Notes under the pieces: generated by a model
What the model was told of the DNA's origin: nothing
What the model saw: the letters and a program-made list of their open reading frames with translations, nothing else
Database searches by the model: none
IMG/VR virus record: IMGVR_UViG_3300026097_000029
Coordinates: 1 to 54,968 of that record
DNA length: 54,968 bases
Source of the DNA: a virus
Reading direction: 5' to 3' (one strand)
Shown: piece after piece, positions 1 to 54,968 of the stretch
Layout: every line of letters begins with the position of its first letter
How positions within the stretch are numbered: position 1 is the stretch's first letter
Program-made: the position numbers and the translations under genes

Positions 1-135
1 TTAAAACAAGAAAATGAATATTTACAAAAAGAAATTAATAATTTAAGAAACCCTAACAAAAACGAAAAAACAATAGAAGATATAAAGCAAATGAATTTAC
101 TTTCGTTAATAAAATGGAAGTTAACTAAAAGTTAG
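1..135 (+). CDS. 3' part of a small lysine-rich hypothetical protein
   Basis: Frame 1 is open from the first base to the TAG at 133-135 and encodes 44 residues. The start lies outside the window. The visible part is rich in Lys, Glu and Asn and begins with a heptad-like stretch (LKQENEYLQKEINNL) that suggests a short coiled coil. It sits directly before an unpaired attC-like right arm (139-161), so it probably lies inside the loop of that hairpin. A matching 5' fragment begins at 54889. Direct joining of the two window ends does not keep the frame; one base would have to be missing. Function unknown. Confidence 0.5.
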   Translation, partial: LKQENEYLQKEINNLRNPNKNEKTIEDIKQMNLLSLIKWKLTKS

Positions 136-138
136 TTT

Positions 139-161
139 ATTTGTGTTATACATTGTTGTGC
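139..161 (+). repeat. attC-like right arm and R' box (left half is at the right end of the window)
   Basis: The arm contains TTATACATT followed by the box GTTGTGC (155-161), like the right arms near 51.9, 52.3, 52.6 and 52.8 kb. No left arm precedes it. Its reverse complement matches the unpaired left arm at 54851-54870 (shared ACAACA..G.ATAACA.AA). The first 15 bases from the box (155-169) are the reverse complement, 14 of 15, of the end of the same cassette at 680-694. Confidence 0.6.
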
Positions 162-197
162 ATAGTAGCGGATTATTAACGAAAAAAAATTAATAGA

Positions 198-680
198 ATG
201 AAAGACAAAAAAGTATTAGATGTGTGTTGTGGACCAAAAGGAATGTGGTTCGATAAACACGATGAAAGGGCATTGTATTTAGACAAGCGTAGAGAAACGC
301 ACATTGATACATATCCTTGCGGAACAAAAACAAATATAATTGACCCTGATATTATAGGTGATTTTACGGATATTAAACAACCTGCCAATTCCTTTTGGCA
401 CGTGGTTTTTGACCCACCACATATTAAGCAAAACAATACAAGCCAAATAACAAAGAAGTACGGAAGTTTACAAGGAGATTGGCGTGAGATGTTAAAACAA
501 GGATTTAAAGAATGTTTTAGAGTGCTAAAGCCAAATGGTACACTAATATTTAAATGGAATGATTGTAGGTTTCCTGTAAAAGAAATACTTGCTTTAACAG
601 ACCAAAAACCACTTTACGGACATAAAAGCGGCAAGAAAATGGGAACGCATTGGATATGTTTTATAAAAGACGAAGCGTAG
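198..680 (+). CDS. Small class I SAM-dependent methyltransferase (cassette gene)
   Basis: The protein has 160 residues. A glycine-rich SAM-binding motif I, VLDVCCGPKGMWF, lies at residues 6-18 and a catalytic motif IV, FDPPH, at about 71-75, followed by a WREMLKQGF helix and a VLKPNGTLIFKW strand typical of the Rossmann methyltransferase fold. Motif I precedes motif IV and no target-recognition domain is visible, so the substrate (DNA, RNA or protein) cannot be told; DNA adenine or cytosine is the likely guess for a phage. The gene fills one cassette: the box before it (155-169) and the box after it (680-694) are reverse complements. The stop codon touches the second box. The upstream sequence is A-rich with no Shine-Dalgarno. 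Confidence 0.8.
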   Translation: MKDKKVLDVCCGPKGMWFDKHDERALYLDKRRETHIDTYPCGTKTNIIDPDIIGDFTDIKQPANSFWHVVFDPPHIKQNNTSQITKKYGSLQGDWREMLKQGFKECFRVLKPNGTLIFKWNDCRFPVKEILALTDQKPLYGHKSGKKMGTHWICFIKDEA

Positions 681-687
681 CTATTAT

Positions 688-762
688 GCACAACATTTCT
701 GCGATATGAAACGTTGCCTAGTGGGACTGAGTAAATGCAATGTTTTATATTGCGTGTTGGTT
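688..762 (+). repeat. attC-like site 1 (75 bp)
   Basis: The site has R'' GCACAAC (688-694) and R' GTTGGTT (756-762). The arms GCGATATGAAACGTTGC (701-717) and GCAATGTTTTATATTGC (737-753) pair along their whole length apart from a few G-T or mismatched positions. The left side carries about five extra bases beside the outer box, like the extrahelical bases of integron attC sites. The loop is short. Confidence 0.65.
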
Positions 763-794
763 GACGATAGTGAACAGTATTAAAAAAATGAATT

Positions 795-1442
795 ATGTAC
801 AGAAGTAAAATAGAACTCCATAACGTTGATTGTTTGCCGTTTATGAAGCAATGCGTGGATAAACAATTTGACCTAGCAATAGTAGACCCACCTTATGGTA
901 TTGCACGCGCAGGACAAACAGAAACCTTTACAAAAAATCCTAAACATAAGCGCAAAGCACACGATCAAAAAAACTGGGATAATGCAATACCTAGCCAAGA
1001 GTATTTTGATGAGCTAGAACGTATAAGTAAGAATCAAATTGTTTGGGGTGCGAATTATTTTGTTGCCCATTTAAAACACGGAACAATGGGTTGGGTTGTT
1101 TGGGATAAAGGACAACACGGATTAAGTATGAGCGATTGTGAATTGGCTTACAGTAGCTTTAATAGAGCAACACGAATACTGACGTTTAATAGATGTCTAA
1201 TAGCTCAAAAAGGTGGAAGTATACACCCAACCCAAAAGCCTGTAGAGTTATATAGGCACTTACTTAATAAATATGCAGAAAAGGGCAACAAAATATTTGA
1301 TTCGCACTTGGGAAGTGGAAGCATTGCCATTGCTTGTGATGACTTAGGTTTTGATTTAGTAGCTACTGAAATTGATAAAGACTACTTTGAAAAGGCAAAC
1401 AAAAGGATAGACCAACATAGAAGGCAACAAACCCTTTTTTAA
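795..1442 (+). CDS. DNA N6-adenine/N4-cytosine methyltransferase (cassette gene)
   Basis: The protein has 215 residues and matches the N6_N4 DNA methyltransferase family. The catalytic motif IV DPPYG (31-35) comes first, then a variable recognition region, then IHPTQKPVELYRHLL and motif I-like FDSHLGSGSIAIAC, and a final TEIDKDYFEKA that binds SAM. This permuted order is that of beta-class DNA methyltransferases. No endonuclease gene lies beside it, so it is an orphan enzyme, most likely shielding phage DNA from host restriction. The start at 795 is the first ATG in frame; an ATG at 788 is out of frame. The downstream box (1449-1455) partly complements the box before the gene (756-762). Confidence 0.9.
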   Translation: MYRSKIELHNVDCLPFMKQCVDKQFDLAIVDPPYGIARAGQTETFTKNPKHKRKAHDQKNWDNAIPSQEYFDELERISKNQIVWGANYFVAHLKHGTMGWVVWDKGQHGLSMSDCELAYSSFNRATRILTFNRCLIAQKGGSIHPTQKPVELYRHLLNKYAEKGNKIFDSHLGSGSIAIACDDLGFDLVATEIDKDYFEKANKRIDQHRRQQTLF

Positions 1443-1448
1443 TATTGC

Positions 1449-1480
1449 AACCAACACCGAATAACAGAACCTTACAAATT
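1449..1480 (+). repeat. Truncated attC-like site (left half only), array end
   Basis: The R'' box AACCAAC (1449-1455) is followed by ACCGAATAAC, also found after the last complete box at 54855. No right arm follows before the minus-strand late genes. This is where the cassette array stops against the phage backbone. Confidence 0.45.
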
Positions 1481-1500
1481 AAATTTAACAAACTTAAGCA

Positions 1501-1806
1501 TTGAAAAAAGATTTAATTAACGACAATCATTCTATAAAATATCACAACGAGTTTTATTTTGAGATGTATAAAAACGATACGCCTAAAATTAAGTCCATGA
1601 AAAAAAAACTTAAGGATAGGCGTTTTGTTATAACAGCTACAGAAAGTACAGACCAACACTTAAAACATTATATGCAAAAAGCTATTAATTGCTTAGATAC
1701 GTTAAAGTGTTTAGATTCTAACATAACTTTTAAACTTAAACGCTCTACCTTGTTAAAGCTTAACCCTGTTATAGATTTAGATAAAAACCCTAATTGGAGA
1801 AATTAA
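1501..1806 (+). CDS. Hypothetical protein, basic, convergent with the late operon
   Basis: The frame encodes 101 residues from a TTG codon; an internal ATG at 1564 would give 80 residues. The sequence is basic and rich in Lys, Asn and Asp, with no recognised domain, signal peptide or membrane segment. It follows a half attC-like repeat and ends one base before the stop codon of the 1928-residue virion protein on the other strand. It may once have lain in the loop of the now incomplete hairpin. Function unknown. Confidence 0.5.
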   Translation: MKKDLINDNHSIKYHNEFYFEMYKNDTPKIKSMKKKLKDRRFVITATESTDQHLKHYMQKAINCLDTLKCLDSNITFKLKRSTLLKLNPVIDLDKNPNWRN

Positions 1807-1807
1807 A

Positions 1808-4800
1808 TTATCTGTTTAAAAAATCTCTAGCATACTCGTAGTTATAATTAAAATCTCCTGTCTTAAATCCTTGAATTAACTCGTTGTATTTGCTTATAGT
1901 TTGTTTGTTTAAAACTTTAGCTCTCATTAATTGATTTAAGATTTCTTTATTGCTTTTATCTTTAAAATCTCCACCAAATATATTATACAACATAAACGCT
2001 CGTTCATTAGCATTCATGTTTTTAAGCTTGTAAACAACAAAAGGATATTGTTTTTTCTCTAGCTGTTTTTCAAGTTTACTAATCATTTTTTTTGTTTCTT
2101 CCGCATTGTCTCCTGCTTGTAATATTATTTCATCTACAATATCTTTAGGCATAGCATCGTTCTTAGCAAACTCGTCTATTAACTTATTATAGTTAAAATC
2201 TTTTATAGCTTTTTGTTGTGCCATTTTAGCTAACTCTTGCTTTTGGTCTGATGTTAGGTTTACTGAAGATGAATACTTGCTAGTTTTTGAAAAAACTCTA
2301 CCTGTAAACATTTTTTTAATATTATCTGCCATTTCTTTCTTTTCTCTACCTTCTTCTCCGCCCATTAACGCATCAGCAGTTCCGTAAGTTAAAGATATAT
2401 AAGGATTGCTTCTAGGAGATGTTACTATAGCTTCTACCGCTGCTTTAATTCTAGCGGGAGATTCTGTTGTCTGCCAACCTATCTCTTTGTAAAAACCTTC
2501 TACATAATCGCTTTCAAAACCCTCAGCTTCTTTAGGAACATACCCTTGCATATAAGACAAAGGCTGGTCTCTATAAAAGTCATAACCTAAAGAGTAAGAC
2601 ATAATAGAGTTTATGGCTGGTACTCTAGTTAAATTACCTGTTAGTGTTAAATCAAAAGGCAATACATTTGTCTCCATTGTAAACTTTAATTCTTCTAGAG
2701 TCTTGTCTTGGTATCCTTCTATCTCATACATTTCAGCCATTTTGTTAGCTATTATATTTTCAGTCAACGAAAGTAATGGTGTTATCTCGTGTGATTTTGC
2801 TAATCTAAACGACTCAAACTCTCCTTCTTTACTTATATTGTAATAAAAGTGCATATAGTTAGAGTTTTGATACTTACTTTGCTTTTGTCTAGCTTTTAAG
2901 TATCGCTCAACACCCGTTAATCCTTTATACTCTTCAGGTAAATCATCATCATCTAAAGCACCTAGTAAAAACACATTCAAACCTATACGAAGACCAGAGA
3001 AAATAGCCGCTGCTTGAATTAATCTAAATGATGTAGCTAAAGGTCTTTCTTTTGCTTGCTCTGCTGCTACTCTAATACTTTGTGTTCCTGCGTTTAGATA
3101 GGATACTGCTGCGTCAATGTCTTTTAATATATAGCCACTTTGGTTAAAGTCTGGTGCAGATTTAGCTCTAGCTTCTGCAACCGCTTTTGTAAACATAGAC
3201 TCTCTTAGACCTTTGTCTAATTTCTCTAAATCTTTTATTTCATTTATATCCTTATATTTCTTAGGATTTTCTTTTTTTAGTTTTTTAATTTCGTTGTTTA
3301 ATGTTCTTGTAAACACTCCTAATCTAAAACCTATCTCGCCATATTCTTGCAAATCTCCAATAAAATCAAATATCTTATTTTTAAACACAAAGTCTTTAGC
3401 TCTCTTGGAGTCTGCTAATCCAAATGTAGCAAATTTAAAGAAGTTATCTAATACTTTTTTGTTTAATGATTCTACGAAGGTGTTTCGCTTTACACGACCT
3501 TGTGTATGTAGAAAGTTCATCATCAAACCGTATTCTACTGCGTTTTTGTAGATGTAAGATTGTTCAGTTCCTTTTCTTATTTCTTTAATACCACCAACTA
3601 AATCTTTAGCTATTTGACCCAAAGACTTTAGTAAAAAATTACTGTATTGACTACTAAAAACAGATATAAAAGAAAAATCTCTTGGAGTGTTAGTTATAAA
3701 AAAGGTAGGGTTATTACCTGTAGCAAAACTTTGTAATATAGCTTTGCCAGATATTAAGGCAATAGCTTCTCTCATATTTGGTGTAGATATTATCCCGTTT
3801 AATTGACCTGCATAACTATCATAAAAATCAGGATTCATACTAAAAGACTTTCTTACACCATCTTCATAATAGTACACTTTTCTAAATCCATCAGGAACTT
3901 GTTTTTCTATACTGACTTGCTCAAACAATTTATCTAAAGCTTCTAATTCTCTTAACTCTCTTCTAGTTATAGATTCGCTTCCTTTTTTTTCTTGTAAAGA
4001 TTTTTGTCTTTCTTTAGCATCTAGTAAAGATGTAAAGGTTGCTCTATTTACTCTGTTAGCAGATATAGATTTACTTCGTGCATTAATATACATACTAATA
4101 AGAAGCATACTATCTGTAATTAAAGATTCACTACTACCTTGATTTATAGTTTTTATAGGAGATTCAGCCAACCCGCTATTGTCTGATGCTTTACTATAGT
4201 CAAACTCTCCATCTAGGTTTTCTATATGCTGTAAGAATTTACGTTGTACGTAGTCGTATCCTTTAAAAGAATCGTACATATCTTTATCTATAAAGCCTTC
4301 TTCGTACATTTCTTTTAGCATGTCTTGATAGTAAGAGAAAAACTCTTCTGCTCTGTCGTTTAGTTTGTTAAACTTCTTGTCTCCTAATTCTTTTTTAAGA
4401 TTATCTAACGCAGCTCTAGCATCATCTTTTGTCAAGTTACCAGGATTAATAACGTCTGATTTTCCTTGGGTTTTTCTTTGGGATTCTAAAGAGATTAATC
4501 TTTTAGCTTGTATTATCCAGTCCAATATTTCAACCTCATCATTATTTAGCTTGTAATAAATTTTTCTATAAATGTTTTTGAATATCTCTGCTGCACGACC
4601 TGAAGAGCCATTGTCTGCAATCATGTAATCAACTAAAGATGTATTTTTTACCTTTAGTTTTGCTTTTTTAAATACTGTTTTAGCAAATGAAGTTCTATCT
4701 AGGAATTTTTCTTTAAATCCTTTAACTATGTTTTTCAAAGTAAATCTAGAGCTAGAAAGTTTTTCTCTATCTTTTTTTGCTTTATTCATAACGTTTTGAA

Positions 4801-7594
4801 ACTTACTATAACGGCTAGCTTCATTCTGAGGCTCTGCTCTAACAAGAACATCTTGTGCTATCTCTCTATCTTTACCTTCAAACATAGACAATATTTCTTC
4901 ATCAGACTTGTCGTTGTCTAATTCTTCTGCTACTTTAGCTTCTATATCTTCTCTTAGTTTTTGGTTTTCAGCAGCGTCTCTTAGCTTTTTAGGCGTTCCA
5001 TCAAGTAAAGCATTAGCTTCTTTTACCTTGTCTTTATCTGTTCCGTCTTCTACGTCTCTCAAGGCTTGAACAACAGCCTTTCTTTTTTCAGACAATTCTT
5101 TTGTTTGAGCAGTAACTTGTGGCTTTCCTTCAGTTGTTTTTTCTTTTACTCTTTTTACTTCTGCATCATATTTCTCATTAATCTCATTGATAGTTTCTAT
5201 ACTCACAACTACGCCATCAACCATAGGCATGTTTCCTGTTTCGTTGGACTCAATAATAGCTAGCTCTACAGCTTCTATTTCTTTACTTCTATCTTCTTCT
5301 ATTTTTTTTAATTCTGTATCTGTTTCCGTAGATTGTTCTGTTTCATTTACTTCAATTTTACTTAAAATATTTTCTTTTTCTTCAAGTATTTTTTTACTTT
5401 TATTTCTATATCCAGCAAGCAAAGTTTCTTTGTCTTCCTTACTTATCTTAGAGTCTGCCTTAACTTTTTCAGCCTTCTGTTTTAATTGATTTACTTGATA
5501 ATAAATCTCTCCTATTCTTTTTCTGTTAGACTTAGAAAGAAACCTCATTTTACTCAAGTTTTCTTGCATATACTCTTGGCTTTCTTCTAATGTTTTTCCT
5601 AGTTCTTTTTGAGCCTGAGCTACATCTTCTTTAGGTATGTCAGGATTGTTTATTATCTTAAATAGTTTTTCTGTTTTCTTTTGAAATTTATTTATTTCTA
5701 TTTTTTGTTTTGCAGAAGAATACATGTTAGCAGTAATACCTACTACATGTGGAGAAACTCTTGTTAACCCACCAAATAAAGCTGATGAAAAAACAACATC
5801 AGAAGCGGATTCGTTAAATCGTTCAAAAGCAGCATCATCATCTAGCATAAAATAATTATTACCTGCATCTAAAAACTCCACAGACAACTCTTCAATAACT
5901 TCATTTCTAGCACCTTCTCCTATGTCGCTAAGTATTTTTCTATATCCGTTTTTCCTTTCTGCTCTTCCTATAGATTTGAATGCGTCTTTAGCTTTCCTTA
6001 TGTTTTTAATTGTACCAAATGAAGACAAAACACCTTCTGTTAATCCTGCGAAAACAACAGAAGTAGCTTTCTCCATAGGCGAAATTTGTTTAAACTTCAT
6101 ATTATCTATTTGTCCTGCCTTAGCTCCTGCTGCGTTCACAGCAAACAAAAAAGGTGCTGCATAGCTAGTAGCACCCATCATTAAATAAGGAGATTGCTCT
6201 ACAACGGTGTTACCTGAATATTTAAGCAAGTCCGTAACAGAATACACGTCTTTTATTGAGAATGGCTTTTCCATAAACTCAGAAGAGCGTGCAACTGTCT
6301 TTTTTAATGCTTCAGATTCTTCTTTTAATTTTCTGTAATTTTCTTCGTTATTAAGAAGTTCTTGCGTATAAGCCGCTGCATCGTAAAAATTAGAAGATAT
6401 ACTAAACCAAGCATTAGCCCACTTGTCTCCAACGTTTTCTAAAAAACCATAACTCCTTTTTAGATAATCTACTTGTTCGCTAAACTCTGCGTGGTTGTCT
6501 ACGTTTTTTAAGTTTTCTTCCCTTATGGTTTCAAACTCTTTTAGGTTGTCGTTAAATTGCGTTACTTTTGACGTGTAAGATTGGTTAAGCTCTTGTATTT
6601 TATTATTTACATCATCAAATTGAACTTGAAGTTGTTGTCGTGTTTCTTTGTCTACACCTTTATTTACTTGGTCTATTATTTGTTTTCTTCTATCCGCAAG
6701 CAGATTTATATCGCTTTCTATAGTTTTTATTTCTTTGTTTGTTTCTTTTAGTGATTTCTCGTAAGTTTCTTTTAAAAACAACCCATTTGTAAGGTCTGAA
6801 TTTAGAGAAATCATTTTATTTTTAGCGTAGCCTAACGCTTTCTCTTTCTTTTCTTCTGGTAAGTTTGACAAATAGTTTCTAACTCTAGCGTCTCTCTCTT
6901 TCGTAACTAACTCTACTAGCTTTATTTCTTTAGCTCTTTCTAATACTTTGTTTTGATGCTCATTACCAGACACATCTAAACCTTCTTTAGATAGCTGTTG
7001 TTTTGCTTGCTCTATTTCGTTAGATAAGTCTCCACGTATGTTTTCGTTGTTGTTGGTTATAAAAGCTTCTCCACTCATATAACCAGTTATTTTACCTAAC
7101 ATATTAGTAGCTTTAGCCATGAACCCTTGACTAACTTCGTAGCTTTCGTTTATTTCTGCTTCAAGCTCGCTTATACGCTCATCACTTAAGTTTGTTTGAT
7201 TTATAGATTGTATTATATCAGTTAGTTCACTATCATCGTATTCATCTCCTAAATCTAGCTGTATTGTTCCTATTTTAGAATCTGATGAATCCGAAATACC
7301 ATCTGTATCTTGGACTTCCGAATCCAATTCTTGACTTGTTGAAGTAAAAACAGATTCTTCTTTTTTTTTTGAAGTTTCGTTTACAGTAGAGACTTTAGGT
7401 TGCCCTACTGATTCTTCTTGAATTAAACCCGTATCTTTTTTAAACGCATCATAGTACTTTTCTTCTAAGCCTATACTCTTGAATACTTTTTGATTATATT
7501 CTTGGTTGCTAGACATATCTTTCTTAAAAGACTCATAGTATTTTTGCTCTAATCCTGTTTGTGCAAATACTTTCTGTAAATATTCTTCGTTCAT
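1808..7594 (-). CDS. Giant internal virion (DNA-ejection) protein, 1928 aa
   Basis: This is the last gene of the late region and the largest protein. The N-terminus holds two tandem copies of a roughly 30-residue unit (residues about 3-28 and 32-57, each with KVF..(T/I)GLE.KYY..FKKD). Next come long Glu/Lys-rich coiled coils (about 125-420 and 640-900). A hydrophobic stretch at about 470-520 is rich in Ala and Gly. A later region with GNNPTFFITNTPRDFSF resembles the LPD38-type domain of large polyvalent phage proteins. Size, position at the end of the tail module and mixed coiled-coil/hydrophobic make-up fit a protein packed in the head and injected with DNA, comparable in role to T7 gp16. 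No lytic transglycosylase motif was recognised. Confidence 0.65.
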   Translation of the reverse strand: MNEEYLQKVFAQTGLEQKYYESFKKDMSSNQEYNQKVFKSIGLEEKYYDAFKKDTGLIQEESVGQPKVSTVNETSKKKEESVFTSTSQELDSEVQDTDGISDSSDSKIGTIQLDLGDEYDDSELTDIIQSINQTNLSDERISELEAEINESYEVSQGFMAKATNMLGKITGYMSGEAFITNNNENIRGDLSNEIEQAKQQLSKEGLDVSGNEHQNKVLERAKEIKLVELVTKERDARVRNYLSNLPEEKKEKALGYAKNKMISLNSDLTNGLFLKETYEKSLKETNKEIKTIESDINLLADRRKQIIDQVNKGVDKETRQQLQVQFDDVNNKIQELNQSYTSKVTQFNDNLKEFETIREENLKNVDNHAEFSEQVDYLKRSYGFLENVGDKWANAWFSISSNFYDAAAYTQELLNNEENYRKLKEESEALKKTVARSSEFMEKPFSIKDVYSVTDLLKYSGNTVVEQSPYLMMGATSYAAPFLFAVNAAGAKAGQIDNMKFKQISPMEKATSVVFAGLTEGVLSSFGTIKNIRKAKDAFKSIGRAERKNGYRKILSDIGEGARNEVIEELSVEFLDAGNNYFMLDDDAAFERFNESASDVVFSSALFGGLTRVSPHVVGITANMYSSAKQKIEINKFQKKTEKLFKIINNPDIPKEDVAQAQKELGKTLEESQEYMQENLSKMRFLSKSNRKRIGEIYYQVNQLKQKAEKVKADSKISKEDKETLLAGYRNKSKKILEEKENILSKIEVNETEQSTETDTELKKIEEDRSKEIEAVELAIIESNETGNMPMVDGVVVSIETINEINEKYDAEVKRVKEKTTEGKPQVTAQTKELSEKRKAVVQALRDVEDGTDKDKVKEANALLDGTPKKLRDAAENQKLREDIEAKVAEELDNDKSDEEILSMFEGKDREIAQDVLVRAEPQNEASRYSKFQNVMNKAKKDREKLSSSRFTLKNIVKGFKEKFLDRTSFAKTVFKKAKLKVKNTSLVDYMIADNGSSGRAAEIFKNIYRKIYYKLNNDEVEILDWIIQAKRLISLESQRKTQGKSDVINPGNLTKDDARAALDNLKKELGDKKFNKLNDRAEEFFSYYQDMLKEMYEEGFIDKDMYDSFKGYDYVQRKFLQHIENLDGEFDYSKASDNSGLAESPIKTINQGSSESLITDSMLLISMYINARSKSISANRVNRATFTSLLDAKERQKSLQEKKGSESITRRELRELEALDKLFEQVSIEKQVPDGFRKVYYYEDGVRKSFSMNPDFYDSYAGQLNGIISTPNMREAIALISGKAILQSFATGNNPTFFITNTPRDFSFISVFSSQYSNFLLKSLGQIAKDLVGGIKEIRKGTEQSYIYKNAVEYGLMMNFLHTQGRVKRNTFVESLNKKVLDNFFKFATFGLADSKRAKDFVFKNKIFDFIGDLQEYGEIGFRLGVFTRTLNNEIKKLKKENPKKYKDINEIKDLEKLDKGLRESMFTKAVAEARAKSAPDFNQSGYILKDIDAAVSYLNAGTQSIRVAAEQAKERPLATSFRLIQAAAIFSGLRIGLNVFLLGALDDDDLPEEYKGLTGVERYLKARQKQSKYQNSNYMHFYYNISKEGEFESFRLAKSHEITPLLSLTENIIANKMAEMYEIEGYQDKTLEELKFTMETNVLPFDLTLTGNLTRVPAINSIMSYSLGYDFYRDQPLSYMQGYVPKEAEGFESDYVEGFYKEIGWQTTESPARIKAAVEAIVTSPRSNPYISLTYGTADALMGGEEGREKKEMADNIKKMFTGRVFSKTSKYSSSVNLTSDQKQELAKMAQQKAIKDFNYNKLIDEFAKNDAMPKDIVDEIILQAGDNAEETKKMISKLEKQLEKKQYPFVVYKLKNMNANERAFMLYNIFGGDFKDKSNKEILNQLMRAKVLNKQTISKYNELIQGFKTGDFNYNYEYARDFLNR

Positions 7595-7597
7595 ATT

Positions 7598-9088
7598 CTA
7601 GTCTTGTCCTGCGCTTGGCGGTGTTAATGAATTGTTGTTTGTTATTTTAGTTGCTCTAGATTGTCTTTGCTTCATTCTTTCTATTTCTTGTTGAGCTTCT
7701 CTGTTAGATAGTCCTGCCGATACTAACGCTCTTGCTGCTTCTGTAGTATTGTCTATAACTAAAGACGTTCTTTTTGTTGTTGCAGGTATTTTTTTACGAG
7801 CATCTCCCATAGTTAAACTATCTCCAGAAGTATCTAACATTACTAAGTTATCAGCACTACCTAAATCTTCCATAGTTGCACCCCTTACAACCATTTTACC
7901 ATCATCATCAATAAACCAAGACTCTAATGCAAAATCATTTAACGTGTCAACTCTTTGTCCGCTAGGCTTAACAACTTTATCGTCTTCTTTAACTTCAGGA
8001 AATATAGACTCTCCCGTAATATTAGATAAAACCTTAACCCCTTCTAGTGGCACTCTTTCTTCTGTGTTATTAGGGTCAGTAACTGTGAATAACCCTTTAG
8101 TTTCTTGGTATTGATTTTCTAAGTCAGGATTTCCTGTTACCATAAACGCAGGCTCTTCTGTTTTTCCGCTTTGTTGTTGAGATAATCTTAAGTTTGTTCT
8201 GTCTAGTGTTTCTTCGTAAGAGCTTTCAACCCTATTTGTAACACCTATTAACATTTTGTCATATAAGTCTTTCTCTAATTGAGCTACTTCTTCTTCACTC
8301 AAAGAAAGTACATCTTGCTTTCCGTAAACTTCGTAAACTAAATCGTTATGGAATTGTGGATTATTAGCTAAAGATTTTGCTGCACTTTCTATTTCGATTT
8401 TATGAGAATCACTAAGACCTTCTGTTTTTATATCTATAAAGCCCTTTGAAGTATTTTCTACTCGCTTTTTAAATTCATTTCCTAAATCATCTACAATTCC
8501 ATTTAAGTTAGAGTTTCTAGGTGGGTTTTCTAGCATTTGTCTAAATTGCCTAAGAGTCATTTTCTCTCCATTAACAGCAATAACCATACTGCCATCTCCT
8601 GCTACTTCAACATCATCTACTTTACCAGCAAAAACATTACCTATAATTAGATTTGACCTATCCGACAATCCACCTGAAACTTGCTTGTTTTCTACATAAC
8701 CTAAGTATATTTCAGCAGATTTTTGTATATTAGATACATCGTCTTGGAATTGAGATAACTGTCTGTTGTAAGAAGCAGATATACCACGCAAATCTCTTAC
8801 AGTTAAGTCTCCATTCTCCATTTGTTTATGGTACTCAAAAAGCTTATCTTTCATTTTACCTACACCTTCATAGAGTAATGTGTCTGAGTTATACTCTCCT
8901 GTTGGGTCGTAGCTAGGCTCTTCCATAGATGAGAATATGCTAGACTTAGCTTCTTCTACTTTGCTATCCATAGCTAGCTTTTGGTTAGCTATCCTAGATT
9001 GTTCTTTTTGTGCATCACGCATCATACCAGCGGTATCGAAACCTGCTTCTTGAGTTGTTGCGAATGAGCCTTTTATACCTACTGCCAT
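7598..9088 (-). CDS. Probable internal virion protein, 496 aa
   Basis: The protein has 496 residues and begins with MAVGIKGSF. It is mostly polar and helical, with a Gln/Arg-rich region near residues 90-130 and another at the C-terminus (REAQQEIERMKQRQ), and no enzyme motif. It ends three bases before the 1928-residue protein and follows the 268-residue protein. That order (small hydrophobic-N-terminal protein, middle protein, giant protein) matches the three internal virion proteins of T7-like podoviruses. The assignment rests on position and composition, not on a recognised family. Confidence 0.5.
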   Translation of the reverse strand: MAVGIKGSFATTQEAGFDTAGMMRDAQKEQSRIANQKLAMDSKVEEAKSSIFSSMEEPSYDPTGEYNSDTLLYEGVGKMKDKLFEYHKQMENGDLTVRDLRGISASYNRQLSQFQDDVSNIQKSAEIYLGYVENKQVSGGLSDRSNLIIGNVFAGKVDDVEVAGDGSMVIAVNGEKMTLRQFRQMLENPPRNSNLNGIVDDLGNEFKKRVENTSKGFIDIKTEGLSDSHKIEIESAAKSLANNPQFHNDLVYEVYGKQDVLSLSEEEVAQLEKDLYDKMLIGVTNRVESSYEETLDRTNLRLSQQQSGKTEEPAFMVTGNPDLENQYQETKGLFTVTDPNNTEERVPLEGVKVLSNITGESIFPEVKEDDKVVKPSGQRVDTLNDFALESWFIDDDGKMVVRGATMEDLGSADNLVMLDTSGDSLTMGDARKKIPATTKRTSLVIDNTTEAARALVSAGLSNREAQQEIERMKQRQSRATKITNNNSLTPPSAGQD

Positions 9089-9117
9089 TTATCTTTGTGT
9101 ATTCTTTTTGTTATTAC

Positions 9118-9924
9118 TTATTCAACAAACGTCTCTCCTGTAAGTGAGCCTGCCATTACTGTAGCTCTCGGTGCATTTCCAGTATTTGAGAATGATTGAG
9201 ATGCGTTATAATTAGGTATTAAACTTGCCAACATATTATCTATAGGTCGATTAGGAGTTAAATAACTAGGCATTAAGTTGCCTTGCATTGGTTGAGATGG
9301 TTGCATCATTGGAGCCTGATTACCCTGTAAAAGAATAGAAGATTGCATAGGCTGTACGGTTTGTCTTTGCCCAGACTTTCCGTACATTTTTTGCATATAG
9401 TCATCCATATTCTTTTGCTCTTGTATCATCTGTAACCCACTAATTCCTGTCTGTGCTACACCACCTATACCTTGCCACATTTGTTGGTTTCCTGCATTGT
9501 ATTGAGAAGATAAAGCATTAATGTCTTGTTGCTCTCTTCTCTCCATCATGCCTTGAATACGCTGAGAGTCTTGTGCTCTAATTTGGTCTATACGTGCTTG
9601 TTGTTGCTCTAAGTCTGCACCTATTTGCCTATTTATTCTCATATTATTTTGTTGTACGTTTCCTAGCCCACCTATTAAGCTTCTAGAGTCTGCACGTTGT
9701 AACGCATCTACTCCTGATGCAGCAAGACGAGATGCTTCTTCTCTTTGCAACTCTGCTCCTTTGGTATATACTGATAACTCATCTGCTACATTTGTTAGCC
9801 TTTGTCTTTGGTAGTTTTCTAAAGCTTCCCTAGCTTCTCTTTTCTGTTTAGCACCTGATATAGCTTGTGATATTCCTGTTACAGCTCCTATACCTATTTG
9901 CCCCGCTATTAATCCTAATCCCAT
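9118..9924 (-). CDS. Small internal virion protein (T7 gp14-like in layout)
   Basis: The protein has 268 residues. The N-terminus MGLGLIAGQIGIGAVTGI is a Gly/Ala/Ile-rich hydrophobic helix, followed by a long Gln/Arg/Glu-rich helical region (about 25-150) and a Met/Gln/Pro-rich tail. This plan is common among the smallest ejection proteins of podoviruses, which form a channel in the outer membrane. A TATTTTTG -7-like element lies 17 bases upstream of the start. Its neighbours are the stabilisation protein upstream and the two other putative internal proteins downstream. Confidence 0.6.
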   Translation of the reverse strand: MGLGLIAGQIGIGAVTGISQAISGAKQKREAREALENYQRQRLTNVADELSVYTKGAELQREEASRLAASGVDALQRADSRSLIGGLGNVQQNNMRINRQIGADLEQQQARIDQIRAQDSQRIQGMMERREQQDINALSSQYNAGNQQMWQGIGGVAQTGISGLQMIQEQKNMDDYMQKMYGKSGQRQTVQPMQSSILLQGNQAPMMQPSQPMQGNLMPSYLTPNRPIDNMLASLIPNYNASQSFSNTGNAPRATVMAGSLTGETFVE

Positions 9925-9941
9925 TGTAAATACATTTAATA

Positions 9942-9949
9942 CAAAAATA
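9942..9949 (-). promoter_or_regulatory. Possible Bacteroidetes -7 element before the ejection-protein genes
   Basis: TATTTTTG on the minus strand fits TAnnTTTG and lies 17 bases before the ATG of the 268-residue protein, in one of the few gaps of the late region. No clear -33 TTTG was seen. Confidence 0.4.
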
Positions 9950-9961
9950 CAAATTTACTTT

Positions 9962-12900
9962 TTAAGTGCTAGTGTTGCTTAAAAATACTTCACTAGATAC
10001 TGAAAATAATTCTGTTTTTTCGTTGGTTTCTAATTCTAATTCTACGTCCATATAGTATCCTAAAATACCGCTTCCGTCTATGTTTTGATTTTTAGCAGTC
10101 ATAACAAATTCTCCTGCACTAAAGCTTGATGCATCAGCTACTGTTATACTATTTTCTGTAGTTTCTAGTATTACAGACGAGTTTCCATTTTGGTTTAACA
10201 ATAAGTCTCCTACGTAAACTTCTTCTGATACTGAGTTAAAAAATATTCTATTAAACACAAATCTATCTATTTGCCCTACCCCTTGTACAGATAAGGTGTT
10301 GTAGTCTATTTCTTCATTGCTTGTGCGTACATAGCTTCTGTATACTCCTTCTTGAAACCTAAAGTCGTCTTTATTTACTAATCCCTTTTGTATGTTGGTT
10401 TCTGTAGTTGCTTTCCACGAATCTGTACCGTCTGTTTCTATTGTTTTATAAACCTTACGTTGGTATGGCTCTTGGCTAAATATAAACTTAACCTTACTTA
10501 TTACACTTTGCCCATAAAACCTATTGTACACACCTGATTCTCTGTCGTTGTGTATGTATAAGTCTCCTTTGTCGAAGCTTAAAAAGTTACCATTGTAAGT
10601 TAACATTTCTTGTGGGTTGAAGCTTTGCTCTGTAACCCAACCACCGCCTTGTTGGTTTATATTTTCTTTATACCCTACTGTTATGTACTGAGAATTGTAT
10701 TTAACATTTATCATATACATATCGTTAAAGTCATCGTAACAACCTAGTATTTCTGTTATGTTAGACTCTAAAAATAAATTTCTAAAGAATGATTTAAATC
10801 CTACTCCACTTATCTCGAATATACCATTGTTACTAAGTCTACAAACAACGCCACGCTTTTTGTCTGAGAAGTAAATATAACTTTTAGTAGACACAAAGCT
10901 TCTAGGGTCTTGGCTTATTCCATATTCTCCTGAGTATGGTACTTGTTGTCCTAGTACACTCTCTATTCTAGATATGTTAGTAGTGCCGTCTGCGTTAAAT
11001 ATCTGTGTTTTACCAACCATTACATAAGACATCTTGTCTTCTTGTGCTACTATTATATTTGTATCTCTAGAGAATAATTTTTGTATTGAACCAAAAGACT
11101 TTTCTATATCGTCCTTAAAGTTTGCAGTAGATAAGTTAAACTCATTTAAGCCATTTACACCTGTGTTATTACTAAAGTCTGAACTAGAGTACGTAATATC
11201 TGCAAACCTATCTAACTCCCTGTAAGACGTTTCAGAAATAGATGTAGGTGCATAATCTACAACTAATCTATTTTCGTTAAATTGGTCTTTGTATTTAACG
11301 CTTTCTACACCGTTACCCTGAGCAAAACAATTAAACGCTTTTTCTAATAAGTGTTCCTGTTGCTCGTGTTGGTTGTTTATAATTTTATAAGTTTCGGGTG
11401 TCTCAAAAAATACTTCTTCAGATGCATCCTTAGGCTCTTTCTCAAAAGCTATTAAGCTATCTACAGAGCGAAATATTACTTCTGTACTTAATTTACTTCT
11501 TCTAGTGCTAGACCCTGCGTGTATTCCACGAATAATTATTTTATAAGGTTGTGTATTGTCTAATTCAAAAGGAGAAGGCTCTGGAAAAGTACCAATGGTT
11601 ATAGGTACTCCGTTTTGGTCTCTAAGAGTGTTGCTTGTAGCAGAAGCACCAGGAGAAGCAAATTCTCCACGCTCAACCCAAAAGTAAAATATTCGATTAG
11701 GGTCTTCTTCTGATTGAAACCCACCTAAAGGCATTGTTCCATTAGAAGCTATATCAGACGCATTTATCATGTTCTCAGGCTTAGGTATAGCCAAGTCCAT
11801 AAACTGTCTAATGTTATCGTAATCTTGATTTGCTACAAATCTTTTAGAGAATGTATAAGTAGGATTTTGGCTTCTTCTGTTTCTTAACTCTTTGAAATCT
11901 AAAACACTTCCTGCTGTTATTTCTAAATCTTCTAATAAAACGCTATTCTCATCTAAGGTTGCTGAAAAATCTCTAGTAGATGCAACTATAGGAACACCTT
12001 GTCTTCTTCTATCATTATCTTCAAAACTTCTAAACTCTCCTTCATCGTAATCTAAAAACAACCTTCCTGGCTTTATTTTAATGTAAGTACCTAACTCTTC
12101 TATTATTTCATTTCCATTTTCGTCTACGTTTACTTCTAAAAAGTTTTCTTGAAAGTTTCCTTTTTCTAAAACTTTTACTTTAACAACTTCGTCTATAATG
12201 TCTTCTGCATCTCTTTTAAATACAAGCTCATCTCCTACATCTACTTTATTAACATCGCTACCTTCTAGTTTAATCCAACGATAGTTTCCGTCTACATAAA
12301 AAATATTAGAGTATATTGTTTCCCATTCTTTTGTTTTCTTAATAGCAAACTTGTAATATTTAGCCCAATGTGGTGGTTTTTGTTCTTCGGGTATAGTTAC
12401 CTTTAATGTGTTCTTGCTTGCAGAATTAGATATATCTATAAACGTAGTGTTGTTTACAGAGTCTAACCCTGTTGTTCTTCTTCCTTCTTCATCTAAATAA
12501 AGTTGCACCACTTCGTAGCTTCTATTAGACTTCATAGATGAGTTTCCTGTGCTAGACGATATAGATGCGGTTGTGTTAGAGTTTAAGAATCTAGACACAA
12601 AAGTTGTTGTATAATCTGTATTACTGTAGAATATACTAGGATACTCTATTCCTATTTCTGTTTGAGATTGCAATGAAATTAAAAACGAACCTGCTCCAAA
12701 GTTTTGATTAAGTCCCGCAGTATTAGGTGGTCTATCTACTTCGTTTAGCATTTTGTTTTTTATAGAATCTAAAGCAGATATCAAACCTTCGTCTTGAGAC
12801 AAGTCTTGTGCGTTTTGTACTGTATCAGATATTAAGTATATAAGGTCTGTTTCGTAAGATATATTAAACTCTGCATCAAATAAAGAGAATGATATAACTA

Positions 12901-14590
12901 AGGTGTTGTCGTTCTGAAAGTCAATATTAGATAAGTCAAAAACAATTTCTCTAGGAGCAAGAGATGTACCACCTGTAACCCCTATGTTAAAGTCGTCTAT
13001 AGGTGTGGATTTAAAATCTACAGAGAAGTCTATTTTGCAATCGTCTCCGTTTGCGTCTATTAGGTTTCTTTGCTCGTTATAGTTTCCAAAGAATAGTTTG
13101 TTTTTAGCATAGCATTGTGCTTTAGCTTTTAATGGTACGTTATCAAAAACTCTATTGTACTCTCGCTCTGGCAATACCCTATATACCTTATTGTTTTTAA
13201 AGTTAAAAGTTTCTACAGTATCATCTAATATGTTTTTTTCTTTTTTGTTTATAGTCTCTATTATCTTCCAATTAAGAGAGTTTGATTCTCTAAATAACAA
13301 CTCTACTGCTTCTACGTTTTCGTCTCCTGTATTGTAATCTATAAGCACAGCGTTGTAAACGTTAACCATACCTAAGTTTTCGTAAGTATCGAAGTCTACG
13401 TTAAATTGACTTGGTAGAAAAGCATATTCTGTTGATGATGATTTAGCTGAAAAGTATCCATCTTTGTAAACATATCTATAAGCAAAAGATATAAATTTAT
13501 CTTCTATTTCGTTACTAGATTCTTCTGATGTATAAGGCTTTATAACAGGAGACTCTATAGGTGGTCTCTTGATTAAGTTTAAGTCTGTTATAAGTATCTC
13601 ATCTAACAAATACTTTTTACATCGTTCAATGTTTATTACTCTAGGTGGATTATCGTCTCCGCTAAACGCAACTAAGTCTGAGTCATTTTCGTTTACGTTT
13701 ATATAAATAGAATTAGAACTTACCACCTTTAAACCATCGTATTCAAAACCACTAGGGGTGCTGTATCTTACAACAGGGAAACTTACGTTTAAAGTACCAA
13801 AACTTTCTTGATATATGGAGTTAGCACCATACACGATTGAACTATCTGTAGTTCCTGTAGGTTCGTTTAGTAAAGATGTTTGTTCTTCTAAAAAAACATT
13901 TAATTGATTTATAAATCTATCTTTAGCTGATATTGCTGATTCGTTTTTAAATGTATGTGTAAATGTGATTGTATGTAGGCTTCCACTAAAATCTTCTACT
14001 TCAAAAAACAAACTTAATTTAGAGCCTACAACAGCTTCTCTTTGTAAGTTAAATATAGCTAAAGCATTTTCTGCTACTATGCTTTCTTGCGGTAAGTTTA
14101 CACTACTTACTGTTGCGGATTGTCTTTGATTAAAATAAACAGCACCTTCTGATACGGTTGATTTTACTATTATATCTGCATTTAGTATAGGTTTATCAAA
14201 GTTAAGTAAACCACTACCTGCTGTTGTTTGCAATACTATTTCTGTAACATCTGTAGAGAAGTCGTGTTCTATAATTAAGTCGTATTCATCAGACTTTACA
14301 AAGTAATATATTTTTTCTTTAGCTTGATTAGCTACAGATTTTAATACCACAGGGTTTGTTATGGATAAGTTTGAATTGCTTATAATATCCGCAGGGTCTT
14401 TAGACTTTAATACATCTATATTAGATACAACGCTATTTGCTAAAGGGTTTTCTATAGAACCTTTATCGTCTCCTTCTGAAGATACTATAATAGCGTTCTC
14501 TAGTTTTCTTACAGAACCATTAGGTAGTAAACGCTCATCTGCATCTCTATTAATGTTCCCTAGTATAAAATTGTTTGTTATCTTAGTCAT
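9962..14590 (-). CDS. Tail stabilisation / tubular protein B-like virion protein, 1542 aa
   Basis: The opening region, NFILGNINRDADERLLPNG, then VRKLENAIIVSSEGDD and SIENPLANSV, resembles the N-terminus of crAss-like phage stabilisation proteins, which play the role of P22 gp10 or T7 gp12 in the tail hub. The rest is beta-rich, with many short Asn/Ser/Thr-rich strands and no transmembrane segment. At 1542 residues it is longer than typical relatives, so extra domains are likely. It lies directly after the two tail-tube/connector genes and before the ejection proteins, the usual order. Confidence 0.75.
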   Translation of the reverse strand: MTKITNNFILGNINRDADERLLPNGSVRKLENAIIVSSEGDDKGSIENPLANSVVSNIDVLKSKDPADIISNSNLSITNPVVLKSVANQAKEKIYYFVKSDEYDLIIEHDFSTDVTEIVLQTTAGSGLLNFDKPILNADIIVKSTVSEGAVYFNQRQSATVSSVNLPQESIVAENALAIFNLQREAVVGSKLSLFFEVEDFSGSLHTITFTHTFKNESAISAKDRFINQLNVFLEEQTSLLNEPTGTTDSSIVYGANSIYQESFGTLNVSFPVVRYSTPSGFEYDGLKVVSSNSIYINVNENDSDLVAFSGDDNPPRVINIERCKKYLLDEILITDLNLIKRPPIESPVIKPYTSEESSNEIEDKFISFAYRYVYKDGYFSAKSSSTEYAFLPSQFNVDFDTYENLGMVNVYNAVLIDYNTGDENVEAVELLFRESNSLNWKIIETINKKEKNILDDTVETFNFKNNKVYRVLPEREYNRVFDNVPLKAKAQCYAKNKLFFGNYNEQRNLIDANGDDCKIDFSVDFKSTPIDDFNIGVTGGTSLAPREIVFDLSNIDFQNDNTLVISFSLFDAEFNISYETDLIYLISDTVQNAQDLSQDEGLISALDSIKNKMLNEVDRPPNTAGLNQNFGAGSFLISLQSQTEIGIEYPSIFYSNTDYTTTFVSRFLNSNTTASISSSTGNSSMKSNRSYEVVQLYLDEEGRRTTGLDSVNNTTFIDISNSASKNTLKVTIPEEQKPPHWAKYYKFAIKKTKEWETIYSNIFYVDGNYRWIKLEGSDVNKVDVGDELVFKRDAEDIIDEVVKVKVLEKGNFQENFLEVNVDENGNEIIEELGTYIKIKPGRLFLDYDEGEFRSFEDNDRRRQGVPIVASTRDFSATLDENSVLLEDLEITAGSVLDFKELRNRRSQNPTYTFSKRFVANQDYDNIRQFMDLAIPKPENMINASDIASNGTMPLGGFQSEEDPNRIFYFWVERGEFASPGASATSNTLRDQNGVPITIGTFPEPSPFELDNTQPYKIIIRGIHAGSSTRRSKLSTEVIFRSVDSLIAFEKEPKDASEEVFFETPETYKIINNQHEQQEHLLEKAFNCFAQGNGVESVKYKDQFNENRLVVDYAPTSISETSYRELDRFADITYSSSDFSNNTGVNGLNEFNLSTANFKDDIEKSFGSIQKLFSRDTNIIVAQEDKMSYVMVGKTQIFNADGTTNISRIESVLGQQVPYSGEYGISQDPRSFVSTKSYIYFSDKKRGVVCRLSNNGIFEISGVGFKSFFRNLFLESNITEILGCYDDFNDMYMINVKYNSQYITVGYKENINQQGGGWVTEQSFNPQEMLTYNGNFLSFDKGDLYIHNDRESGVYNRFYGQSVISKVKFIFSQEPYQRKVYKTIETDGTDSWKATTETNIQKGLVNKDDFRFQEGVYRSYVRTSNEEIDYNTLSVQGVGQIDRFVFNRIFFNSVSEEVYVGDLLLNQNGNSSVILETTENSITVADASSFSAGEFVMTAKNQNIDGSGILGYYMDVELELETNEKTELFSVSSEVFLSNTST

Positions 14591-14593
14591 AGG

Positions 14594-15472
14594 TTATTTA
14601 ATCCAATTATTTCTGCCTTTCATTCGTTGAACTAACTGATGAAGTTTGTAGTTAGATAGTCTTAGCTTGGCTTTTTGATACTCTCTGTTGTAGTCTTTCT
14701 CTGCTCTACGAACAATGTATTCTGGGGTGTTTATTTTATTAGCTAATATTTGATGCCTAACATACATATACAACGCTACTTCCGCTAACTTATGTATCTT
14801 GATTTCTTCTACATCTGCACTCTCTAAACCATCGCTTATATACTCTAAAACAACTACTCTATTAGGTATGTCTGCACTAAATTGTATGTATCCGTCTTGC
14901 TTAGATATTACAAAAGTTCCATTTACATTAGCTAAAGTAGTATCTATGTTATAAGAGTTTCTACGTTGGTTTAAATGTCCTTCTTCATATCCACGAGCAT
15001 AATAATTGTTTCTTTCCGCACTTATGTTTGCTGAGTTGGTTTCTGTAATAGACGTTCCTTCTAAAGCGTTGCCTGCATCATCAAATAGTATTTTGTACTT
15101 ATTGTCTTGTAGGTAAGCTTTTACTATTCCTGTACGAGTAGACTCTATCATTGGTCTAAAATTACCATTGCTATCTACAGTAGATATTCTAACGTAGTTA
15201 ACGTAGTCTTGCGGTAGTATAAACCTTAAATCATCTCCTATCTCTAACTCTAGTTTTTTAATCTCTTTTAAAGCATCGTAATTTAACTCCTGTAAGCCTT
15301 TCTTTGCATGACCTATAATATCATATCGTCTAACATTATTAATAAGCTTATCGTCTCCTACGTACCTTAAAAGAAATGTGTCTATAATGTCGGCTAGAGT
15401 AGTGTATTGGTATCCGCCATAGTTTTCTTCAGAAGAATAATATTGTTCTTGTGTGCTATCTAAACCTGCCAT
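14594..15472 (-). CDS. Tail tubular / head-tail connector protein, 292 aa
   Basis: The protein has 292 residues. An N-terminal region with TLADIIDTFLLRYVGDDKL and a helix-rich core is followed by beta segments (DLRFILPQDYVNYVRISTV) and a C-terminal helix (IVRRAEKDYNREYQKAKLR). This pattern is seen in tail tubular A/gp11-like proteins of crAss-like and other Bacteroidetes podoviruses. It overlaps the stop of the preceding gene by one base and precedes the stabilisation protein by three bases. It probably forms the ring between portal and tail hub. Confidence 0.6.
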   Translation of the reverse strand: MAGLDSTQEQYYSSEENYGGYQYTTLADIIDTFLLRYVGDDKLINNVRRYDIIGHAKKGLQELNYDALKEIKKLELEIGDDLRFILPQDYVNYVRISTVDSNGNFRPMIESTRTGIVKAYLQDNKYKILFDDAGNALEGTSITETNSANISAERNNYYARGYEEGHLNQRRNSYNIDTTLANVNGTFVISKQDGYIQFSADIPNRVVVLEYISDGLESADVEEIKIHKLAEVALYMYVRHQILANKINTPEYIVRRAEKDYNREYQKAKLRLSNYKLHQLVQRMKGRNNWIK

Positions 15473-16170
15473 TATTGTCTTTCTTTATTGTTTTTGTCTA
15501 CTTCTTCTTGCTTAGATACCTGTACTATATCAGCATCTCTTATACTTAAACCTAAGTAGGATAATACTTTTATTGTAACTGCTACTTCATCGCTAGGGTG
15601 TAACTCTAAATCTTGAAAGTCTGACGCATCAGGATTGTAAATAGGGTTTCCTTGTACTTCTATAAACGTCCACTTTGGTTGTTTAGGTCGTCTAATATAA
15701 AACACCTTTACATCTTCCTGTATCTCGCTAGGATATAGTTGCAAATTACCACCATAATCTACGTACATTGGGTGTCTTAATGTAGGAGATGCGTAATTTT
15801 CTTCTGCTAATAACTCTATTATAGACTTAGGTGCTTTTTCTGCTATTTTGTTTTTATAGAACACTTGTTGTACTCTATATACATCTAAGCCTGTTGGCTC
15901 AAATCTTTCTGTAGTAGAGTTAAATGTGTAAGGGTCTTTTTCTGCAAACACATCTATCTTTTCTTGTATGTTTTTAGGTATATCGCTATACTCAGAATTA
16001 CTCATTCTGTTGTTTTGCATATTTATCCACCTGTTGTAATGATAAAAGTTTTCTTCAAAGATAGATAATTGAGCTAATGCAACTAATCTATTAAATTCAG
16101 CAGGACTTACAAACCCCCTATTTTCCTTATTCATTAAGGTTAAAGTAGTATTTCTTACCCTATTAATCAT
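15472..16170 (-). CDS. Head-tail connector (ring) protein, 232 aa
   Basis: The longest frame reaches a TTG at 16197, but that codon lies in the -7 promoter box (16187-16194), so translation must start at the ATG at 16170, which gives 232 residues beginning MINRVRNTTLTLMNKENRGF. The N-terminal part (NRGFVSPAEFNRLVALAQLS) and later YPSEIQEDVKVFYIRRPKQP are typical of small connector proteins found directly after the major capsid gene in crAss-like podoviruses. The gene has its own promoter directly after the capsid terminator, and its stop overlaps the 292-residue neighbour. Confidence 0.6.
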   Translation of the reverse strand: MINRVRNTTLTLMNKENRGFVSPAEFNRLVALAQLSIFEENFYHYNRWINMQNNRMSNSEYSDIPKNIQEKIDVFAEKDPYTFNSTTERFEPTGLDVYRVQQVFYKNKIAEKAPKSIIELLAEENYASPTLRHPMYVDYGGNLQLYPSEIQEDVKVFYIRRPKQPKWTFIEVQGNPIYNPDASDFQDLELHPSDEVAVTIKVLSYLGLSIRDADIVQVSKQEEVDKNNKERQ

Positions 16171-16186
16171 ATAACTAACATTTATA

Positions 16187-16194
16187 CAAAGATA
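16187..16194 (-). promoter_or_regulatory. -7 box TATCTTTG, start of the tail operon
   Basis: TATCTTTG on the minus strand is a perfect TAnnTTTG element, 16 bases before the ATG at 16170, so the leader can be only about ten bases. It begins three bases after the T-run of the capsid terminator. The same arrangement with the same flanks (TTTTGTATCTTTGTATAAA) recurs at 25520-25527. Confidence 0.7.
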
Positions 16195-16196
16195 CA

Positions 16197-16234
16197 AAAT
16201 AAAAAAAAGGACAACCGAATTAACGATTGCCCTT
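16197..16234 (-). terminator. Rho-independent terminator after the capsid gene
   Basis: On the minus strand, AAGGGCAATCG (16234-16224) pairs with CGGTTGTCCTT (16217-16207) over 11 bp with two G-T pairs and a six-base loop, followed by a run of T. It sits 23 bases after the capsid stop codon. Confidence 0.8.
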
Positions 16235-16256
16235 AATTTAACTAATCTATAAACTA

Positions 16257-17582
16257 CTATGCTACTACTTTAGCAAAGTTGTTTCGTCCTAGAGTACATA
16301 AAGCACGCTCACTTAAGAAGTGTAACTCGTTTGCATCTAAGTCTGAGTTTGATGCTCCTACTGCACCACCTGTCATCCATGTTCTGTAACGTCTGTCTTC
16401 TGTTGGAGAAGATAAATACTTAACGTGTAAGAAAGGTAATGTTGCATTTTCTCCCATTACTTCGTCGTAAACGCTAGTTGTTCCTGATGGAGCAATTACT
16501 GCATTTACTTTTCCTGTACCTGTAAATCCACCACGAGTAGTAATGTCATTCAAGTATTTCCATGAAGTCTTGTAGAACTCATAGTCTGCACGTCTAAAGC
16601 CAATGAAGCCTAAGTTTAACGCCATTTGCTCATCGTTACCGAATGCACCATAAGATGTACCACCTGAACCATAAGAGTTTTGAGACGCTAATAAGTCATC
16701 AATAGCTAGAGATTGGTCTCTGTTTGTGAAAATCATATTCTCAGCAATAGCACCCTGAGCATCGAAACGCTTTAAAATACTATCGAAGTCTGCTAAAGTA
16801 TCAGCAACACCGTCAAATACGTTTGCTTCATCTAAAGCTTCAAAGAAACCTTCTGTACCTTTTTTACCTGCTCCTGCTGCATCAGAACCTGACTCAACAC
16901 TTTTAGCTTCAATCATAGCCATCTCTAAAACGTCATCAAAACGTCTACGAGTTTGTGCTCTAGATTTCAAGTACCAGTAGTAACCACCTGACTCTACATC
17001 TTCAATCCAACCAATTTGAGTTGCGTCTGTTCCATTTACAGTATCCTTGTCTTTGATAATTACAGGGCTGTTTTCGTAGATGTCTGGCTGAGCTTCTAAG
17101 CTTTCAGACATACCATTAGTGCCTTTACCAAATTCGTTACCATATACAAAACAGTTGATGCCTGTAGTGCCGATAGTGAAACCACCTGACAAGTTAGATA
17201 CTGCTGTAAATGTATCTGAATCAGCTACTGCTGTAACATAACCTACATTCTCTACTGAGCCATCGTTAAAGATAATAGTTTCGTTTACTCGGAAGTTGTG
17301 GTCTGCTAATGTAAATACATTTGCTGAACGAGCTGCACCTACACCTGCACGTCTTAAACGACCTTCTTCAGACCATTTAATGATTTGAGATGAGCAAGGT
17401 ACTTCACTTGCTGTTTGCTCTAAGAATCCTTTAATAGATTGACTACCGTATCGAGCGAACTCTTCATTGATAGTATCAGGTAAAAACTGATTCTCGAAAT
17501 TTACTACATCTAAGTAGTTGCTTGCCAACACTTCTTGCGTTGGGGATGGGGTTAATTTAATCCCTGTTGAACGTAATGCCAT
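16257..17582 (-). CDS. Major capsid protein, 441 aa
   Basis: The protein has 441 residues and no membrane segment. It follows the acidic scaffold gene, ends in a strong terminator, and its C-terminal ALCTLGRNNFAKVV resembles the GRNNF-type ending of crAss-like major capsid proteins with the HK97 fold. Features such as ENQFLPDTINEEFARYGSQS near the start and YYWYLKSRAQTRRRFDDVLE in the middle fit an N-terminal arm and spine helix. The internal segment at about 85-150 with repeated Val/Thr/Gly turns may be an inserted surface domain. Two own chaperonin genes in this genome could serve its folding. Confidence 0.8.
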   Translation of the reverse strand: MALRSTGIKLTPSPTQEVLASNYLDVVNFENQFLPDTINEEFARYGSQSIKGFLEQTASEVPCSSQIIKWSEEGRLRRAGVGAARSANVFTLADHNFRVNETIIFNDGSVENVGYVTAVADSDTFTAVSNLSGGFTIGTTGINCFVYGNEFGKGTNGMSESLEAQPDIYENSPVIIKDKDTVNGTDATQIGWIEDVESGGYYWYLKSRAQTRRRFDDVLEMAMIEAKSVESGSDAAGAGKKGTEGFFEALDEANVFDGVADTLADFDSILKRFDAQGAIAENMIFTNRDQSLAIDDLLASQNSYGSGGTSYGAFGNDEQMALNLGFIGFRRADYEFYKTSWKYLNDITTRGGFTGTGKVNAVIAPSGTTSVYDEVMGENATLPFLHVKYLSSPTEDRRYRTWMTGGAVGASNSDLDANELHFLSERALCTLGRNNFAKVVA

Positions 17583-17588
17583 AATTTG

Positions 17589-18758
17589 TTATTTTTTTTG
17601 TTTAAAACCGAATTTTTGTGTACTCTCTCCTACAACTCTAAGACCCTTTTTGGCTTTTGAAAAATCAGGTGCTTTTCTTCCGCTAAAGTTTATGTTTTTT
17701 GAATCCATAGCATCAGATTTAATAGCATCTGTTTTCCCTTGTTCGTAAAAATGACTTGCTAGTTTGTCGACATTCATAGCAGCATTTAAAGCCTTGTGGT
17801 ATCCTTTTATGTCTACTAGATTACCTTGTTCATCTGTAAACTTAGAAATGAAATTGTTAATGTCAGACTGAGACTCTGCAATGTTTTTAGAATCTTTATC
17901 TGCCTTAAAGCTAAACTCCTTATCTCCGATACTATATTTGAAACCTTCAAAATCATCGGTAAATAATTCCTTCGTCTTTTTAACAAAATCATTAGTCCTT
18001 TGTTGGATTAACTCTTGTTGTTGTTCTTGAGACCTACTTATCTCATCAAGCTTAGCTTTTGCTTCTTTATAGTCGCTTGGAATAGACTCACTTTGCGAAG
18101 ACCCTTCGATTGGTGATTTGTACTTTTCCTTTTTGGATTCTAAATAACTAATAGCTTCACTTAATAATTTCTTTTCTTTTCTTTTTTTCTTTTTAACTTC
18201 ATCTTCATCATCCAAACTTTCATCGTAGCTAAACTCGGACATTTCGTCTTTTATGTCTTGCTCATCAAAGTAAGGGTTCTTTTCCTTCAAGTACGTTTCT
18301 AAAACTTTAGTTTTATCTTCAGACTTCCAATCTTTTTGCAATTCTAAGTAGTCTTGATAACTTCTATTTGTTTCTTTCTTGTACTCTAAATACTTTTTAA
18401 CATCTTCAGGAACATCTAATTCTTTTTGCTCTTGCTTAGTTAATGACTCAAAGTTGTCTATTTCTAAACCCTTTTTGTCTTTTAAGTATTGTAATACTAA
18501 CTCGTCATTTATTTCTTTTTCTTGAGCAGCTCCTTTGTCTTGTTCTTGCAACTGCTTCCCTTCATCTTGCTCTTGCTCTTGCTGTACGATTTTTTCATTT
18601 TCTTCTGTATTTGTTGTTTGTTGTTCCTGCTCTTGTTCTTTAGACTCTTCTTTTTTAGTTTCTGAAAACATCTTTCTTTTGTTTGATGTTTCGTCTCCAA
18701 CCATTCTTAAGTTGCCTAAAGGATTTTTAACTTCTTCTGTATTTGATTCGCTATTCAT
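17589..18758 (-). CDS. Scaffolding protein, acidic coiled coil, 389 aa
   Basis: The protein has 389 residues and lies between portal and capsid, the standard scaffold position. It is very rich in Glu, Gln, Lys and Asp: residues about 25-85 hold many E-Q repeats, and about 170-200 hold an acidic stretch next to KKKKRKEKK. Helical segments continue to about 330. The basic C-terminus (RKAPDFSKAKKGLRVVG, then KFGFKQKK) could bind the capsid protein, as scaffold tails do. A perfect -7 box lies 23 bases upstream. No protease motif was seen. Confidence 0.7.
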   Translation of the reverse strand: MNSESNTEEVKNPLGNLRMVGDETSNKRKMFSETKKEESKEQEQEQQTTNTEENEKIVQQEQEQDEGKQLQEQDKGAAQEKEINDELVLQYLKDKKGLEIDNFESLTKQEQKELDVPEDVKKYLEYKKETNRSYQDYLELQKDWKSEDKTKVLETYLKEKNPYFDEQDIKDEMSEFSYDESLDDEDEVKKKKRKEKKLLSEAISYLESKKEKYKSPIEGSSQSESIPSDYKEAKAKLDEISRSQEQQQELIQQRTNDFVKKTKELFTDDFEGFKYSIGDKEFSFKADKDSKNIAESQSDINNFISKFTDEQGNLVDIKGYHKALNAAMNVDKLASHFYEQGKTDAIKSDAMDSKNINFSGRKAPDFSKAKKGLRVVGESTQKFGFKQKK

Positions 18759-18781
18759 ATAAAGTAAATTTATTTATGTTA

Positions 18782-18789
18782 CAAAGATA
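18782..18789 (-). promoter_or_regulatory. -7 box TATCTTTG before scaffold and capsid
   Basis: A perfect TAnnTTTG element on the minus strand, in the 42-base gap between the portal and scaffold genes. It would give scaffold and capsid, the most needed head proteins, their own transcript, ending at 16197. Confidence 0.65.
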
Positions 18790-18800
18790 ATTATATTTTT

Positions 18801-21221
18801 TTACTCTAATTCAAAGGCACTTAACTCGTCTTGTTCGTCAAAGTTAATAGCAGGCATATCTTTCTGTCTTTGCTCTATAAGCTTAGACTGAGCCGTTGCT
18901 TCTTTCTTTACACGCTCGTCTTTACGATTTTCCTTCATTAACTCTTTTTCCATTCGTTCTTGTCTTTCTTCTTGCTTAACAGGAATTTCGTAAGACGCTT
19001 TCACTTCTTCGTGCTGGTTTTTAAGCTTGTATTCTTCTTGCATTTTTTGCATAGAGTTTTGGTGTCTTAAAGCTTCTAGCTTTCCTTCTGCATCTATACT
19101 CATGGCTTGCTCTTGTTGCTTAGCTTGAGACGCTGCTTGTGCAGACTGAATGTTAGCTTGTTTTTGAGCTTCTATTTCTTGCATTTTTCGCTCTTGCATC
19201 TTTTGCTCTCTTCTTTTCTTACGTATCTTTAGTATCTCGTTAGCGTATTTTATATTTTTAATAGCCATTATATCTATCTTATCTTCTGTACCTAATGTAC
19301 CGTTTTGTATTTCGATAGCTATATCTCTCTCTAGTTGTGCTTTTTCTTCGTCGTCCATAGATAGGTCTACAAAAATAGCAAAGTCGTGTAAGTGTAAATC
19401 GTTAACAAATTCTAAGCTTCTTACGTTATAACTACCTATTTTGTTTATTAAATCTTCTTTTGTTTTACTATACTCTAATATGTCTGATATTCTGTAAGAC
19501 AATGACTGAAACAATCTACGAGTTATATACTTACTAGCTTCTAATATGTGTCTTGTAGCTACGTTAGAGTTGTATGCTGCCATTTTTTGAATACCAACTA
19601 AAGCATCTTTATCGGGCGTACTAGCGTCTACTGCTTCGTTAACCCCTGTAATGTCTCTTATTTGTTGTATATTAAACATATATTGCTTCTCTAAAGCCGC
19701 TAACTTGTTGTTAAATCCTGACGTTGTAATTTCTTGAATAGGAACTTTGCCATGATTAAAGTCTCCACCATAGTTTTGACTTCTACCAAAGATACTACCT
19801 GTTTTCATATACATATCAAAGGCTTCTTGCGGAGAGTAGCTACCACCGTCTCCTAAGTCTATTTCAGCTAGTCCGTCTACATCTATAAACTGACCGTCTG
19901 GAACCATCATTTGCAAGGTTTGTTGTATCTTGTAATCTAGCATCTTTATTTTATCTGCAAATGGTATCATTCGCTTAACTAAAGAGTCTATTTTGTTTTT
20001 ATACATATTAGGAGCACAAATAACATAGTTGTTTAATACTCTGTTGTTGTTGGATTTTGGTCTTACTTGATTTTCTGCTAATTCCCAACGCAACATGATA
20101 TTAGTGCCTAAAACATAAGCACCTTCAAACCATATTTCTTCATACTTTGTTAGCTTATCAAAATCTCTATCTCCTTTTCCTTTTACTTCAAAGTCTTTAT
20201 CTTTTTTAATTATTTTTCTACCGCCTGTTTTATTAGACTTTTCTTTATATATCTTTTTTCTTACTGTTTTATATGAGAAGTTTAATATAGCTATTTTACC
20301 ATCTAGGTTGTCATCGTAATCATCCCAACCATCTAAACCATGATAGTCCGCCCAAGTAGTAGACGCTTCTTGTATTCTATCACGTTCTTCGTCTGATAGG
20401 TAAGGGTGTTCTTTAATTACATTAGATATTAATTCGTTTTTAAACTCTCCTACATAGTAAACATCTTTAAAGTAAGGGTCTTCGGTATAACTCCATATTA
20501 AATTCTCAGGGTCTACGTAGTCTAATATAACACCATCTGAATGAGAGTATATGCTCTTAGATGCACCAATACCTAAATCTACAAGGTCTTTTTCTACTCT
20601 ACGTCTAGTAGTTTCGTTGTATTCGTTTTCTTCTGATATGGTTGTAATAGCAGCTTCTTCTGCGATTTCTATAGCAGGTTTATATTTAATCTCTGTGTAT
20701 ATATCTAATTCGTTGTCATCTTCTGGAAGCTCTCTAGGGTCTGCTGTAAATGTATCTATTCCCATTTGTTTTGCTTTTAACGAAAAGTCTTTAGTAACCA
20801 TGTCTTTTTTTATGGCTTCTCTAAATTCTATACGTTTAGCTGTGCTTTCTCTGTCTACTGAAAACGCTTTTATTTGATAATCTCTTTGTGATATACCATT
20901 AGCCACTAAGTCCGCAAACTTAGGTACAATAGGTATTGGAGTGTCGTCTAAATTAATGTAAGATATATCCCCATCATCTCCCATTTGTTTTTTAATATGG
21001 GTCGTTGAGTTTTCTCCACGAGCATAAGAACGTCTTAATCTAAACTCAGTCCTGTTATCGTAAAATGTAGAATAACCTGTGCCTTCACGCTTAAACCATT
21101 CGCCTTGTATGGCTTTGGCTACTTGCAAACCATACTCTATATCTTTTTGTATAGAGAAGTCGTCTGTTTGCTTAGGGAAAGCTACTTTGCTTATTGCTAA
21201 TTTGGCTTTTTTCTCTCTCAT
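18801..21221 (-). CDS. Portal protein, 806 aa
   Basis: The protein has 806 residues, the size of crAss-like portals, and lies between terminase and scaffold. The N-terminal half has YSTFYDNRTEFRLRRSYARG and LVANGISQRDYQIKAF, the middle has VDPENLIWSYTEDPYFKDVY and a stem/wing region, and QYMFNIQQIRDITGVNEAVD fits a portal crown helix. The last 150 residues are a Gln/Lys/Glu-rich coiled coil rich in Ala (AQAASQAKQQEQAM), as in other portals with a C-terminal barrel. The start overlaps the terminase stop by four bases. Confidence 0.8.
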   Translation of the reverse strand: MREKKAKLAISKVAFPKQTDDFSIQKDIEYGLQVAKAIQGEWFKREGTGYSTFYDNRTEFRLRRSYARGENSTTHIKKQMGDDGDISYINLDDTPIPIVPKFADLVANGISQRDYQIKAFSVDRESTAKRIEFREAIKKDMVTKDFSLKAKQMGIDTFTADPRELPEDDNELDIYTEIKYKPAIEIAEEAAITTISEENEYNETTRRRVEKDLVDLGIGASKSIYSHSDGVILDYVDPENLIWSYTEDPYFKDVYYVGEFKNELISNVIKEHPYLSDEERDRIQEASTTWADYHGLDGWDDYDDNLDGKIAILNFSYKTVRKKIYKEKSNKTGGRKIIKKDKDFEVKGKGDRDFDKLTKYEEIWFEGAYVLGTNIMLRWELAENQVRPKSNNNRVLNNYVICAPNMYKNKIDSLVKRMIPFADKIKMLDYKIQQTLQMMVPDGQFIDVDGLAEIDLGDGGSYSPQEAFDMYMKTGSIFGRSQNYGGDFNHGKVPIQEITTSGFNNKLAALEKQYMFNIQQIRDITGVNEAVDASTPDKDALVGIQKMAAYNSNVATRHILEASKYITRRLFQSLSYRISDILEYSKTKEDLINKIGSYNVRSLEFVNDLHLHDFAIFVDLSMDDEEKAQLERDIAIEIQNGTLGTEDKIDIMAIKNIKYANEILKIRKKRREQKMQERKMQEIEAQKQANIQSAQAASQAKQQEQAMSIDAEGKLEALRHQNSMQKMQEEYKLKNQHEEVKASYEIPVKQEERQERMEKELMKENRKDERVKKEATAQSKLIEQRQKDMPAINFDEQDELSAFELE

Positions 21222-23839
21222 CGTTTTCTTTTAATATTCATTGTTATTTTCTTTTTCTCTTTCTCGACTGTGTACTTATTTCTATTTACAGCCATTAAAG
21301 CTAAACCACTACTAATTGTAGCATCAAATTTAGTCCTTTTATTTATATCAAACTTCATCCAATCTTTTAGAGTGTCTACGAAATACATATCTCCGTAATC
21401 GTTTGTTTCTAAGTTGTAGCCTATATGTGTATTTACATAGCTTTCAATAGCAGAAGAGTGCATAAGCTTCATGTCTAAACTAGAGTTTGGTACACCACCT
21501 AATTCTATTTCGGTAGGAGATAGCTTACTTGTTGGCTTATCAAATCGAGTTATAGAGTAGTTTCTGTAACCCCTGTTTTTAAAGTGATACAGCAGTCTAG
21601 GTTTGTTGTTCTCTATAAGTATAGGCATACCATAAAAAACACAAGCCATTAAAACATCTTCAAAAAACTGTTCTGCTGTTTTTGGTCTAGCAATGTATTC
21701 TAAGAAAAAATGATTACTAGGTACGTCTCCTATAGAAAACCTAGTTACTCCATGCAACGCACCTTTTGAGCCACGCTTAGAGTCTGAACTACTTGTTCCG
21801 TATTTAGTTACAGAGTCTACTGTTCCTGATATATCGTAGCTATCACAACCAAACGCACCCATAGTGTCGTTTAAAGGTGCTTTACTGTAACCACCATAAC
21901 CCATTCTAGTTTCATACTGATTCTGCATACTTTTTGGCGGTATCCACGTAACTTTAAAGTTACCTTTTTCGCTTTCATTCCAAACTACATTGGTATCAGG
22001 TATTCCGTTTTCCCAAGAGAAGTTTCCTTGTTTTACTTTTTTAGCAAAGTCTGCATCTTCGCAATATTGTATTTGCTCTTGTATTCTCTCTAAGCTAAAT
22101 AAACAAGTTTCTGCTTCGTCTCTTAAAGCGTCTTTTAACTTCATTGGGTAAGCTCTTAACTCTTCGTTATATGCTACTTCGTTTTGCTTTCTCTTTTGCT
22201 TTCTAATAGCTTCTAAGTATTGTACAGCACCTATTTTTTTAATACTGCCTTGTACATTTTCAAAGAAACCACCGTCAGGTACTACTTTATGGCACTTACC
22301 ATATTTATCTGTAAACTCAGTCATGTTTTCGTGAGCAGGTAAAAAGTAAGAGTATAAACCTGTAGGTGTTCGTTCTGTTACTTTGTCTCTTTTGTTTATG
22401 TTTGAGCCACTTAATATCTCTATAAATTCCGCACCACCTTTTTCGTGAGCAGCTACAGTTGAGCCTAAAAAAGCTTTACCTACAATTTTACCACCTTCAT
22501 CGAAAGTTGGTGATATCTCACCCCAATGTTCTAAGTAGTTGTGTGGTTTTTTCCACTTGCTGGCTTCGTCTCCTAGATACCTGTACATTTTCTGACCGTC
22601 ATAGCTATCGTTTTTAGTAGGCTGATAATCTATTATAGTGTTTAAGTAATCGTCTGTATTTGTGTCTTTCTTTTTTTTAGATGCTTTAGTGTTGTCTGAA
22701 GGTTTAGCAAACTCTATTAGTTTAGGACTATCTATTTTACCCTTAACAACAGGTATAAAGAAAAAAGGTAAGTTTCTTAATGCGTAAGTTAGTTTTATGT
22801 ATGCTTTCTTAGCATCGTTGTCTGACTTAGATGTAATACCAAAGTTAGCGTTTTTAGTAGATGTAGCTTCATTTAACATTCTAAACACTTTTTCATAAGT
22901 AAAACCAGTACGCCTAGACTTTACGAATATCTGACCTAAGCATCGTTTATCTAAAACACAAGCTTCTGTATGGTAAAACATATTAAGTTGTGCGTACCTA
23001 AAGTCCATATAACCGCCATCGTCTGCCATTTTACACCACTGTAAGGCAAAGTAATGACTTCCTGTTAAGTACACAGGCTCTCCGTTATTCATAAACCAAA
23101 CACCTTCTCGTCTACGCTTAAACTCTTGCATTATATACTCGTAGTAAGCGTCTTGATTTTCTTGTGTTAAGTTTTTAGGCATAGGTGTTCTTTCCCAAAA
23201 CTGATGCCTTTGTCTTTTATCTGAAAACAATATATCCTTTTTATCAGGTACTTTAGGTAAAGCTATTCTTAAGTTGTCTAAGGTTATTATTTCTCCTATT
23301 GTACCTTTAGGGCATATTATAATTGCTTTGTTTTGTGTGTCGTACCAAGACTTGTGATAGTTTTTCTCAGGATAAAATTCTTGATTAGCGAACTTTTCAG
23401 GGAAACCTATTTTAAACTCTTTATCTTCTAACTGGTAGTTTTCTGCTTCTAGTTGAAGTCTTAACTCTATTAAGCTTGCATCTATTTCGTTTACCGCTTC
23501 TAATAAAAATACTTTACCTTGAGATGCTAAGTAATGTTTTTCTTCGGGTATCTCGCTATAATCAATTTCCATAGCAAAATAACTTCTTAATGTATTAAGT
23601 GCTACATCTCCTGCAACAACTAATCGCTCTACGTAATGTTTAAGTTTTTCGGGATTGGGTTGGTTGTTTGAGTTATCCCATTTATTAATCATAACTTTAG
23701 CGTACTTAAAGCTATCTACTTTACTACGCATTAAGTTTTTGATTTTTTCTGGCTCAATTTCAGACAAGTCTATTTGATACTCTAATCCTTGAATTATAGT
23801 ATTAATTGCACTTTCTATATCTTTACTTAACCCTATCAT
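21218..23839 (-). CDS. terL: Terminase large subunit, 873 aa
   Basis: This is the ATP-driven DNA packaging motor with a nuclease domain. A Walker A-like P-loop, VKSRRTGFTYEK, lies at residues 306-317 and Walker B, YRYLGDEASKW, at 419-429 with the D-E pair at 424-425. A C-terminal nuclease Asp pair sits in GCDSYDISG (664-672). The N-terminal 200 residues form an extra helical domain, usual for crAss-like and Cellulophaga podovirus terminases. Lys-Lys-rich DTNTDD (about 388-398) may be a flexible loop. No small subunit was recognised nearby. It overlaps the portal by four bases and the preceding GroES-like gene by four bases, so all three are translated together. Confidence 0.9.
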   Translation of the reverse strand: MIGLSKDIESAINTIIQGLEYQIDLSEIEPEKIKNLMRSKVDSFKYAKVMINKWDNSNNQPNPEKLKHYVERLVVAGDVALNTLRSYFAMEIDYSEIPEEKHYLASQGKVFLLEAVNEIDASLIELRLQLEAENYQLEDKEFKIGFPEKFANQEFYPEKNYHKSWYDTQNKAIIICPKGTIGEIITLDNLRIALPKVPDKKDILFSDKRQRHQFWERTPMPKNLTQENQDAYYEYIMQEFKRRREGVWFMNNGEPVYLTGSHYFALQWCKMADDGGYMDFRYAQLNMFYHTEACVLDKRCLGQIFVKSRRTGFTYEKVFRMLNEATSTKNANFGITSKSDNDAKKAYIKLTYALRNLPFFFIPVVKGKIDSPKLIEFAKPSDNTKASKKKKDTNTDDYLNTIIDYQPTKNDSYDGQKMYRYLGDEASKWKKPHNYLEHWGEISPTFDEGGKIVGKAFLGSTVAAHEKGGAEFIEILSGSNINKRDKVTERTPTGLYSYFLPAHENMTEFTDKYGKCHKVVPDGGFFENVQGSIKKIGAVQYLEAIRKQKRKQNEVAYNEELRAYPMKLKDALRDEAETCLFSLERIQEQIQYCEDADFAKKVKQGNFSWENGIPDTNVVWNESEKGNFKVTWIPPKSMQNQYETRMGYGGYSKAPLNDTMGAFGCDSYDISGTVDSVTKYGTSSSDSKRGSKGALHGVTRFSIGDVPSNHFFLEYIARPKTAEQFFEDVLMACVFYGMPILIENNKPRLLYHFKNRGYRNYSITRFDKPTSKLSPTEIELGGVPNSSLDMKLMHSSAIESYVNTHIGYNLETNDYGDMYFVDTLKDWMKFDINKRTKFDATISSGLALMAVNRNKYTVEKEKKKITMNIKRKR

Positions 23840-24390
23840 ACTTTAGCACATACATCTCTTGTGTCTATCTTAATAAACTCTTTACCTAAAACATTAAAGT
23901 AATAGTTTCTGTAATCTTCGTAAACTATAGTGTCTCCTTTTTTTAAACCTAATTCGTTTTCTTGCTTATATGAATTAACAGCTACAATGCCTACGTTTTC
24001 GTTTAAGTGTTTATGAGAAAACTCATCATTGTTAGGCACTCGTTCAAGAAATAAATAAGGGTCAATAGAAATCATTTCTCCGTTTTTAATAACCATATAA
24101 GGGTCTTGGGTAAAGTATAAGTCATCAAAAATATGCTTAATACCATTGTTCATTTCCCCCATTTGTGTACGACCTACTCTAAATGTATTGTGGTGTACTA
24201 CAATTAAATCTCCCTTTTCAATTATCCCTTTGTAGTCTTGTGGCGTTTCAACTACTTCTGCAACTCTGTTAGTATGTTCGTGGTTGTCTATATTATCGTT
24301 AACAATAATGTCTAAACCATCAATATCCATAGTCGTTCTATACTTGTCGCCTTTGTGTGGTTTAATTAAAAAGTAAAATGGACTTTTCAT
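23836..24390 (-). CDS. Protein with two GroES-like halves, 184 aa
   Basis: The second half is GroES-like: GIVAVNS.., then LGLKKGDTIVYEDYRNYYF and KEFIKIDTRDVCAKV (about 134-184) follow the GroES order of G-x-V-x-A-V, V-K-x-G-D-x-V-x-F and D-I-L-A-x-V. The first half also has NRVAEVVETP, a gap, then IIEKGDLIVVHHNTF (41-70), the same strand pattern, after a FYFLIKP start. It may thus be a double co-chaperonin like plastid Cpn20, or one phage-type co-chaperonin with a long insert. It overlaps the terminase start by four bases, so it is made with the packaging proteins. It is distinct from the groES gene at 38103. The similarity was judged by eye. Confidence 0.5.
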   Translation of the reverse strand: MKSPFYFLIKPHKGDKYRTTMDIDGLDIIVNDNIDNHEHTNRVAEVVETPQDYKGIIEKGDLIVVHHNTFRVGRTQMGEMNNGIKHIFDDLYFTQDPYMVIKNGEMISIDPYLFLERVPNNDEFSHKHLNENVGIVAVNSYKQENELGLKKGDTIVYEDYRNYYFNVLGKEFIKIDTRDVCAKV

Positions 24391-24617
24391 TCTGCTAGTT
24401 TAAATTCATAATGACATACTGCACTTTTTTGAAATCCTTTCCATTCTTGTACTAAGTCTCCTTGCTTAACGTAGACAATGTATTCGTCTCCATCTAAAAC
24501 AATATCACTTATGATTAAATCTTTTTTTCTATTAGCAAAACTACCAACTTGATAATGCATAGCATTCATGTAATCTGAGCCTACGCTAATTTTTCTAAAC
24601 AATTTTTTATCACTCAT
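24387..24617 (-). CDS. Hypothetical protein, 76 aa, first gene of the packaging operon
   Basis: The protein has 76 residues, predicted beta-rich (LIISDIVLDGDEYIVYVKQG, then VCHYEFKLAE), with no membrane segment. It overlaps the GroES-like gene by four bases and has a -7 box 22 bases upstream. It could be a small packaging or head protein by position. No family recognised. Confidence 0.6.
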   Translation of the reverse strand: MSDKKLFRKISVGSDYMNAMHYQVGSFANRKKDLIISDIVLDGDEYIVYVKQGDLVQEWKGFQKSAVCHYEFKLAE

Positions 24618-24639
24618 CTCAAATAAATTTTATCTTCTA

Positions 24640-24647
24640 CAAAGATA
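24640..24647 (-). promoter_or_regulatory. -7 box TATCTTTG of the packaging operon
   Basis: A perfect TAnnTTTG element on the minus strand, 22 bases before the ATG at 24617. It would drive the 76-residue protein, GroES-like protein, terminase and portal. Confidence 0.65.
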
Positions 24648-24652
24648 GGGAT

Positions 24653-25138
24653 TTATCTAGAGATTTTTTTGAACTTTTCTATAGTACGTCCACCGAAGTA
24701 TGCAGAGTATATTGTTAGTAGTAAAATTTGTAGTAAAGAAATCCATTCTTGGCTAACTTCAAAGTTGATACTGCCTGCGTCTATAAACACAAGTAGCACA
24801 GCAGAAAAAGTTAAAAATCCTAAAGATAAAGGTCTTATGTTTTTAGATAGCCAAGAGTCTGATGTCATGTCTGAATCCCAACGCTGAGAAATAGACTTAA
24901 ATTCTTCTTTGTCTAATTCTATTTGTTCTATAAGCATTTTTTTATCAAAATCGGTAAGTTCTTCTATTCCCCTTATTTTGTCTGCTAGTTTATCTAAGCC
25001 GTCTACACCAGTAAGGCTTCCTGCTATATCTAACAACTCAGGAGCAACTTGTTTACCTTGCTTAGCCAACCAACGTAAAGCATCTCCAACACGAGTTGAA
25101 CCATTACGCTCTCTGTATGTAGGTTTTTTATCAGGCAT
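24653..25138 (-). CDS. Three-helix holin-like membrane protein, 161 aa
   Basis: The protein has 161 residues. The first 90 are polar and helical, then RWDSDMTSDSWLSKNIRPLS leads into a membrane helix LGFLTFSAVLLVFIDAG (about 106-122), a short linker, and a second helix EWISLLQILLLTIYSAYF (about 131-148), followed by a Gly-Gly-Arg and a basic tail. The W-D-S-D-x-x-S-D-x-W-L-S-K-x-x-R-P-L signature is that of the 3TM phage holin family. It would permeabilise the inner membrane at lysis. A second holin candidate lies at 27793. Its ATG overlaps the stop of the preceding 35-residue gene. Confidence 0.75.
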   Translation of the reverse strand: MPDKKPTYRERNGSTRVGDALRWLAKQGKQVAPELLDIAGSLTGVDGLDKLADKIRGIEELTDFDKKMLIEQIELDKEEFKSISQRWDSDMTSDSWLSKNIRPLSLGFLTFSAVLLVFIDAGSINFEVSQEWISLLQILLLTIYSAYFGGRTIEKFKKISR

Positions 25139-25245
25139 TATTTTTTCTTAGGCACACAATTAGGTACTTTTTTACCATTCTTTTTTTTCATTCCGTATGC
25201 TTCGTAGCCTTTCCAACAAGCATTTTTTAGTTTTTTCTTTGCCAT
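25138..25245 (-). CDS. Conserved 35-residue basic phage protein
   Basis: A short frame of 35 residues: MAKKKLKNACWKGYEAYGM followed by KKKNGKKVPNCVPKKK. The KACWKGYEA-x-G-M-K-x-K-x-G-x-x-V-P-N-C-V pattern recurs in small proteins encoded near head genes of many phages, including marine ones. The two cysteines (10 and 30) could bind a metal. The stop codon shares one base with the ATG of the holin-like gene. Function unknown. Confidence 0.7.
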   Translation of the reverse strand: MAKKKLKNACWKGYEAYGMKKKNGKKVPNCVPKKK

Positions 25246-25248
25246 AAT

Positions 25249-25503
25249 TTAACAATTCCAAGCTTTTCTGCTCCAGTAGTTAGCACTAAGCTTATTATTT
25301 TTACCTTTTATACCACCACTCCTAGCACAATAACTTTTTTTACGCTTAGGGTTGTCTTTTTTAATTCTCATATTAGGGTCTCCAAAGTGTATGATTTTTT
25401 CCTTACCACCCGAGCAGGCTTTAACCACCTTAGTTTTGTTTTTCTTAGGCGAGCTCTTAGGTTTATTGCATTTCATTTTGCTTTTATCTACTCTTTTAGC
25501 CAT
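25249..25503 (-). CDS. Conserved basic phage protein with GDPNM and ARxSG motifs, 84 aa
   Basis: The longest frame starts at a TTG at 25530 inside a -7 box, so the ATG at 25503 is taken, giving 84 residues. The sequence is very basic, with KIIHFGDPNMRIKKDNPKRK then YCARSGGIKGKNNKLSANYW and SRKAWNC at the end. This H-F-G-D-P-x-M ... R-A-R/S-G ... Y-W-S-x-x-x-W pattern is a conserved small phage protein of unknown role, often beside packaging or capsid genes. The Cys residues could bind zinc. Confidence 0.7.
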   Translation of the reverse strand: MAKRVDKSKMKCNKPKSSPKKNKTKVVKACSGGKEKIIHFGDPNMRIKKDNPKRKKSYCARSGGIKGKNNKLSANYWSRKAWNC

Positions 25504-25519
25504 AATATTTTCCTTTATA

Positions 25520-25527
25520 CAAAGATA
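25520..25527 (-). promoter_or_regulatory. -7 box TATCTTTG before the small basic genes and holin
   Basis: A perfect TAnnTTTG on the minus strand, 16 bases before the ATG at 25503 and directly after a terminator T-run, the same design as at 16187-16194. Confidence 0.65.
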
Positions 25528-25557
25528 CAAAAAAAGCCAAAGTATAAACTTTAGCTT
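25526..25557 (-). terminator. Rho-independent terminator after the metallophosphoesterase
   Basis: On the minus strand AAGCTAAAGT (25557-25548) and ACTTTGGCTT (25543-25534) form a 10-bp stem with one G-T pair and a four-base loop, followed by T's that run into the next promoter. Confidence 0.7.
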
Positions 25558-25595
25558 AAATCTTGTTGTAACAAATTTTGAATATATATGTAACT

Positions 25596-27224
25596 TTACA
25601 TTAAACTTGTTATTTGTAAATCATCATCAAAAACAATAAGCTGATTTTTCCTAGTTTCCTTGTGTACAATACTGTGAGCGTAAGCCCAACTACTCATTCC
25701 TGCTCTAGTGTAGTATTGGTTTATCTCGCACGTAACACCAACTACTGTTACTCCGTTGTGTATTATAGGAGAGTGTTGATGTGCGTGTATCATTTTGGTA
25801 TTTAACCTACTAAATGATTTGTAATTACCCCTTGAGCCATTTATACCAGAGTCTCCGTGCTCTCCTGTTTCGTAGCTACACAAACTCATAGACTCTCCAT
25901 GATTAATATAATTTACTTGTGGCATAGCTTCTTTAAGTAAATAACCATACAGTGAGCCGTAATCTCTTAAGTCTACTGTTTGTTGTATATGAGCGTATTT
26001 TAAATACGCAGGAGAGTTATGTAAGTCTCTCTTCCAATCAAAGCTATTAATGTGTCTATCTAAAAATACATCGTGGTTAGATAATACTACGTTTACTTCT
26101 CCGCCTACTTCTTCTTCTAACTTAGCGATCCAATCGAAAGTTTCTTCTATCTCTTCGTCTATTAAATAAGCTTCTTGCTTTATTTTAAGACGCTGTATAA
26201 ACATATCTTTTACTTCGTGGGGATTAAACGACGAGCCATCTAAAACATCGTGTAAAACGTGCTTATCGGGTTTTATTTGTTTAAGTAAAGAAGTTGTAGC
26301 ATCGAACACATCTTTGTTTATGTTTCTAGTGTGCCAATCTCCCCAAACTATCCCTTCTATGTTTTTTATTTTCTTAACTCCTTTAGGTGTTACGCTATAA
26401 CCTACATCGCAAAAGTTACCTTGCTTGTCTATCTTTACGTTTCTAGGCACGTGGCAAGTTCCATCTTTTTTCTTCTCTATAATAACAAAACCGTAAGAAT
26501 GGTTTTCTCCTGCTATGTCTCCTGCTTTAGAGTCTGAGTAATTTTTGTGTGTAATAAACCCTGTGGTAGACATTGTACGAAGTGCTTGATTTTTAAATCT
26601 AGGCATCGTTTTAAAATGTATTTTAGAGTGTGGCAAGACTAGGTTATAATCTCTAGCCATTAACTCGTAACCACTTAAAGGCTCTTTTGCGGTAGGTCTA
26701 ATTCTTGTATTGGTAGCCATTAGTGTATCTCCTAAATAACGCTTGCCATAATGTAAATAATCTATAATCTCGTCTACCCACCATTGTTCTGTTTCTTTTT
26801 TATTGTTCTCTACGGGAGACGTTGGGTTTCTATATCTTGAAGGTGCAACTACAATTTCACATTTTTTACCTAGTGAGTTTATAAAATCTTTGTACCTAAG
26901 CATATTTTCCCACGCTTTTTTGTGCACGTGAGTTTTGTTTTGTGCAGAAGTAAATAATACTACATCTGTTTCTTTGTGTAATTCTTTTTTTCTAGCTTTT
27001 GTTAATTGACTTGGTAATGTTGAAAATGAGTTTTCTGTAAGATTTAATCTTTCTTTCCACCATTGTCGTATTGTTCTAGGTGCTGCTCCAAATTTGTGGC
27101 TTAAAATATCCATCTTTTCTTCGTGGTTTATACCACTTTCATAATAGATACTTTTGATGTATTCCTTGTCTTCTTCGGTTAAATCTTTAAATTTTTTCTT
27201 TGTTTTTTCTGAGTTAGATTCCAT
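25596..27224 (-). CDS. Calcineurin-like metallophosphoesterase with N-terminal HTH, 542 aa
   Basis: The C-terminal half carries the metallophosphoesterase motifs in order: GDWH (295-298), a D-x-x-D motif in HDVLDGSS (325-332), SNHD (382-385, the usual GNHD with Ser for Gly) and HAHQH (480-484). These bind two metal ions, and the enzyme probably cuts phosphodiester bonds in nucleic acid. Residues about 36-57 (MDILSHKFGAAPRTIRQWW) look like a helix-turn-helix. The gene sits between the amidase and the packaging operon and ends in its own terminator. It could process DNA before or during packaging; this is inferred from place only. Confidence 0.75.
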   Translation of the reverse strand: MESNSEKTKKKFKDLTEEDKEYIKSIYYESGINHEEKMDILSHKFGAAPRTIRQWWKERLNLTENSFSTLPSQLTKARKKELHKETDVVLFTSAQNKTHVHKKAWENMLRYKDFINSLGKKCEIVVAPSRYRNPTSPVENNKKETEQWWVDEIIDYLHYGKRYLGDTLMATNTRIRPTAKEPLSGYELMARDYNLVLPHSKIHFKTMPRFKNQALRTMSTTGFITHKNYSDSKAGDIAGENHSYGFVIIEKKKDGTCHVPRNVKIDKQGNFCDVGYSVTPKGVKKIKNIEGIVWGDWHTRNINKDVFDATTSLLKQIKPDKHVLHDVLDGSSFNPHEVKDMFIQRLKIKQEAYLIDEEIEETFDWIAKLEEEVGGEVNVVLSNHDVFLDRHINSFDWKRDLHNSPAYLKYAHIQQTVDLRDYGSLYGYLLKEAMPQVNYINHGESMSLCSYETGEHGDSGINGSRGNYKSFSRLNTKMIHAHQHSPIIHNGVTVVGVTCEINQYYTRAGMSSWAYAHSIVHKETRKNQLIVFDDDLQITSLM

Positions 27225-27273
27225 TGAAATTAGTTTTAAAATTTCGTAAATATAATTAAAAAGACTTAAAAAT

Positions 27274-27789
27274 CTAAATATTTGTAGGTAATTTACCCCT
27301 TACGTTTATTCCTGAGTAGTGTCTATGTTCGTGTAAAGCATCAAAACTAGGGCATTCTTTAATACGCTCCCAAGATTCTATAACTCCATTTTTGTTTTGG
27401 TCTGTTGAAAAATCTCTATGTCCGCAAACTAATATATTATCTATATTTACACCATTCTTTTCTAACCAAAGTAAGGCAGTAGATATGCAATGGTCTATCA
27501 TTAATTTTTGTTTGTCTGTTCTAGTGTCTTCAGCTTTATGTACGTTGTCTTTATCTACTCCGCCAATATAAGCTATGTGTATAGATGAGCTATTATATCC
27601 ACGAACACCATTAGTTATTGTAGATAAACCTGCTAAATCGTGTATCTTTCCGTCTACATCTACAACTCTGTGATAGCCAACGCTTTTCCAACCTAATGTG
27701 TTTTTCCAAAATCGTTTTATAGATTCTATACTACCAAATCCTGCGGTGCAATGTATTACTATTGTTTTTACTTTTTTTGGTCTAGGCAT
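27274..27789 (-). CDS. N-acetylmuramoyl-L-alanine amidase (T7 lysozyme-like endolysin), 171 aa
   Basis: This enzyme cuts the bond between muramic acid and L-alanine in peptidoglycan. The zinc ligands are visible: His13 in VIHCTAG, His124 in CGHRD and Cys146 in KECPSFD. The catalytic Tyr39 lies in VGYHRVVD and Lys144 just before the Cys. Length and motif spacing match T7 gp3.5 and the amidase_2 family. No signal peptide, so it needs a holin to reach the wall; a holin gene lies four bases upstream in the operon. Confidence 0.92.
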   Translation of the reverse strand: MPRPKKVKTIVIHCTAGFGSIESIKRFWKNTLGWKSVGYHRVVDVDGKIHDLAGLSTITNGVRGYNSSSIHIAYIGGVDKDNVHKAEDTRTDKQKLMIDHCISTALLWLEKNGVNIDNILVCGHRDFSTDQNKNGVIESWERIKECPSFDALHEHRHYSGINVRGKLPTNI

Positions 27790-27792
27790 ATT

Positions 27793-28275
27793 TTATTTTT
27801 GTAGATTACTAAATAGTTTACTTATAATGTTGTTTAAGGTATCTCTTATTCCGTGTAACAATTTAGAAATATAATCTGTATTTTCTATATTTTTACGCTC
27901 TTTTATGCTAAGAATATTTGTAATACTACTTATACCTTCTGATACAACAAGTATTTTAAGGACTATTTCTACAAGCCATTTAAAATCGAAACCTAATACA
28001 AGAGCAACCAAAGCTAGTATCATAGGTATTAATAAAATAGTAGACTTGCTTACAATACCCCAAAGCAACACCTTAAATGAAAACTGAAGCTTGTTTATGT
28101 ATAAGGATTTAATAACACCTAAAATAGTGTCTATAACCATTAATACAGATAGAATTTTAACTATATCTAAATCTATTTGTAGAAACGCAAAAACAGCATA
28201 GATAACCATTTTAATTTCATACCAATAATCTGCTAACCAATCTGTTTTTTGTGCTACGTAATCTACAAATTTCAT
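27793..28275 (-). CDS. Phage holin, holin_4-like, 160 aa
   Basis: The protein has 160 residues with three or four hydrophobic helices: about 20-40 (MVIYAVFAFLQI), 38-58 (IVKILSVLMVIDTILGVIKS), 70-95 (LLWGIVSKSTILLIPMILAL) and 98-115. The D-T-I-L-G-V-I-K-S segment and the following G-I-V-S-K fit the toxin-secretion/lysis holin family (phage_holin_4). It precedes the amidase gene by three bases, a typical holin-endolysin pair. Confidence 0.8.
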   Translation of the reverse strand: MKFVDYVAQKTDWLADYWYEIKMVIYAVFAFLQIDLDIVKILSVLMVIDTILGVIKSLYINKLQFSFKVLLWGIVSKSTILLIPMILALVALVLGFDFKWLVEIVLKILVVSEGISSITNILSIKERKNIENTDYISKLLHGIRDTLNNIISKLFSNLQK

Positions 28276-28665
28276 CTATCTATATTCTTTTGCTGTTTTT
28301 TTTATTTCTTTTTCTGTTCTAATCCATTCAATACAATGAGATTTGCCTTTAACCCACATAGGAACATCTGCTGCATCTACTAAAAATCGTATTACATGAC
28401 CTAAGTAGTTTAGCTGTTTAGCTTTGTATCCTTTACCTAATACGCTACTTATAGGCTCTCCAAATATACCAAATAAATTAACGTGTTTTTTTAATAAACA
28501 AATATTTAAAGTTACACCAAATAAATAATTACCAAAAACATTAATATTAAAAGACTTTCTAAACGCACTATTTTCGCTTCGTTTAGTTGCTAATCTTACA
28601 ATAGTATCTACTACACTAATTAAAGTAAATATTTGTAATGCTAATATGTTCAATATCCATCCCAT
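28276..28665 (-). CDS. Hypothetical membrane-associated protein, 129 aa
   Basis: The protein has 129 residues with a hydrophobic N-terminal helix (WILNILALQIFTLISVV) and a weaker one near 45-60 (NYLFGVTLNICLL). The remainder is basic with a C-terminal charged tail. It lies directly before the holin gene and overlaps the upstream gene by one base, so a lysis accessory role is possible. No family recognised. Confidence 0.55.
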   Translation of the reverse strand: MGWILNILALQIFTLISVVDTIVRLATKRSENSAFRKSFNINVFGNYLFGVTLNICLLKKHVNLFGIFGEPISSVLGKGYKAKQLNYLGHVIRFLVDAADVPMWVKGKSHCIEWIRTEKEIKKTAKEYR

Positions 28666-29042
28666 TACTCTACTAATTCCAAGTCATCGCTTGTTGTTAT
28701 GCCATAGTTGTTAATTACACCTTGTATAGATTCTTGGTCTATAACAAACTTAGCCATTTCAAAACATCTTTGCTTAATGTTAGCTATTAAATTTGTATCG
28801 CTTTCCAAAGGTGGTAAAGCTTGCTCTAGTTGCTCTAATTCTGCGTAAGCAAATGTTTTAGGCTTAAAGTTATCTAGCTTTGCTATTCTGCCTTTACTAT
28901 CTATAAAATAGTACAAACCGCTTGCTTGTATGTTTGGTTGTACTTTGTTTAAGTTTATCTTTAAATAAACTATCGCATCTTCATTAGAGCGTGTATGCTC
29001 ATTAGGTACGTTTTTAACTGTTTTTGTTCTTAGTGTTATCAT
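28665..29042 (-). CDS. Hypothetical protein between tail fibre and lysis genes, 125 aa
   Basis: The protein has 125 residues and no membrane segment. It has strand-like segments (DAIVYLKINL, GLYYFIDSKGRIAKL) and a helical C-terminal half, and resembles small baseplate or fibre accessory proteins in size only. It overlaps the LamG-domain fibre gene by four bases. Function unknown. Confidence 0.5.
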   Translation of the reverse strand: MITLRTKTVKNVPNEHTRSNEDAIVYLKINLNKVQPNIQASGLYYFIDSKGRIAKLDNFKPKTFAYAELEQLEQALPPLESDTNLIANIKQRCFEMAKFVIDQESIQGVINNYGITTSDDLELVE

Positions 29043-30508
29043 ATTGTTGTTCCGTTTCCGTTGTTATATAAATCGCTGTCTTGCTGCGCTGTTGTTTGTC
29101 CATTTATAAATGATACTTCGTCTATTTCTCCATTAAGAAATAGAGATGTTGATCCTGATTCTCCTAAAACAATAGCATTGTTAACACTTGGTTTATTTGT
29201 AAACGTATAAACTCCCTGTATCTGATTGTTTATTTTTAAAACAAAATCAATACCGTATTTTATTTGTATAAAATAATAATTACCAACAACATAGTTTAAT
29301 GTAGATAATATATCTTGAACACTACCATTATCTCCAAAAACAGCTCTTATTTTATTATTGTTTCTAAATTGGATATAAGTTTTTAGTTCTTCAAAATTAG
29401 AACCTACATCTTGTCCTATAATGTTACAAGTTTGATTTGAATTAGCCTTTGCCCAAAAAGATAATGTGAAGTTGTTGCTATCAAAATCATTATAGATAGA
29501 AGTAGGTAAATCCACCCTACCATCAACCCCATCAAAACTATAAGCATTGCCTATTTTACCAGTCACACCTTGCGTAACACCGCCAAACAAAGTACCGTTA
29601 TAAGAGTTAACTACGTCAATAGCATTTCCGCTTGTTTCTTCTAGCTTGTAGTAAGCAACTGCATTTTGGAATAGTGCTGGTGTTGTAGTTGTCGTTACAT
29701 TAATTGTGTTGGAATAATCTGAAATATTAAAATACTCATCTGCTAAAATGATTTTGACTTTGTATGTAGTTAGTTGTTGTAATTTAATAACATAAGGTTT
29801 ATTTACATCGGTTATATTTTGAAAAAAACCATTTACAAAAACTAAAGCATATTTTAAAGTATTAACGTGGGTAGGTTGCGTAAAGCCTAACTCGACATAA
29901 GTACCACCTATTGTTGTGGCTGATAAGTCTGTTACTGCGTTTGGTTTTGTATTTGCGTTAGGATTAGATGTATCTTTGTACAAAACGCTACCACCGTTGC
30001 CTATCAACTCTGTAATATCGCCATCTCCTGTTGTAGCTGAATCAATAATTAACTGCCCAAATGTTGAGCTTTCAAAAACCCTGTCGTCGCCTGTTGTACT
30101 ACCTATACTTGTAGCATTAGGAAAAGCCATAATTGCACCACCTAATCTCCTTAATGCAAAATCTTCTATTGCAGTTATAGCAGGCAAATAAATAAATATA
30201 TTTTGGTTTACTTGTAAAGATGCTCTATTGTTTATGCAATATCCTTCTAAATCTACAAAATAAGTCATATTTTTATCTACAAAATTTACCCCGATTGATA
30301 ATTCATAATTAGTTTCAATTCTAAAAGCTACATTTTCTCCATTAATTTCAAAATCTTTTATATCACTTGTAGAATAATTACTTGAATTTGCAAAATAACT
30401 AATAACATCTGATTCATTAGTAACTATTGATGCCACGCCACCCCAAAAAGTATTAAACCTTTTACCGCTTATATAATTAGCAAAAAAATTTAAAGATGGA
30501 CTTCTCAT
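29039..30508 (-). CDS. Tail fibre/adhesin with Fn3-like and LamG domains, 489 aa
   Basis: Residues about 195-275 form a fibronectin type III-like domain (KPNAVTDLSATTIGGTYVEL to NTINVTTTTTP). Residues about 285-485 form a LamG/concanavalin-like domain: VAYYKLEETSGNAIDVVNSY, GVTGKIGNAYSFDG, FTLSFWAKAN and GEIDEVSFING are its usual landmarks. LamG domains bind sugars, so this is a receptor-binding candidate. The N-terminal 190 residues include Ala/Leu-rich turns resembling a short repeat domain (TAIEDFALRRLGGAIMAFPN). It is the last fibre gene before lysis. Confidence 0.75.
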   Translation of the reverse strand: MRSPSLNFFANYISGKRFNTFWGGVASIVTNESDVISYFANSSNYSTSDIKDFEINGENVAFRIETNYELSIGVNFVDKNMTYFVDLEGYCINNRASLQVNQNIFIYLPAITAIEDFALRRLGGAIMAFPNATSIGSTTGDDRVFESSTFGQLIIDSATTGDGDITELIGNGGSVLYKDTSNPNANTKPNAVTDLSATTIGGTYVELGFTQPTHVNTLKYALVFVNGFFQNITDVNKPYVIKLQQLTTYKVKIILADEYFNISDYSNTINVTTTTTPALFQNAVAYYKLEETSGNAIDVVNSYNGTLFGGVTQGVTGKIGNAYSFDGVDGRVDLPTSIYNDFDSNNFTLSFWAKANSNQTCNIIGQDVGSNFEELKTYIQFRNNNKIRAVFGDNGSVQDILSTLNYVVGNYYFIQIKYGIDFVLKINNQIQGVYTFTNKPSVNNAIVLGESGSTSLFLNGEIDEVSFINGQTTAQQDSDLYNNGNGTTI

Positions 30509-32259
30509 TATTCTAAAGTATTTATTCTTAATCTATGTACGCCTGTCTCAACGCTACCTAAATAAGCCATATCAAAATCGTTAACTATTTCAACAACTCC
30601 TAAATAAGCATTTAATGTTTGCCCTGTTGCAGCTACAAATGTAATTGTTCCTATTGCTCCATCTGCTCTTTCGTAAGATGTGTCTGTGATATTTGTATCT
30701 ACTGTAACTGTTACATCGCTTGTTCCGTTGTCTATTAAAACTCTACGCCCATTTTGAGATAAACCACTTACTAAGTCTGATGTGTTTAAATTTATTACCG
30801 ATGCACTTAAATCTGCTGTTACTGTTGTTGTTTCAACGTCAGGTTTATTCTTAATAAAGTCATCAGCAGTATTGTCTGTTTGATTCCAATCAGACTGCAC
30901 ATTTACTTCTGCTCCAGCTTCAATGCCATTTAATTTATCTCTTTCAGATTGTAAAAACTTTCTAGTATTAACACCATCAGAAATATCGTCTAAAGTATCT
31001 GTAGGTTTTTGAAACTCATCTCCTGTAGCGTACTTGTTTGTAGTTCCTTCTGTTACAATATCGGTATCTAAAGCTATATTTTCAAAAAGACCATTAGCAT
31101 CTTTGTATCTTAAAATATCTCCTTCTGTAGGATTATTTATTTTAACACCTTCGTCTTTATTTATGTTTGAGCCTATTGAAGGTCTTACAAATATAACTCC
31201 TTGTGTTGCGTGAGAGTTTATTACCGCTGCAACTTGTACTATATTGTTTGGTGCTTGTGGTATGTTTGTTTGAAACTTTCCTATGTCTGTTGTAGATGCG
31301 TATAAAATATCTCCTTCCGAAAAAGAGCTTGTATTTAAACCTCTTATTCTACCAAACCATAAAACCTTACCTTCTTCTCCATTTGCTATATCTTCTGCTG
31401 TTACTCCCATAAATAAAGAGCTTACAAAACTTCCGTTTGCTAAAAAAGGCTCTATAAGTAATCTTCCACTTGCTCCTAAAGTTCCTGCAAATCTTACAGG
31501 TATTCCTTTTGCTATTGTAGCGTTAGATTGATTTTTTACAGGATAAAACACATCTCCGCCAATTACTTGTTTGTATCCATTAAGATACACTTCTAATGCC
31601 TTATCGTTTTCGTTAAAGAATGTTGTACCTTCTGTTGTAGGAGTGTTTGTTGGGGTAACATCAAACTTTACGTATCCTGCTTCTAAACCAAACTCTCCTA
31701 ATTCTACGTCTTGTGTTGCTCCTGTGTAAGGTACTTTTTCGTTTAAAGATGTTCTTGATATTATTTGTATATCGGCAGATGTAAGTGCAGTAGATTCTGT
31801 ACCAAAACTATTATTTACCGCTAAATCGTTCAACGTCCAAACTATAGAATATTCTCCGTATGTTGCCGAAAAAAAAGGTATTTCTGATTTTTCAAATACT
31901 ACATCTGGTTTTATAGTGTTTGTTGCTGCTGCACAAAAATCTTCTGCACCTAAAGATTGTAAATCAGTTAAAGGGTCTGTTATATCTACTCTTACAGGCT
32001 TGTTTGGAGTTTCTGAAACACTACCGCCACCACTAGATAAAACTACCCAATTATCTGAGTTAGTCCTATCTAAACCATTCCACTTATAATGCTCTTTACT
32101 TTCTTCTGAGTAAACAATAATACCTTCATAGATATTGTCTAACTGTGCTGAGTTTAATAAATCTGCATCGTTAATAACAACTTCTCTGTCGTCTGGTGGT
32201 GTTGGGTTTTGTATCTTAAAACCGCCTGGTACATTAAATGCTCCGTTGTACTTTGCCAT
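30508..32259 (-). CDS. Tail fibre protein, 583 aa
   Basis: The opening MAKYNGAFNVPGGFKIQNP and IYEGIIVYSEESKEHYKWNG are typical of phage fibre adaptor regions. Residues about 235-370 form the domain common in phage fibres that begins YPVKNQSNATIAKGIPVRF and ends VIFVRPSIGSN. A trimerisation-type region follows (GINTRKFLQSERDKLNGIEA-like, residues about 415-445), then a beta-rich C-terminus. It shares its one-base overlaps with both neighbours, so the fibre genes form one transcript. Confidence 0.7.
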   Translation of the reverse strand: MAKYNGAFNVPGGFKIQNPTPPDDREVVINDADLLNSAQLDNIYEGIIVYSEESKEHYKWNGLDRTNSDNWVVLSSGGGSVSETPNKPVRVDITDPLTDLQSLGAEDFCAAATNTIKPDVVFEKSEIPFFSATYGEYSIVWTLNDLAVNNSFGTESTALTSADIQIISRTSLNEKVPYTGATQDVELGEFGLEAGYVKFDVTPTNTPTTEGTTFFNENDKALEVYLNGYKQVIGGDVFYPVKNQSNATIAKGIPVRFAGTLGASGRLLIEPFLANGSFVSSLFMGVTAEDIANGEEGKVLWFGRIRGLNTSSFSEGDILYASTTDIGKFQTNIPQAPNNIVQVAAVINSHATQGVIFVRPSIGSNINKDEGVKINNPTEGDILRYKDANGLFENIALDTDIVTEGTTNKYATGDEFQKPTDTLDDISDGVNTRKFLQSERDKLNGIEAGAEVNVQSDWNQTDNTADDFIKNKPDVETTTVTADLSASVINLNTSDLVSGLSQNGRRVLIDNGTSDVTVTVDTNITDTSYERADGAIGTITFVAATGQTLNAYLGVVEIVNDFDMAYLGSVETGVHRLRINTLE

Positions 32260-32260
32260 A

Positions 32261-33679
32261 TTATTCTAATCTATATGTGAAAACACCTGTTGAAGTGTTA
32301 ATTATATATTGCGTTAAAGTAAGAGATGTTCCGTCTTGATACTCTACTGTTATTGCTTGCTCTGTATAAGCACTAGATGCTAAAGCAAATCCTGTTCCTG
32401 TCTCTATTATATCTGCCCCCGATTTAGTGCTTAAAAACACCCCATACTCTCCAGCAGGTACTGTTATTTGTGTAGTAGCACTTCCTTGAATTATTTTACT
32501 TAACGATGAGCTTAAGTTTGTGTAACTATTTCCATTAAACCCTGCATTAGTATTAGCTGAACCTTTCCATTGTGGTATAATAGATACTGCTGTTCTGCTT
32601 AATGACACGTTTCGTGTACTTAAATCTGATGAGTTTTGAAATGTTACTTGAAATGATTTAGATAGGTTACTAACTATGTTATTAAAAGTTTGGCTTCCGT
32701 TAGGGCTTAATGCCACATTATTTCCATCAAAAGTTGCAGAAACTATTGTATCGTCTCTCTCTGTTACTGCGTAATTAAAAGTTATGCTTACGCCACCTAT
32801 TAAGTTTCTCTCGAAAGTTGAAGGTGTCCTAGATAATGATATTGTTCCTTCTTCATAAACTAATTCTTTTAACCTAGAAACGTTATCTTCTGAAAACGCA
32901 AATGCTGGTAATGGTATTCTAGAAACTTCTGTTGCGTCTTTATTTAGTAATAAATCGTTAAGGTCTCTACCTAATAAATACTCTGGTATAGGGTCGCCTG
33001 TTTCAAAGCCTGTTTGGTCTACTAGGTTAAAGTCTGATAATGTTGTTTGTTGCTCTCCAAAACCTGTAAGACCGCTATTACCTTGATATAAATAAGACTC
33101 TACTTCTGAGTTAACTGTTACTGTAAAAACAGTAAACCCTTCTGACAAAGTTTGAATATCAATAGGTGGGTTTATGTTGTTTACTGCTTGAGATATGTTT
33201 AGCGGTTGTATTTCTCCTAAAGCTATTATATCTGTTGTAGAATCTTGCTCTATGTTTTCTACAACCAAAGGTTTGTCTGATATTACTTGTAGGTTTTGAG
33301 ATGTTATTTGAGTATCGTTTACTCCGTAAACACCTTTGCCTAAATTTTTTAATGCTATAACAAAAAAACGATTACCCCTATTTAACTTAAAGAAGTATAT
33401 ATCATTTGCTTCTATTGTTAATGACGGAGATAATGAATTTACTAAAGAAGCTGCTTCTTGCAATACTGTTTGTGTAGCACTAGGAGTTTCTATTGTTGGT
33501 AAGGTAAACGATTTAATTACATTATCTTGGTTTATTGTACCAAACTCTGATGCAATAAAGTCTTTTAAACCACCTACTGTATAGTTTTTGGTTTTATTAT
33601 TATCGTCTCCATCCGAGCCTAAAACAATATCGTTAATTGTTATATCGTTATCTCTTACGTATGTTAATATTTTAGCCAT
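32261..33679 (-). CDS. Tail fibre-like protein, 472 aa, paralogue of the 668-aa fibre
   Basis: The N-terminus MAKILTYVRDNDITINDIVL then GSDGDDNNKTKNYTVGGL parallels that of the protein at 34418-36424, so both probably use the same docking module. A repeated motif G-x-G-V-Y-G-x-N-D-T-Q occurs at residues 114-125, with a weaker copy near 204-215. The C-terminal part has Ig-like, Ser/Thr/Asn-rich strands and ends in a short beta segment (VFTYRLE). It is a candidate host-recognition protein. Confidence 0.6.
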   Translation of the reverse strand: MAKILTYVRDNDITINDIVLGSDGDDNNKTKNYTVGGLKDFIASEFGTINQDNVIKSFTLPTIETPSATQTVLQEAASLVNSLSPSLTIEANDIYFFKLNRGNRFFVIALKNLGKGVYGVNDTQITSQNLQVISDKPLVVENIEQDSTTDIIALGEIQPLNISQAVNNINPPIDIQTLSEGFTVFTVTVNSEVESYLYQGNSGLTGFGEQQTTLSDFNLVDQTGFETGDPIPEYLLGRDLNDLLLNKDATEVSRIPLPAFAFSEDNVSRLKELVYEEGTISLSRTPSTFERNLIGGVSITFNYAVTERDDTIVSATFDGNNVALSPNGSQTFNNIVSNLSKSFQVTFQNSSDLSTRNVSLSRTAVSIIPQWKGSANTNAGFNGNSYTNLSSSLSKIIQGSATTQITVPAGEYGVFLSTKSGADIIETGTGFALASSAYTEQAITVEYQDGTSLTLTQYIINTSTGVFTYRLE

Positions 33680-34414
33680 TTAATCGAAGCTTATAAATTG
33701 ATTTAAGTTAACAGTTACTCCTTTGCTTTCTAACTCATCTATAAAAGGTTGCATTGTTGGTGTTGCTAAAGAGTCGTGGTTTCCTAATATTTCAACTAAA
33801 CCATTTACCTGCCAAGTTGTTTCTGATAAATCTTCTAGTAAGTTAGTTACATCATTTTCACTCATTCCTGAGCCGCCTGTTGTTTTTATAGATAAGGTTT
33901 TCATCTGTGTAATCCAACTACGTCTATTGTACGTAGAGAAGTCTCCTGTTCCATTTATTTTGAATGACCTACAGTTGTAAGGTATATCTTCTACATTTAA
34001 GCTAAGGTTGTTATTGTTTACAATCTCTATTTTAGTTAACGAAGACGGTAAATCTTTTATGTCTCCTGATGTTAAACCGCCAGATGAGTTTTCTAACAAA
34101 ACTAACTCTTGTAGCTTGTTTAACGCACTAAGTTTGTCTAACGAAAATATAAAAGAGTTGTTTGTTGTTAACTTTAATACGCTATTTGATATTACATAAA
34201 GTTTAGAATCTAAATCGTTTTTATTAGTGTCAATATAATCTTGACCGCTTAATATTTTAGCTTTAGATACTCCATTGTCATAAACCGCATAGTAATCGCT
34301 AGAAACAAACTGTATGTTTAAAAAATCATCAAAATTAGACGTAGTATTGTCTTTTGTTAAAACAATAGTTTCGCTTTTTTCTGATATTGTATTTAGTAGC
34401 AGTTTATTAATCAT
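33680..34414 (-). CDS. Leucine-rich-repeat-like tail protein, 244 aa
   Basis: Residues about 85-215 show leucine-rich-repeat spacing: NKLQELVLLENSSGGLTSGD, SLTKIEIVNNNNLSLNVEDI and the strand RSFKINGTGDFS. These suggest a small LRR solenoid that would expose a binding face. It sits between the two paralogous fibre genes, one base from one and three from the other, so it is likely a receptor-contact or fibre tip protein. Specific partner unknown. Confidence 0.5.
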   Translation of the reverse strand: MINKLLLNTISEKSETIVLTKDNTTSNFDDFLNIQFVSSDYYAVYDNGVSKAKILSGQDYIDTNKNDLDSKLYVISNSVLKLTTNNSFIFSLDKLSALNKLQELVLLENSSGGLTSGDIKDLPSSLTKIEIVNNNNLSLNVEDIPYNCRSFKINGTGDFSTYNRRSWITQMKTLSIKTTGGSGMSENDVTNLLEDLSETTWQVNGLVEILGNHDSLATPTMQPFIDELESKGVTVNLNQFISFD

Positions 34415-34417
34415 TAA

Positions 34418-36424
34418 TTACTTTGTTATAACTTCTATGAATACGCTTTTTAAAATAGCGTCTGTGTTCTCAGAAAACTGAAACTTAATTGTGCCAGGAA
34501 AAACTATTTCTGCTGTTCGTTTAAGTGGTATTCTTCTAGATGCAACTAGCTTGTAATCATCAACAGTATTCATTACTATTCTTCCTAATCTATAGTCTTT
34601 GCTTGATGTCGAACCTATACCCGTAACTAGAGTTACTAAAAGCTCATTGTTTGCAGTAACATTAGTTGCTTCTATTTCTATTTCTATGTTTATAATATCT
34701 CCTATGCTAAGACCAGTAAAGTCTAAATCTCCTGTACTTGTGTTAAAAAAATCTGTTTTGCCACTTACTATTCTTTTAGTTGTATCTGGAGAAACGCCAT
34801 CTACTAAAAATGTGGTTGACGAATCGGCAACATAAGATGTTTGAGTTGTAGCGGAGTTTCCGTAATAGTAAGTGCCAACATCAACGCCTTGTGAACTCTT
34901 ACTTAATGTTACATCGTATCTGTTCGATGAATCGTTGTAGATAAAACTAGCTATTTGATTTGGCTCTAAAACAGTTTCGGTTAAGTTTGATACCGAAGAC
35001 AAAGTAATATTTGCAGGTGTATTGTTTTTAATAATATAACTTAATCCGTCTGTAGGGTTGTTTAGTGTTATAGTATCTACAAAATCTTTAGCTTCTATTA
35101 CTGAGTTGTGATACCTGTAGTCTACAGAAAAGTTTGTGTTGAAACTAAAATAATTTTCTTTTGCAGATATTAAATTAAACTTATTATCTGAGTATATCCA
35201 TTTTTGAAGAACATTAATTGCTTTAATAAGAACAAAAGCATAATCTCCTGACTCAGGAAAAGTTATGTTAGATAAGTCGTCTTTGTTTCCGTATGTACCC
35301 CTGTAAGATACAGAGCTATCTACATAATTTTCGTCTGCATAATTAGCATCGTTATTAAAAACAGAAACATCTGTGGGTATCGATACAGAAGGAACGTCAT
35401 CTAGTGTTATAAACTGAGAAACAGTATTATCGTAATTAGATAAATCTAAGTTTCTGAATCCATCGTAAATCTTAATTATATCACTTTTACTGTTGGTTAA
35501 TTGCGTACCACCTGTTCCGTATATCCCTTTACCACGAGTTATTATGTATAAGCAATTATATGCTACAGAAGTTGTAGGCACTCTAAAGTTTTGTGCAGAA
35601 ATTACTCCATAAAAATCTTGGTTTACTTCAAATTTAGGTAAAGCATTTACTGCTGCAACTACTGCATCAATCTCGTCTGCATCATTGTCGTAGTAATCTG
35701 AAGCTGTATTGACCGTTACAATACTTCCTTTTATATTTCTATCTTCTTCAAAAGCTAAGGTTTCTGAATTAGTAAACTCTGCAAAGTCTGAATCTGTAGA
35801 TTGAGTATCGTTTGCTCCGTAAACACCATTTGTTCCTACAAACAATGTAAAGTAGCTTACTGAGTCTTGTATGTAAGTGAATAAGTAGTTTGTATCAGGG
35901 TCTGTTAGGTTAACAGAAGGCACAAGACTATTTACTTCTTCGCTTACTGTTGTTCCTGTAATATCTCCTAAATCTATAGTTACTGTTAGCCCCAAACTAG
36001 AAATATCTTCTTGACTTGGTTTGCTAGCATTTAAAAGTATTAAGTCTTTAAATTCTAAGCTGTCTGATACAGGCTCGTAAACACCATTACCTAAAGGAAA
36101 TAAATAAACTATCTTAGCGTACTCTAACGTAGATTGTACTGCTCCTGATACATTTGTTGGTTTAAAAAACTGAAATATAACAGGTGTGTCTCCTACGTCT
36201 ACAGTAATATTTATTTCAGCAAGACTATCCGACATAGATTCGCCTTCTGTTAAAACAACGTTTACTACTTTAGGAATGCTATTTATTGCTTGCGATTGTA
36301 TAGATTGAATAATAGAATCTATCCTATAGTTAGATGTTTTGTTGTTTTCATTAGCTTGAGAGCCTATTAAAAGGTCATCTCCGCTAGGCGTTGTATCTAT
36401 GCTATATGTTGAAATTCTTGCCAT
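34418..36424 (-). CDS. Tail fibre protein with internal repeats, 668 aa
   Basis: This is the first gene of the late minus-strand operon, next to a perfect -7 box. The N-terminus (MARISTYSIDTTPSGDDLLI) parallels the 472-residue protein. A motif of the form F-x-L-x-x-G-x-G-V-Y-G-x-N-D-T-Q recurs near residues 112, 200 and 297, each about 90 residues apart, so the middle of the protein is probably a row of like beta domains. The C-terminal 250 residues are another beta-rich region. It most likely builds a tail spike or fibre. Confidence 0.6.
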   Translation of the reverse strand: MARISTYSIDTTPSGDDLLIGSQANENNKTSNYRIDSIIQSIQSQAINSIPKVVNVVLTEGESMSDSLAEINITVDVGDTPVIFQFFKPTNVSGAVQSTLEYAKIVYLFPLGNGVYEPVSDSLEFKDLILLNASKPSQEDISSLGLTVTIDLGDITGTTVSEEVNSLVPSVNLTDPDTNYLFTYIQDSVSYFTLFVGTNGVYGANDTQSTDSDFAEFTNSETLAFEEDRNIKGSIVTVNTASDYYDNDADEIDAVVAAVNALPKFEVNQDFYGVISAQNFRVPTTSVAYNCLYIITRGKGIYGTGGTQLTNSKSDIIKIYDGFRNLDLSNYDNTVSQFITLDDVPSVSIPTDVSVFNNDANYADENYVDSSVSYRGTYGNKDDLSNITFPESGDYAFVLIKAINVLQKWIYSDNKFNLISAKENYFSFNTNFSVDYRYHNSVIEAKDFVDTITLNNPTDGLSYIIKNNTPANITLSSVSNLTETVLEPNQIASFIYNDSSNRYDVTLSKSSQGVDVGTYYYGNSATTQTSYVADSSTTFLVDGVSPDTTKRIVSGKTDFFNTSTGDLDFTGLSIGDIINIEIEIEATNVTANNELLVTLVTGIGSTSSKDYRLGRIVMNTVDDYKLVASRRIPLKRTAEIVFPGTIKFQFSENTDAILKSVFIEVITK

Positions 36425-36448
36425 AAATGAAAAATATTTTTAATAATA

Positions 36449-36456
36449 CAAAGATA
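36449..36456 (-). promoter_or_regulatory. -7 box TATCTTTG of the tail-fibre operon
   Basis: A perfect TAnnTTTG on the minus strand, 24 bases before the ATG of the 668-residue fibre protein. It is divergent from the groEL promoter, about 26 bases away, so the two transcripts share one 92-base control region. Confidence 0.65.
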
Positions 36457-36482
36457 ACAAATATTAATTTTAATTATTTTAC

Positions 36483-36490
36483 TAACTTTG
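36483..36490 (+). promoter_or_regulatory. -7 box TAACTTTG of the groEL-groES operon
   Basis: TAACTTTG fits TAnnTTTG and lies 26 bases before the groEL ATG at 36517. A TAAAAAAAATATAAA stretch precedes the start codon, typical of Bacteroidetes. No clear -33 TTTG. Confidence 0.6.
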
Positions 36491-36516
36491 AGCATTCAAT
36501 TTAAAAAAAATATAAA

Positions 36517-38100
36517 ATGAGTAACATTAAAGAAGTTCGTTTCGGCTTAGATGCTAGGTCTGAAATTTTAAAAGGAGTAAACACAGTAGCAGATGCTGTA
36601 AGCTCAACTATGGGTGCAAAGGGTAGAAACGTGTTAATTGAAACACAAGGCGGTTTACCTAAAATAACAAAAGACGGAGTTACCGTATCCAAAAATATTT
36701 TTTTAGAAAGCCCATTAGAATCTTTAGGTGCAGAAATTATTAAACAAGCTGCTGAGAAAACCGTAGAAGATTGTGGGGATAGTACAACTACTACTGTTGT
36801 ATTAGCTAGGGAGCTAATGAATTTAGCAGAAGTAGAAGTAGAGAAAGGTGCACACCCTATCTTACTTAAAGAAGGTATAAGTGATGCGGTTAAACAAGTT
36901 ACAAATCATTTAAAAAGCAAAGCATTAAGGCTTAAAAAAAGAGACTACAATAATGTAGCTAGAATATCTGCAAACAACGATAAAGAATTAGGAGACACAA
37001 TAGCTAAAGCATTTAAGTTGGCAGGAAAAAATGGCGTGGTTACTTACGAGCGTTCTATGGACGAAATTACATCTGTAAAGAAAAGCAATGGTTTAAAGAT
37101 TGACAGGGGTTTACTTAATCAGTACATGGTTACTGATGAGAAAACCAACCGAATGGAATTAGAGAATCCTTACATTTTTGTTTGTAATAAAAAAATAGAA
37201 TCATTCCAACAAATTATCCCTTTGTTTAAAAAATCTAAACAAGAAGATAAATGGATTTTGATTATAGGCGAAATGGAGCGAAGTGTAGCTAACCTATTTA
37301 CTGCTAACATTATAAAACACAAACTAAAAGTAAGATTTGTAGATGCTCCGTCTTTTGGGAGTAAACGTAATGCTTTAATGGAAGATATAGCTACTGCCAC
37401 AGGCTCTATCTTAGTAAAGAATGAAGGTACAGACAATATTGAATCTGTGTGTTTAGATTACTTAGGAACTGCAAAAGGATTTACTTGTTCGGACAAAGAA
37501 TCTTTTTTAGATGTAGACAAAGAAAGATATCAAGACGCTATTGATTTAAAAGTTAACGAGTTATTAGAATTAAAAAAGAACACTAAAAAAAGCATAGCAT
37601 CTAAGTTTTTAGATGAGCGTATTGCTAAGTTAAGCTGTTCTATTGCTACCATACAAGTAGGTGCTATATCTGATGTGGAGTTAGAAGAAAAAATAGACAG
37701 AGTAGACGATGCAGTTAACGCAACTCAATCGGCAATAGAAGAAGGTGTTTTAGTTGGTGGTGGTTTAGCGTTGTTTAATGCTAGCTACAAAGTTAGTTAT
37801 AGTAATGATAATCATAAAGATTATAAGTTAGGGTTTATGATAACCATAAACGCAATCAGGAAACCCATAAAGCAAATACTTACAAATGCAGGTGCTAATG
37901 TAGACGATGTTATTTCTGAAATAGAAAACAATCAAGACGAAAACATAGGATACGATGTGCTATCTAACAAAATGGTAAATATGCTTAAAGCAGGTATTAT
38001 TGACCCACATAAAGTAATACGATGTGCATTGCAAAACGCAGCAAGTGTTTCGCAAACATTTTTATTAACAGACACATCAATTAATATAAAAAGAGCGTAA
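36517..38100 (+). CDS. groEL: Phage-encoded GroEL chaperonin, 527 aa
   Basis: A group I chaperonin of near-standard length. ATP-site motifs are visible: TMGAKGRNV (31-39, bacterial TLGPKGRNV, so Pro is Ala), ITKDGVTV (50-57), GDSTTTT (87-93, bacterial GDGTTT with Gly changed to Ser) and DRVDDAVNAT near 395, which holds the hydrolysis aspartate. The apical and equatorial segments VGGGLALF and IDPHKVIRCALQNAASV are also conserved. The usual Gly-Gly-Met tail is absent; the protein ends IKRA. It is likely a barrel folding chamber for capsid proteins. Phage GroEL is known from Pseudomonas phage EL. The order here is groEL then groES, the reverse of bacterial operons. Confidence 0.93.
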   Translation: MSNIKEVRFGLDARSEILKGVNTVADAVSSTMGAKGRNVLIETQGGLPKITKDGVTVSKNIFLESPLESLGAEIIKQAAEKTVEDCGDSTTTTVVLARELMNLAEVEVEKGAHPILLKEGISDAVKQVTNHLKSKALRLKKRDYNNVARISANNDKELGDTIAKAFKLAGKNGVVTYERSMDEITSVKKSNGLKIDRGLLNQYMVTDEKTNRMELENPYIFVCNKKIESFQQIIPLFKKSKQEDKWILIIGEMERSVANLFTANIIKHKLKVRFVDAPSFGSKRNALMEDIATATGSILVKNEGTDNIESVCLDYLGTAKGFTCSDKESFLDVDKERYQDAIDLKVNELLELKKNTKKSIASKFLDERIAKLSCSIATIQVGAISDVELEEKIDRVDDAVNATQSAIEEGVLVGGGLALFNASYKVSYSNDNHKDYKLGFMITINAIRKPIKQILTNAGANVDDVISEIENNQDENIGYDVLSNKMVNMLKAGIIDPHKVIRCALQNAASVSQTFLLTDTSINIKRA

Positions 38101-38102
38101 TT

Positions 38103-38357
38103 ATGAAAGCAATGTTTCAAAAAGTGATTGTTGAAAAAATAGGAGAAGAAACAACAAACGATAGCGATTTTATTGTGTCTGACTATAAAAAAGAAAAGTT
38201 TTGTAAAGGTAAGGTGTTCTCGTCAGGCGATATGGCTACTGAGATACAAAAAGATGATATAGTTTGGTATGATAAAAACAGAGCATCAAATATAAATATA
38301 AATGGAAAAATGTTTGATGTTATGGATAAAATGAATATATTTGTAGTCGGTGATTGA
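38103..38357 (+). CDS. groES: GroES co-chaperonin, 84 aa
   Basis: The protein is shorter than bacterial GroES (about 97). It begins with a strand-like FQKVIVEKI, then a mobile-loop region (about 14-33), KGKVFSSGD (36-44, matching GroES GEVLAVGNG), and DDIVWYDKNRASN followed by MNIFVVGD at the end, in the same places as the GroES VKVGDIVIFND and ESDILAIVE. It caps the GroEL ring encoded two bases upstream and is in the same transcript, which ends in a bidirectional terminator. Confidence 0.85.
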   Translation: MKAMFQKVIVEKIGEETTNDSDFIVSDYKKEKFCKGKVFSSGDMATEIQKDDIVWYDKNRASNININGKMFDVMDKMNIFVVGD

Positions 38358-38400
38358 TTATAGATTTTTCATGGTTTAGTTTTTTAATTGGTTAGTAAAA

Positions 38401-38430
38401 AAAACGCTCTCTAAATATAGGGAGCGTTTT
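38401..38430. terminator. Bidirectional terminator between groES and the minus-strand block
   Basis: AAACGCTCTCT (38402-38412) pairs with AGGGAGCGTTT (38419-38429) over 11 bp with a six-base loop, flanked by an A-run and a T-run, so it can stop transcription from either side of these convergent genes. Confidence 0.85.
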
Positions 38431-38454
38431 TTTATTGTTGATGTTAAGCTTAAA

Positions 38455-38634
38455 TTATTCTTTCTTAGACTTTACTTCTTCAGCATCTTTTACTTTTACT
38501 TCTTCTACTTTCTTTTTTGGTTTTAATAAAGCATCAATTTCTTTTTTAATAGATTGTAAAAGCTCTTTAGGCAACTGTTTAAAGTCAATGCTTTTTAGCT
38601 TTGTTTCTGCTTTTTTTAATTCTTGTAACTTCAT
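38455..38634 (-). CDS. Small Lys/Glu-rich protein, 59 aa
   Basis: The longest frame begins at a TTG at 38661 inside a -7 box, so the ATG at 38634 is used, giving MKLQELKKAETKLKSIDF and a Lys/Val/Glu-rich tail. It looks helical in the first 45 residues, perhaps a short coiled coil. It has its own promoter. No family recognised. Confidence 0.55.
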   Translation of the reverse strand: MKLQELKKAETKLKSIDFKQLPKELLQSIKKEIDALLKPKKKVEEVKVKDAEEVKSKKE

Positions 38635-38658
38635 AATGTATTTATTTTTGTTAATTAG

Positions 38659-38666
38659 CAAAGATA
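38659..38666 (-). promoter_or_regulatory. -7 box TATCTTTG before the 59-aa gene
   Basis: A perfect TAnnTTTG on the minus strand, one base after the stop codon of the MarR-like gene and 24 bases before the ATG at 38634. Confidence 0.55.
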
Positions 38667-39431
38667 TTAAATTATATCTTTTATAGTTTGGTAAATCTCT
38701 TTAAAAGTGTGCTGGTTTAAATCAAACCTATCGTTATCGTCTTTGTTTAGTGCTACTTCGTGATGATATTCTCTTAATCTCTCGTTAAATAAATCTATCA
38801 TTTTAGCAAACTTCATATCCATATAGTTTCGCTTAGTAGGTTTAAACATCTCTCCATATGTAGGCATCTCATAACACAACAAAAGAGTTTTGTAATAGTT
38901 GGTTATTATCTTGCGTGTTTCTTTTGTTAAGTCGTACAATACTGCTCTACGCTTATCTAGCATATCTTCTTTGCTTAAATACTCTCTAATGTAACCTTTT
39001 TCTATAAGCTGAGATAGCCTACTTCTGTTCCACGTTAGTGCTTGAGAGAACTCTACAAAAAACTGCTTACTAAATGGCGGTTCAGAGTACAAGAAAAACA
39101 AGAACTCAAATTCTCGCTTGTTTATATCTGTAAAGAATGAGCGTCTAAAATAATAATCCACAAACATTCTGTATTTAAGGAAATCAAAGTCTCGTTCTTT
39201 AATAACCTTAATAAACATTTTTTGCTTGTCTTGTTCTTTAATGCGTTCTTCTTTACGCTCTTCTCTTCTTTTCTCTGCTTTCTTTTTGTTAGATAACTTT
39301 TGCCTACGAAGCCTGTAATACTTTGCTCGTTTCTTTTTTTGCTGTATCTGCTTTTTTTTTAGTTTATCTTCTCTAAAGGCTTTCGTGTATTCTTCAAAAG
39401 TATCGTAATTAGACGGTACAATTCTAGCCAT
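38667..39431 (-). CDS. MarR-like winged-helix protein with basic N-terminal extension, 254 aa
   Basis: Residues about 20-70 are extremely basic and helical (many KKK and REERKEER runs). Residues about 105-185 resemble a MarR winged helix: REFEFLFFLYSEPPFSKQFF, NRSRLSQLIEKGYIREYLSK, then DKRRAVLYDLTKETRKII, the D-x-R-x-x-x-Y-x-L-T wing signature. MarR proteins bind DNA as dimers and regulate genes. The basic stretch would add non-specific DNA binding. As the only clear winged-helix protein here, it may control early or late transcription. Confidence 0.6.
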   Translation of the reverse strand: MARIVPSNYDTFEEYTKAFREDKLKKKQIQQKKKRAKYYRLRRQKLSNKKKAEKRREERKEERIKEQDKQKMFIKVIKERDFDFLKYRMFVDYYFRRSFFTDINKREFEFLFFLYSEPPFSKQFFVEFSQALTWNRSRLSQLIEKGYIREYLSKEDMLDKRRAVLYDLTKETRKIITNYYKTLLLCYEMPTYGEMFKPTKRNYMDMKFAKMIDLFNERLREYHHEVALNKDDNDRFDLNQHTFKEIYQTIKDII

Positions 39432-39433
39432 AA

Positions 39434-39670
39434 TTAAAGTGTACTTAAAACAAGCATAATAAAAATAGACGCAGCACTAAGTATCATACCTAAATCTGTT
39501 TGTGGCATCTTTTTTAAACCAAAGAATACAACAACGGAGTAGTAAGATATTAAAGCTATTATAGTAAATCCTGCTGCTACATCTTCTCTAATAAAGTTCT
39601 TTAACAAAAGTAACAATGCGATTGTGGTTAATGGCATTGCGATTGTAATAAGTATTTGTTCTTTATTCAT
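39434..39670 (-). CDS. Small membrane protein, 78 aa
   Basis: The protein has 78 residues with three hydrophobic helices: 7-24 (LITIAMPLTTIALLLLLK), 32-52 (AAGFTIIALISYYSVVVFFG) and 60-78. The loops are short, and the type resembles small phage membrane proteins such as holins, but no family was recognised. It shares one base with the next upstream gene. Confidence 0.55.
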   Translation of the reverse strand: MNKEQILITIAMPLTTIALLLLLKNFIREDVAAGFTIIALISYYSVVVFFGLKKMPQTDLGMILSAASIFIMLVLSTL

Positions 39671-40110
39671 TATCTATTTATTTTAAATTTAATTTTATAT
39701 TCTAAGTCTTTATTGGGTTTCTGTGAGCCACCAAACCAAAATGTAGTAGGTCTAAGACCGCTAAATTTAACAATCATACTAAAAGGCATATCGTTCTCTA
39801 AAGTGGCTAAGATGTCGTACTGAAAAGCGTAATCTTTTCTCCAATACCTAGCTATTTCAAATTTATTTATTTTAGAGTTGTATCTCCACACCAACATATC
39901 AGAATCTTTATGACCTTTCTTGCAACTATAAGCTAAGCTTGCTTTTCCTATAATCTTATTCCAATTAAGTTTGTTTTCTTCTAGCAAACAGTATTTAGAA
40001 TGATTGTTAAAACATACGCTTATTTGCAATCTAAACATAGAATAAAACAAGCCTAGTATTGTGTTTTTAATACTAGACAAGTGTTTATTACGTTTGTGTG
40101 TTACAATCAT
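39670..40110 (-). CDS. Hypothetical protein, 146 aa
   Basis: The protein has 146 residues. The N-terminus is basic, with a weak hydrophobic patch (TILGLFYSMFRLQISVCF), Cys residues at about 33, 41 and 63, and a Trp-rich C-terminal half (FWFGGSQKPNKDLEYKIKF). Its start and stop overlap neighbours by one base each, so it belongs to the same transcript. Function unknown. Confidence 0.5.
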   Translation of the reverse strand: MIVTHKRNKHLSSIKNTILGLFYSMFRLQISVCFNNHSKYCLLEENKLNWNKIIGKASLAYSCKKGHKDSDMLVWRYNSKINKFEIARYWRKDYAFQYDILATLENDMPFSMIVKFSGLRPTTFWFGGSQKPNKDLEYKIKFKINR

Positions 40111-40412
40111 TACTTTTTCTTTCTTCCACCCCTTGCTCGTCTATCTCCTTCTGTATCAGATTTACTGCCACGATTAGCTTTTACGCTTTTAAGAATTAAA
40201 CCCTTACCTGTGTGGGATAAATCTTTTCCACCCTTTCCATCTATGCCACGCTTACGTCTTTCTTTAGTTAACTCGCTTCGTTTTTTACGTTGCTCTGGGC
40301 GTGCATTAATCTTAGTGTCGGTTTTCTTTTTCTTATCTCTAGCCTTTTTGTTGTTTCTGTAATACTTAGCGGAATCACTAAGCTCGCTATAAGGTTTCTT
40401 TTTTGGTGGCAT
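40110..40412 (-). CDS. Very basic conserved phage protein, 100 aa
   Basis: The protein has 100 residues, about a third Lys and Arg. The pattern PYSELSDSAKYYRNNKKARD, then RPEQRKKRSELTKERRKRGI and KGGKDLSHTGKGLILKSVKA matches a small family found in many tailed phages near structural genes, of unknown function. It probably binds nucleic acid. The Asp-Leu-Ser-His-Thr segment is the most conserved part. Confidence 0.65.
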   Translation of the reverse strand: MPPKKKPYSELSDSAKYYRNNKKARDKKKKTDTKINARPEQRKKRSELTKERRKRGIDGKGGKDLSHTGKGLILKSVKANRGSKSDTEGDRRARGGRKKK

Positions 40413-40419
40413 AATGTGT

Positions 40420-40656
40420 TTAGTAAATAATAGTTATAAAAATAGGTAAAATTACACCGTACAAGTAGTCAAGTGCAATCTCCTTTAAGTCGTTTTTACC
40501 GCCATTTACTCGCTGCATTACTTCCCAAAGGAATAACACAACCAATATAATAGATAAGGCTGTTATTTGGCTTATAAATAAGTCTAAAGCAATAAAGGCA
40601 AAAGTGCCAATAGTTAAGTGCTTTAGTTTATCGTGTGCTAGTAATTTACTTATCAT
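40420..40656 (-). CDS. Small membrane protein with DKLKH motif, 78 aa
   Basis: The protein has 78 residues. HDKLKHLTIGTFAFIALDLF leads into a membrane helix, SIILVVLFLWEVMQRV gives a second and YGVILPIFITIIY a third. The D-K-x-x-H ... G, E-x-x-Q and late Asp resemble small YfiM/DUF2279-like or lysis-associated membrane proteins. Placement among minor structural genes gives no clear job. It overlaps the neighbouring gene by four bases. Confidence 0.5.
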   Translation of the reverse strand: MISKLLAHDKLKHLTIGTFAFIALDLFISQITALSIILVVLFLWEVMQRVNGGKNDLKEIALDYLYGVILPIFITIIY

Positions 40657-40934
40657 GAGAATGTGTGTTTAGGCGTTTTTACATCAACTTCATATTTGCT
40701 AAAATCAAAACTTTCGTCATCTGTTTTTAAATCAACTAAATAATTAGAACCATAAACTGCTTCTTTAATTACTTCGCCTTGCTCATTAAACTCGGCAGGC
40801 TCTAAAACTTCATAACCTAGCCAAACTAAAGTCAATCTTCTTTGGTCGTGTTTGCCTTCAGCATCTGTTATGCCTAAGCTATGTAAATGCTCAATAGCTT
40901 GCTCTTTGCTTTCGTATTTTAATTTGTATTCCAT
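40653..40934 (-). CDS. Hypothetical protein after the tail protein gene, 93 aa
   Basis: The protein has 93 residues, acidic, beginning with a helix (SKEQAIEHLHSLGI) and a beta segment (LTLVWLGYEVLEP). It is translationally linked to the 282-residue tail protein (shared base at 40934) and could be a small fibre chaperone or partner. No family recognised. Confidence 0.5.
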   Translation of the reverse strand: MEYKLKYESKEQAIEHLHSLGITDAEGKHDQRRLTLVWLGYEVLEPAEFNEQGEVIKEAVYGSNYLVDLKTDDESFDFSKYEVDVKTPKHTFS

Positions 40935-41782
40935 TAGCTAAAAATTATATATTTGAAACGCCCAAAAGGTATTGTGTAAGTAGGTGGAATAATCGTAATA
41001 ACATTCTCGCTTCCATCTTCAAAAACTTCTTTTATTTCAGTCGTGCCAATAGGCGGTGTTATTGATTGTGGTGCGTCGGCTGGTCTTGTTACTGTTGTGT
41101 TTGTTGTAGGTATGTAGCTTGTAACACTTAAAGCTTCTTCTAATTGTAAACCTGTTATTTTAAAAGATTTCCCCGATTGACCTTCGTATCTTATTACACC
41201 TACTTGGGTAGATGTAGATGTAGCATTTTTTGTTGCTTTTATTCTGTAAACATTTTTTGATATATGAATAATATTTAAACTTGAAAAGAAAGACCCATAA
41301 AAAATAATAGAAAAATCCCCTGTAGTTGTATTGCTACCGACAACAGGAATTGAGTTATCATTCATTTTTATAAAAAAAGATAAACTATAAGTATTTCCGC
41401 TTTGTGCTTGAAAACTCCTATTGTATGCGGATGAACGAATTGAACCGCTTGGGAAGCTGATTGAATTTGAAAAATTTAAAATAGGTGAATCTGAATTAGA
41501 TACATTAAAGTTTTGATAATCATTTAAATCACCATCACTATTTTGTAATAAATTAGTCCTTTGCTCTTCCACCAGCAAACTCGGGCAACTTCCACTTGTA
41601 TAATCTAATCTAGGCACGTCATTACCTACGCTTTCAATAAGACCACTTCCGTTTACCCTCGTTGCACTTCCGTTGCGTTGCCAATTTACATCTAAAGTAC
41701 CATCATTAGGCTTTACACTGTATAATTTGCCAGCTTTATAACCATTAGGCGTTATAATTAGTTTTGCGTTATCTACACTCAT
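40934..41782 (-). CDS. Minor tail / fibre-type protein, 282 aa
   Basis: The opening LIITPNGYKAGKLYSVKPND then SATRVNGSGLIESVGNDVPR and CPSLLVEEQRTNLL is a common sequence of phage tail proteins. Residues about 85-210 form a carbohydrate-binding-like beta sandwich (YSLSFFIKM, YRIKATKNAT, FKITGLQLEE). The C-terminal TYTIPFGRFKYIIF is compact. It may decorate the tail or bind a surface sugar. Its ATG overlaps the stop of a 56-residue gene. Confidence 0.65.
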   Translation of the reverse strand: MSVDNAKLIITPNGYKAGKLYSVKPNDGTLDVNWQRNGSATRVNGSGLIESVGNDVPRLDYTSGSCPSLLVEEQRTNLLQNSDGDLNDYQNFNVSNSDSPILNFSNSISFPSGSIRSSAYNRSFQAQSGNTYSLSFFIKMNDNSIPVVGSNTTTGDFSIIFYGSFFSSLNIIHISKNVYRIKATKNATSTSTQVGVIRYEGQSGKSFKITGLQLEEALSVTSYIPTTNTTVTRPADAPQSITPPIGTTEIKEVFEDGSENVITIIPPTYTIPFGRFKYIIFS

Positions 41783-41949
41783 ATGGTATTAATTTCGTTT
41801 AAAATATCAATTAAACATTGTTTAGCTTCAAATGTACCGCTATCTGCTAATACTCTAGCTTCAAAATCATCTGCTAAAATAGCATTTGCATCAAGACTTA
41901 AAACATCTCCTTTAATACTTATACTATTAGATATAGATAACCCTACCAT
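41779..41949 (-). CDS. Small protein, 56 aa, partner of tail gene
   Basis: A 56-residue frame: MVGLSISNSISIKGDVLSLD followed by NAILADDFEARVLADSGTFE and a helix ending ILNEINTI. The last bases give an ATGA overlap with the tail gene, and the first overlap the 84-residue gene by seven bases, so it is a real part of this operon. Its short, tail-like sequence suggests a minor tail component. Function unknown. Confidence 0.6.
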   Translation of the reverse strand: MVGLSISNSISIKGDVLSLDANAILADDFEARVLADSGTFEAKQCLIDILNEINTI

Positions 41950-42197
41950 AAAGCTATAATGTCTGATGCTGTTGTGTCTGTTGCAAAAACTTGTATCACT
42001 TGTACGGGCAGAAAGCTTCCATTTGAGATGTTAGCAAAAACAACTTCGTCTCCATTAGATGTTTTTACTTTTAAGTTTCCGCCTGTTCCTATGTAAAGCA
42101 CACAACCCCTGTTAGTTGTGTTCTGTAAAGTTATTTCTTCAGTATCACTTGGCGTTACTGATTCTGCTTTTCTTGCTTGTAGTTTAAGGTAACTCAT
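41943..42197 (-). CDS. Conserved small virion-type protein, 84 aa
   Basis: The sequence has the pattern ITLQNTTNRGCVLYIGTGGN then VKTSNGDEVVFANISNGSFL and PVQVIQVFATDTTASDIIALW. This G-C-V-L-Y-x-G-T-G-G ... F-L-P-V-Q-V ... T-A-x-D-I-x-A-L-W signature is a beta-sandwich-like small protein found in many phages near head or tail genes. It is probably a head or tail decoration. It has its own -7 box 12 bases upstream. Confidence 0.7.
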   Translation of the reverse strand: MSYLKLQARKAESVTPSDTEEITLQNTTNRGCVLYIGTGGNLKVKTSNGDEVVFANISNGSFLPVQVIQVFATDTTASDIIALW

Positions 42198-42209
42198 TTC
42201 TTTTTTTTA

Positions 42210-42217
42210 CAAAGATA
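42210..42217 (-). promoter_or_regulatory. -7 box TATCTTTG before the 84-aa virion-type gene
   Basis: A perfect TAnnTTTG on the minus strand, only 12 bases before the ATG at 42197, so the transcript would be nearly leaderless. It lies 4 bases before the end of thyA. Confidence 0.6.
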
Positions 42218-42221
42218 ATAA

Positions 42222-43049
42222 TTAAATAGCTATCTCTAATTCTGAATCTAGTTTCTTGCCTTGCTCTAATCCTGTAAAACTAAAGTTAAAGTTTTTATCT
42301 AAGCTCATTGTAGGCTGATTGCCACTTTCTCTATGCATAATCTCTACCGCAGCTTCTATGTGCCTGTCGTATATGTGTAAGTTTTGTACAAAGTGAGAAA
42401 AAAAACCACAAGTATATAATTCTTTACCTACTATTTTGTTTAGATGTAAGCAAACTATCATCATTAAAGCTACGTATTGTGTTTTATTTATATATCCTGC
42501 TGTTATATAATCAGATGAGCGTTGGTTAAGCGTCATATCTAAATAAAGTTTGTCTTTTATCTGTCTAACACTCCACAGGGTTTCGTAAGCACAAGGTTTT
42601 AAACCCTTATCGTCTTCTGAAAAGTCGCTTTCTTGCCATAAGTTTATTATATGTCGCCTGCTAAATGGTTCTTTCATAAGATTAACTATTAGCTTGTTAA
42701 ATAGGTTATACTTCTTGACTGTATAACCATAACGCTTACCAATAGTACCGTTTCCTATATCCCAATTTCCCCACCAATTTATACCTAAATCTTTAGCGTC
42801 TTTTAAAGAGTTGCTTTGGTGTAGGTAAATCCACATAATTTCTTTGATACCTGTTTTAATTGCTGTGTTTCTTAGTGTGGTAATAGGGTATTCTCCATTG
42901 CTTATATCGTATTTTTCAAACACTTGTGTTATAAACAACGAGTGTGCTTCTTTACCATCCTTATACTTTGGTCTAGGGTTTAAATCTTCCGTACCATTGT
43001 TTAGTATGTTAGCTAGGTTGTCTTTAAAGTATTGGTCTGCTTTTATCAT
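42222..43049 (-). CDS. thyA: Thymidylate synthase (ThyA), 275 aa
   Basis: The enzyme makes dTMP from dUMP. Motifs are in order: LRNTAIKTGIKEIMWIYLHQ near 59-78, NWWGNWDIGNGTIGKRYGY, EPFSRRHIINLW with the phosphate-binding Arg131-Arg132, KPCAYETLWSVR with catalytic Cys153, LNQRSSDYITAGYINKTQY (RSxD at 177-180), and LHIYDRH at 224-230. The usual PCH is PCA here, and HIYxNH is HIYDRH, so two common residues differ, perhaps as in some phage enzymes. It would raise the thymidine nucleotide supply for phage DNA, or work with a modified base. Confidence 0.93.
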   Translation of the reverse strand: MIKADQYFKDNLANILNNGTEDLNPRPKYKDGKEAHSLFITQVFEKYDISNGEYPITTLRNTAIKTGIKEIMWIYLHQSNSLKDAKDLGINWWGNWDIGNGTIGKRYGYTVKKYNLFNKLIVNLMKEPFSRRHIINLWQESDFSEDDKGLKPCAYETLWSVRQIKDKLYLDMTLNQRSSDYITAGYINKTQYVALMMIVCLHLNKIVGKELYTCGFFSHFVQNLHIYDRHIEAAVEIMHRESGNQPTMSLDKNFNFSFTGLEQGKKLDSELEIAI

Positions 43050-43061
43050 AATTTTAGTTTA

Positions 43062-43355
43062 TTAGGTTGTTGTATCTTTAATTACGTAAGGCGAGCAATC
43101 TAAATATATCCAACACCAATATGACCTGTCAAATATTTCTTTGCTCTTCACTTTGTATTCTTTCATAAGCTTTTTCTTAGCCCAATCAACCCATTCCTGT
43201 TCTTGCTCTTTAGTTACAGGGTACATCTTAAACCAATTAGGTGTAGACAATTCTTCTTTAGTGTGATTTTTAATTAAATCATCTACACTTGTGTTGTGGT
43301 ATTTATTTAACCACCAGTCCATTAAATCTTCTCTAGTTGTTTTTATTTGTTTCAT
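43062..43355 (-). CDS. Hypothetical protein, 97 aa, upstream of thyA
   Basis: The protein has 97 residues, rich in Trp (seven) and Lys. It resembles small helical phage early proteins (DLMDWWLNKYHNTSVDDLI; EQEWVDWAKKKLMKEYKV). No known domain. It lies 12 bases before thyA. Function unknown. Confidence 0.55.
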   Translation of the reverse strand: MKQIKTTREDLMDWWLNKYHNTSVDDLIKNHTKEELSTPNWFKMYPVTKEQEQEWVDWAKKKLMKEYKVKSKEIFDRSYWCWIYLDCSPYVIKDTTT

Positions 43356-43362
43356 TTTAGTT

Positions 43363-43524
43363 TTACTTTTTTTTATATCGTCTTAAATTTCTTTTTGTTA
43401 TTAGAAACACAGCGACTAAGGTTATTAAAGCGTATAACATACCGTCTATAACTAAAGAAGAACTATTGCAGTCTTCGCAGTAATTGCAGTTGTTAGGATT
43501 TGGTGTTTGTATATAATATATCAT
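43363..43524 (-). CDS. Small membrane protein with CxxCxxC motif, 53 aa
   Basis: A 53-residue frame: MIYYIQTPNPNNCNYCEDCN, then GMLYALITLVAVFLITKR and a basic tail. Three cysteines in CNYCEDC near the N-terminus could bind a metal, and the following 18 residues form one membrane helix. It shares four bases (ATGA) with the preceding gene. Function unknown. Confidence 0.6.
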   Translation of the reverse strand: MIYYIQTPNPNNCNYCEDCNSSSLVIDGMLYALITLVAVFLITKRNLRRYKKK

Positions 43525-43727
43525 TTGTTTATTTTTTTAACCAACTTCTTTAACGCATTGTACTCTCCATAAGTTAACTGAAATCTAGCACCTAGTTTGC
43601 TTGATATTTCTACATCAAAGCCTTCTCCATTGTGCCATTCTGTAACTTCTATGTAATCATTTTTACCAGCTATTAAATCGTATCTGTTTAATTCATCAAA
43701 TATCGCTTTTCTTTTATATTTATCCAT
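43521..43727 (-). CDS. Hypothetical protein, 68 aa
   Basis: The protein has 68 residues and no membrane segment. It has a helix (KYKRKAIFDELNRY), a beta hairpin (YIEVTEWHNGEGFDVEISSK) and a C-terminal helix (YGEYNALKKLVKKIN). It overlaps its neighbours by four and eight bases. No family recognised; a small early protein is likely. Confidence 0.55.
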   Translation of the reverse strand: MDKYKRKAIFDELNRYDLIAGKNDYIEVTEWHNGEGFDVEISSKLGARFQLTYGEYNALKKLVKKINK

Positions 43728-44115
43728 TTGTGTATTGTATTTTAATATTAACAGGCTCTGTTTCGTTTTTATACAAGTGTCCTTGTTCTTCTTTATACAA
43801 TTCTAATACTTTTATAGTTTTATCTATATCAGAAATCCATTCTCCTTTTCTTCTGCATCTAACAATTCTTTTAATTACTTCAAACTCATAAGGATTTAAA
43901 CCTTGCTCTACTGCAAACTTATACAAGCTTCCGTTAGAGTTGTCGTAGTGTGGTTGTCTAGATAAAAAATCAAAATCTTTTTTTCCTGTTTCCGACTCTA
44001 AAGTTATGTCTTCTGATGATTTACTCATAAATTCTTCATGTTCTTTTAGTTTTTTTTCGTACCAATCTTTCATAATCTCTTGGTTTCTTTCTTTCCAATC
44101 TAATGAATTTCCCAT
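43720..44115 (-). CDS. Hypothetical protein, 131 aa, first gene of the minus early block
   Basis: The protein has 131 residues, charged and helical (DWKERNQEIMKDWYEKKLKE, then EFEVIKRIVRCRRKGEWI and TIKVLELYKEEQG), with a beta-like end. It is transcribed from a -7 box (44141-44148) that is divergent from the HTH-protein promoter. No domain recognised. Its place makes an early role likely. Confidence 0.55.
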   Translation of the reverse strand: MGNSLDWKERNQEIMKDWYEKKLKEHEEFMSKSSEDITLESETGKKDFDFLSRQPHYDNSNGSLYKFAVEQGLNPYEFEVIKRIVRCRRKGEWISDIDKTIKVLELYKEEQGHLYKNETEPVNIKIQYTNG

Positions 44116-44140
44116 TTTTTAATTTAATTGTTTAACGTAG

Positions 44141-44148
44141 CAAATATA
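44141..44148 (-). promoter_or_regulatory. -7 box TATATTTG of the minus block (thyA side)
   Basis: TATATTTG fits TAnnTTTG on the minus strand, 25 bases before the ATG at 44115. It faces away from the plus-strand promoter at 44196. Confidence 0.55.
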
Positions 44149-44195
44149 GTTATTTTTTAGTAAATGCACTAACCTTTTAGTTGTTATATTATTCG
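44149..44195. promoter_or_regulatory. Possible operator between divergent promoters
   Basis: Between the two -7 boxes lies TTAGTAAATGCACTAA, an inverted repeat (TTAGT / ACTAA, six-base spacer), and CTAACCTTTTAG beside it. Its position suits control of both promoters by a dimeric protein such as the HTH protein from the gene at 44219. Not verified. Confidence 0.3.
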
Positions 44196-44203
44196 TATCT
44201 TTG
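44196..44203 (+). promoter_or_regulatory. -7 box TATCTTTG of the HTH-protein gene
   Basis: A perfect TAnnTTTG, 15 bases before the ATG at 44219. A short leader is expected. Confidence 0.6.
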
Positions 44204-44218
44204 TACAAAATATAAAGT

Positions 44219-45076
44219 ATGGTAAACGAAAGCCTAGATGAACTATCTTCTTCCCAATACGCATTCAGAAGTGATATATGTATATACAGAGATTTTTATG
44301 ATGATGATGATTTAAGAAAAGCAATAAAAGTTTTTTATCCTATACGTGGAGTAGAGCAAGAAGTAGCTTTAAAGTTTAGTGAAGGAGTGCATACTATAAA
44401 TTGTTTTCCATACAATTACAATTCTATACCTAAAAAAAGCACAGTATTAATGCGTCTAGAACAAATATCTTTAAATCTAGGTTTCTTAAATAAACATTAC
44501 GACACTCAACAACTAACTACTTACATTGAGATTATAATAAAAAACAAATATCACAGATATAACTACTCGTTCGATTTAAAGCAGTTTGAAGACATTATAA
44601 ATGAAGGTAAAGATAAAGAGTTAGAAGAAATGAATACAGACATTAGAAAGTATATTTGGAATAAAAAACACATGAATTTAAACAAGAGTATTAAGTCTAG
44701 GATAATGATAAGAGATAGGTTTAAAAATGATATAATGAGCAACACAAGTAAAGTGTTTGATGCAGTAAATAACTTACTAGAAACAGATGAGTTTATACAC
44801 AATAAAATTATATCAGAAATGACTAAGATGCCTATGACAACACTAGAGAAGTATGTAATGGTACATAAAGACGAAATAAACAACCATAACAAGTCTAAGT
44901 ATGGCACAGATAACTACAACAAGTATATAAATGCAGTAACCATTAAAGACATTAAAGACGCTGTTACTATGATAGAGTTTGCTAACAAGAAAATAAACAT
45001 ATCTAGCGTAGCTAAGAAATCTAGACTACACAGGAACACAGTTTCTAGATTAAATAAACTATATAACCTATTTTAA
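44219..45076 (+). CDS. HTH protein beside the candidate origin, possible replication initiator or regulator, 285 aa
   Basis: The protein has 285 residues. The first half is beta/helix mixed (DLRKAIKVFYPIRGVEQEVA, KKSTVLMRLEQISLNL), the second is helical and basic, and the C-terminus IKKINISSVAKKSRLH-type segment followed by NTVSRLNKLY is a helix-turn-helix like those of site-specific regulators. It lies beside a gene-free region with iterons and a DnaA box, the usual place for a Rep protein, but no Rep signature was recognised. It may bind the inverted or direct repeats nearby. Possible alternatives are a repressor or an early regulator. Confidence 0.5.
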   Translation: MVNESLDELSSSQYAFRSDICIYRDFYDDDDLRKAIKVFYPIRGVEQEVALKFSEGVHTINCFPYNYNSIPKKSTVLMRLEQISLNLGFLNKHYDTQQLTTYIEIIIKNKYHRYNYSFDLKQFEDIINEGKDKELEEMNTDIRKYIWNKKHMNLNKSIKSRIMIRDRFKNDIMSNTSKVFDAVNNLLETDEFIHNKIISEMTKMPMTTLEKYVMVHKDEINNHNKSKYGTDNYNKYINAVTIKDIKDAVTMIEFANKKINISSVAKKSRLHRNTVSRLNKLYNLF

Positions 45077-45078
45077 TT

Positions 45079-45147
45079 AAATGCAACATGGTCTACTAGC
45101 ACACTATTATAGTATACAATGTGCTAGGGTAGCTTAGTGCATTTTTT
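45079..45147 (+). terminator. Terminator-like hairpin after the HTH gene
   Basis: CTAGCACA (45096-45103) and TGTGCTAG (45120-45127) form a perfect 8-bp stem. A second outer pairing, AATGCA with TGCATT, extends it and is followed by a run of T at 45142-45147. It would end the HTH transcript. Confidence 0.55.
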
Positions 45148-46083
45148 GTTTTATTTGTTTATACATACCTTTTCTTTGTAAATAATCTTGTATTGAATAA
45201 ACATACACTTCTTAGTCTTATAAGTGGGATAGTTTTTAGTCAAATGAGTGGTATTTTTTAGTCTCTTGAGTGGGCTATACCCCCAACCTACGTTATCCAC
45301 ATCTTTCCCAAAACTTTTCTCATTCGCATAGGGGGGTGCAATTCTGAGCACATAGTGTCGAAACTTTTTAGCTTTTTTGTCCTGGACTTTTTTCAATCAA
45401 CAGAACCAATATAAAACTAATACGATTGTACTCCTGTATATTTTACGTTGATGCTAAATGTTTTTTTAGGTGAGACTAAATATTTTTTTAGTGGGGAATA
45501 AATAACCAAAAAAAAATCTTTACATAAAACCACAAACGAAATTCAGCGTCAATTTTTAACTATTGTATTAAATATGTAAGTATATATATATATTATTTAT
45601 ACGTATTTAATGTATGTATGTATTAAGGATTTAACTGTTTTAATATATATATGCTAAATAGGTTAAATATGTATGTATTTGATTTTTAGTGTATTAATAC
45701 AATTTAGATTAATTAATTTGTTAAAACTTTGTTAAATAAGATAGGTTTATTTGGTTGTAATTTGAGTTTGTTTGTATGTTTGCAATGTAAACAAAAACGA
45801 AAATACTTCACTTGTTTATGAGTTCCTTGAAATACTTACTAGATTAATTAATAGATTACATTTATAATAGTGTTGCATTATATTGCTTCCGTATTTATAC
45901 GAACAAACATTTATAAAATACTTTGATTAGTTAGTTTAGTAACTCGAAAATAAAACTAATTAAAACTATGCTTTTATATTTAAAGTAGCTGAGAACGTTT
46001 GAAAGCTAAAAAATATACAAATAGCTGAGTATGTTTCGCGATATACTCAGTATCTAAATATTATTAACCTTAAATAAAATAAC
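45148..46083. other. Gene-free candidate origin of replication: iterons, DnaA box, AT-rich tract
   Basis: Three direct units of TTAGTCNNNTRAGTGG start at 45212, 45236 and 45258, 24 and 22 bases apart. An inverted TTAGTC lies at 45474-45479. A perfect DnaA box, TTATCCACA, sits at 45293-45301, just right of the iterons. A G6 run and short inverted repeats follow at about 45331-45360. Then an almost pure A/T tract with TATATATATA and repeated TATGTATGTATT lies at about 45560-45710, fit to melt. The 45151-45396 minus frame overlapping the iterons looks like a chance ORF. No genes were seen. Confidence 0.6.
45750..45782 (+). promoter_or_regulatory. Early rightward promoter with -33 TTTG and -7 TATGTTTG
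   Basis: TTTG at 45750-45753 and TATGTTTG at 45775-45782 are 21 bases apart, matching the Bacteroidetes -33/-7 arrangement. It points into the run of small early genes and gives a leader of about 300 bases. Confidence 0.55.
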
Positions 46084-46182
46084 ATGAAAAAATTAAACAA
46101 ATTACAAGCAATTTTAAAACCTACAGTATTAACGATTATTGTTTTATGTGCCTACTTACTGTTAAGCCATCAAATAAGCTAA
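46084..46182 (+). CDS. Short membrane peptide, 32 aa
   Basis: A 32-residue frame, MKKLNKLQAILKPTVLTIIV then LCAYLLLSHQIS, with a positive N-terminus and one hydrophobic helix. It is the first start downstream of the early promoter. It could be a small toxin-like, signal or leader peptide, or chance. Confidence 0.4.
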   Translation: MKKLNKLQAILKPTVLTIIVLCAYLLLSHQIS

Positions 46183-46206
46183 TATTAAACCTTAAAAAAT
46201 TAAAAA

Positions 46207-46308
46207 ATGAAACTAGAAAAAACAATTACCTTAAAAACTGGCTTAATTATCCAACACTACAGCCACAAAAACACAACTAAAATAAGAATAATAGAACCTA
46301 AAAACTAA
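46207..46308 (+). CDS. Short hypothetical protein, 33 aa
   Basis: A 33-residue frame starting MKLEKTITLKTGLIIQHYSH, preceded by an A-rich leader. Small, basic, no known motif. It may be real because it fits the tight small-gene series. Confidence 0.35.
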   Translation: MKLEKTITLKTGLIIQHYSHKNTTKIRIIEPKN

Positions 46309-46355
46309 ACATTATGAACACAGCAGAATTTTTAAACATCAAAAAATAAAAAACT

Positions 46356-46757
46356 ATGAAAACTATAAAAGTAACAAAAACAGAAGATTTAAACGAGTTC
46401 GCAACATTATTATTAAGCAACGGTTATGATATAATAAGCTCTTATAATAAAGAAGACCCAGGAAATAGTTTTAATACTTATTTTCATTTTCATAAAGACG
46501 GGTTTTTTGGTTATTGTCAAAAAGAAAGATTTGAAGGCTTCGGATTATCAACAGTAAACAAACCATGTAAAAAATTTGGAACTGGGCACGGTTTTTTAAA
46601 ATCATGGGATTGCTTAACATTAGAAAAAGCAGAAGAATGCTTGAAATTTGCAAAAAGACTAATAAACAACAAAGAAGAAATTAAAAATTATAATTCTGTA
46701 AATGAATTTTTAGAAAAATCATTCAGTAAAAAAGAATTAATCAAACATAAAAGCTAA
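46356..46757 (+). CDS. Hypothetical protein common in Bacteroidetes mobile elements, 133 aa
   Basis: The protein has 133 residues. The core NTYFHFHKDGFFGYCQKERF then GFGLSTVNKPCKKFGTGHGF resembles small proteins carried by Bacteroidetes conjugative elements and phages (F-x-F-x-K-D-G-x-F-G-Y-C-Q). The rest is helical, with a Lys-rich C-terminus. No enzyme motif. Early expression is likely. Confidence 0.6.
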   Translation: MKTIKVTKTEDLNEFATLLLSNGYDIISSYNKEDPGNSFNTYFHFHKDGFFGYCQKERFEGFGLSTVNKPCKKFGTGHGFLKSWDCLTLEKAEECLKFAKRLINNKEEIKNYNSVNEFLEKSFSKKELIKHKS

Positions 46758-46791
46758 ATATCATATAAACAAAAATAAAATCTTAGGAATT

Positions 46792-46941
46792 ATGAAAACA
46801 AAACATAAATTTAAAGTAATAACAGGTTATGACTTTTTCAACGGCTCTGAAATATACAGATTAATCGGCATAAATAACGACCACTTTGGAGAGTGGCACA
46901 CATCAAAACAAGAAGCAGAAAACGAAATCAATAATCTTTAA
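46792..46941 (+). CDS. Short hypothetical protein, 49 aa
   Basis: A 49-residue frame: MKTKHKFKVITGYDFFNGSE, then IYRLIGINNDHFGEWHTSKQ and a Glu/Asn-rich end. The aromatic core suggests a small folded protein. Function unknown. Confidence 0.5.
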   Translation: MKTKHKFKVITGYDFFNGSEIYRLIGINNDHFGEWHTSKQEAENEINNL

Positions 46942-46951
46942 AAACAAAACC

Positions 46952-47152
46952 ATGAGAACAATAAGTGTAAAGTTGTACAAGTCAAAGAAAAAAGCAAAAG
47001 TAGAAGTAGAAACAAACAACGGAATGAAAGAAACCGTTTATATTGAGCCTTGTCATGGCTCTTATGAACAATACGGAGCAAATACAGACGTTTTATGGCA
47101 TACTTTACCAATAGCTGAGCAATTAGTTGAAAACAACTTTGAAACCATTTAA
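46952..47152 (+). CDS. Small protein of a Bacteroidetes mobile-element type, 66 aa
   Basis: The longer frame starts at 46886 inside the preceding gene; the ATG at 46952 with its A-rich leader is taken. The segment ETVYIEPCHGSYEQYGANTD then VLWHTLPIAEQLVE is recognisable from small genes of Bacteroidetes elements. The Cys-His pair could bind metal. Function unknown. Confidence 0.6.
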   Translation: MRTISVKLYKSKKKAKVEVETNNGMKETVYIEPCHGSYEQYGANTDVLWHTLPIAEQLVENNFETI

Positions 47153-47165
47153 ACAAACCAAAAAA

Positions 47166-47193
47166 GCCTTGTATTATTTGCGTAATGCAAGGC
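47166..47193. other. 11-bp hairpin between small early genes
   Basis: GCCTTGTATTA and TAATGCAAGGC pair along 11 bp (one G-T) with the loop TTTGCG. No T-run follows, so it is not a plain terminator; it may be an RNA processing or stability element. Confidence 0.5.
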
Positions 47194-47219
47194 AACTATA
47201 AACCTTAAAAACTGAACAA

Positions 47220-47399
47220 ATGAAAATAAATGTAAGATATTTTAAAATAGATATTTGCGAAAACACAAACAAACCTGATGTTATAGAGATAAACGAAAGT
47301 GAATTTCTAGACATTGACAGACCAATAGAATATGAACGAAATACTATTTTTGAAAATGGAGTGAATCAAATATGTTTAACTAAAAATACTTTTGAATAA
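47220..47399 (+). CDS. Short hypothetical protein, 59 aa
   Basis: A 59-residue frame: MKINVRYFKIDICENTNKPD, then VIEINESEFLDIDRPIEYER. Acidic. Its stop shares one base with the next start (TAATG), which supports that it is translated. Function unknown. Confidence 0.55.
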   Translation: MKINVRYFKIDICENTNKPDVIEINESEFLDIDRPIEYERNTIFENGVNQICLTKNTFE

Positions 47400-47626
47400 T
47401 GAATGCAATTAAATCAATTAAACAAGCTTTTACGGACGGAAATGTAATTATAACTGCAATACATCAAGGACACGATAAAAGAGTGAGAATAGACGCCAAA
47501 ACACGCCACAGAATACTAGATACAAATAATTTATTTAGTGAATGGTGCTCAGAAAAATACGCTAACCAATTAGCCTTAGAAAATTATGGTAAAAAAATAA
47601 ACGAATTTAAAAACTATAAATACTAA
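47399..47626 (+). CDS. Hypothetical protein, 75 aa
   Basis: The protein has 75 residues, basic, with a strand-like segment VIITAIHQGHDKRVRIDAKT and a C-terminal helix. Linked to the preceding gene by a one-base overlap. No family recognised. Confidence 0.5.
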   Translation: MNAIKSIKQAFTDGNVIITAIHQGHDKRVRIDAKTRHRILDTNNLFSEWCSEKYANQLALENYGKKINEFKNYKY

Positions 47627-47718
47627 AATCATTAAAGAGTTTGGAAGCGTACAAAAGTAACTTAAAGCAATACAATATAAACTAACTAAAAAATAAAATT
47701 AATTAAAAACTAAAAGCA

Positions 47719-47877
47719 ATGTACAATAGAAAATTTAACATTAAAAAAGACTTTCACGCATTAAACGAAATGGAAAATAAAATACTTCCTATATGCAACG
47801 AAGTAAAAGACGAAGGAGAACGAAATGCGTTAAGAAGCTACATAAGAAAAATATTTAATAATCAATACAAAAAATAA
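47719..47877 (+). CDS. Short hypothetical protein, 52 aa
   Basis: A 52-residue frame: MYNRKFNIKKDFHALNEMEN then KILPICNEVKDEGERNALRS. Helical and basic. It lies just before the 170-residue gene. Function unknown. Confidence 0.45.
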   Translation: MYNRKFNIKKDFHALNEMENKILPICNEVKDEGERNALRSYIRKIFNNQYKK

Positions 47878-47882
47878 ACACC

Positions 47883-48395
47883 ATGAAACTAGAAATAAAT
47901 CTACCAATATTTAACGGCTTTTATGGTTCAATTCTAGAAGACTTAAGCAATCATCATGAAGCAGCCGAATTGTTTACTCAAGCAATAGAAAAAGAGCTTA
48001 AAAGAGACTTTAAAATAAGTTTAGAGCACAAAGAATTGATTAGACCAAGATTCTATAATTTTAATAACGATGTTATTTTAGTAGAATTAACTACTTATAA
48101 GTATGTAATAAAAGAGTTGTTTGAGCTTTGTCTAGATTGTTATAGACAGGAGTTTTTGGAATATATAAAACAACGGCTAACAAGCTACGATGGTTTCACA
48201 AGCTTTTATTCCAACACATTAGCAGGCTGGGAAAGATACAGGTATGAATTTTACAACTACGACCAAGATAAACAGGGTGCAATGCTTAACATTATCCTGG
48301 ATTTTTATTTGTCCGATATATGCGAGTACAATGAAAACGATTTAATGGAATACGCAAACCAAAACGGTGCTAAAATAAATGAAATAATTTACTAA
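47883..48395 (+). CDS. Hypothetical protein, 170 aa, conserved in Bacteroidetes elements
   Basis: The protein has 170 residues. The opening LPIFNGFYGSILED then RPRFYNFNNDVILVEL, DCYRQEFLEYIKQRLTSYDG and WERYRYEFYNYDQDKQGAML is a family pattern seen in Bacteroidetes phages and plasmids (SPRxYNFxTD-type segment). Its function is not established; acidic surface and aromatic core would suit a DNA-mimic or antirestriction role, but that is a guess. Start chosen by the A-rich leader. Confidence 0.55.
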   Translation: MKLEINLPIFNGFYGSILEDLSNHHEAAELFTQAIEKELKRDFKISLEHKELIRPRFYNFNNDVILVELTTYKYVIKELFELCLDCYRQEFLEYIKQRLTSYDGFTSFYSNTLAGWERYRYEFYNYDQDKQGAMLNIILDFYLSDICEYNENDLMEYANQNGAKINEIIY

Positions 48396-48406
48396 AAACT
48401 AAAAAC

Positions 48407-48853
48407 ATGAACACAAAAACAAAACTACAACAGCTAGAAGAGAGAGCAGATGAACTTTATTCTATGATTGAAAACTTACCTAGTTTAAGTTATGAACGTG
48501 GCGAATTTATAGCCGAGTTGGAAGACATTGATTTAGAAATTGAAGAATTAGAAAAGCTAATGAAAATGAAAACATTAAAAAAACCTATATTAAATTTATT
48601 TCAATCTTACTTAACAGACGAAATAAGCAAAAGAAAACTAATTTCAGAGCTTTATAAGATAGAAATACAATTAACAGATTTAGATAATATTGGAGAAAAA
48701 GATTTATGGTTTAAATTCTTTTTACATGACACACTAGCTACAACAATAGCAAATTTAGATATTAATGAGTACAGCGAAAACATGAATCTTTTTAAGGAAT
48801 TTATGCAATTAGCAATAAATAACCCAAAAGAATTTCAAGTGTACTTCAGTTAA
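48407..48853 (+). CDS. Coiled-coil hypothetical protein, 148 aa
   Basis: The protein has 148 residues. The N-terminal 50 form a Leu/Glu-rich coiled coil (LQQLEERADELYSMIENL and ELEDIDLEIEELEKLM), the rest mixed helices. It follows the 170-residue gene by 11 bases. No known domain. An out-of-frame open stretch after it lacks a start codon and is not called. Confidence 0.5.
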   Translation: MNTKTKLQQLEERADELYSMIENLPSLSYERGEFIAELEDIDLEIEELEKLMKMKTLKKPILNLFQSYLTDEISKRKLISELYKIEIQLTDLDNIGEKDLWFKFFLHDTLATTIANLDINEYSENMNLFKEFMQLAINNPKEFQVYFS

Positions 48854-49010
48854 AAACCAAAAAACGCAAAAGAATACTAATAAAAAGTATCCTAGATATA
48901 CTATGCGAAAAAATATTTAACAAAAAAAGACAATTATCTAAAAAAGAAAAGATTAACTTTGAATTTAGATTGAGAATGAAACACCCTTAATTTTTTTTAA
49001 ACAAATAGCT

Positions 49011-49196
49011 ATGAAAAAAACAACCATAATAACGATAATAGCGTGCTGGCTTTGCCTTTACATTATAGGAAATTCACTATCTACTAATAATCCTTTATGT
49101 TGGAGTGCAGAAAGCTTTTTTTTATCGCTTTTTTGCTTAATTGTAATTATATTTTTATCAATAATCATATCGTTTTTACACAACGATTTAAAATAA
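49011..49196 (+). CDS. Small two-helix membrane protein, 61 aa
   Basis: The protein has 61 residues with hydrophobic helices at 5-20 (TIITIIACWLCLYIIG) and 38-56 (LSLFCLIVIIFLSIIISFL). A Cys-rich middle lies outside the membrane. The type of small early phage membrane protein, no family recognised. Confidence 0.5.
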   Translation: MKKTTIITIIACWLCLYIIGNSLSTNNPLCWSAESFFLSLFCLIVIIFLSIIISFLHNDLK

Positions 49197-49203
49197 CCAA
49201 AAC

Positions 49204-49455
49204 ATGAACACAGAAAAAAGAATCGGAAACATAATATACGTACAACAAACAAATACCATCGAAGTAGTTGTTGATGAAGGCGTATATAATCAACGTACTA
49301 GAGAGAAGTGGTACAAGACAAATGAAGATAATTTTATCTTAAAACCGCATCAATTAGTTTTCTTAAATAGCATAGAAACAGTAAATACTATGCATAAAAT
49401 GGGTGCTAAAATGAGCGATAATACAAGAATATTAGTTGATAAGCTAAATAAATAA
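49204..49455 (+). CDS. Hypothetical protein, 83 aa
   Basis: The protein has 83 residues, beta-like in the first 60 (GNIIYVQQTNTIEVVVDEGV) and helical at the end. It is the last gene before the first attC-like hairpin and has no matching box before it, so it belongs to the phage backbone, not to a cassette. Function unknown. Confidence 0.5.
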   Translation: MNTEKRIGNIIYVQQTNTIEVVVDEGVYNQRTREKWYKTNEDNFILKPHQLVFLNSIETVNTMHKMGAKMSDNTRILVDKLNK

Positions 49456-49479
49456 CTTTAATAAAGAACGAGTAGTGTG

Positions 49480-49610
49480 GCATAACAGCAAATAATATGG
49501 GTAGTGGCGATAAAAAGGGTTAACAGTATCGTATGCAAACCAATAACCCCGAAAAACACGGTGAAAGTCCAGTTGTTAGGCATACTTAGCCATTACCTAT
49601 ATTTATTATT
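49480..49610 (+). repeat. attC-like site 2, degenerate, long loop
   Basis: The R'' is GCATAAC (49480-49486). The arms ATATGGGTAGTGGC (49495-49508) and GCCATTACCTATAT (49589-49602) pair with two mismatches. The right box is degenerate (ATTGAATG). The 80-base loop contains a GGTGAAAGTCC, a phrase also found in group II introns, but no intron is present. Confidence 0.5.
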
Positions 49611-49627
49611 GAATGTCTTTTTTAATT

Positions 49628-49760
49628 GCATATAACGTTGAGTATATGGCAAGTAGCCGAGATAAAGCACAAACGATGCAAAAAGTAAACAAATTTAATA
49701 ACAGGCAGATGGTTCCAAAAAGACCCGTAACACGGCTATTTGCTATATACAGTGTTATGT
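49628..49760 (+). repeat. attC-like site 3 (133 bp)
   Basis: The R'' is GCATATAAC (49628-49636) and R' GTTATGT (49754-49760). Arms TATATGGCAAGTAGCCG (49643-49659) and CGGCTATTTGCTATATA (49733-49749) pair over 17 bp with two mismatched or wobble positions, and the left side has extra bases next to the box. It is preceded by a very short gene-less unit. Confidence 0.65.
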
Positions 49761-49773
49761 GGCGTTTTTAATT

Positions 49774-50016
49774 ATGGAAGTAGTAGATTTTAGTAACAGA
49801 TTATTTCACGATATACCAACACAGGACAATCCTGCTTACGGGAGTGAAGAGTGTATAATGATTGTAAAGGATAGCCAAAGACAAGCTTTATTTGCTGTAC
49901 TACATATTGAACCCGTAATAGACCCAATGGAAGACGAATCTGTTACTAAAATATGTGAGGTGTATAAACTTAATAATGCTATTAAGATTGCTAAGTGGTT
50001 CGCAAATGCCACATAA
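49774..50016 (+). CDS. Hypothetical cassette protein, 80 aa
   Basis: A longer frame begins with GTG at 49759 inside the right repeat arm, so the ATG at 49774 is taken: MEVVDFSNRLFHDIPTQDNP, then a beta segment AYGSEECIMIVKDSQRQALF and a C-terminal helix. Acidic, no known domain. The box before it (49754-49768) complements the box at its end (50003-50017), and its stop codon lies inside that box. Confidence 0.6.
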   Translation: MEVVDFSNRLFHDIPTQDNPAYGSEECIMIVKDSQRQALFAVLHIEPVIDPMEDESVTKICEVYKLNNAIKIAKWFANAT

Positions 50017-50065
50017 CATCTCGGTGCTATGAAATCGTTTTAATGTTTTATAGCACGTGTTACCC
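50011..50065 (+). repeat. attC-like site 4 (55 bp, compact)
   Basis: The R'' ACATAAC (50011-50017) overlaps the stop codon of the gene. Arms CGGTGCTATGAAA (50022-50034) and TTTTATAGCACG (50046-50057) pair with an 11-base loop. R' is GTTACCC (50059-50065). This is the size of classic integron attC sites. Confidence 0.65.
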
Positions 50066-50163
50066 ACTGGTGCGACTTTAAAGAGCAAACTTTTATTTAA
50101 GAACTGAAACTTTTTCTTTTCTTTTTTGAGCGTTGGCAAATATTAATTTGAAAAATTAAAATT

Positions 50164-50970
50164 ATGGAACAAATACAATTACACAAAGGATATTGCGAAG
50201 ATTACTTTACCCAAATACACGATAAAAGCGTAGATATGGTTCTTTGTGATTTACCTTACGGAACAACAGATTGTAAATGGGATAGTCAAATAGACTTGAC
50301 TTTTCTATTTAGCGAATATTACAGAGTGTTAAAAAAGAACGGTGCAATAGTGTTATTCGCTTCACAGCCCTTTACATCTACTTTGGTATGTGAACACGTT
50401 AAATACTTCAAGCACGAGTGGATATGGAAGAAAAACGCAGGAAGTAATTTTGGAACTGTAAAATACCAACCATTTAAAGAACACGAAAGCATACTTGTAT
50501 TTAGTAATGGAGGTGGGAAGGTTTGTTACAATCCTATAATGGAAGAACGTGCTGAAAGTGGTAAAGCGAGAGTAAAGACCAAGGTTAATTATAATACAAG
50601 TGCAGAAGTTTACGGAAGTGGTGGATTAATAGGCGATAAAGGAATAAGTAGTAATAGACCTGATTTAAGATACCCAAGTAGTGTACAGAAATTTAATAGA
50701 GAGCGAGGGTTACACCCAACACAAAAACCACTTGACTTGATAGAGTACTTAATTAAAACTTACTCTAACGAAGGCGAATTGATACTTGATAATACAATGG
50801 GAAGCGGTACTACTGGTGTTGGTTGTGTAAATACAAATAGACGATTTATAGGTATTGAGTTAGAAGATAAGTATTTTTCTATTGCAGAAGAACGAGTAAA
50901 AAAAGCGTGGGAAGAAAAAAGAAAAGAAAAAGATTTACAAGCACAAACTTTATTTGGAACACAGAAGTAA
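50164..50970 (+). CDS. DNA N6/N4 methyltransferase with DLPYG motif (cassette gene), 268 aa
   Basis: The protein has 268 residues. A catalytic motif IV DLPYG (29-33, DPPY variant with Leu) comes first, then a variable region, HPTQKPLDLIEYLIKTYS and motif I-like LDNTMGSGTTGVGC, with FIGIELEDKYFSIAEERV at the C-terminus. Family and order match the second methyltransferase at 795-1442, but the two share only these motifs, so they are separate genes. It is not paired with a nuclease. Its leader holds GAGCGTTGGCAAATATT, related to the flanking repeat of the gene at 54008. Confidence 0.9.
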   Translation: MEQIQLHKGYCEDYFTQIHDKSVDMVLCDLPYGTTDCKWDSQIDLTFLFSEYYRVLKKNGAIVLFASQPFTSTLVCEHVKYFKHEWIWKKNAGSNFGTVKYQPFKEHESILVFSNGGGKVCYNPIMEERAESGKARVKTKVNYNTSAEVYGSGGLIGDKGISSNRPDLRYPSSVQKFNRERGLHPTQKPLDLIEYLIKTYSNEGELILDNTMGSGTTGVGCVNTNRRFIGIELEDKYFSIAEERVKKAWEEKRKEKDLQAQTLFGTQK

Positions 50971-50978
50971 GCACTTGT

Positions 50979-51220
50979 TGGTAACACTATGGTTATATGA
51001 GTAGTTTATTTACGGATTTAAAAATAGAAATATGAAAACAGTTTTAATACATTATAAAAAATGGGTAGAAGCACCGCACCCAATGTTAGACGGTGAATTT
51101 ATTAAATGTAGCCAAGTGGTCGAAGTATTAAAGCTGACTGACCTAAATGATATGTTTAAAAATATAACTAAGATTGAAATACTAAGCGAGTAAATGAATT
51201 ACTTATATGACGTGTTGTGT
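50979..51220 (+). repeat. attC-like site 5 with an ORF in its loop (242 bp)
   Basis: The R'' is TGGTAAC (50979-50985) and R' GTTGTGT (51214-51220). Arms TATATGAGTAGTTTATTTAC (50994-51013) and GTAAATGAATTACTTATAT (51190-51208) pair with few mismatches. The loop of about 176 bases holds the 53-residue ORF at 51032-51193, whose stop codon is already inside the right arm. Confidence 0.6.
51032..51193 (+). CDS. Short ORF inside a hairpin loop, 53 aa
   Basis: A frame of 53 residues: MKTVLIHYKKWVEAPHPMLD, then GEFIKCSQVVEVLKLTDLND and MFKNITKIEILSE. It has a good ATG context after an A-rich leader. It begins in the loop of site 5 and ends in its right arm, so it moves with the hairpin. No domain recognised. 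Confidence 0.5.
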   Translation: MKTVLIHYKKWVEAPHPMLDGEFIKCSQVVEVLKLTDLNDMFKNITKIEILSE

Positions 51221-51253
51221 GTAGTACGGGCAAATAAGCAAAAACTTTGAATT

Positions 51254-51802
51254 ATGAAATTAGATTTAATTACAAACAAAGCAGAAAAAACAACTGCACG
51301 AAATGAAAATGATGAGTTCTATACTCCAAATTATGCAATAGAGCCTTTGTTAAAATATTTAAAACCTAATAGTTATGTATGGTGTCCTTTTGATTTGGCG
51401 AAAAGTAACTTTGTAAAACTATTAGTTGCAAATGGGCATAAGGTTTTAAATACGCACATCGAAAACGGTTTTGACTTTTTTGAATATGAGCCACCAAGTG
51501 AAATTGATTACATAATAAGTAATCCGCCTTACTCACTAAAACATGAAGTATTTAGCAAACTGTTTGAATTAGGAAAACCATTTGCAATGCTTGTAGGTGT
51601 TGTTGGATTGTTTGAAAGCCAAAAAAGATTTACAATGTTTGCGGACAATGATTTTGAAATAATGTATTTTGATAAGCGAGTAAGTTACTTTAAGGATTAC
51701 GCAGACGTAAAGCCAAAACTTAACCCACCGTTTTCGAGTGTATTTTTAACAAAGGATATACTACCTAAACAAGTTGTTTTTGAAAGGATAACTAAAAAGT
51801 AG
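51254..51802 (+). CDS. NPPY-type methyltransferase (cassette gene), 182 aa
   Basis: The protein has 182 residues. Motif IV ISNPPYS (near residues 98-104) is that of gamma-class DNA adenine methyltransferases of the M.TaqI type. The SAM-binding motif I seems weak (VWCPFDLAKSNFVKLLVANG at about 42-61, with a Pro-Phe-Asp in place of Gly-x-Gly), so activity should be tested. Annotations of such phage proteins as sugar-phosphate nucleotidyltransferase are common and doubtful. The box before (51214-51228) and after (51801-51815) it are reverse complements in 12 of about 14 bases. Confidence 0.7.
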   Translation: MKLDLITNKAEKTTARNENDEFYTPNYAIEPLLKYLKPNSYVWCPFDLAKSNFVKLLVANGHKVLNTHIENGFDFFEYEPPSEIDYIISNPPYSLKHEVFSKLFELGKPFAMLVGVVGLFESQKRFTMFADNDFEIMYFDKRVSYFKDYADVKPKLNPPFSSVFLTKDILPKQVVFERITKK

Positions 51803-51808
51803 TATTAC

Positions 51809-51902
51809 TCACAACGGTAGGTATATGGTTAGTGCGCCTACCACAAACGATTGAATTAAGCACTAACATAACTTGGCGCATTAACTATATACATTGTTGT
51901 GT
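51809..51902 (+). repeat. attC-like site 6 (94 bp), best-formed arms
   Basis: The R'' TCACAAC (51809-51815) and R' GTTGTGT (51896-51902) are near-perfect complements. Arms GTATATGGTTAGTGCGCC (51821-51838) and GGCGCATTAACTATATAC (51875-51892) pair over 18 bp with two wobbles; the left side has two extra bases next to the box. Confidence 0.7.
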
Positions 51903-51920
51903 GCCGTTAATTTTAAGGAT

Positions 51921-52184
51921 ATGTTGAATATAGAAGCGGAAGGTTTTGTATTTAAGTATGAAGAAAAAGGCAATCATAACAAAGCCTACACAAAGCCGTA
52001 CACAAATCACTCAAGAGGGTATTCGGATAGAATGATTGATGTTATTTATAATGACAAAAACAATTGGGTATTAATTTGCCAAGGAGATGATGAAACCCCT
52101 TGGGGTGATTGGGAAACAATGTTTGCTGGACAAATACAAAACCAACAAGATTTTAAAAAAGTGCTTGAAATGGTCATCGTTTAA
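51921..52184 (+). CDS. Hypothetical cassette protein, 87 aa
   Basis: The longer frame begins with TTG at 51894 within the repeat arm, so the ATG at 51921 is taken, with an AAGGA-like signal just before it: MLNIEAEGFVFKYEEKG, then SRGYSDRMIDVIYNDKNNWV and CQGDDETPWGDWETMFAGQI. Acidic, Trp-rich, no known domain. The boxes before (51896-51910) and after (52181-52195) it are complementary in 14 of 15 bases. Confidence 0.6.
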   Translation: MLNIEAEGFVFKYEEKGNHNKAYTKPYTNHSRGYSDRMIDVIYNDKNNWVLICQGDDETPWGDWETMFAGQIQNQQDFKKVLEMVIV

Positions 52185-52188
52185 TGGC

Positions 52189-52319
52189 ACACAACGGCTC
52201 AGTATAAAAAATCGTAGCGGATAGATACCGCTTAAATGTCAAATTATAAATAACTTAATAAAATGGAACAAACATCGAATAACAGAAACCCCCGCTATGT
52301 TTTTTATACATTGTTGGCG
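52189..52319 (+). repeat. attC-like site 7 (131 bp)
   Basis: The R'' is ACACAAC (52189-52195) and R' GTTGGCG (52313-52319). Arms GTATAAAAAATCGTAGCGG (52202-52220) and CCGCTATGTTTTTTATAC (52292-52309) pair nearly fully. An in-frame ATG (52263) lies in the loop and reads out through the right arm. Confidence 0.65.
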
Positions 52320-52463
52320 GTAGTGCTTTTAATTACTGCCTGTTCGGGTGATAGCGAAAGTAGCTCACAATTTTCTGAATGGCTTAAACAACCGATAACA
52401 GAAATGAGCATATTTGAATTGATATTGGTTGTAGGTTTTGTTGGACTGCTTACACGGTCTTAG
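52263..52463 (+). CDS. Possible lipoprotein, 66 aa, starts in a hairpin loop
   Basis: From the ATG at 52263 the frame reads MEQTSNNRNPRYVFYTLLAV then VLLITACSGDSESSSQ. LLITACSG is a short lipobox, so the mature protein would begin at Cys27, with a Ser/Asp tail and a C-terminal membrane helix (FELILVVGFVGLL). The first 20 residues lie in the loop and right arm of site 7; a GTG start at 52323 would leave only the lipobox part. Which start is used is open. Complementary boxes flank 52313-52476. Confidence 0.45.
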   Translation: MEQTSNNRNPRYVFYTLLAVVLLITACSGDSESSSQFSEWLKQPITEMSIFELILVVGFVGLLTRS

Positions 52464-52469
52464 CATTAC

Positions 52470-52590
52470 CGCCAACGTAATTGTATATGGTGCGTTGCAT
52501 CACAAAATTTAATTAATAAAAATAAAGATAATGGAAGTAGAAGAACGATATAAAAAACCACAAGGCAATGCACTATATACATTGTTAGCA
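52470..52590 (+). repeat. attC-like site 8 (121 bp)
   Basis: The R'' is CGCCAAC (52470-52476) and R' GTTAGCA (52584-52590). Arms TGTATATGGTGCGTTGC (52482-52498) and GCAATGCACTATATACA (52565-52581) pair with few wobbles. An ATG at 52531 in the loop reads through the right arm into the following gene. Confidence 0.65.
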
Positions 52591-52740
52591 GCAGTTAAAC
52601 TTGCTTATGGGCAATACAAACTTGATGTGGACTACGTAAAAAATAAAAGTAATATATGGGAAGGGAAGCCATATAGTTGGGGATTAACTCATTGGGCAAT
52701 AGCAAAACATAGGTTCTATTGGTTTGTCATTAAACGCTAA
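52531..52740 (+). CDS. Hypothetical cassette protein starting in a hairpin loop, 69 aa
   Basis: From the loop ATG the frame reads MEVEERYKKPQGNALYTLLA and continues AVKLAYGQYKLDVDYVKNKS, ending with an aromatic stretch (HRFYWFVIKR). The YTLLA part lies in the arm and parallels YTLLAVV of the neighbouring cassette. Without the loop start, only a TTG in the box could start it. The boxes before (52584-52598) and after (52737-52751) it are complementary. Function unknown. Confidence 0.5.
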   Translation: MEVEERYKKPQGNALYTLLAAVKLAYGQYKLDVDYVKNKSNIWEGKPYSWGLTHWAIAKHRFYWFVIKR

Positions 52741-52744
52741 TTGC

Positions 52745-52809
52745 TGCTAACGGACGAGTATATGCGAAGTGCTGACGATAGGAAGCATTGCGTATATACA
52801 TTGTTAGGT
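52745..52809 (+). repeat. attC-like site 9 (65 bp, compact)
   Basis: The R'' is TGCTAAC (52745-52751) and R' GTTAGGT (52803-52809), a GTTRRRY box. Arms GTATATGCGAAGTGCT (52758-52773) and AGCATTGCGTATATAC (52784-52799) pair with a 10-base loop and extra bases on the left side. It resembles classic attC sites in size and layout. Confidence 0.7.
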
Positions 52810-52841
52810 GCAGTACGGTATTAATATAACAAAACTAAAAT

Positions 52842-53606
52842 ATGAAACAAACAGAATTATTCTTATTTGACAAAGTAGTGAACATTGACGGAGATGTAGC
52901 GAAATTCAAAAACCGAGAGATAAAAGCAAAAGAAATCTTTACTATACGTGAGATTGACAAGAAAATAGCTTACGCATTTATTAAACAATACCACTACTTA
53001 AAAGATGCTAAGTTCTTTGCAAAATATTCTTATGGACTTTATATTGATAATGTACTAGTTGGCTGCTCTACTTTTAGCAACCCACAAGGTATAAGTGCAA
53101 TGAAAAGTTGGTTTGGATTACCTAATAGCGACCAAAGTGTATTAGAACTTAGCAGACTGTGTATGTTACCTAAACTTAATGGTACAAACGCAACAAGCTA
53201 TTTACTTGGCAATAGTATGAAGATGCTAAAACAAAAGGAAGTTAAGGCTGTAATTACATTAGCTGATGATAGTAGGCACGTTGGAAGTATTTACCAAGTT
53301 TGCAATTTTAAATACTATGGCTTAACTGATAAAAAAACTGATTTCTTTTGTGCTGATGGTAGAGTGAACCCAAGAGGCAAAACAAAGGATTTAGAAGGTG
53401 TTTGGCTACCAAGAACACAAAAGCATAGATACGCTTTTTTATTGGATAAGAAAATGAATGTTTTGCTGAGTGAGAGTGAACGACCTACACTTGAAGATAC
53501 AAGCGAATATGATTGCTGTAACGGAACTAATAAGGTTTTTGATAAGCGATTTAATAAGCACTACACTTGCCCAAAATGCACAGGTGTAATTGAAGAACTA
53601 ATGTAG
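52842..53606 (+). CDS. Mom-like DNA modification protein with zinc-ribbon tail (cassette gene), 254 aa
   Basis: The protein has 254 residues. Its GNAT-like core has YSYGLYIDNVLVGCSTFSNP (63-82), ELSRLCMLP (102-110), LADDSRHVGSIYQVCNFKYY (140-159) and KHRYAFLL (194-201). This pattern resembles the Mom family of phage Mu, which converts adenine to N6-carbamoylmethyladenine and protects phage DNA. The C-terminal part has Cys pairs at 225-226 and 243/246 in a CxxC pattern (YDCCNGTNK ... YTCPKCTG), like a DnaJ-type zinc ribbon, absent from Mom itself. Boxes at 52803-52817 and 53605-53619 are complementary. Confidence 0.7.
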   Translation: MKQTELFLFDKVVNIDGDVAKFKNREIKAKEIFTIREIDKKIAYAFIKQYHYLKDAKFFAKYSYGLYIDNVLVGCSTFSNPQGISAMKSWFGLPNSDQSVLELSRLCMLPKLNGTNATSYLLGNSMKMLKQKEVKAVITLADDSRHVGSIYQVCNFKYYGLTDKKTDFFCADGRVNPRGKTKDLEGVWLPRTQKHRYAFLLDKKMNVLLSESERPTLEDTSEYDCCNGTNKVFDKRFNKHYTCPKCTGVIEELM

Positions 53607-53612
53607 TATTGC

Positions 53613-53640
53613 ACCTAACTGGTCGGTGATAACGCTAGTT
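53613..53640 (+). repeat. Truncated attC-like site (28 bp)
   Basis: The R'' is ACCTAAC (53613-53619) and the R' GCTAGTT (53634-53640) has C where T is usual. Only AACTGG/CTAGTT pairs remain, so the long arms have been lost. It is still the right box for the following gene, whose end box at 53922-53928 complements GTTAGTT. Confidence 0.5.
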
Positions 53641-53671
53641 GCGATGGATTAATAAACTAAAAATAAAAAAA

Positions 53672-53917
53672 ATGGATATAGATAAAATAGTAGATAGCAA
53701 AGTGATAACAATGACTAATTTAAGCGGTAAAAAATCAAAAGTGCTATTTCTTAAAAACGAAACTGAAATAGAAGCATTTAAAGAGCAATTAGCGTTATTA
53801 CGTGTTAGTTGCCAAAGGGAACAGTTAAAGGCGTTCGGTGAAATTATAGCACAAAAAATGCATAATGGAGAAGAATTCAATTTAACAAAAGAAGTAGAAA
53901 ACTTTATTAGCCTTTAA
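53672..53917 (+). CDS. Hypothetical cassette protein, 81 aa
   Basis: A longer frame begins with TTG in the box at 53639; the ATG at 53672 with its A-rich leader is taken: MDIDKIVDSKVITMTNLSGK, then KSKVLFLKNETEIEAFKEQL and a Glu/Leu-rich helix. Small, helical, no known domain. Its stop precedes the next box by four bases. Confidence 0.55.
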   Translation: MDIDKIVDSKVITMTNLSGKKSKVLFLKNETEIEAFKEQLALLRVSCQREQLKAFGEIIAQKMHNGEEFNLTKEVENFISL

Positions 53918-53921
53918 TTGC

Positions 53922-54833
53922 AACTAACGTATTGGTATATGGTTAGTGCCGTGTAAATAGCACAGACTTTTAAATTAATAAAAGAAGTAATAATTAAAAT
54001 ATTTTTTATGAGCGTGGGCAAAAAATATAAAGTAGTTGAAGTAACTTTAAATGATATAGAAGAATGGCTATTGTATAAGCACTATGCCAAAAGAAAATGC
54101 AATGTAATGTTTGCTTATGCTTTAGTTGATAATAATGAAATTATTGGTGTTTGTACTTTAGGTATGCCACCTACTCCATTTTTTAGTAAATTGTTTGATA
54201 AAGGGACTTACTTAGAATTAAACAGACTAATAACAAATGATGGTCTACCTAAAAATACACTTTCTTTTTTTGTCGCAAATATTTTAAATAAGATAGGTGA
54301 TTATGTGGTTGTTTCTTATTCTGACCCAAATAACGGACATAATGGATATATTTATCAAGCTACTAATTGGATTTATACTGGTGCAGGTAGGGTAAACCAA
54401 AAAGACAAAAGAGGTGTAAATAAGTTTTTTTACAATGGTAAAGAATACCACGAAAGGCATATACCAGAAACAATGTCAAGATTAGGATTTAATATAGATA
54501 ATGATAAAACAAAAAACGAAAATTGGATAAATAACGGTGGTGAGATAGTACCACAAAAAAGAAAACATAGGTATTTTTATATTTGCGGTAATAAAAGGTT
54601 TGTAAAAAAGAACAAGAAAATAATAGAAAATTATTTTGACATTTACAATTACCCAAAAGAAGAGAATACAAACTATGATGCAAGTTATATTGTAAAAAAC
54701 AAATATATAAAACCTAAATTGTTTTGATAAAAACAAAAGAGCGTGGGCAAAAAAATATTTTAATTATGGACAAACAGACACAAATTATTGAATTAAGCAC
54801 GGACTTAGGCATTAACTATATGCCGTGTTGTAG
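53922..54833 (+). repeat. attC-like site with a gene in its loop (912 bp)
   Basis: The R'' is AACTAAC (53922-53928) with left arm GTATATGGTTAGTGCC (53935-53950). The matching right arm GGCATTAACTATATGC lies at 54808-54823, with R' GTTGTAG (54827-54833). The loop of about 850 bases holds the Mom-like gene 54008-54727, which is bordered by direct repeats GAGCGTGGGCAAAAAATAT at 54010-54027 (18 of the unit) and 54739-54758 (one extra A). Confidence 0.55.
54008..54727 (+). CDS. Second Mom-like DNA modification protein (in a hairpin loop), 239 aa
   Basis: The protein has 239 residues. Its core has VMFAYALVDNNEIIGVCTLG (33-52), YLELNRLITNDGLPKNTLSF (68-87), VSYSDPNNGHNGYIYQATNW (102-121) and KHRYFYICG (186-194). 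The E-L-x-R-L, D-x-x-x-G-H-x-G-x-I-Y-Q and K-H-R-Y landmarks match the gene at 52842 and the Mom family; the closing zinc ribbon is missing. The two proteins are diverged, so they are not a recent duplication. The gene lies in the loop of a long hairpin, and its start lies in a direct repeat. Confidence 0.7.
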   Translation: MSVGKKYKVVEVTLNDIEEWLLYKHYAKRKCNVMFAYALVDNNEIIGVCTLGMPPTPFFSKLFDKGTYLELNRLITNDGLPKNTLSFFVANILNKIGDYVVVSYSDPNNGHNGYIYQATNWIYTGAGRVNQKDKRGVNKFFYNGKEYHERHIPETMSRLGFNIDNDKTKNENWINNGGEIVPQKRKHRYFYICGNKRFVKKNKKIIENYFDIYNYPKEENTNYDASYIVKNKYIKPKLF

Positions 54834-54855
54834 CATCGTTTTAATGTGCTACAAC
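54827..54855 (+). repeat. Gene-less minimal cassette
   Basis: GTTGTAGCA and TGCTACAAC face each other with 11 bases between, so the complementary end boxes of one cassette lie almost together and no gene can fit. The left arm of the next site follows (54851-54870). Confidence 0.5.
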
Positions 54856-54870
54856 ACCGAATAACAAAAC
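54851..54870 (+). repeat. attC-like left arm whose partner is at the left window end
   Basis: ACAACACCGAATAACAAAAC lacks a right arm in the window. It pairs with the reverse complement of 139-160 (about 14 of 17 positions after allowing one gap), like the other sites. This joins the two window ends. Confidence 0.45.
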
Positions 54871-54888
54871 ATTAAAAACATTAACCCT

Positions 54889-54968
54889 ATGAAACTACTT
54901 GAAAACGTTGCGGAAAGATATATTGAAAGTTCTAATAAAGGAGCAATAAATTATACAGATGAGCTTAA
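54889..54968 (+). CDS. 5' part of a small hypothetical protein
   Basis: From the ATG at 54889 the frame reads MKLLENVAERYIESSNKGAI then NYTDEL and runs off the window in codon 27. It lies in the loop of the end-spanning hairpin. Joined directly to base 1 it would meet TAA after one more residue; with one missing base it would run on into the 44-residue frame at 1-135. Confidence 0.5.
   Translation, partial: MKLLENVAERYIESSNKGAINYTDEL

Follow-up and report, generated by a model that had tools for sequence, protein, structure and literature searches.

How does a phage come to carry a row of exchangeable genes with hairpins between them when no tyrosine recombinase is found in its own record? 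The question is raised by the window, the whole 54,968-nucleotide stretch analysed here (viral record IMGVR_UViG_3300026097_000029), which comes from a phage of Bacteroidota bacteria and in which several cassette genes serve for disguising phage DNA (Table 1). A preliminary description had proposed an integron-like cassette array without an integrase, an observation that a box permutation test, a generic hairpin finder and a covariance model (R1) confirm. We regard the region as probably an integron-type cassette array that lacks an integrase of its own and is carried by a tailed phage with relatives infecting Flavobacteriia. The "about a dozen" repeats counted earlier hold for junctions, of which there are 13 (J0 to J12), but not for good hairpins, of which there are seven; the remaining junctions (J0, J3, J8, J9, J10 and J12) are partial, being degenerate, half sites, or a gene within a very long loop.

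Table 1. Parts of the cassette array, in window coordinates.
Feature	Position	Strand	Basis
J0, array left end, weak site	49480..49581	+	R1 E 0.34 over 49480-49614; boxes by eye
J1 hairpin site	49630..49760	+	R1 E 2.6e-5; finder 40.4
Cassette gene, 80 aa	49774..50016	+	reading frame; form with slightly shorter start: no Pfam match
J2 hairpin site	50011..50065	+	finder 24.4
Cassette gene, N6/N4 DNA methyltransferase	50164..50970	+	PF01555 108.6 bits
J3, long-loop site enclosing 53-aa ORF (51032-51193)	50979..51220	+	boxes; missed by R1 and finder
Cassette gene, EcoRI-methylase-like	51254..51802	+	PF13651 E 1e-5, just under cut-off
J4 hairpin site	51809..51902	+	R1 E 1.2e-7; finder 40.4
Cassette gene, 87 aa	51921..52184	+	no Pfam match
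J5 hairpin site, loop contains next gene's start codon	52189..52319	+	R1 E 3.1e-5
Cassette gene, 66 aa	52263..52463	+	no Pfam match
J6 hairpin site, loop contains next gene's start codon	52470..52590	+	R1 E 7.4e-9; finder 37.4
Cassette gene, 69 aa	52531..52740	+	no Pfam match
J7 hairpin site	52745..52809	+	R1 E 2.6e-12; finder 28.4
Cassette gene, Mom-like DNA modification protein	52842..53606	+	PF25680 96.5 bits
J8, degenerate junction	53613..53640	+	boxes only
Cassette gene, 81 aa	53672..53917	+	reading frame
J9, 900-base loop enclosing second Mom-like gene	53922..54833	+	boxes and arms by eye
Mom-like gene within J9	54008..54727	+	PF25680 86.9 bits
J10 left part, with start of ORF cut by record end	54849..54968	+	box 54849-54855
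J10 right part, if record ends joined	124..161	+	leading box at 155; R1 E 2.9 only
Cassette gene, methyltransferase-like	198..680	+	PF01555 E 0.0024, under cut-off
J11 hairpin site	688..762	+	finder 35.8; R1 E 0.4 on inner part
Cassette gene, N6/N4 DNA methyltransferase	795..1442	+	PF01555 60.8 bits
J12, array right end, half site	1449..1500	+	trailing box only; otherwise identical contig ends at 1485

The outer boxes RYYYAAC and GTTRRRY are present at the seven good sites. Within one site they belong to two different cassettes, and their pairing is partial; it is the two ends of one cassette that are complementary in the window, as expected for attC cassettes, in which the circle would restore the pairing. 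Same-gene boxes are complementary at 77 of 108 variable positions (positions 4-12, 12 cassettes), against a permutation mean of 41.3 and a maximum of 68 in 100,000, and nine of the 12 cassettes match at six or more of their nine variable positions. The leading box of J8 was placed wrongly in this count, which lowered the observed score; correctly read at 53634, it agrees with its own trailing box save a few bases. Box ends at J1- and J6-type sites were assigned by eye. The three box pairs quoted in the preliminary description do exist, each complementary at 14 of 15 bases, the exception being G against T at base 11; this base is G/T in nine of the 12 cassettes, and bases 1-10 are fully complementary in six.

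The generic finder, which demands a long left and a short right spacer, returned six plus-strand sites in the window, all within the array, and none on the minus strand; six shuffled sequences gave 0 or 1 site each. The extra unpaired bases noted earlier in the left arm are real, with the caveat that the finder itself requires them. R1 was built from Bacteroidota genome sites only, with a seed pattern from J1, J4, J6 and J7, and recovers these four together with a seventh hairpin, J5, at E 2.6e-12 to 3.1e-5, the next match being 0.34. At the six finder-detected sites the stems are free of bulges and continuous, or almost so, over 12-18 positions; instead of the extrahelical bases of attC they carry G.T wobbles at fixed places. 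By eye, J5 may contain a bulge. The hairpin strand folds better at all seven window sites and at 51 of 55 family sites, while three canonical attC sites show little strand difference under the parameters used here. A terminator reading was rejected on inspection by eye, since the hairpins are not followed by a T run.

A profile search of the window record gave no PF00589 match, in keeping with the preliminary description, and no attI-like arrangement next to an integrase was identified in the window. Of 16 further phage records examined, some of them fragmentary, 14 were likewise without a match, and P12002L and P12002S have no PF00589 recombinase either. Scans with two window proteins found one relative, a contig 100% identical and ending at 1485; a scan with one further protein gave no relative, nor did a megablast search of phages with 25 kb. 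No exchange was seen in the window's own lineage, in which this identical contig is the sole relative found. Two portal-protein relatives, elemo phage MT497071 (first 50 kb) and MW202828 (whole record), have no hairpin sites.

The gain and loss of whole units at the boxes, which the preliminary description proposed to seek in related genomes, is found in other hairpin-bearing phages, not in the window's lineage. Phages P12002L and P12002S differ by a 914-base unit with no mismatch in 600 flanking bases and a join at most three bases from the C of AAC, and by a second block, exchanged between a pair of AA|C points; a third difference breaks in the left arms, not at the box, and is left out of the tally of box exchanges. 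Freya_1, 2 and 5 differ by units of 842 and 902 extra bases, likewise joined at AA|C, the roughly 500 bases flanking either side being free of mismatches, and in Freya_5 the extra unit lies at the box adjoining the integrase gene (the ends of seven of ten Freya records, 1, 2, 5, 6, 8, 9 and 10, and the starts of three, 1, 2 and 5, were read). Sequence comparison shows that units are gained or lost precisely in sister phages with this hairpin type. Cutting at G|TT in the box on the right, the canonical position, does not fit the first P12002L/S event; AA|C of the left-hand box does, and the cut model was changed accordingly. Several shared cassettes break at GTT rather than AA|C; a cut shifting to the other box is reported for attC sites without extrahelical bases in passages of PMC2727003, and such a shift may account for them.

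Phage arrays of this sort have a published counterpart, a correction to the preliminary description. Qi et al. (2023, PMC9892861) report, in the portions available to us, 17 CALINs of at least two sites in phages, including one with methyltransferases in Polaribacter phage P12002L, where HattCI attC matches were obtained; one of their P12002L sites, P12002L_attC2, was recombined by IntI1 in E. coli. The window resembles this case in its methyltransferase cassettes and missing integrase; the P12002L sites belong to the R1 family, and a P12002L methyltransferase cassette shares DNA with the window. The first Mom-like cassette of the window also matches L050 over 144 bp at 91.7%, beginning exactly at the GTT box. 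Those portions of PMC9892861 do not describe unit turnover, an I2-less recombinase or a unit with the hairpin first.

The hairpin family of the window extends to many phage contigs and to chromosomal arrays in likely hosts, where a tyrosine recombinase similar to IntI, but without the IntI-specific (I2) domain, lies upstream of the arrays. All 18 genome matches to the strict hairpin consensus are in Bacteroidota. In 20 Flavobacteriaceae loci chosen by recombinase, picked from its genome matches for contig room, R1 had matches in 13, against none in 15 control windows; all 43 R1 matches lay in recombinase loci, on the 3' side and the opposite strand, and hairpin cassette arrays adjoin the recombinase in 13 to 16 of the 20. 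An initial set selected by pattern gave R1 matches in 12 of 15 loci and in none of five Xer loci, with the usual orientation broken in loci L139 and L145 (3 of 36 R1 matches). The finder gives one site in one of five Xer loci and in three of 15 controls.

With a limit of 1e-90 on the best E, 97 of 149 Flavobacteriaceae genomes (G008, the centre, among them) contain this recombinase, and its frequency, together with the phage records lacking PF00589, makes the integrase in trans of the preliminary description plausible. The I2 domain is missing from the alignment in all 15 bacterial relatives and in Freya. By profile comparison the bacterial family is nearer IntI (150-190 bits) than Xer (103-137), with profiles from two and three sequences; in a tree of 22 recombinases the deep forks are open and IntI and Freya are unplaced. 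The Freya enzyme lies beside its own units and may be a divergent relative: in blastp all 15 family members (99-141 bits) rank above three Xer (61-89) and two IntI (58-61) proteins, but against the family profile it scores 183.6 bits, in the Xer range (189-198 bits). R1 sees the Freya hairpins only at E 0.04. A recombinase near the phi13:2 array scored 26 bits only and was not counted. Of the integron interpretation, attC-like sites, cassette logic and, in related phages, whole-unit exchange stand; an integron in the strict sense does not, because the enzyme associated with the bacterial arrays is without the IntI-defining domain.

The cassette units described earlier also stand, with their composition corrected. 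An attC site lies 3' of its cassette gene; in the phages the hairpin precedes the gene, in 27 of 27 cassettes as against two of 31 in bacteria (all finder sites scoring at least 26, duplicate box pairs left out), and the P12002L/S join agrees. A second tally, on R1 sites in multi-site loci, overlaps the first in phage loci and is not independent. As read from sequence, the phage unit is a hairpin with its downstream gene, and phage cassettes therefore mirror bacterial ones. Across the wider set, 130 of 243 box positions agree in phages (shuffle maximum 118) and 178 of 279 in bacteria (shuffle maximum 133), with strongly matching boxes in only nine of 27 phage cassettes. Neither the mirror orientation nor the I2-less recombinase nor a wobble-pair strand mark was found described in the literature searched.

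Based on these observations, we suggest that the mobile unit would be C-G(N4-5)-hairpin-GTTR-gene-YAA, that is, a hairpin, one gene and a trailing box. The coding strand would fold into the hairpin as a single-stranded substrate, and a tyrosine recombinase would cut the box at the long-spacer end, separating AA from C. The unit may then leave as a circle, in which both boxes of one gene pair again, and enter at another AA|C box. The enzyme would most likely be supplied by the host, as the I2-less IntI-like recombinase common in Flavobacteriaceae that would serve chromosomal arrays of the same hairpin family. With movement of this kind in the window's lineage, the phage would gain a changeable gene set, mainly against restriction.

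The array could instead be a fossil CALIN whose cassettes, captured once from other phages or from bacterial arrays, have ceased to move site-specifically in the window phage. The missing recombinase, the degeneracy of six of the 13 junctions and the elemo phages and MW202828 without an array all fit this, but same-gene boxes are still closely matched in nine of 12 cassettes, units have turned over recently in the P12002 and Freya phages, and the cassettes are oriented unlike those of bacterial arrays, so that simple capture is no explanation; we consider a fossil unlikely. That canonical IntI recombines the hairpins in some hosts, leaving the I2-less recombinase irrelevant, draws on the activity of IntI1 on P12002L_attC2. 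We rate it as very unlikely: in none of the 18 genomes carrying hairpin sites does a match exceed the IntI cut-off, the hairpins are strongly associated with the I2-less enzyme, and IntegronFinder 2 is reported, in the part of PMC9024848 available, to give a single complete Bacteroidetes integron, in Salinibacter ruber M1.

That the hairpins are mRNA elements, such as leaders or processing sites, with ordinary homologous or illegitimate recombination exchanging the genes, is in line with the better folding of the coding strand in phages. The loops contain start codons in 16 of 49 long-loop phage hairpins, against three of 49 on the other strand, and the P12002L/S difference that breaks in the arms points the same way. 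Box complementarity spanning the whole gene, joins at AA|C within a few bases and the reversal of the same hairpins in bacterial arrays argue against it, and we hold this account to be highly improbable.

Returning to site-specific exchange of hairpin-first units, we tentatively propose that Bacteroidota may possess a second kind of integron, with an I2-less recombinase and a wobble-marked strand, and that its phages carry the mirror image, in which the hairpin is a 5' leader and orientation separates the two pools. The leader would often contain the start codon of its gene, and wobble pairs at fixed places would replace extrahelical bases as the mark of the active strand. According to the passages available of PMC7790495, it was the I2 helix that gave integron integrases the ability to act on folded single strands, and no other protein is said to contain it; a common I2-less recombinase beside hairpin arrays makes this directly testable, and the I2-less state could be ancestral or a parallel solution. 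Surveys seeking IntI would miss this family. For phages, such a system would allow anti-restriction genes to be swapped as units.

Classical integrons share with these arrays the RYYYAAC/GTTRRRY boxes, the asymmetric spacer, joins at AA|C (G|TT) and, in bacteria, the adjoining tyrosine recombinase. They differ in having the I2 domain, in single extra bases where the stems here have G.T wobbles, and in the place of the hairpin, which is 5' of the gene in phages; R1 has no match in class 1 integron loci. The recombinases also recall the XerA type (NCBIfam NF040815, "site-specific tyrosine recombinase/integron integrase"), whose cut-off of 220 bits is passed by the enzyme of locus L136 (242.6), just missed by that of L143 (219.1) and not reached by Freya (146.2); the best PDB match of the L136 type is XerA 5hxy. 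Unlike XerA, the bacterial recombinases here stand at cassette arrays and have an extended N-terminus and, in most cases, an SPLD-like C-terminus.

Box matching above that of all re-pairings, together with hairpins confined to the plus strand of the array, shows that the sites proposed in the preliminary description are genuine. Over 12 cassettes, the box that leads a gene agrees with the box that trails it at 77/108 positions; among 100,000 re-pairings the mean was 41.3 and the highest value 68. A generic hairpin search (the finder; long left and short right spacer) returned six plus-strand sites, every one within the array, none on the minus strand of the window, and at most one in any of six shuffled sequences. 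The complementarity earlier described over 15 bases in three box pairs holds at 14 bases in each and fails at base 11, where G stands against T, as in 9/12 cassettes. Two junctions, J10 and J12, both run on as AACACCGAATAACARAAC, which looks like a reversed right-hand hairpin end. The motif GAGCGT[GT]GGCAAA occurs three times in the window (see table), and a similar stretch precedes the methyltransferase of phage P12002L.

The array lies in a virus record of 54,968 bases whose portal protein is 49% identical to those of Flavobacterium elemo phages. Because 86 of 87 records matched by the portal take their names from Flavobacterium, Cellulophaga, Tenacibaculum or Maribacter (the other is unclassified), the host is likely a member of the Flavobacteriia. 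An open reading frame across the joined record ends has no clean continuation when read by eye, so bases may be absent there. A contig from another sample stops where the array begins to border the rest of the genome, which would fit an array that varies or is difficult to assemble. The GroEL gene listed in the table is also annotated in elemo phages and MW202828.

Coordinates of features in the window and in one phage locus
Feature	Position	Remark
Array	~49480 to record end	on to ~1500 if ends joined
J10	54853	runs on here as AACACCGAATAACARAAC
J12	1453	runs on here as AACACCGAATAACARAAC
GAGCGT[GT]GGCAAA	54010-54022, 54739-54751	flank Mom gene inside J9
GAGCGT[GT]GGCAAA	50128-50140	precedes methyltransferase at 50164
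Start codons in hairpin loop	52263, 52531	right arm thus translated
GroEL chaperonin gene	36517-38100	phrog_5725, E 3.9e-129
Contig from another sample	1485-17594, 28042-31508	100% identity, as fetched; stops at 1485
Tyrosine recombinase, Cellulophaga phage phi13:2	L051 2177-3478	~1 kb from hairpin site

The window sites are members of a family that occurs in Bacteroidota. When a strict consensus was drawn from them, it matched 18 stretches in genome contigs, every one of which is assigned to Bacteroidota by title; a looser one matched 79 viral stretches, a part of them expected to be chance hits. A covariance model (R1) built from 19 of the bacterial sites recovered J7, J6, J4, J1 and J5 at E 2.6e-12 to 3.1e-5, with J0 (E 0.34) and J11 (E 0.4) next. 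The seed pattern of R1 was derived from J1, J4, J6 and J7, and the most independent support therefore comes from J5 and the exact ends. Across phages, R1 found 113 sites in 81 sources including the window; it also gave four in P12002L.

In bacteria, the arrays are accompanied by a neighbouring recombinase. None of the 18 pattern-bearing genomes passed the IntI cut-off. At 15 loci with a recombinase more closely related than Xer, R1 sites were present in 12, as compared with 0/5 Xer loci. In a second set, 20 Flavobacteriaceae loci picked by recombinase alone plus 15 control windows, all 43 R1 matches fell in recombinase loci (13/20), 3' of the recombinase and on the opposite strand, with none in the controls; the finder gave sites in 16/20 and 3/15, respectively. 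In the four finder-empty loci the contig ends less than 1 kb from the recombinase gene. Contigs L203, L204, L205 and L217 (4/20) stop 164-950 bases past that gene, as if arrays had broken the assembly. Read by eye, the array recombinases lack, at the corresponding place, the additional domain that IntI1 and Vibrio IntIA carry, and at least 11/15 have an SPLD-like C-terminal motif that is absent from three Xer proteins. Among Flavobacteriaceae, the family of Aestuariivivens, 97/149 genomes hold the recombinase at E <=1e-90.

When hairpin direction is defined by the spacers, independently of genes, the longest open reading frame between sites runs along it in phage cassettes (27/28 and 27/27 in two counts) and opposite to it in bacterial ones (25/27 and 29/31). 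At 7/7 window and 51/55 family sites, folding favours the hairpin strand over its complement, owing to G.T pairs whose G lies on the left; these occur at positions 7-8 and 12-13, and the reverse arrangement is rare there. In classical integrons, as in the bacterial arrays here, the better-folding strand is non-coding, whereas in phage arrays it is coding. Among the papers listed by searches of an open-licence library, no title or abstract opening describes such mirror-image phage cassettes, or an integron of Bacteroidota that lacks the IntI domain. Reading frames that start in the loop and pass through the right arm occur in 16/49 long-loop phage hairpins, compared with 3/49 on the other strand and 4/76 in bacteria. 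In these phage hairpins, including those of the window with loop start codons, the translated right arm often reads ..YTLL.., as though the hairpin acted as a leader.

Gain and loss of whole units is seen among sister phages. Around their arrays, P12002L and P12002S share 99% identity, and P12002S has one additional unit of 914 bases. With the join placed no more than 3 bases from the C of AAC, there are 0 mismatches in 600 flanking bases; mismatches increase as the join point shifts away from AAC. This join shows that the phage unit is a hairpin plus the gene downstream. Two AA|C points bound a second block, which is swapped, and a third difference passes through left arms. Over 13,979 bases Freya_1 does not differ from the six other Freya phages whose ends were read; Freya_2 has 842 bases at one box that are missing from Freya_1, and in Freya_5 a further 902 bases separate the last box from the integrase gene. 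A simple AA|C model does not by itself explain joins in several phages, where a common gene begins exactly at the GTT box and is preceded by different hairpins (the window Mom cassette and locus L050, 91.7% identity over 144 bp; P12002L and locus L037, 97% over 407 bp). Such joins are consistent with cleavage at the other box.

Above the cut-off, the window cassettes encode two Mom-like proteins and two N6/N4 methyltransferases; two further genes are methyltransferase-like, below it. A changeable anti-restriction set would be the natural reading. Phage arrays lacking an integrase (CALINs) with methyltransferases, and the action of IntI1 on a P12002L site, are already reported in PMC9892861.

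A search for phage-integrase-type recombinases (PF00589) gave no match in P12002L or P12002S and one in Freya_1. In blastp with the Freya integrase, 15/15 bacterial family members outrank the three Xer and the two IntI proteins compared. It scores 183.6 bits against the family profile, which does not exceed the 189-198 bits reached by Xer proteins from the same genomes, and has no IntI domain. Together these point to, at best, a divergent relative of the bacterial array recombinases. The Freya phage paper interprets such integrases as indicating that the phages are temperate, and the words integron, cassette and attC are absent from its main text. The tyrosine recombinase of phi13:2 is another one near a hairpin site, with only 26 bits to the family.

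Follow-up and report, generated by a model that had tools for sequence, protein, structure and literature searches.

Clusters of attC sites in virulent phages, known as CALINs, have been described, and attC sites in the phage P12002L have been assayed with IntI1 (PMC9892861). The attC sites of Vibrio cholerae, the VCRs, carry a terminal structure of 65 nt (PMC2727003). The array reported here shares several features with integron attC arrays and phage CALINs: its sites have R and L boxes and a spacer that stays unpaired, the R boxes flanking a cassette are complementary, breakpoints fall at G|TT (AA|C on the opposite strand), DNA methylases are among the cargo and the phage lacks an integrase. 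Like the VCR sites, its sites can carry a long and variable terminal structure atop the stem. The VCR structure is far shorter than the gene-bearing loops found here, and the accessible part of that paper describes no gene in it (PMC2727003). Four other features set this array apart from integron attC sites. The genes run away from the site, ORFs start in or sit within the hairpin loop, which reaches up to ~1100 nt, G.T wobbles at positions 7 and 12 replace the extrahelical bases of the L arm, and the GTTRRRY core is not strictly kept in the window sites.

An array of hairpin sites in a phage genome

The window, which is the whole stretch of 54,968 nucleotides that was analysed, is one IMG/VR virus record. 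Positions are those of the window, and its numbered sites, their ORFs, the cassette genes and the repeats discussed below are on the plus strand. The array of hairpin sites begins at 49634 and continues up to the end of the window, and further sites of this kind are found near the window start (692-758 and a half-site at 1453). In a complete site, two arms enclose a loop. An AAC box and a left spacer of 5-7 nt precede the first arm, and a right spacer of 2-4 nt and a GTT box follow the second, the two spacers forming the unpaired central spacer between the R and L stems. By sequence, the window holds 10 complete sites and no phage integrase, the search for tyrosine recombinases with PF00589 having returned 0 matches in the window, and this combination is that of a CALIN. 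GTTR was present in 11/11 R' boxes and the full GTTRRRY in one of them, so the boxes depart from the attC core-box consensus. An Rfam search matched no family. Since simple pattern scans for arms gave no excess above chance, paired-arm scoring was adopted. A stem-and-spacer scan of 103 AT-rich loci found 67 sites with loops below 500 nt compared to 1 in Markov-shuffled copies, and 9 sites with loops of 500-1300 nt compared to 2 in shuffled copies. The region is an integron-like cassette array of the CALIN type, with swappable DNA-modification genes, in a marine bacterial virus. The carrier is probably a phage of the Flavobacteriales (Bacteroidota).

Short loops were seen in site 1 (49634-49756; CM R1 81.5 bits, training row; relatives in L008 and L069), site 4 (51813-51898; loop of 44 nt; homologs in eight other contigs, with different genes on both sides), site 7 (52749-52805; CM R1 52 bits, training row) and site 11 (692-758; CM R1 46.6 bits, training row). 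Site 2 (50015-50061; CM R1 21.4 bits, E=0.027) is a short site with cassette boxes and TCGTTTTAATG as its apical loop. Three further sites have an ORF that runs from the loop across the right arm: site 5 (52193-52315; CM R1 38.3 bits, E=3.8e-6; ORF 52263-52463), site 6 (52474-52586; CM R1 64.2 bits; ORF 52531-52740) and site 8 (53617-53806; found by stem scan, loop ~146 nt; ORF 53672-53917). A left half-site at 1453-1478 stands at the array end, and 1437-1478 is 83% identical to 54839-54878. The ordinary cassette genes encode an N6/N4 DNA methylase (50164-50970; PF01555, E=5.9e-31), an EcoRI-methylase-like protein (51254-51802; PF13651, E=1e-5, just below cut-off) and a Mom-family protein (52842-53606; PF25680, E=2.2e-27). 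Near the window start, the cassette genes encode a methylase-like protein (198-680; PF01555, E=0.0024, below cut-off) and an N6/N4 DNA methylase (795-1442; PF01555, E=2.3e-16).

Also, a weak and perhaps decayed site lies at the left end of the array (49474-49615; 20.6 bits, E=0.041). The contig L005, which is identical to the window over the array stretch, stops at window position 1485, the array edge. Elsewhere, the phage has a GroEL-like chaperonin gene (36517-38100; phrog_5725).

Cassette boundaries and polarity

Complementary R boxes at the ends of a cassette are a known sign of integron cassettes. In the window, the R' and R'' boxes flanking one cassette had a mean complementary run of 11.2 nt, compared to 4.8 nt for the boxes within a site and 4.6 nt for non-partners. 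Neighbouring box pairs in chromosomal arrays were complementary over at least 9 nt in 29/58 cases, compared to 3.6% of random pairs.

The boundaries are also visible as differences between related genomes. Between the Flavobacterium phages mumin6-1 and mumin6-3, the difference is a cassette of ~500 bases joined at AAC|G, and AAC|G junctions were found as well in the filifjonk, tooticki and mymlan pairs and between P12002L and P12002S, all isolate phages of Flavobacterium or Polaribacter. The Polaribacter phage P12002L carries sites of the same consensus as the window. One P12002L/P12002S difference joins within the L arm and not at AAC. In L009 and L157, too, the cassette junctions fit G|TT, which reads AA|C on the opposite strand, and the members of the site-4 family in the eight other contigs share a sharp start at AAC, the hairpin and the sequence up to the start codon of differing genes. 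Because the breakpoints fall at AAC|G, the left edge of the site, the mobile unit is a site followed by a gene. Judged from these junctions, its polarity is opposite to that of usual integrons, with the site preceding the gene. An ORF within the loop, or one that reads from the loop through the right arm, would thus travel whole, and it is this reverse polarity that allows genes to sit inside the loop of a recombination site or to read through its arm.

The arms vary in a manner that keeps them paired. In a 15-row alignment of short sites, both-side changes were seen in 13/23 pairs and a G.U was kept at two positions in every lettered row, and the wobbles at positions 7 and 12 recur in most straddling and nested sites. 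A permutation test of the nested arms, in which two sites are out of register, reached the observed score in 8/50000 shuffles. The coding-strand hairpin was more stable than that of the opposite strand in 30/30 sites. From the position of the breakpoint, the coding strand is the counterpart of the attC bottom strand, and it is presumably the strand that is recombined.

This stability, together with the placement of the hairpins just before start codons or around them, could also be expected of transcription terminators or mRNA regulatory elements that are not recombination sites. The idea has very little chance of being right, since it is largely refuted by the sharp indel breakpoints at AAC|G, and the complementarity of the cassette boxes and the arrays with a recombinase at one end also argue against it. 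The hairpins may have a second role in expression. As a separate observation, a unit of two cassettes is duplicated in tandem on the minus strand of L157 (240-1420 and 2170-3360), with the edges of the duplication at the AAC box.

Genes nested in hairpin loops

The initial annotation of this sequence had placed genes between far-apart hairpin arms at three positions, and two of these cases hold, at sites 3 and 9. In site 3 (50983-51216), an AAC box and a 6-nt spacer lead into the first arm, and GT and a GTT box follow the second arm beyond the loop. The two arms (50992-51013 and 51190-51211) make up a stem of 22 bp with four G.T wobbles around a 53-aa ORF (51032-51193; no match in Pfam), the stop codon of which touches the right arm. 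As a single strand of 251 nt, the site has a minimum-free-energy fold that pairs the outer arms, with a total fold energy that is not below that of shuffles (z -0.9). An ORF of 53 aa that is 85% identical is also nested in L173, where the arms differ yet still pair, and this relative bears out the nested position.

Site 9 (53926-54829) has an AAC box, an arm at 53935-53950, a loop of ~857 nt, an arm at 54808-54823, CGT and a GTT box, and its stem carries G.T wobbles at positions 7 and 12. The minimum-free-energy fold of 929 nt around it pairs its ends (z -1.65, not exceptional). The loop holds a Mom-family DNA modification gene (54008-54727; PF25680, E=1.9e-24), and the proposal that this gene lies between distant arms was confirmed by the loop, by the fold and by L019, in which a Mom gene 95% identical is nested between arms that have changed but remain complementary. 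In L020, a related Mom gene (protein 78% identical) is placed between sites and not nested.

The third case was a gene thought to be split across the window ends inside a hairpin, with the left half of a possible site 10 and an ORF start at 54889 (54853-54968) and the supposed right half at 130-157. This case is not supported: when the window ends were joined, the gene was one base out of frame and the arms paired poorly, and a search for relatives of the supposed gene found none.

For sites 3 and 9, no closer partners of the arms were found in the minimum-energy folds, where the outer arms pair with each other. Short-loop relatives do exist, namely the site-4 family in eight other contigs, and the right half of the site 9 type in L009 is 81% identical to this family over 59 nt. 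The suggestion that the gene becomes part of the recombination site was right in that the nesting is real, but nesting is not the sole arrangement, and the site and its gene together make up one cassette, where the gene may follow the site, run across the right arm or be enclosed in the loop.

The same site type exchanges its loop gene. The halves of site 9 surround an MTase gene in L009 and L157, a PAPS-reductase-like gene in L013 and a second Mom gene in L160 (the two Mom forms are 38% identical). Different R'' boxes precede the same site 9 element in L013, L019, L157, L160 and the window, and the copy in L009 belongs to a GC-rich phage. L009 resembles an insertion of two cassettes whose left edge coincides with the nested site; a search for the exact empty target found none, and the insertion is therefore drawn from one contig. 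The nested left half had no match in a search of genome contigs.

The giant-loop sites could be inactive deletion relics, two half-sites that happen to share arms, with the genes moving by homologous recombination between conserved flanks. The right arm of the giant-loop site in L160 has a one-base deletion, so some of these sites may be dead, the conservation of the flanks around swapped genes would suffice for homologous exchange, and the P12002 difference that joins within the L arm fits as well. We regard this as unlikely for the giant-loop sites in general, since compensating changes keep the arms complementary around the same gene in L019 and L173, and since the site 9 element follows different R'' boxes in the five sequences named above and has a copy in the GC-rich phage L009. 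To judge by sequence, the giant-loop sites probably recombine.

A gene-less interval, R'-TCGTTTTAATG-R'', follows site 9 (54827-54855) with 10 nt of complementarity, and the same form recurs in L009, L013, L019, L157 and L160. TCGTTTTAATG is an apical loop common to different hairpins, in the window (54836-54846 and 50000-50060), P12002L, L009, L013, L157 and L160.

Direct repeats around the loop gene

The direct repeat that had been noticed around the gene at 54008 is real. Three copies of GAGCGTKGGCAAA, at 50128, 54010 and 54739, compare with 0.05 expected by chance, and in the repeat count GAGCGTGGGCAAA is found at the Mom gene start (54010-54022) and after the gene (54739-54751). In the window, L055, L087, L107 and others, GAGCGTKGGCAAA is found again where cassette genes begin and immediately ahead of R'' boxes, often preceded by a small hairpin.

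The repeat had been taken as the mark of an insertion into a pre-existing loop, in which a separate element would have brought in the gene by means of GAGCGTGGGCAAA. In keeping with this idea, GAGCGTGGGCAAA lies on both sides of the swapped genes in L009 as well as in the window, where it far exceeds its chance frequency. We consider it decidedly improbable and not the best reading, since GAGCGTGGGCAAA also flanks ordinary cassette genes in L157, often stands before R'' boxes elsewhere and is degenerate in its left copy in L160. No empty loop with a single GAGCGTGGGCAAA copy was seen in a small search. A second repeat, derived from the loop, lies on both sides of the Mom gene, and its motif occurs in short sites too. 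Because both sides of the gene carry this loop motif of short sites, a fusion of two half-sites is suggested instead.

Recombinase genes beside chromosomal arrays

Among 148 genomes sampled from the order to which the Flavobacteriales MAG G001 belongs, 36 matched the site model, often as arrays, and 17 chromosomal stretches were fetched for array inspection. Eight arrays had a downstream tyrosine recombinase on the opposite strand (L190, L191-L193, L194, L195-L196, L201, L202, L203 and L206), and further cases, read by eye from two position tables with no computed control, bring the total to at least 13 arrays, the recombinase lying at the same end each time and pointing the opposite way. In G042, the recombinase has the other orientation, and several site-bearing genomes had no recombinase match on the same contig.

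The array-side recombinase has ~380-410 aa (the L203 copy is cut by the stretch end). XerA-like copies lie at 14887-16110 in L190, 6153-7313 in L193, 17561-18745 in L194, 6772-7905 in L196, 14060-15214 in L201, 3385-4551 in L202 and 13030-14172 in L206. Like IntI, this protein is a tyrosine recombinase at one end of chromosomal arrays and keeps the R, K, HxxR, H and Y residues. Unlike IntI, it has an extra N-terminal domain, is nearer to XerA/XerC-like proteins, is without the integron-integrase insertion and falls below the cut-off of TIGR02249 (192 bits in two pieces compared to 265, the split hits leaving model positions 178-240 uncovered). No phage copy over the integron-integrase cut-off was found in the records searched. 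A search of 196 genomes with TIGR02249 at E 1e-60 gave no match, but the controls also gave none. No report of an XerA-like array recombinase was found in the open-access literature, subscription papers being outside the search. The XerA-like recombinase beside the arrays is likely the enzyme that acts on the sites.

At a probability of roughly 70%, we favor a model in which the window region is an integron-like phage array of site-then-gene units, with loops that hold genes and arose by fusion, served by the XerA-like enzyme of Flavobacteriales. Each site would fold, as single-stranded DNA, into a hairpin in which an unpaired spacer separates the outer R stem from an inner L stem that bears two G.T wobbles. 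Units would be joined by site-specific recombination at AA|C as read on the coding strand, or G|TT on its complement, each unit running from spacer to hairpin, gene and the next R'' box. Since the hairpin precedes the gene in such a unit, its loop could hold a start codon or a whole extra gene and not be cut by recombination. Gene-bearing loops would probably come from the fusion of two neighboring sites with compatible arms, in which the right half of one site and the left half of the next are lost. The phage has no recognisable recombinase, and a host-encoded XerA-like recombinase would likely act in its place. The cargo of DNA methylases and Mom proteins probably shields phage DNA from restriction.

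We lean slightly toward a broader reading, in which Flavobacteriales have an integron-like system of their own, with an XerA-like recombinase that has an extra N-terminal domain, cassettes of reverse polarity and wobble-marked sites, that is shared with lytic phages, the phage loop being a second slot for exchangeable DNA-modification genes. Phage cassette clusters would gain a probable enzyme and a host reservoir, and phages a route to swap DNA-modification genes. Tools that expect a short attC and IntI may call such arrays integrase-less or miss giant sites.

Loop genes beyond the window

A crude ORF rule (at least 35 aa, with the start inside the loop) was applied to the sites of the phage and related contigs. 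By this rule, 35 ORFs cross the right arm and 14 lie inside loops, some of them by chance. Two nested-gene candidates in chromosomal arrays were rejected as a probable chance or transposase-like ORF, so no clear nested gene was left outside phages in the 17 stretches viewed. No account of genes in attC loops turned up in a search of the open-access literature, which did not extend to subscription papers, and we judge the gene-bearing loops to be a new feature against known integron cassettes. Sites with related sequence but no loop gene exist, and the genes exchanged within one site type comprise the two Mom forms, the MTase and the PAPS-reductase-like gene. Annotated genes that start or lie in loops include the HNH gene gp59 of P12002L and the methylase gene gp006 of mumin6-1.
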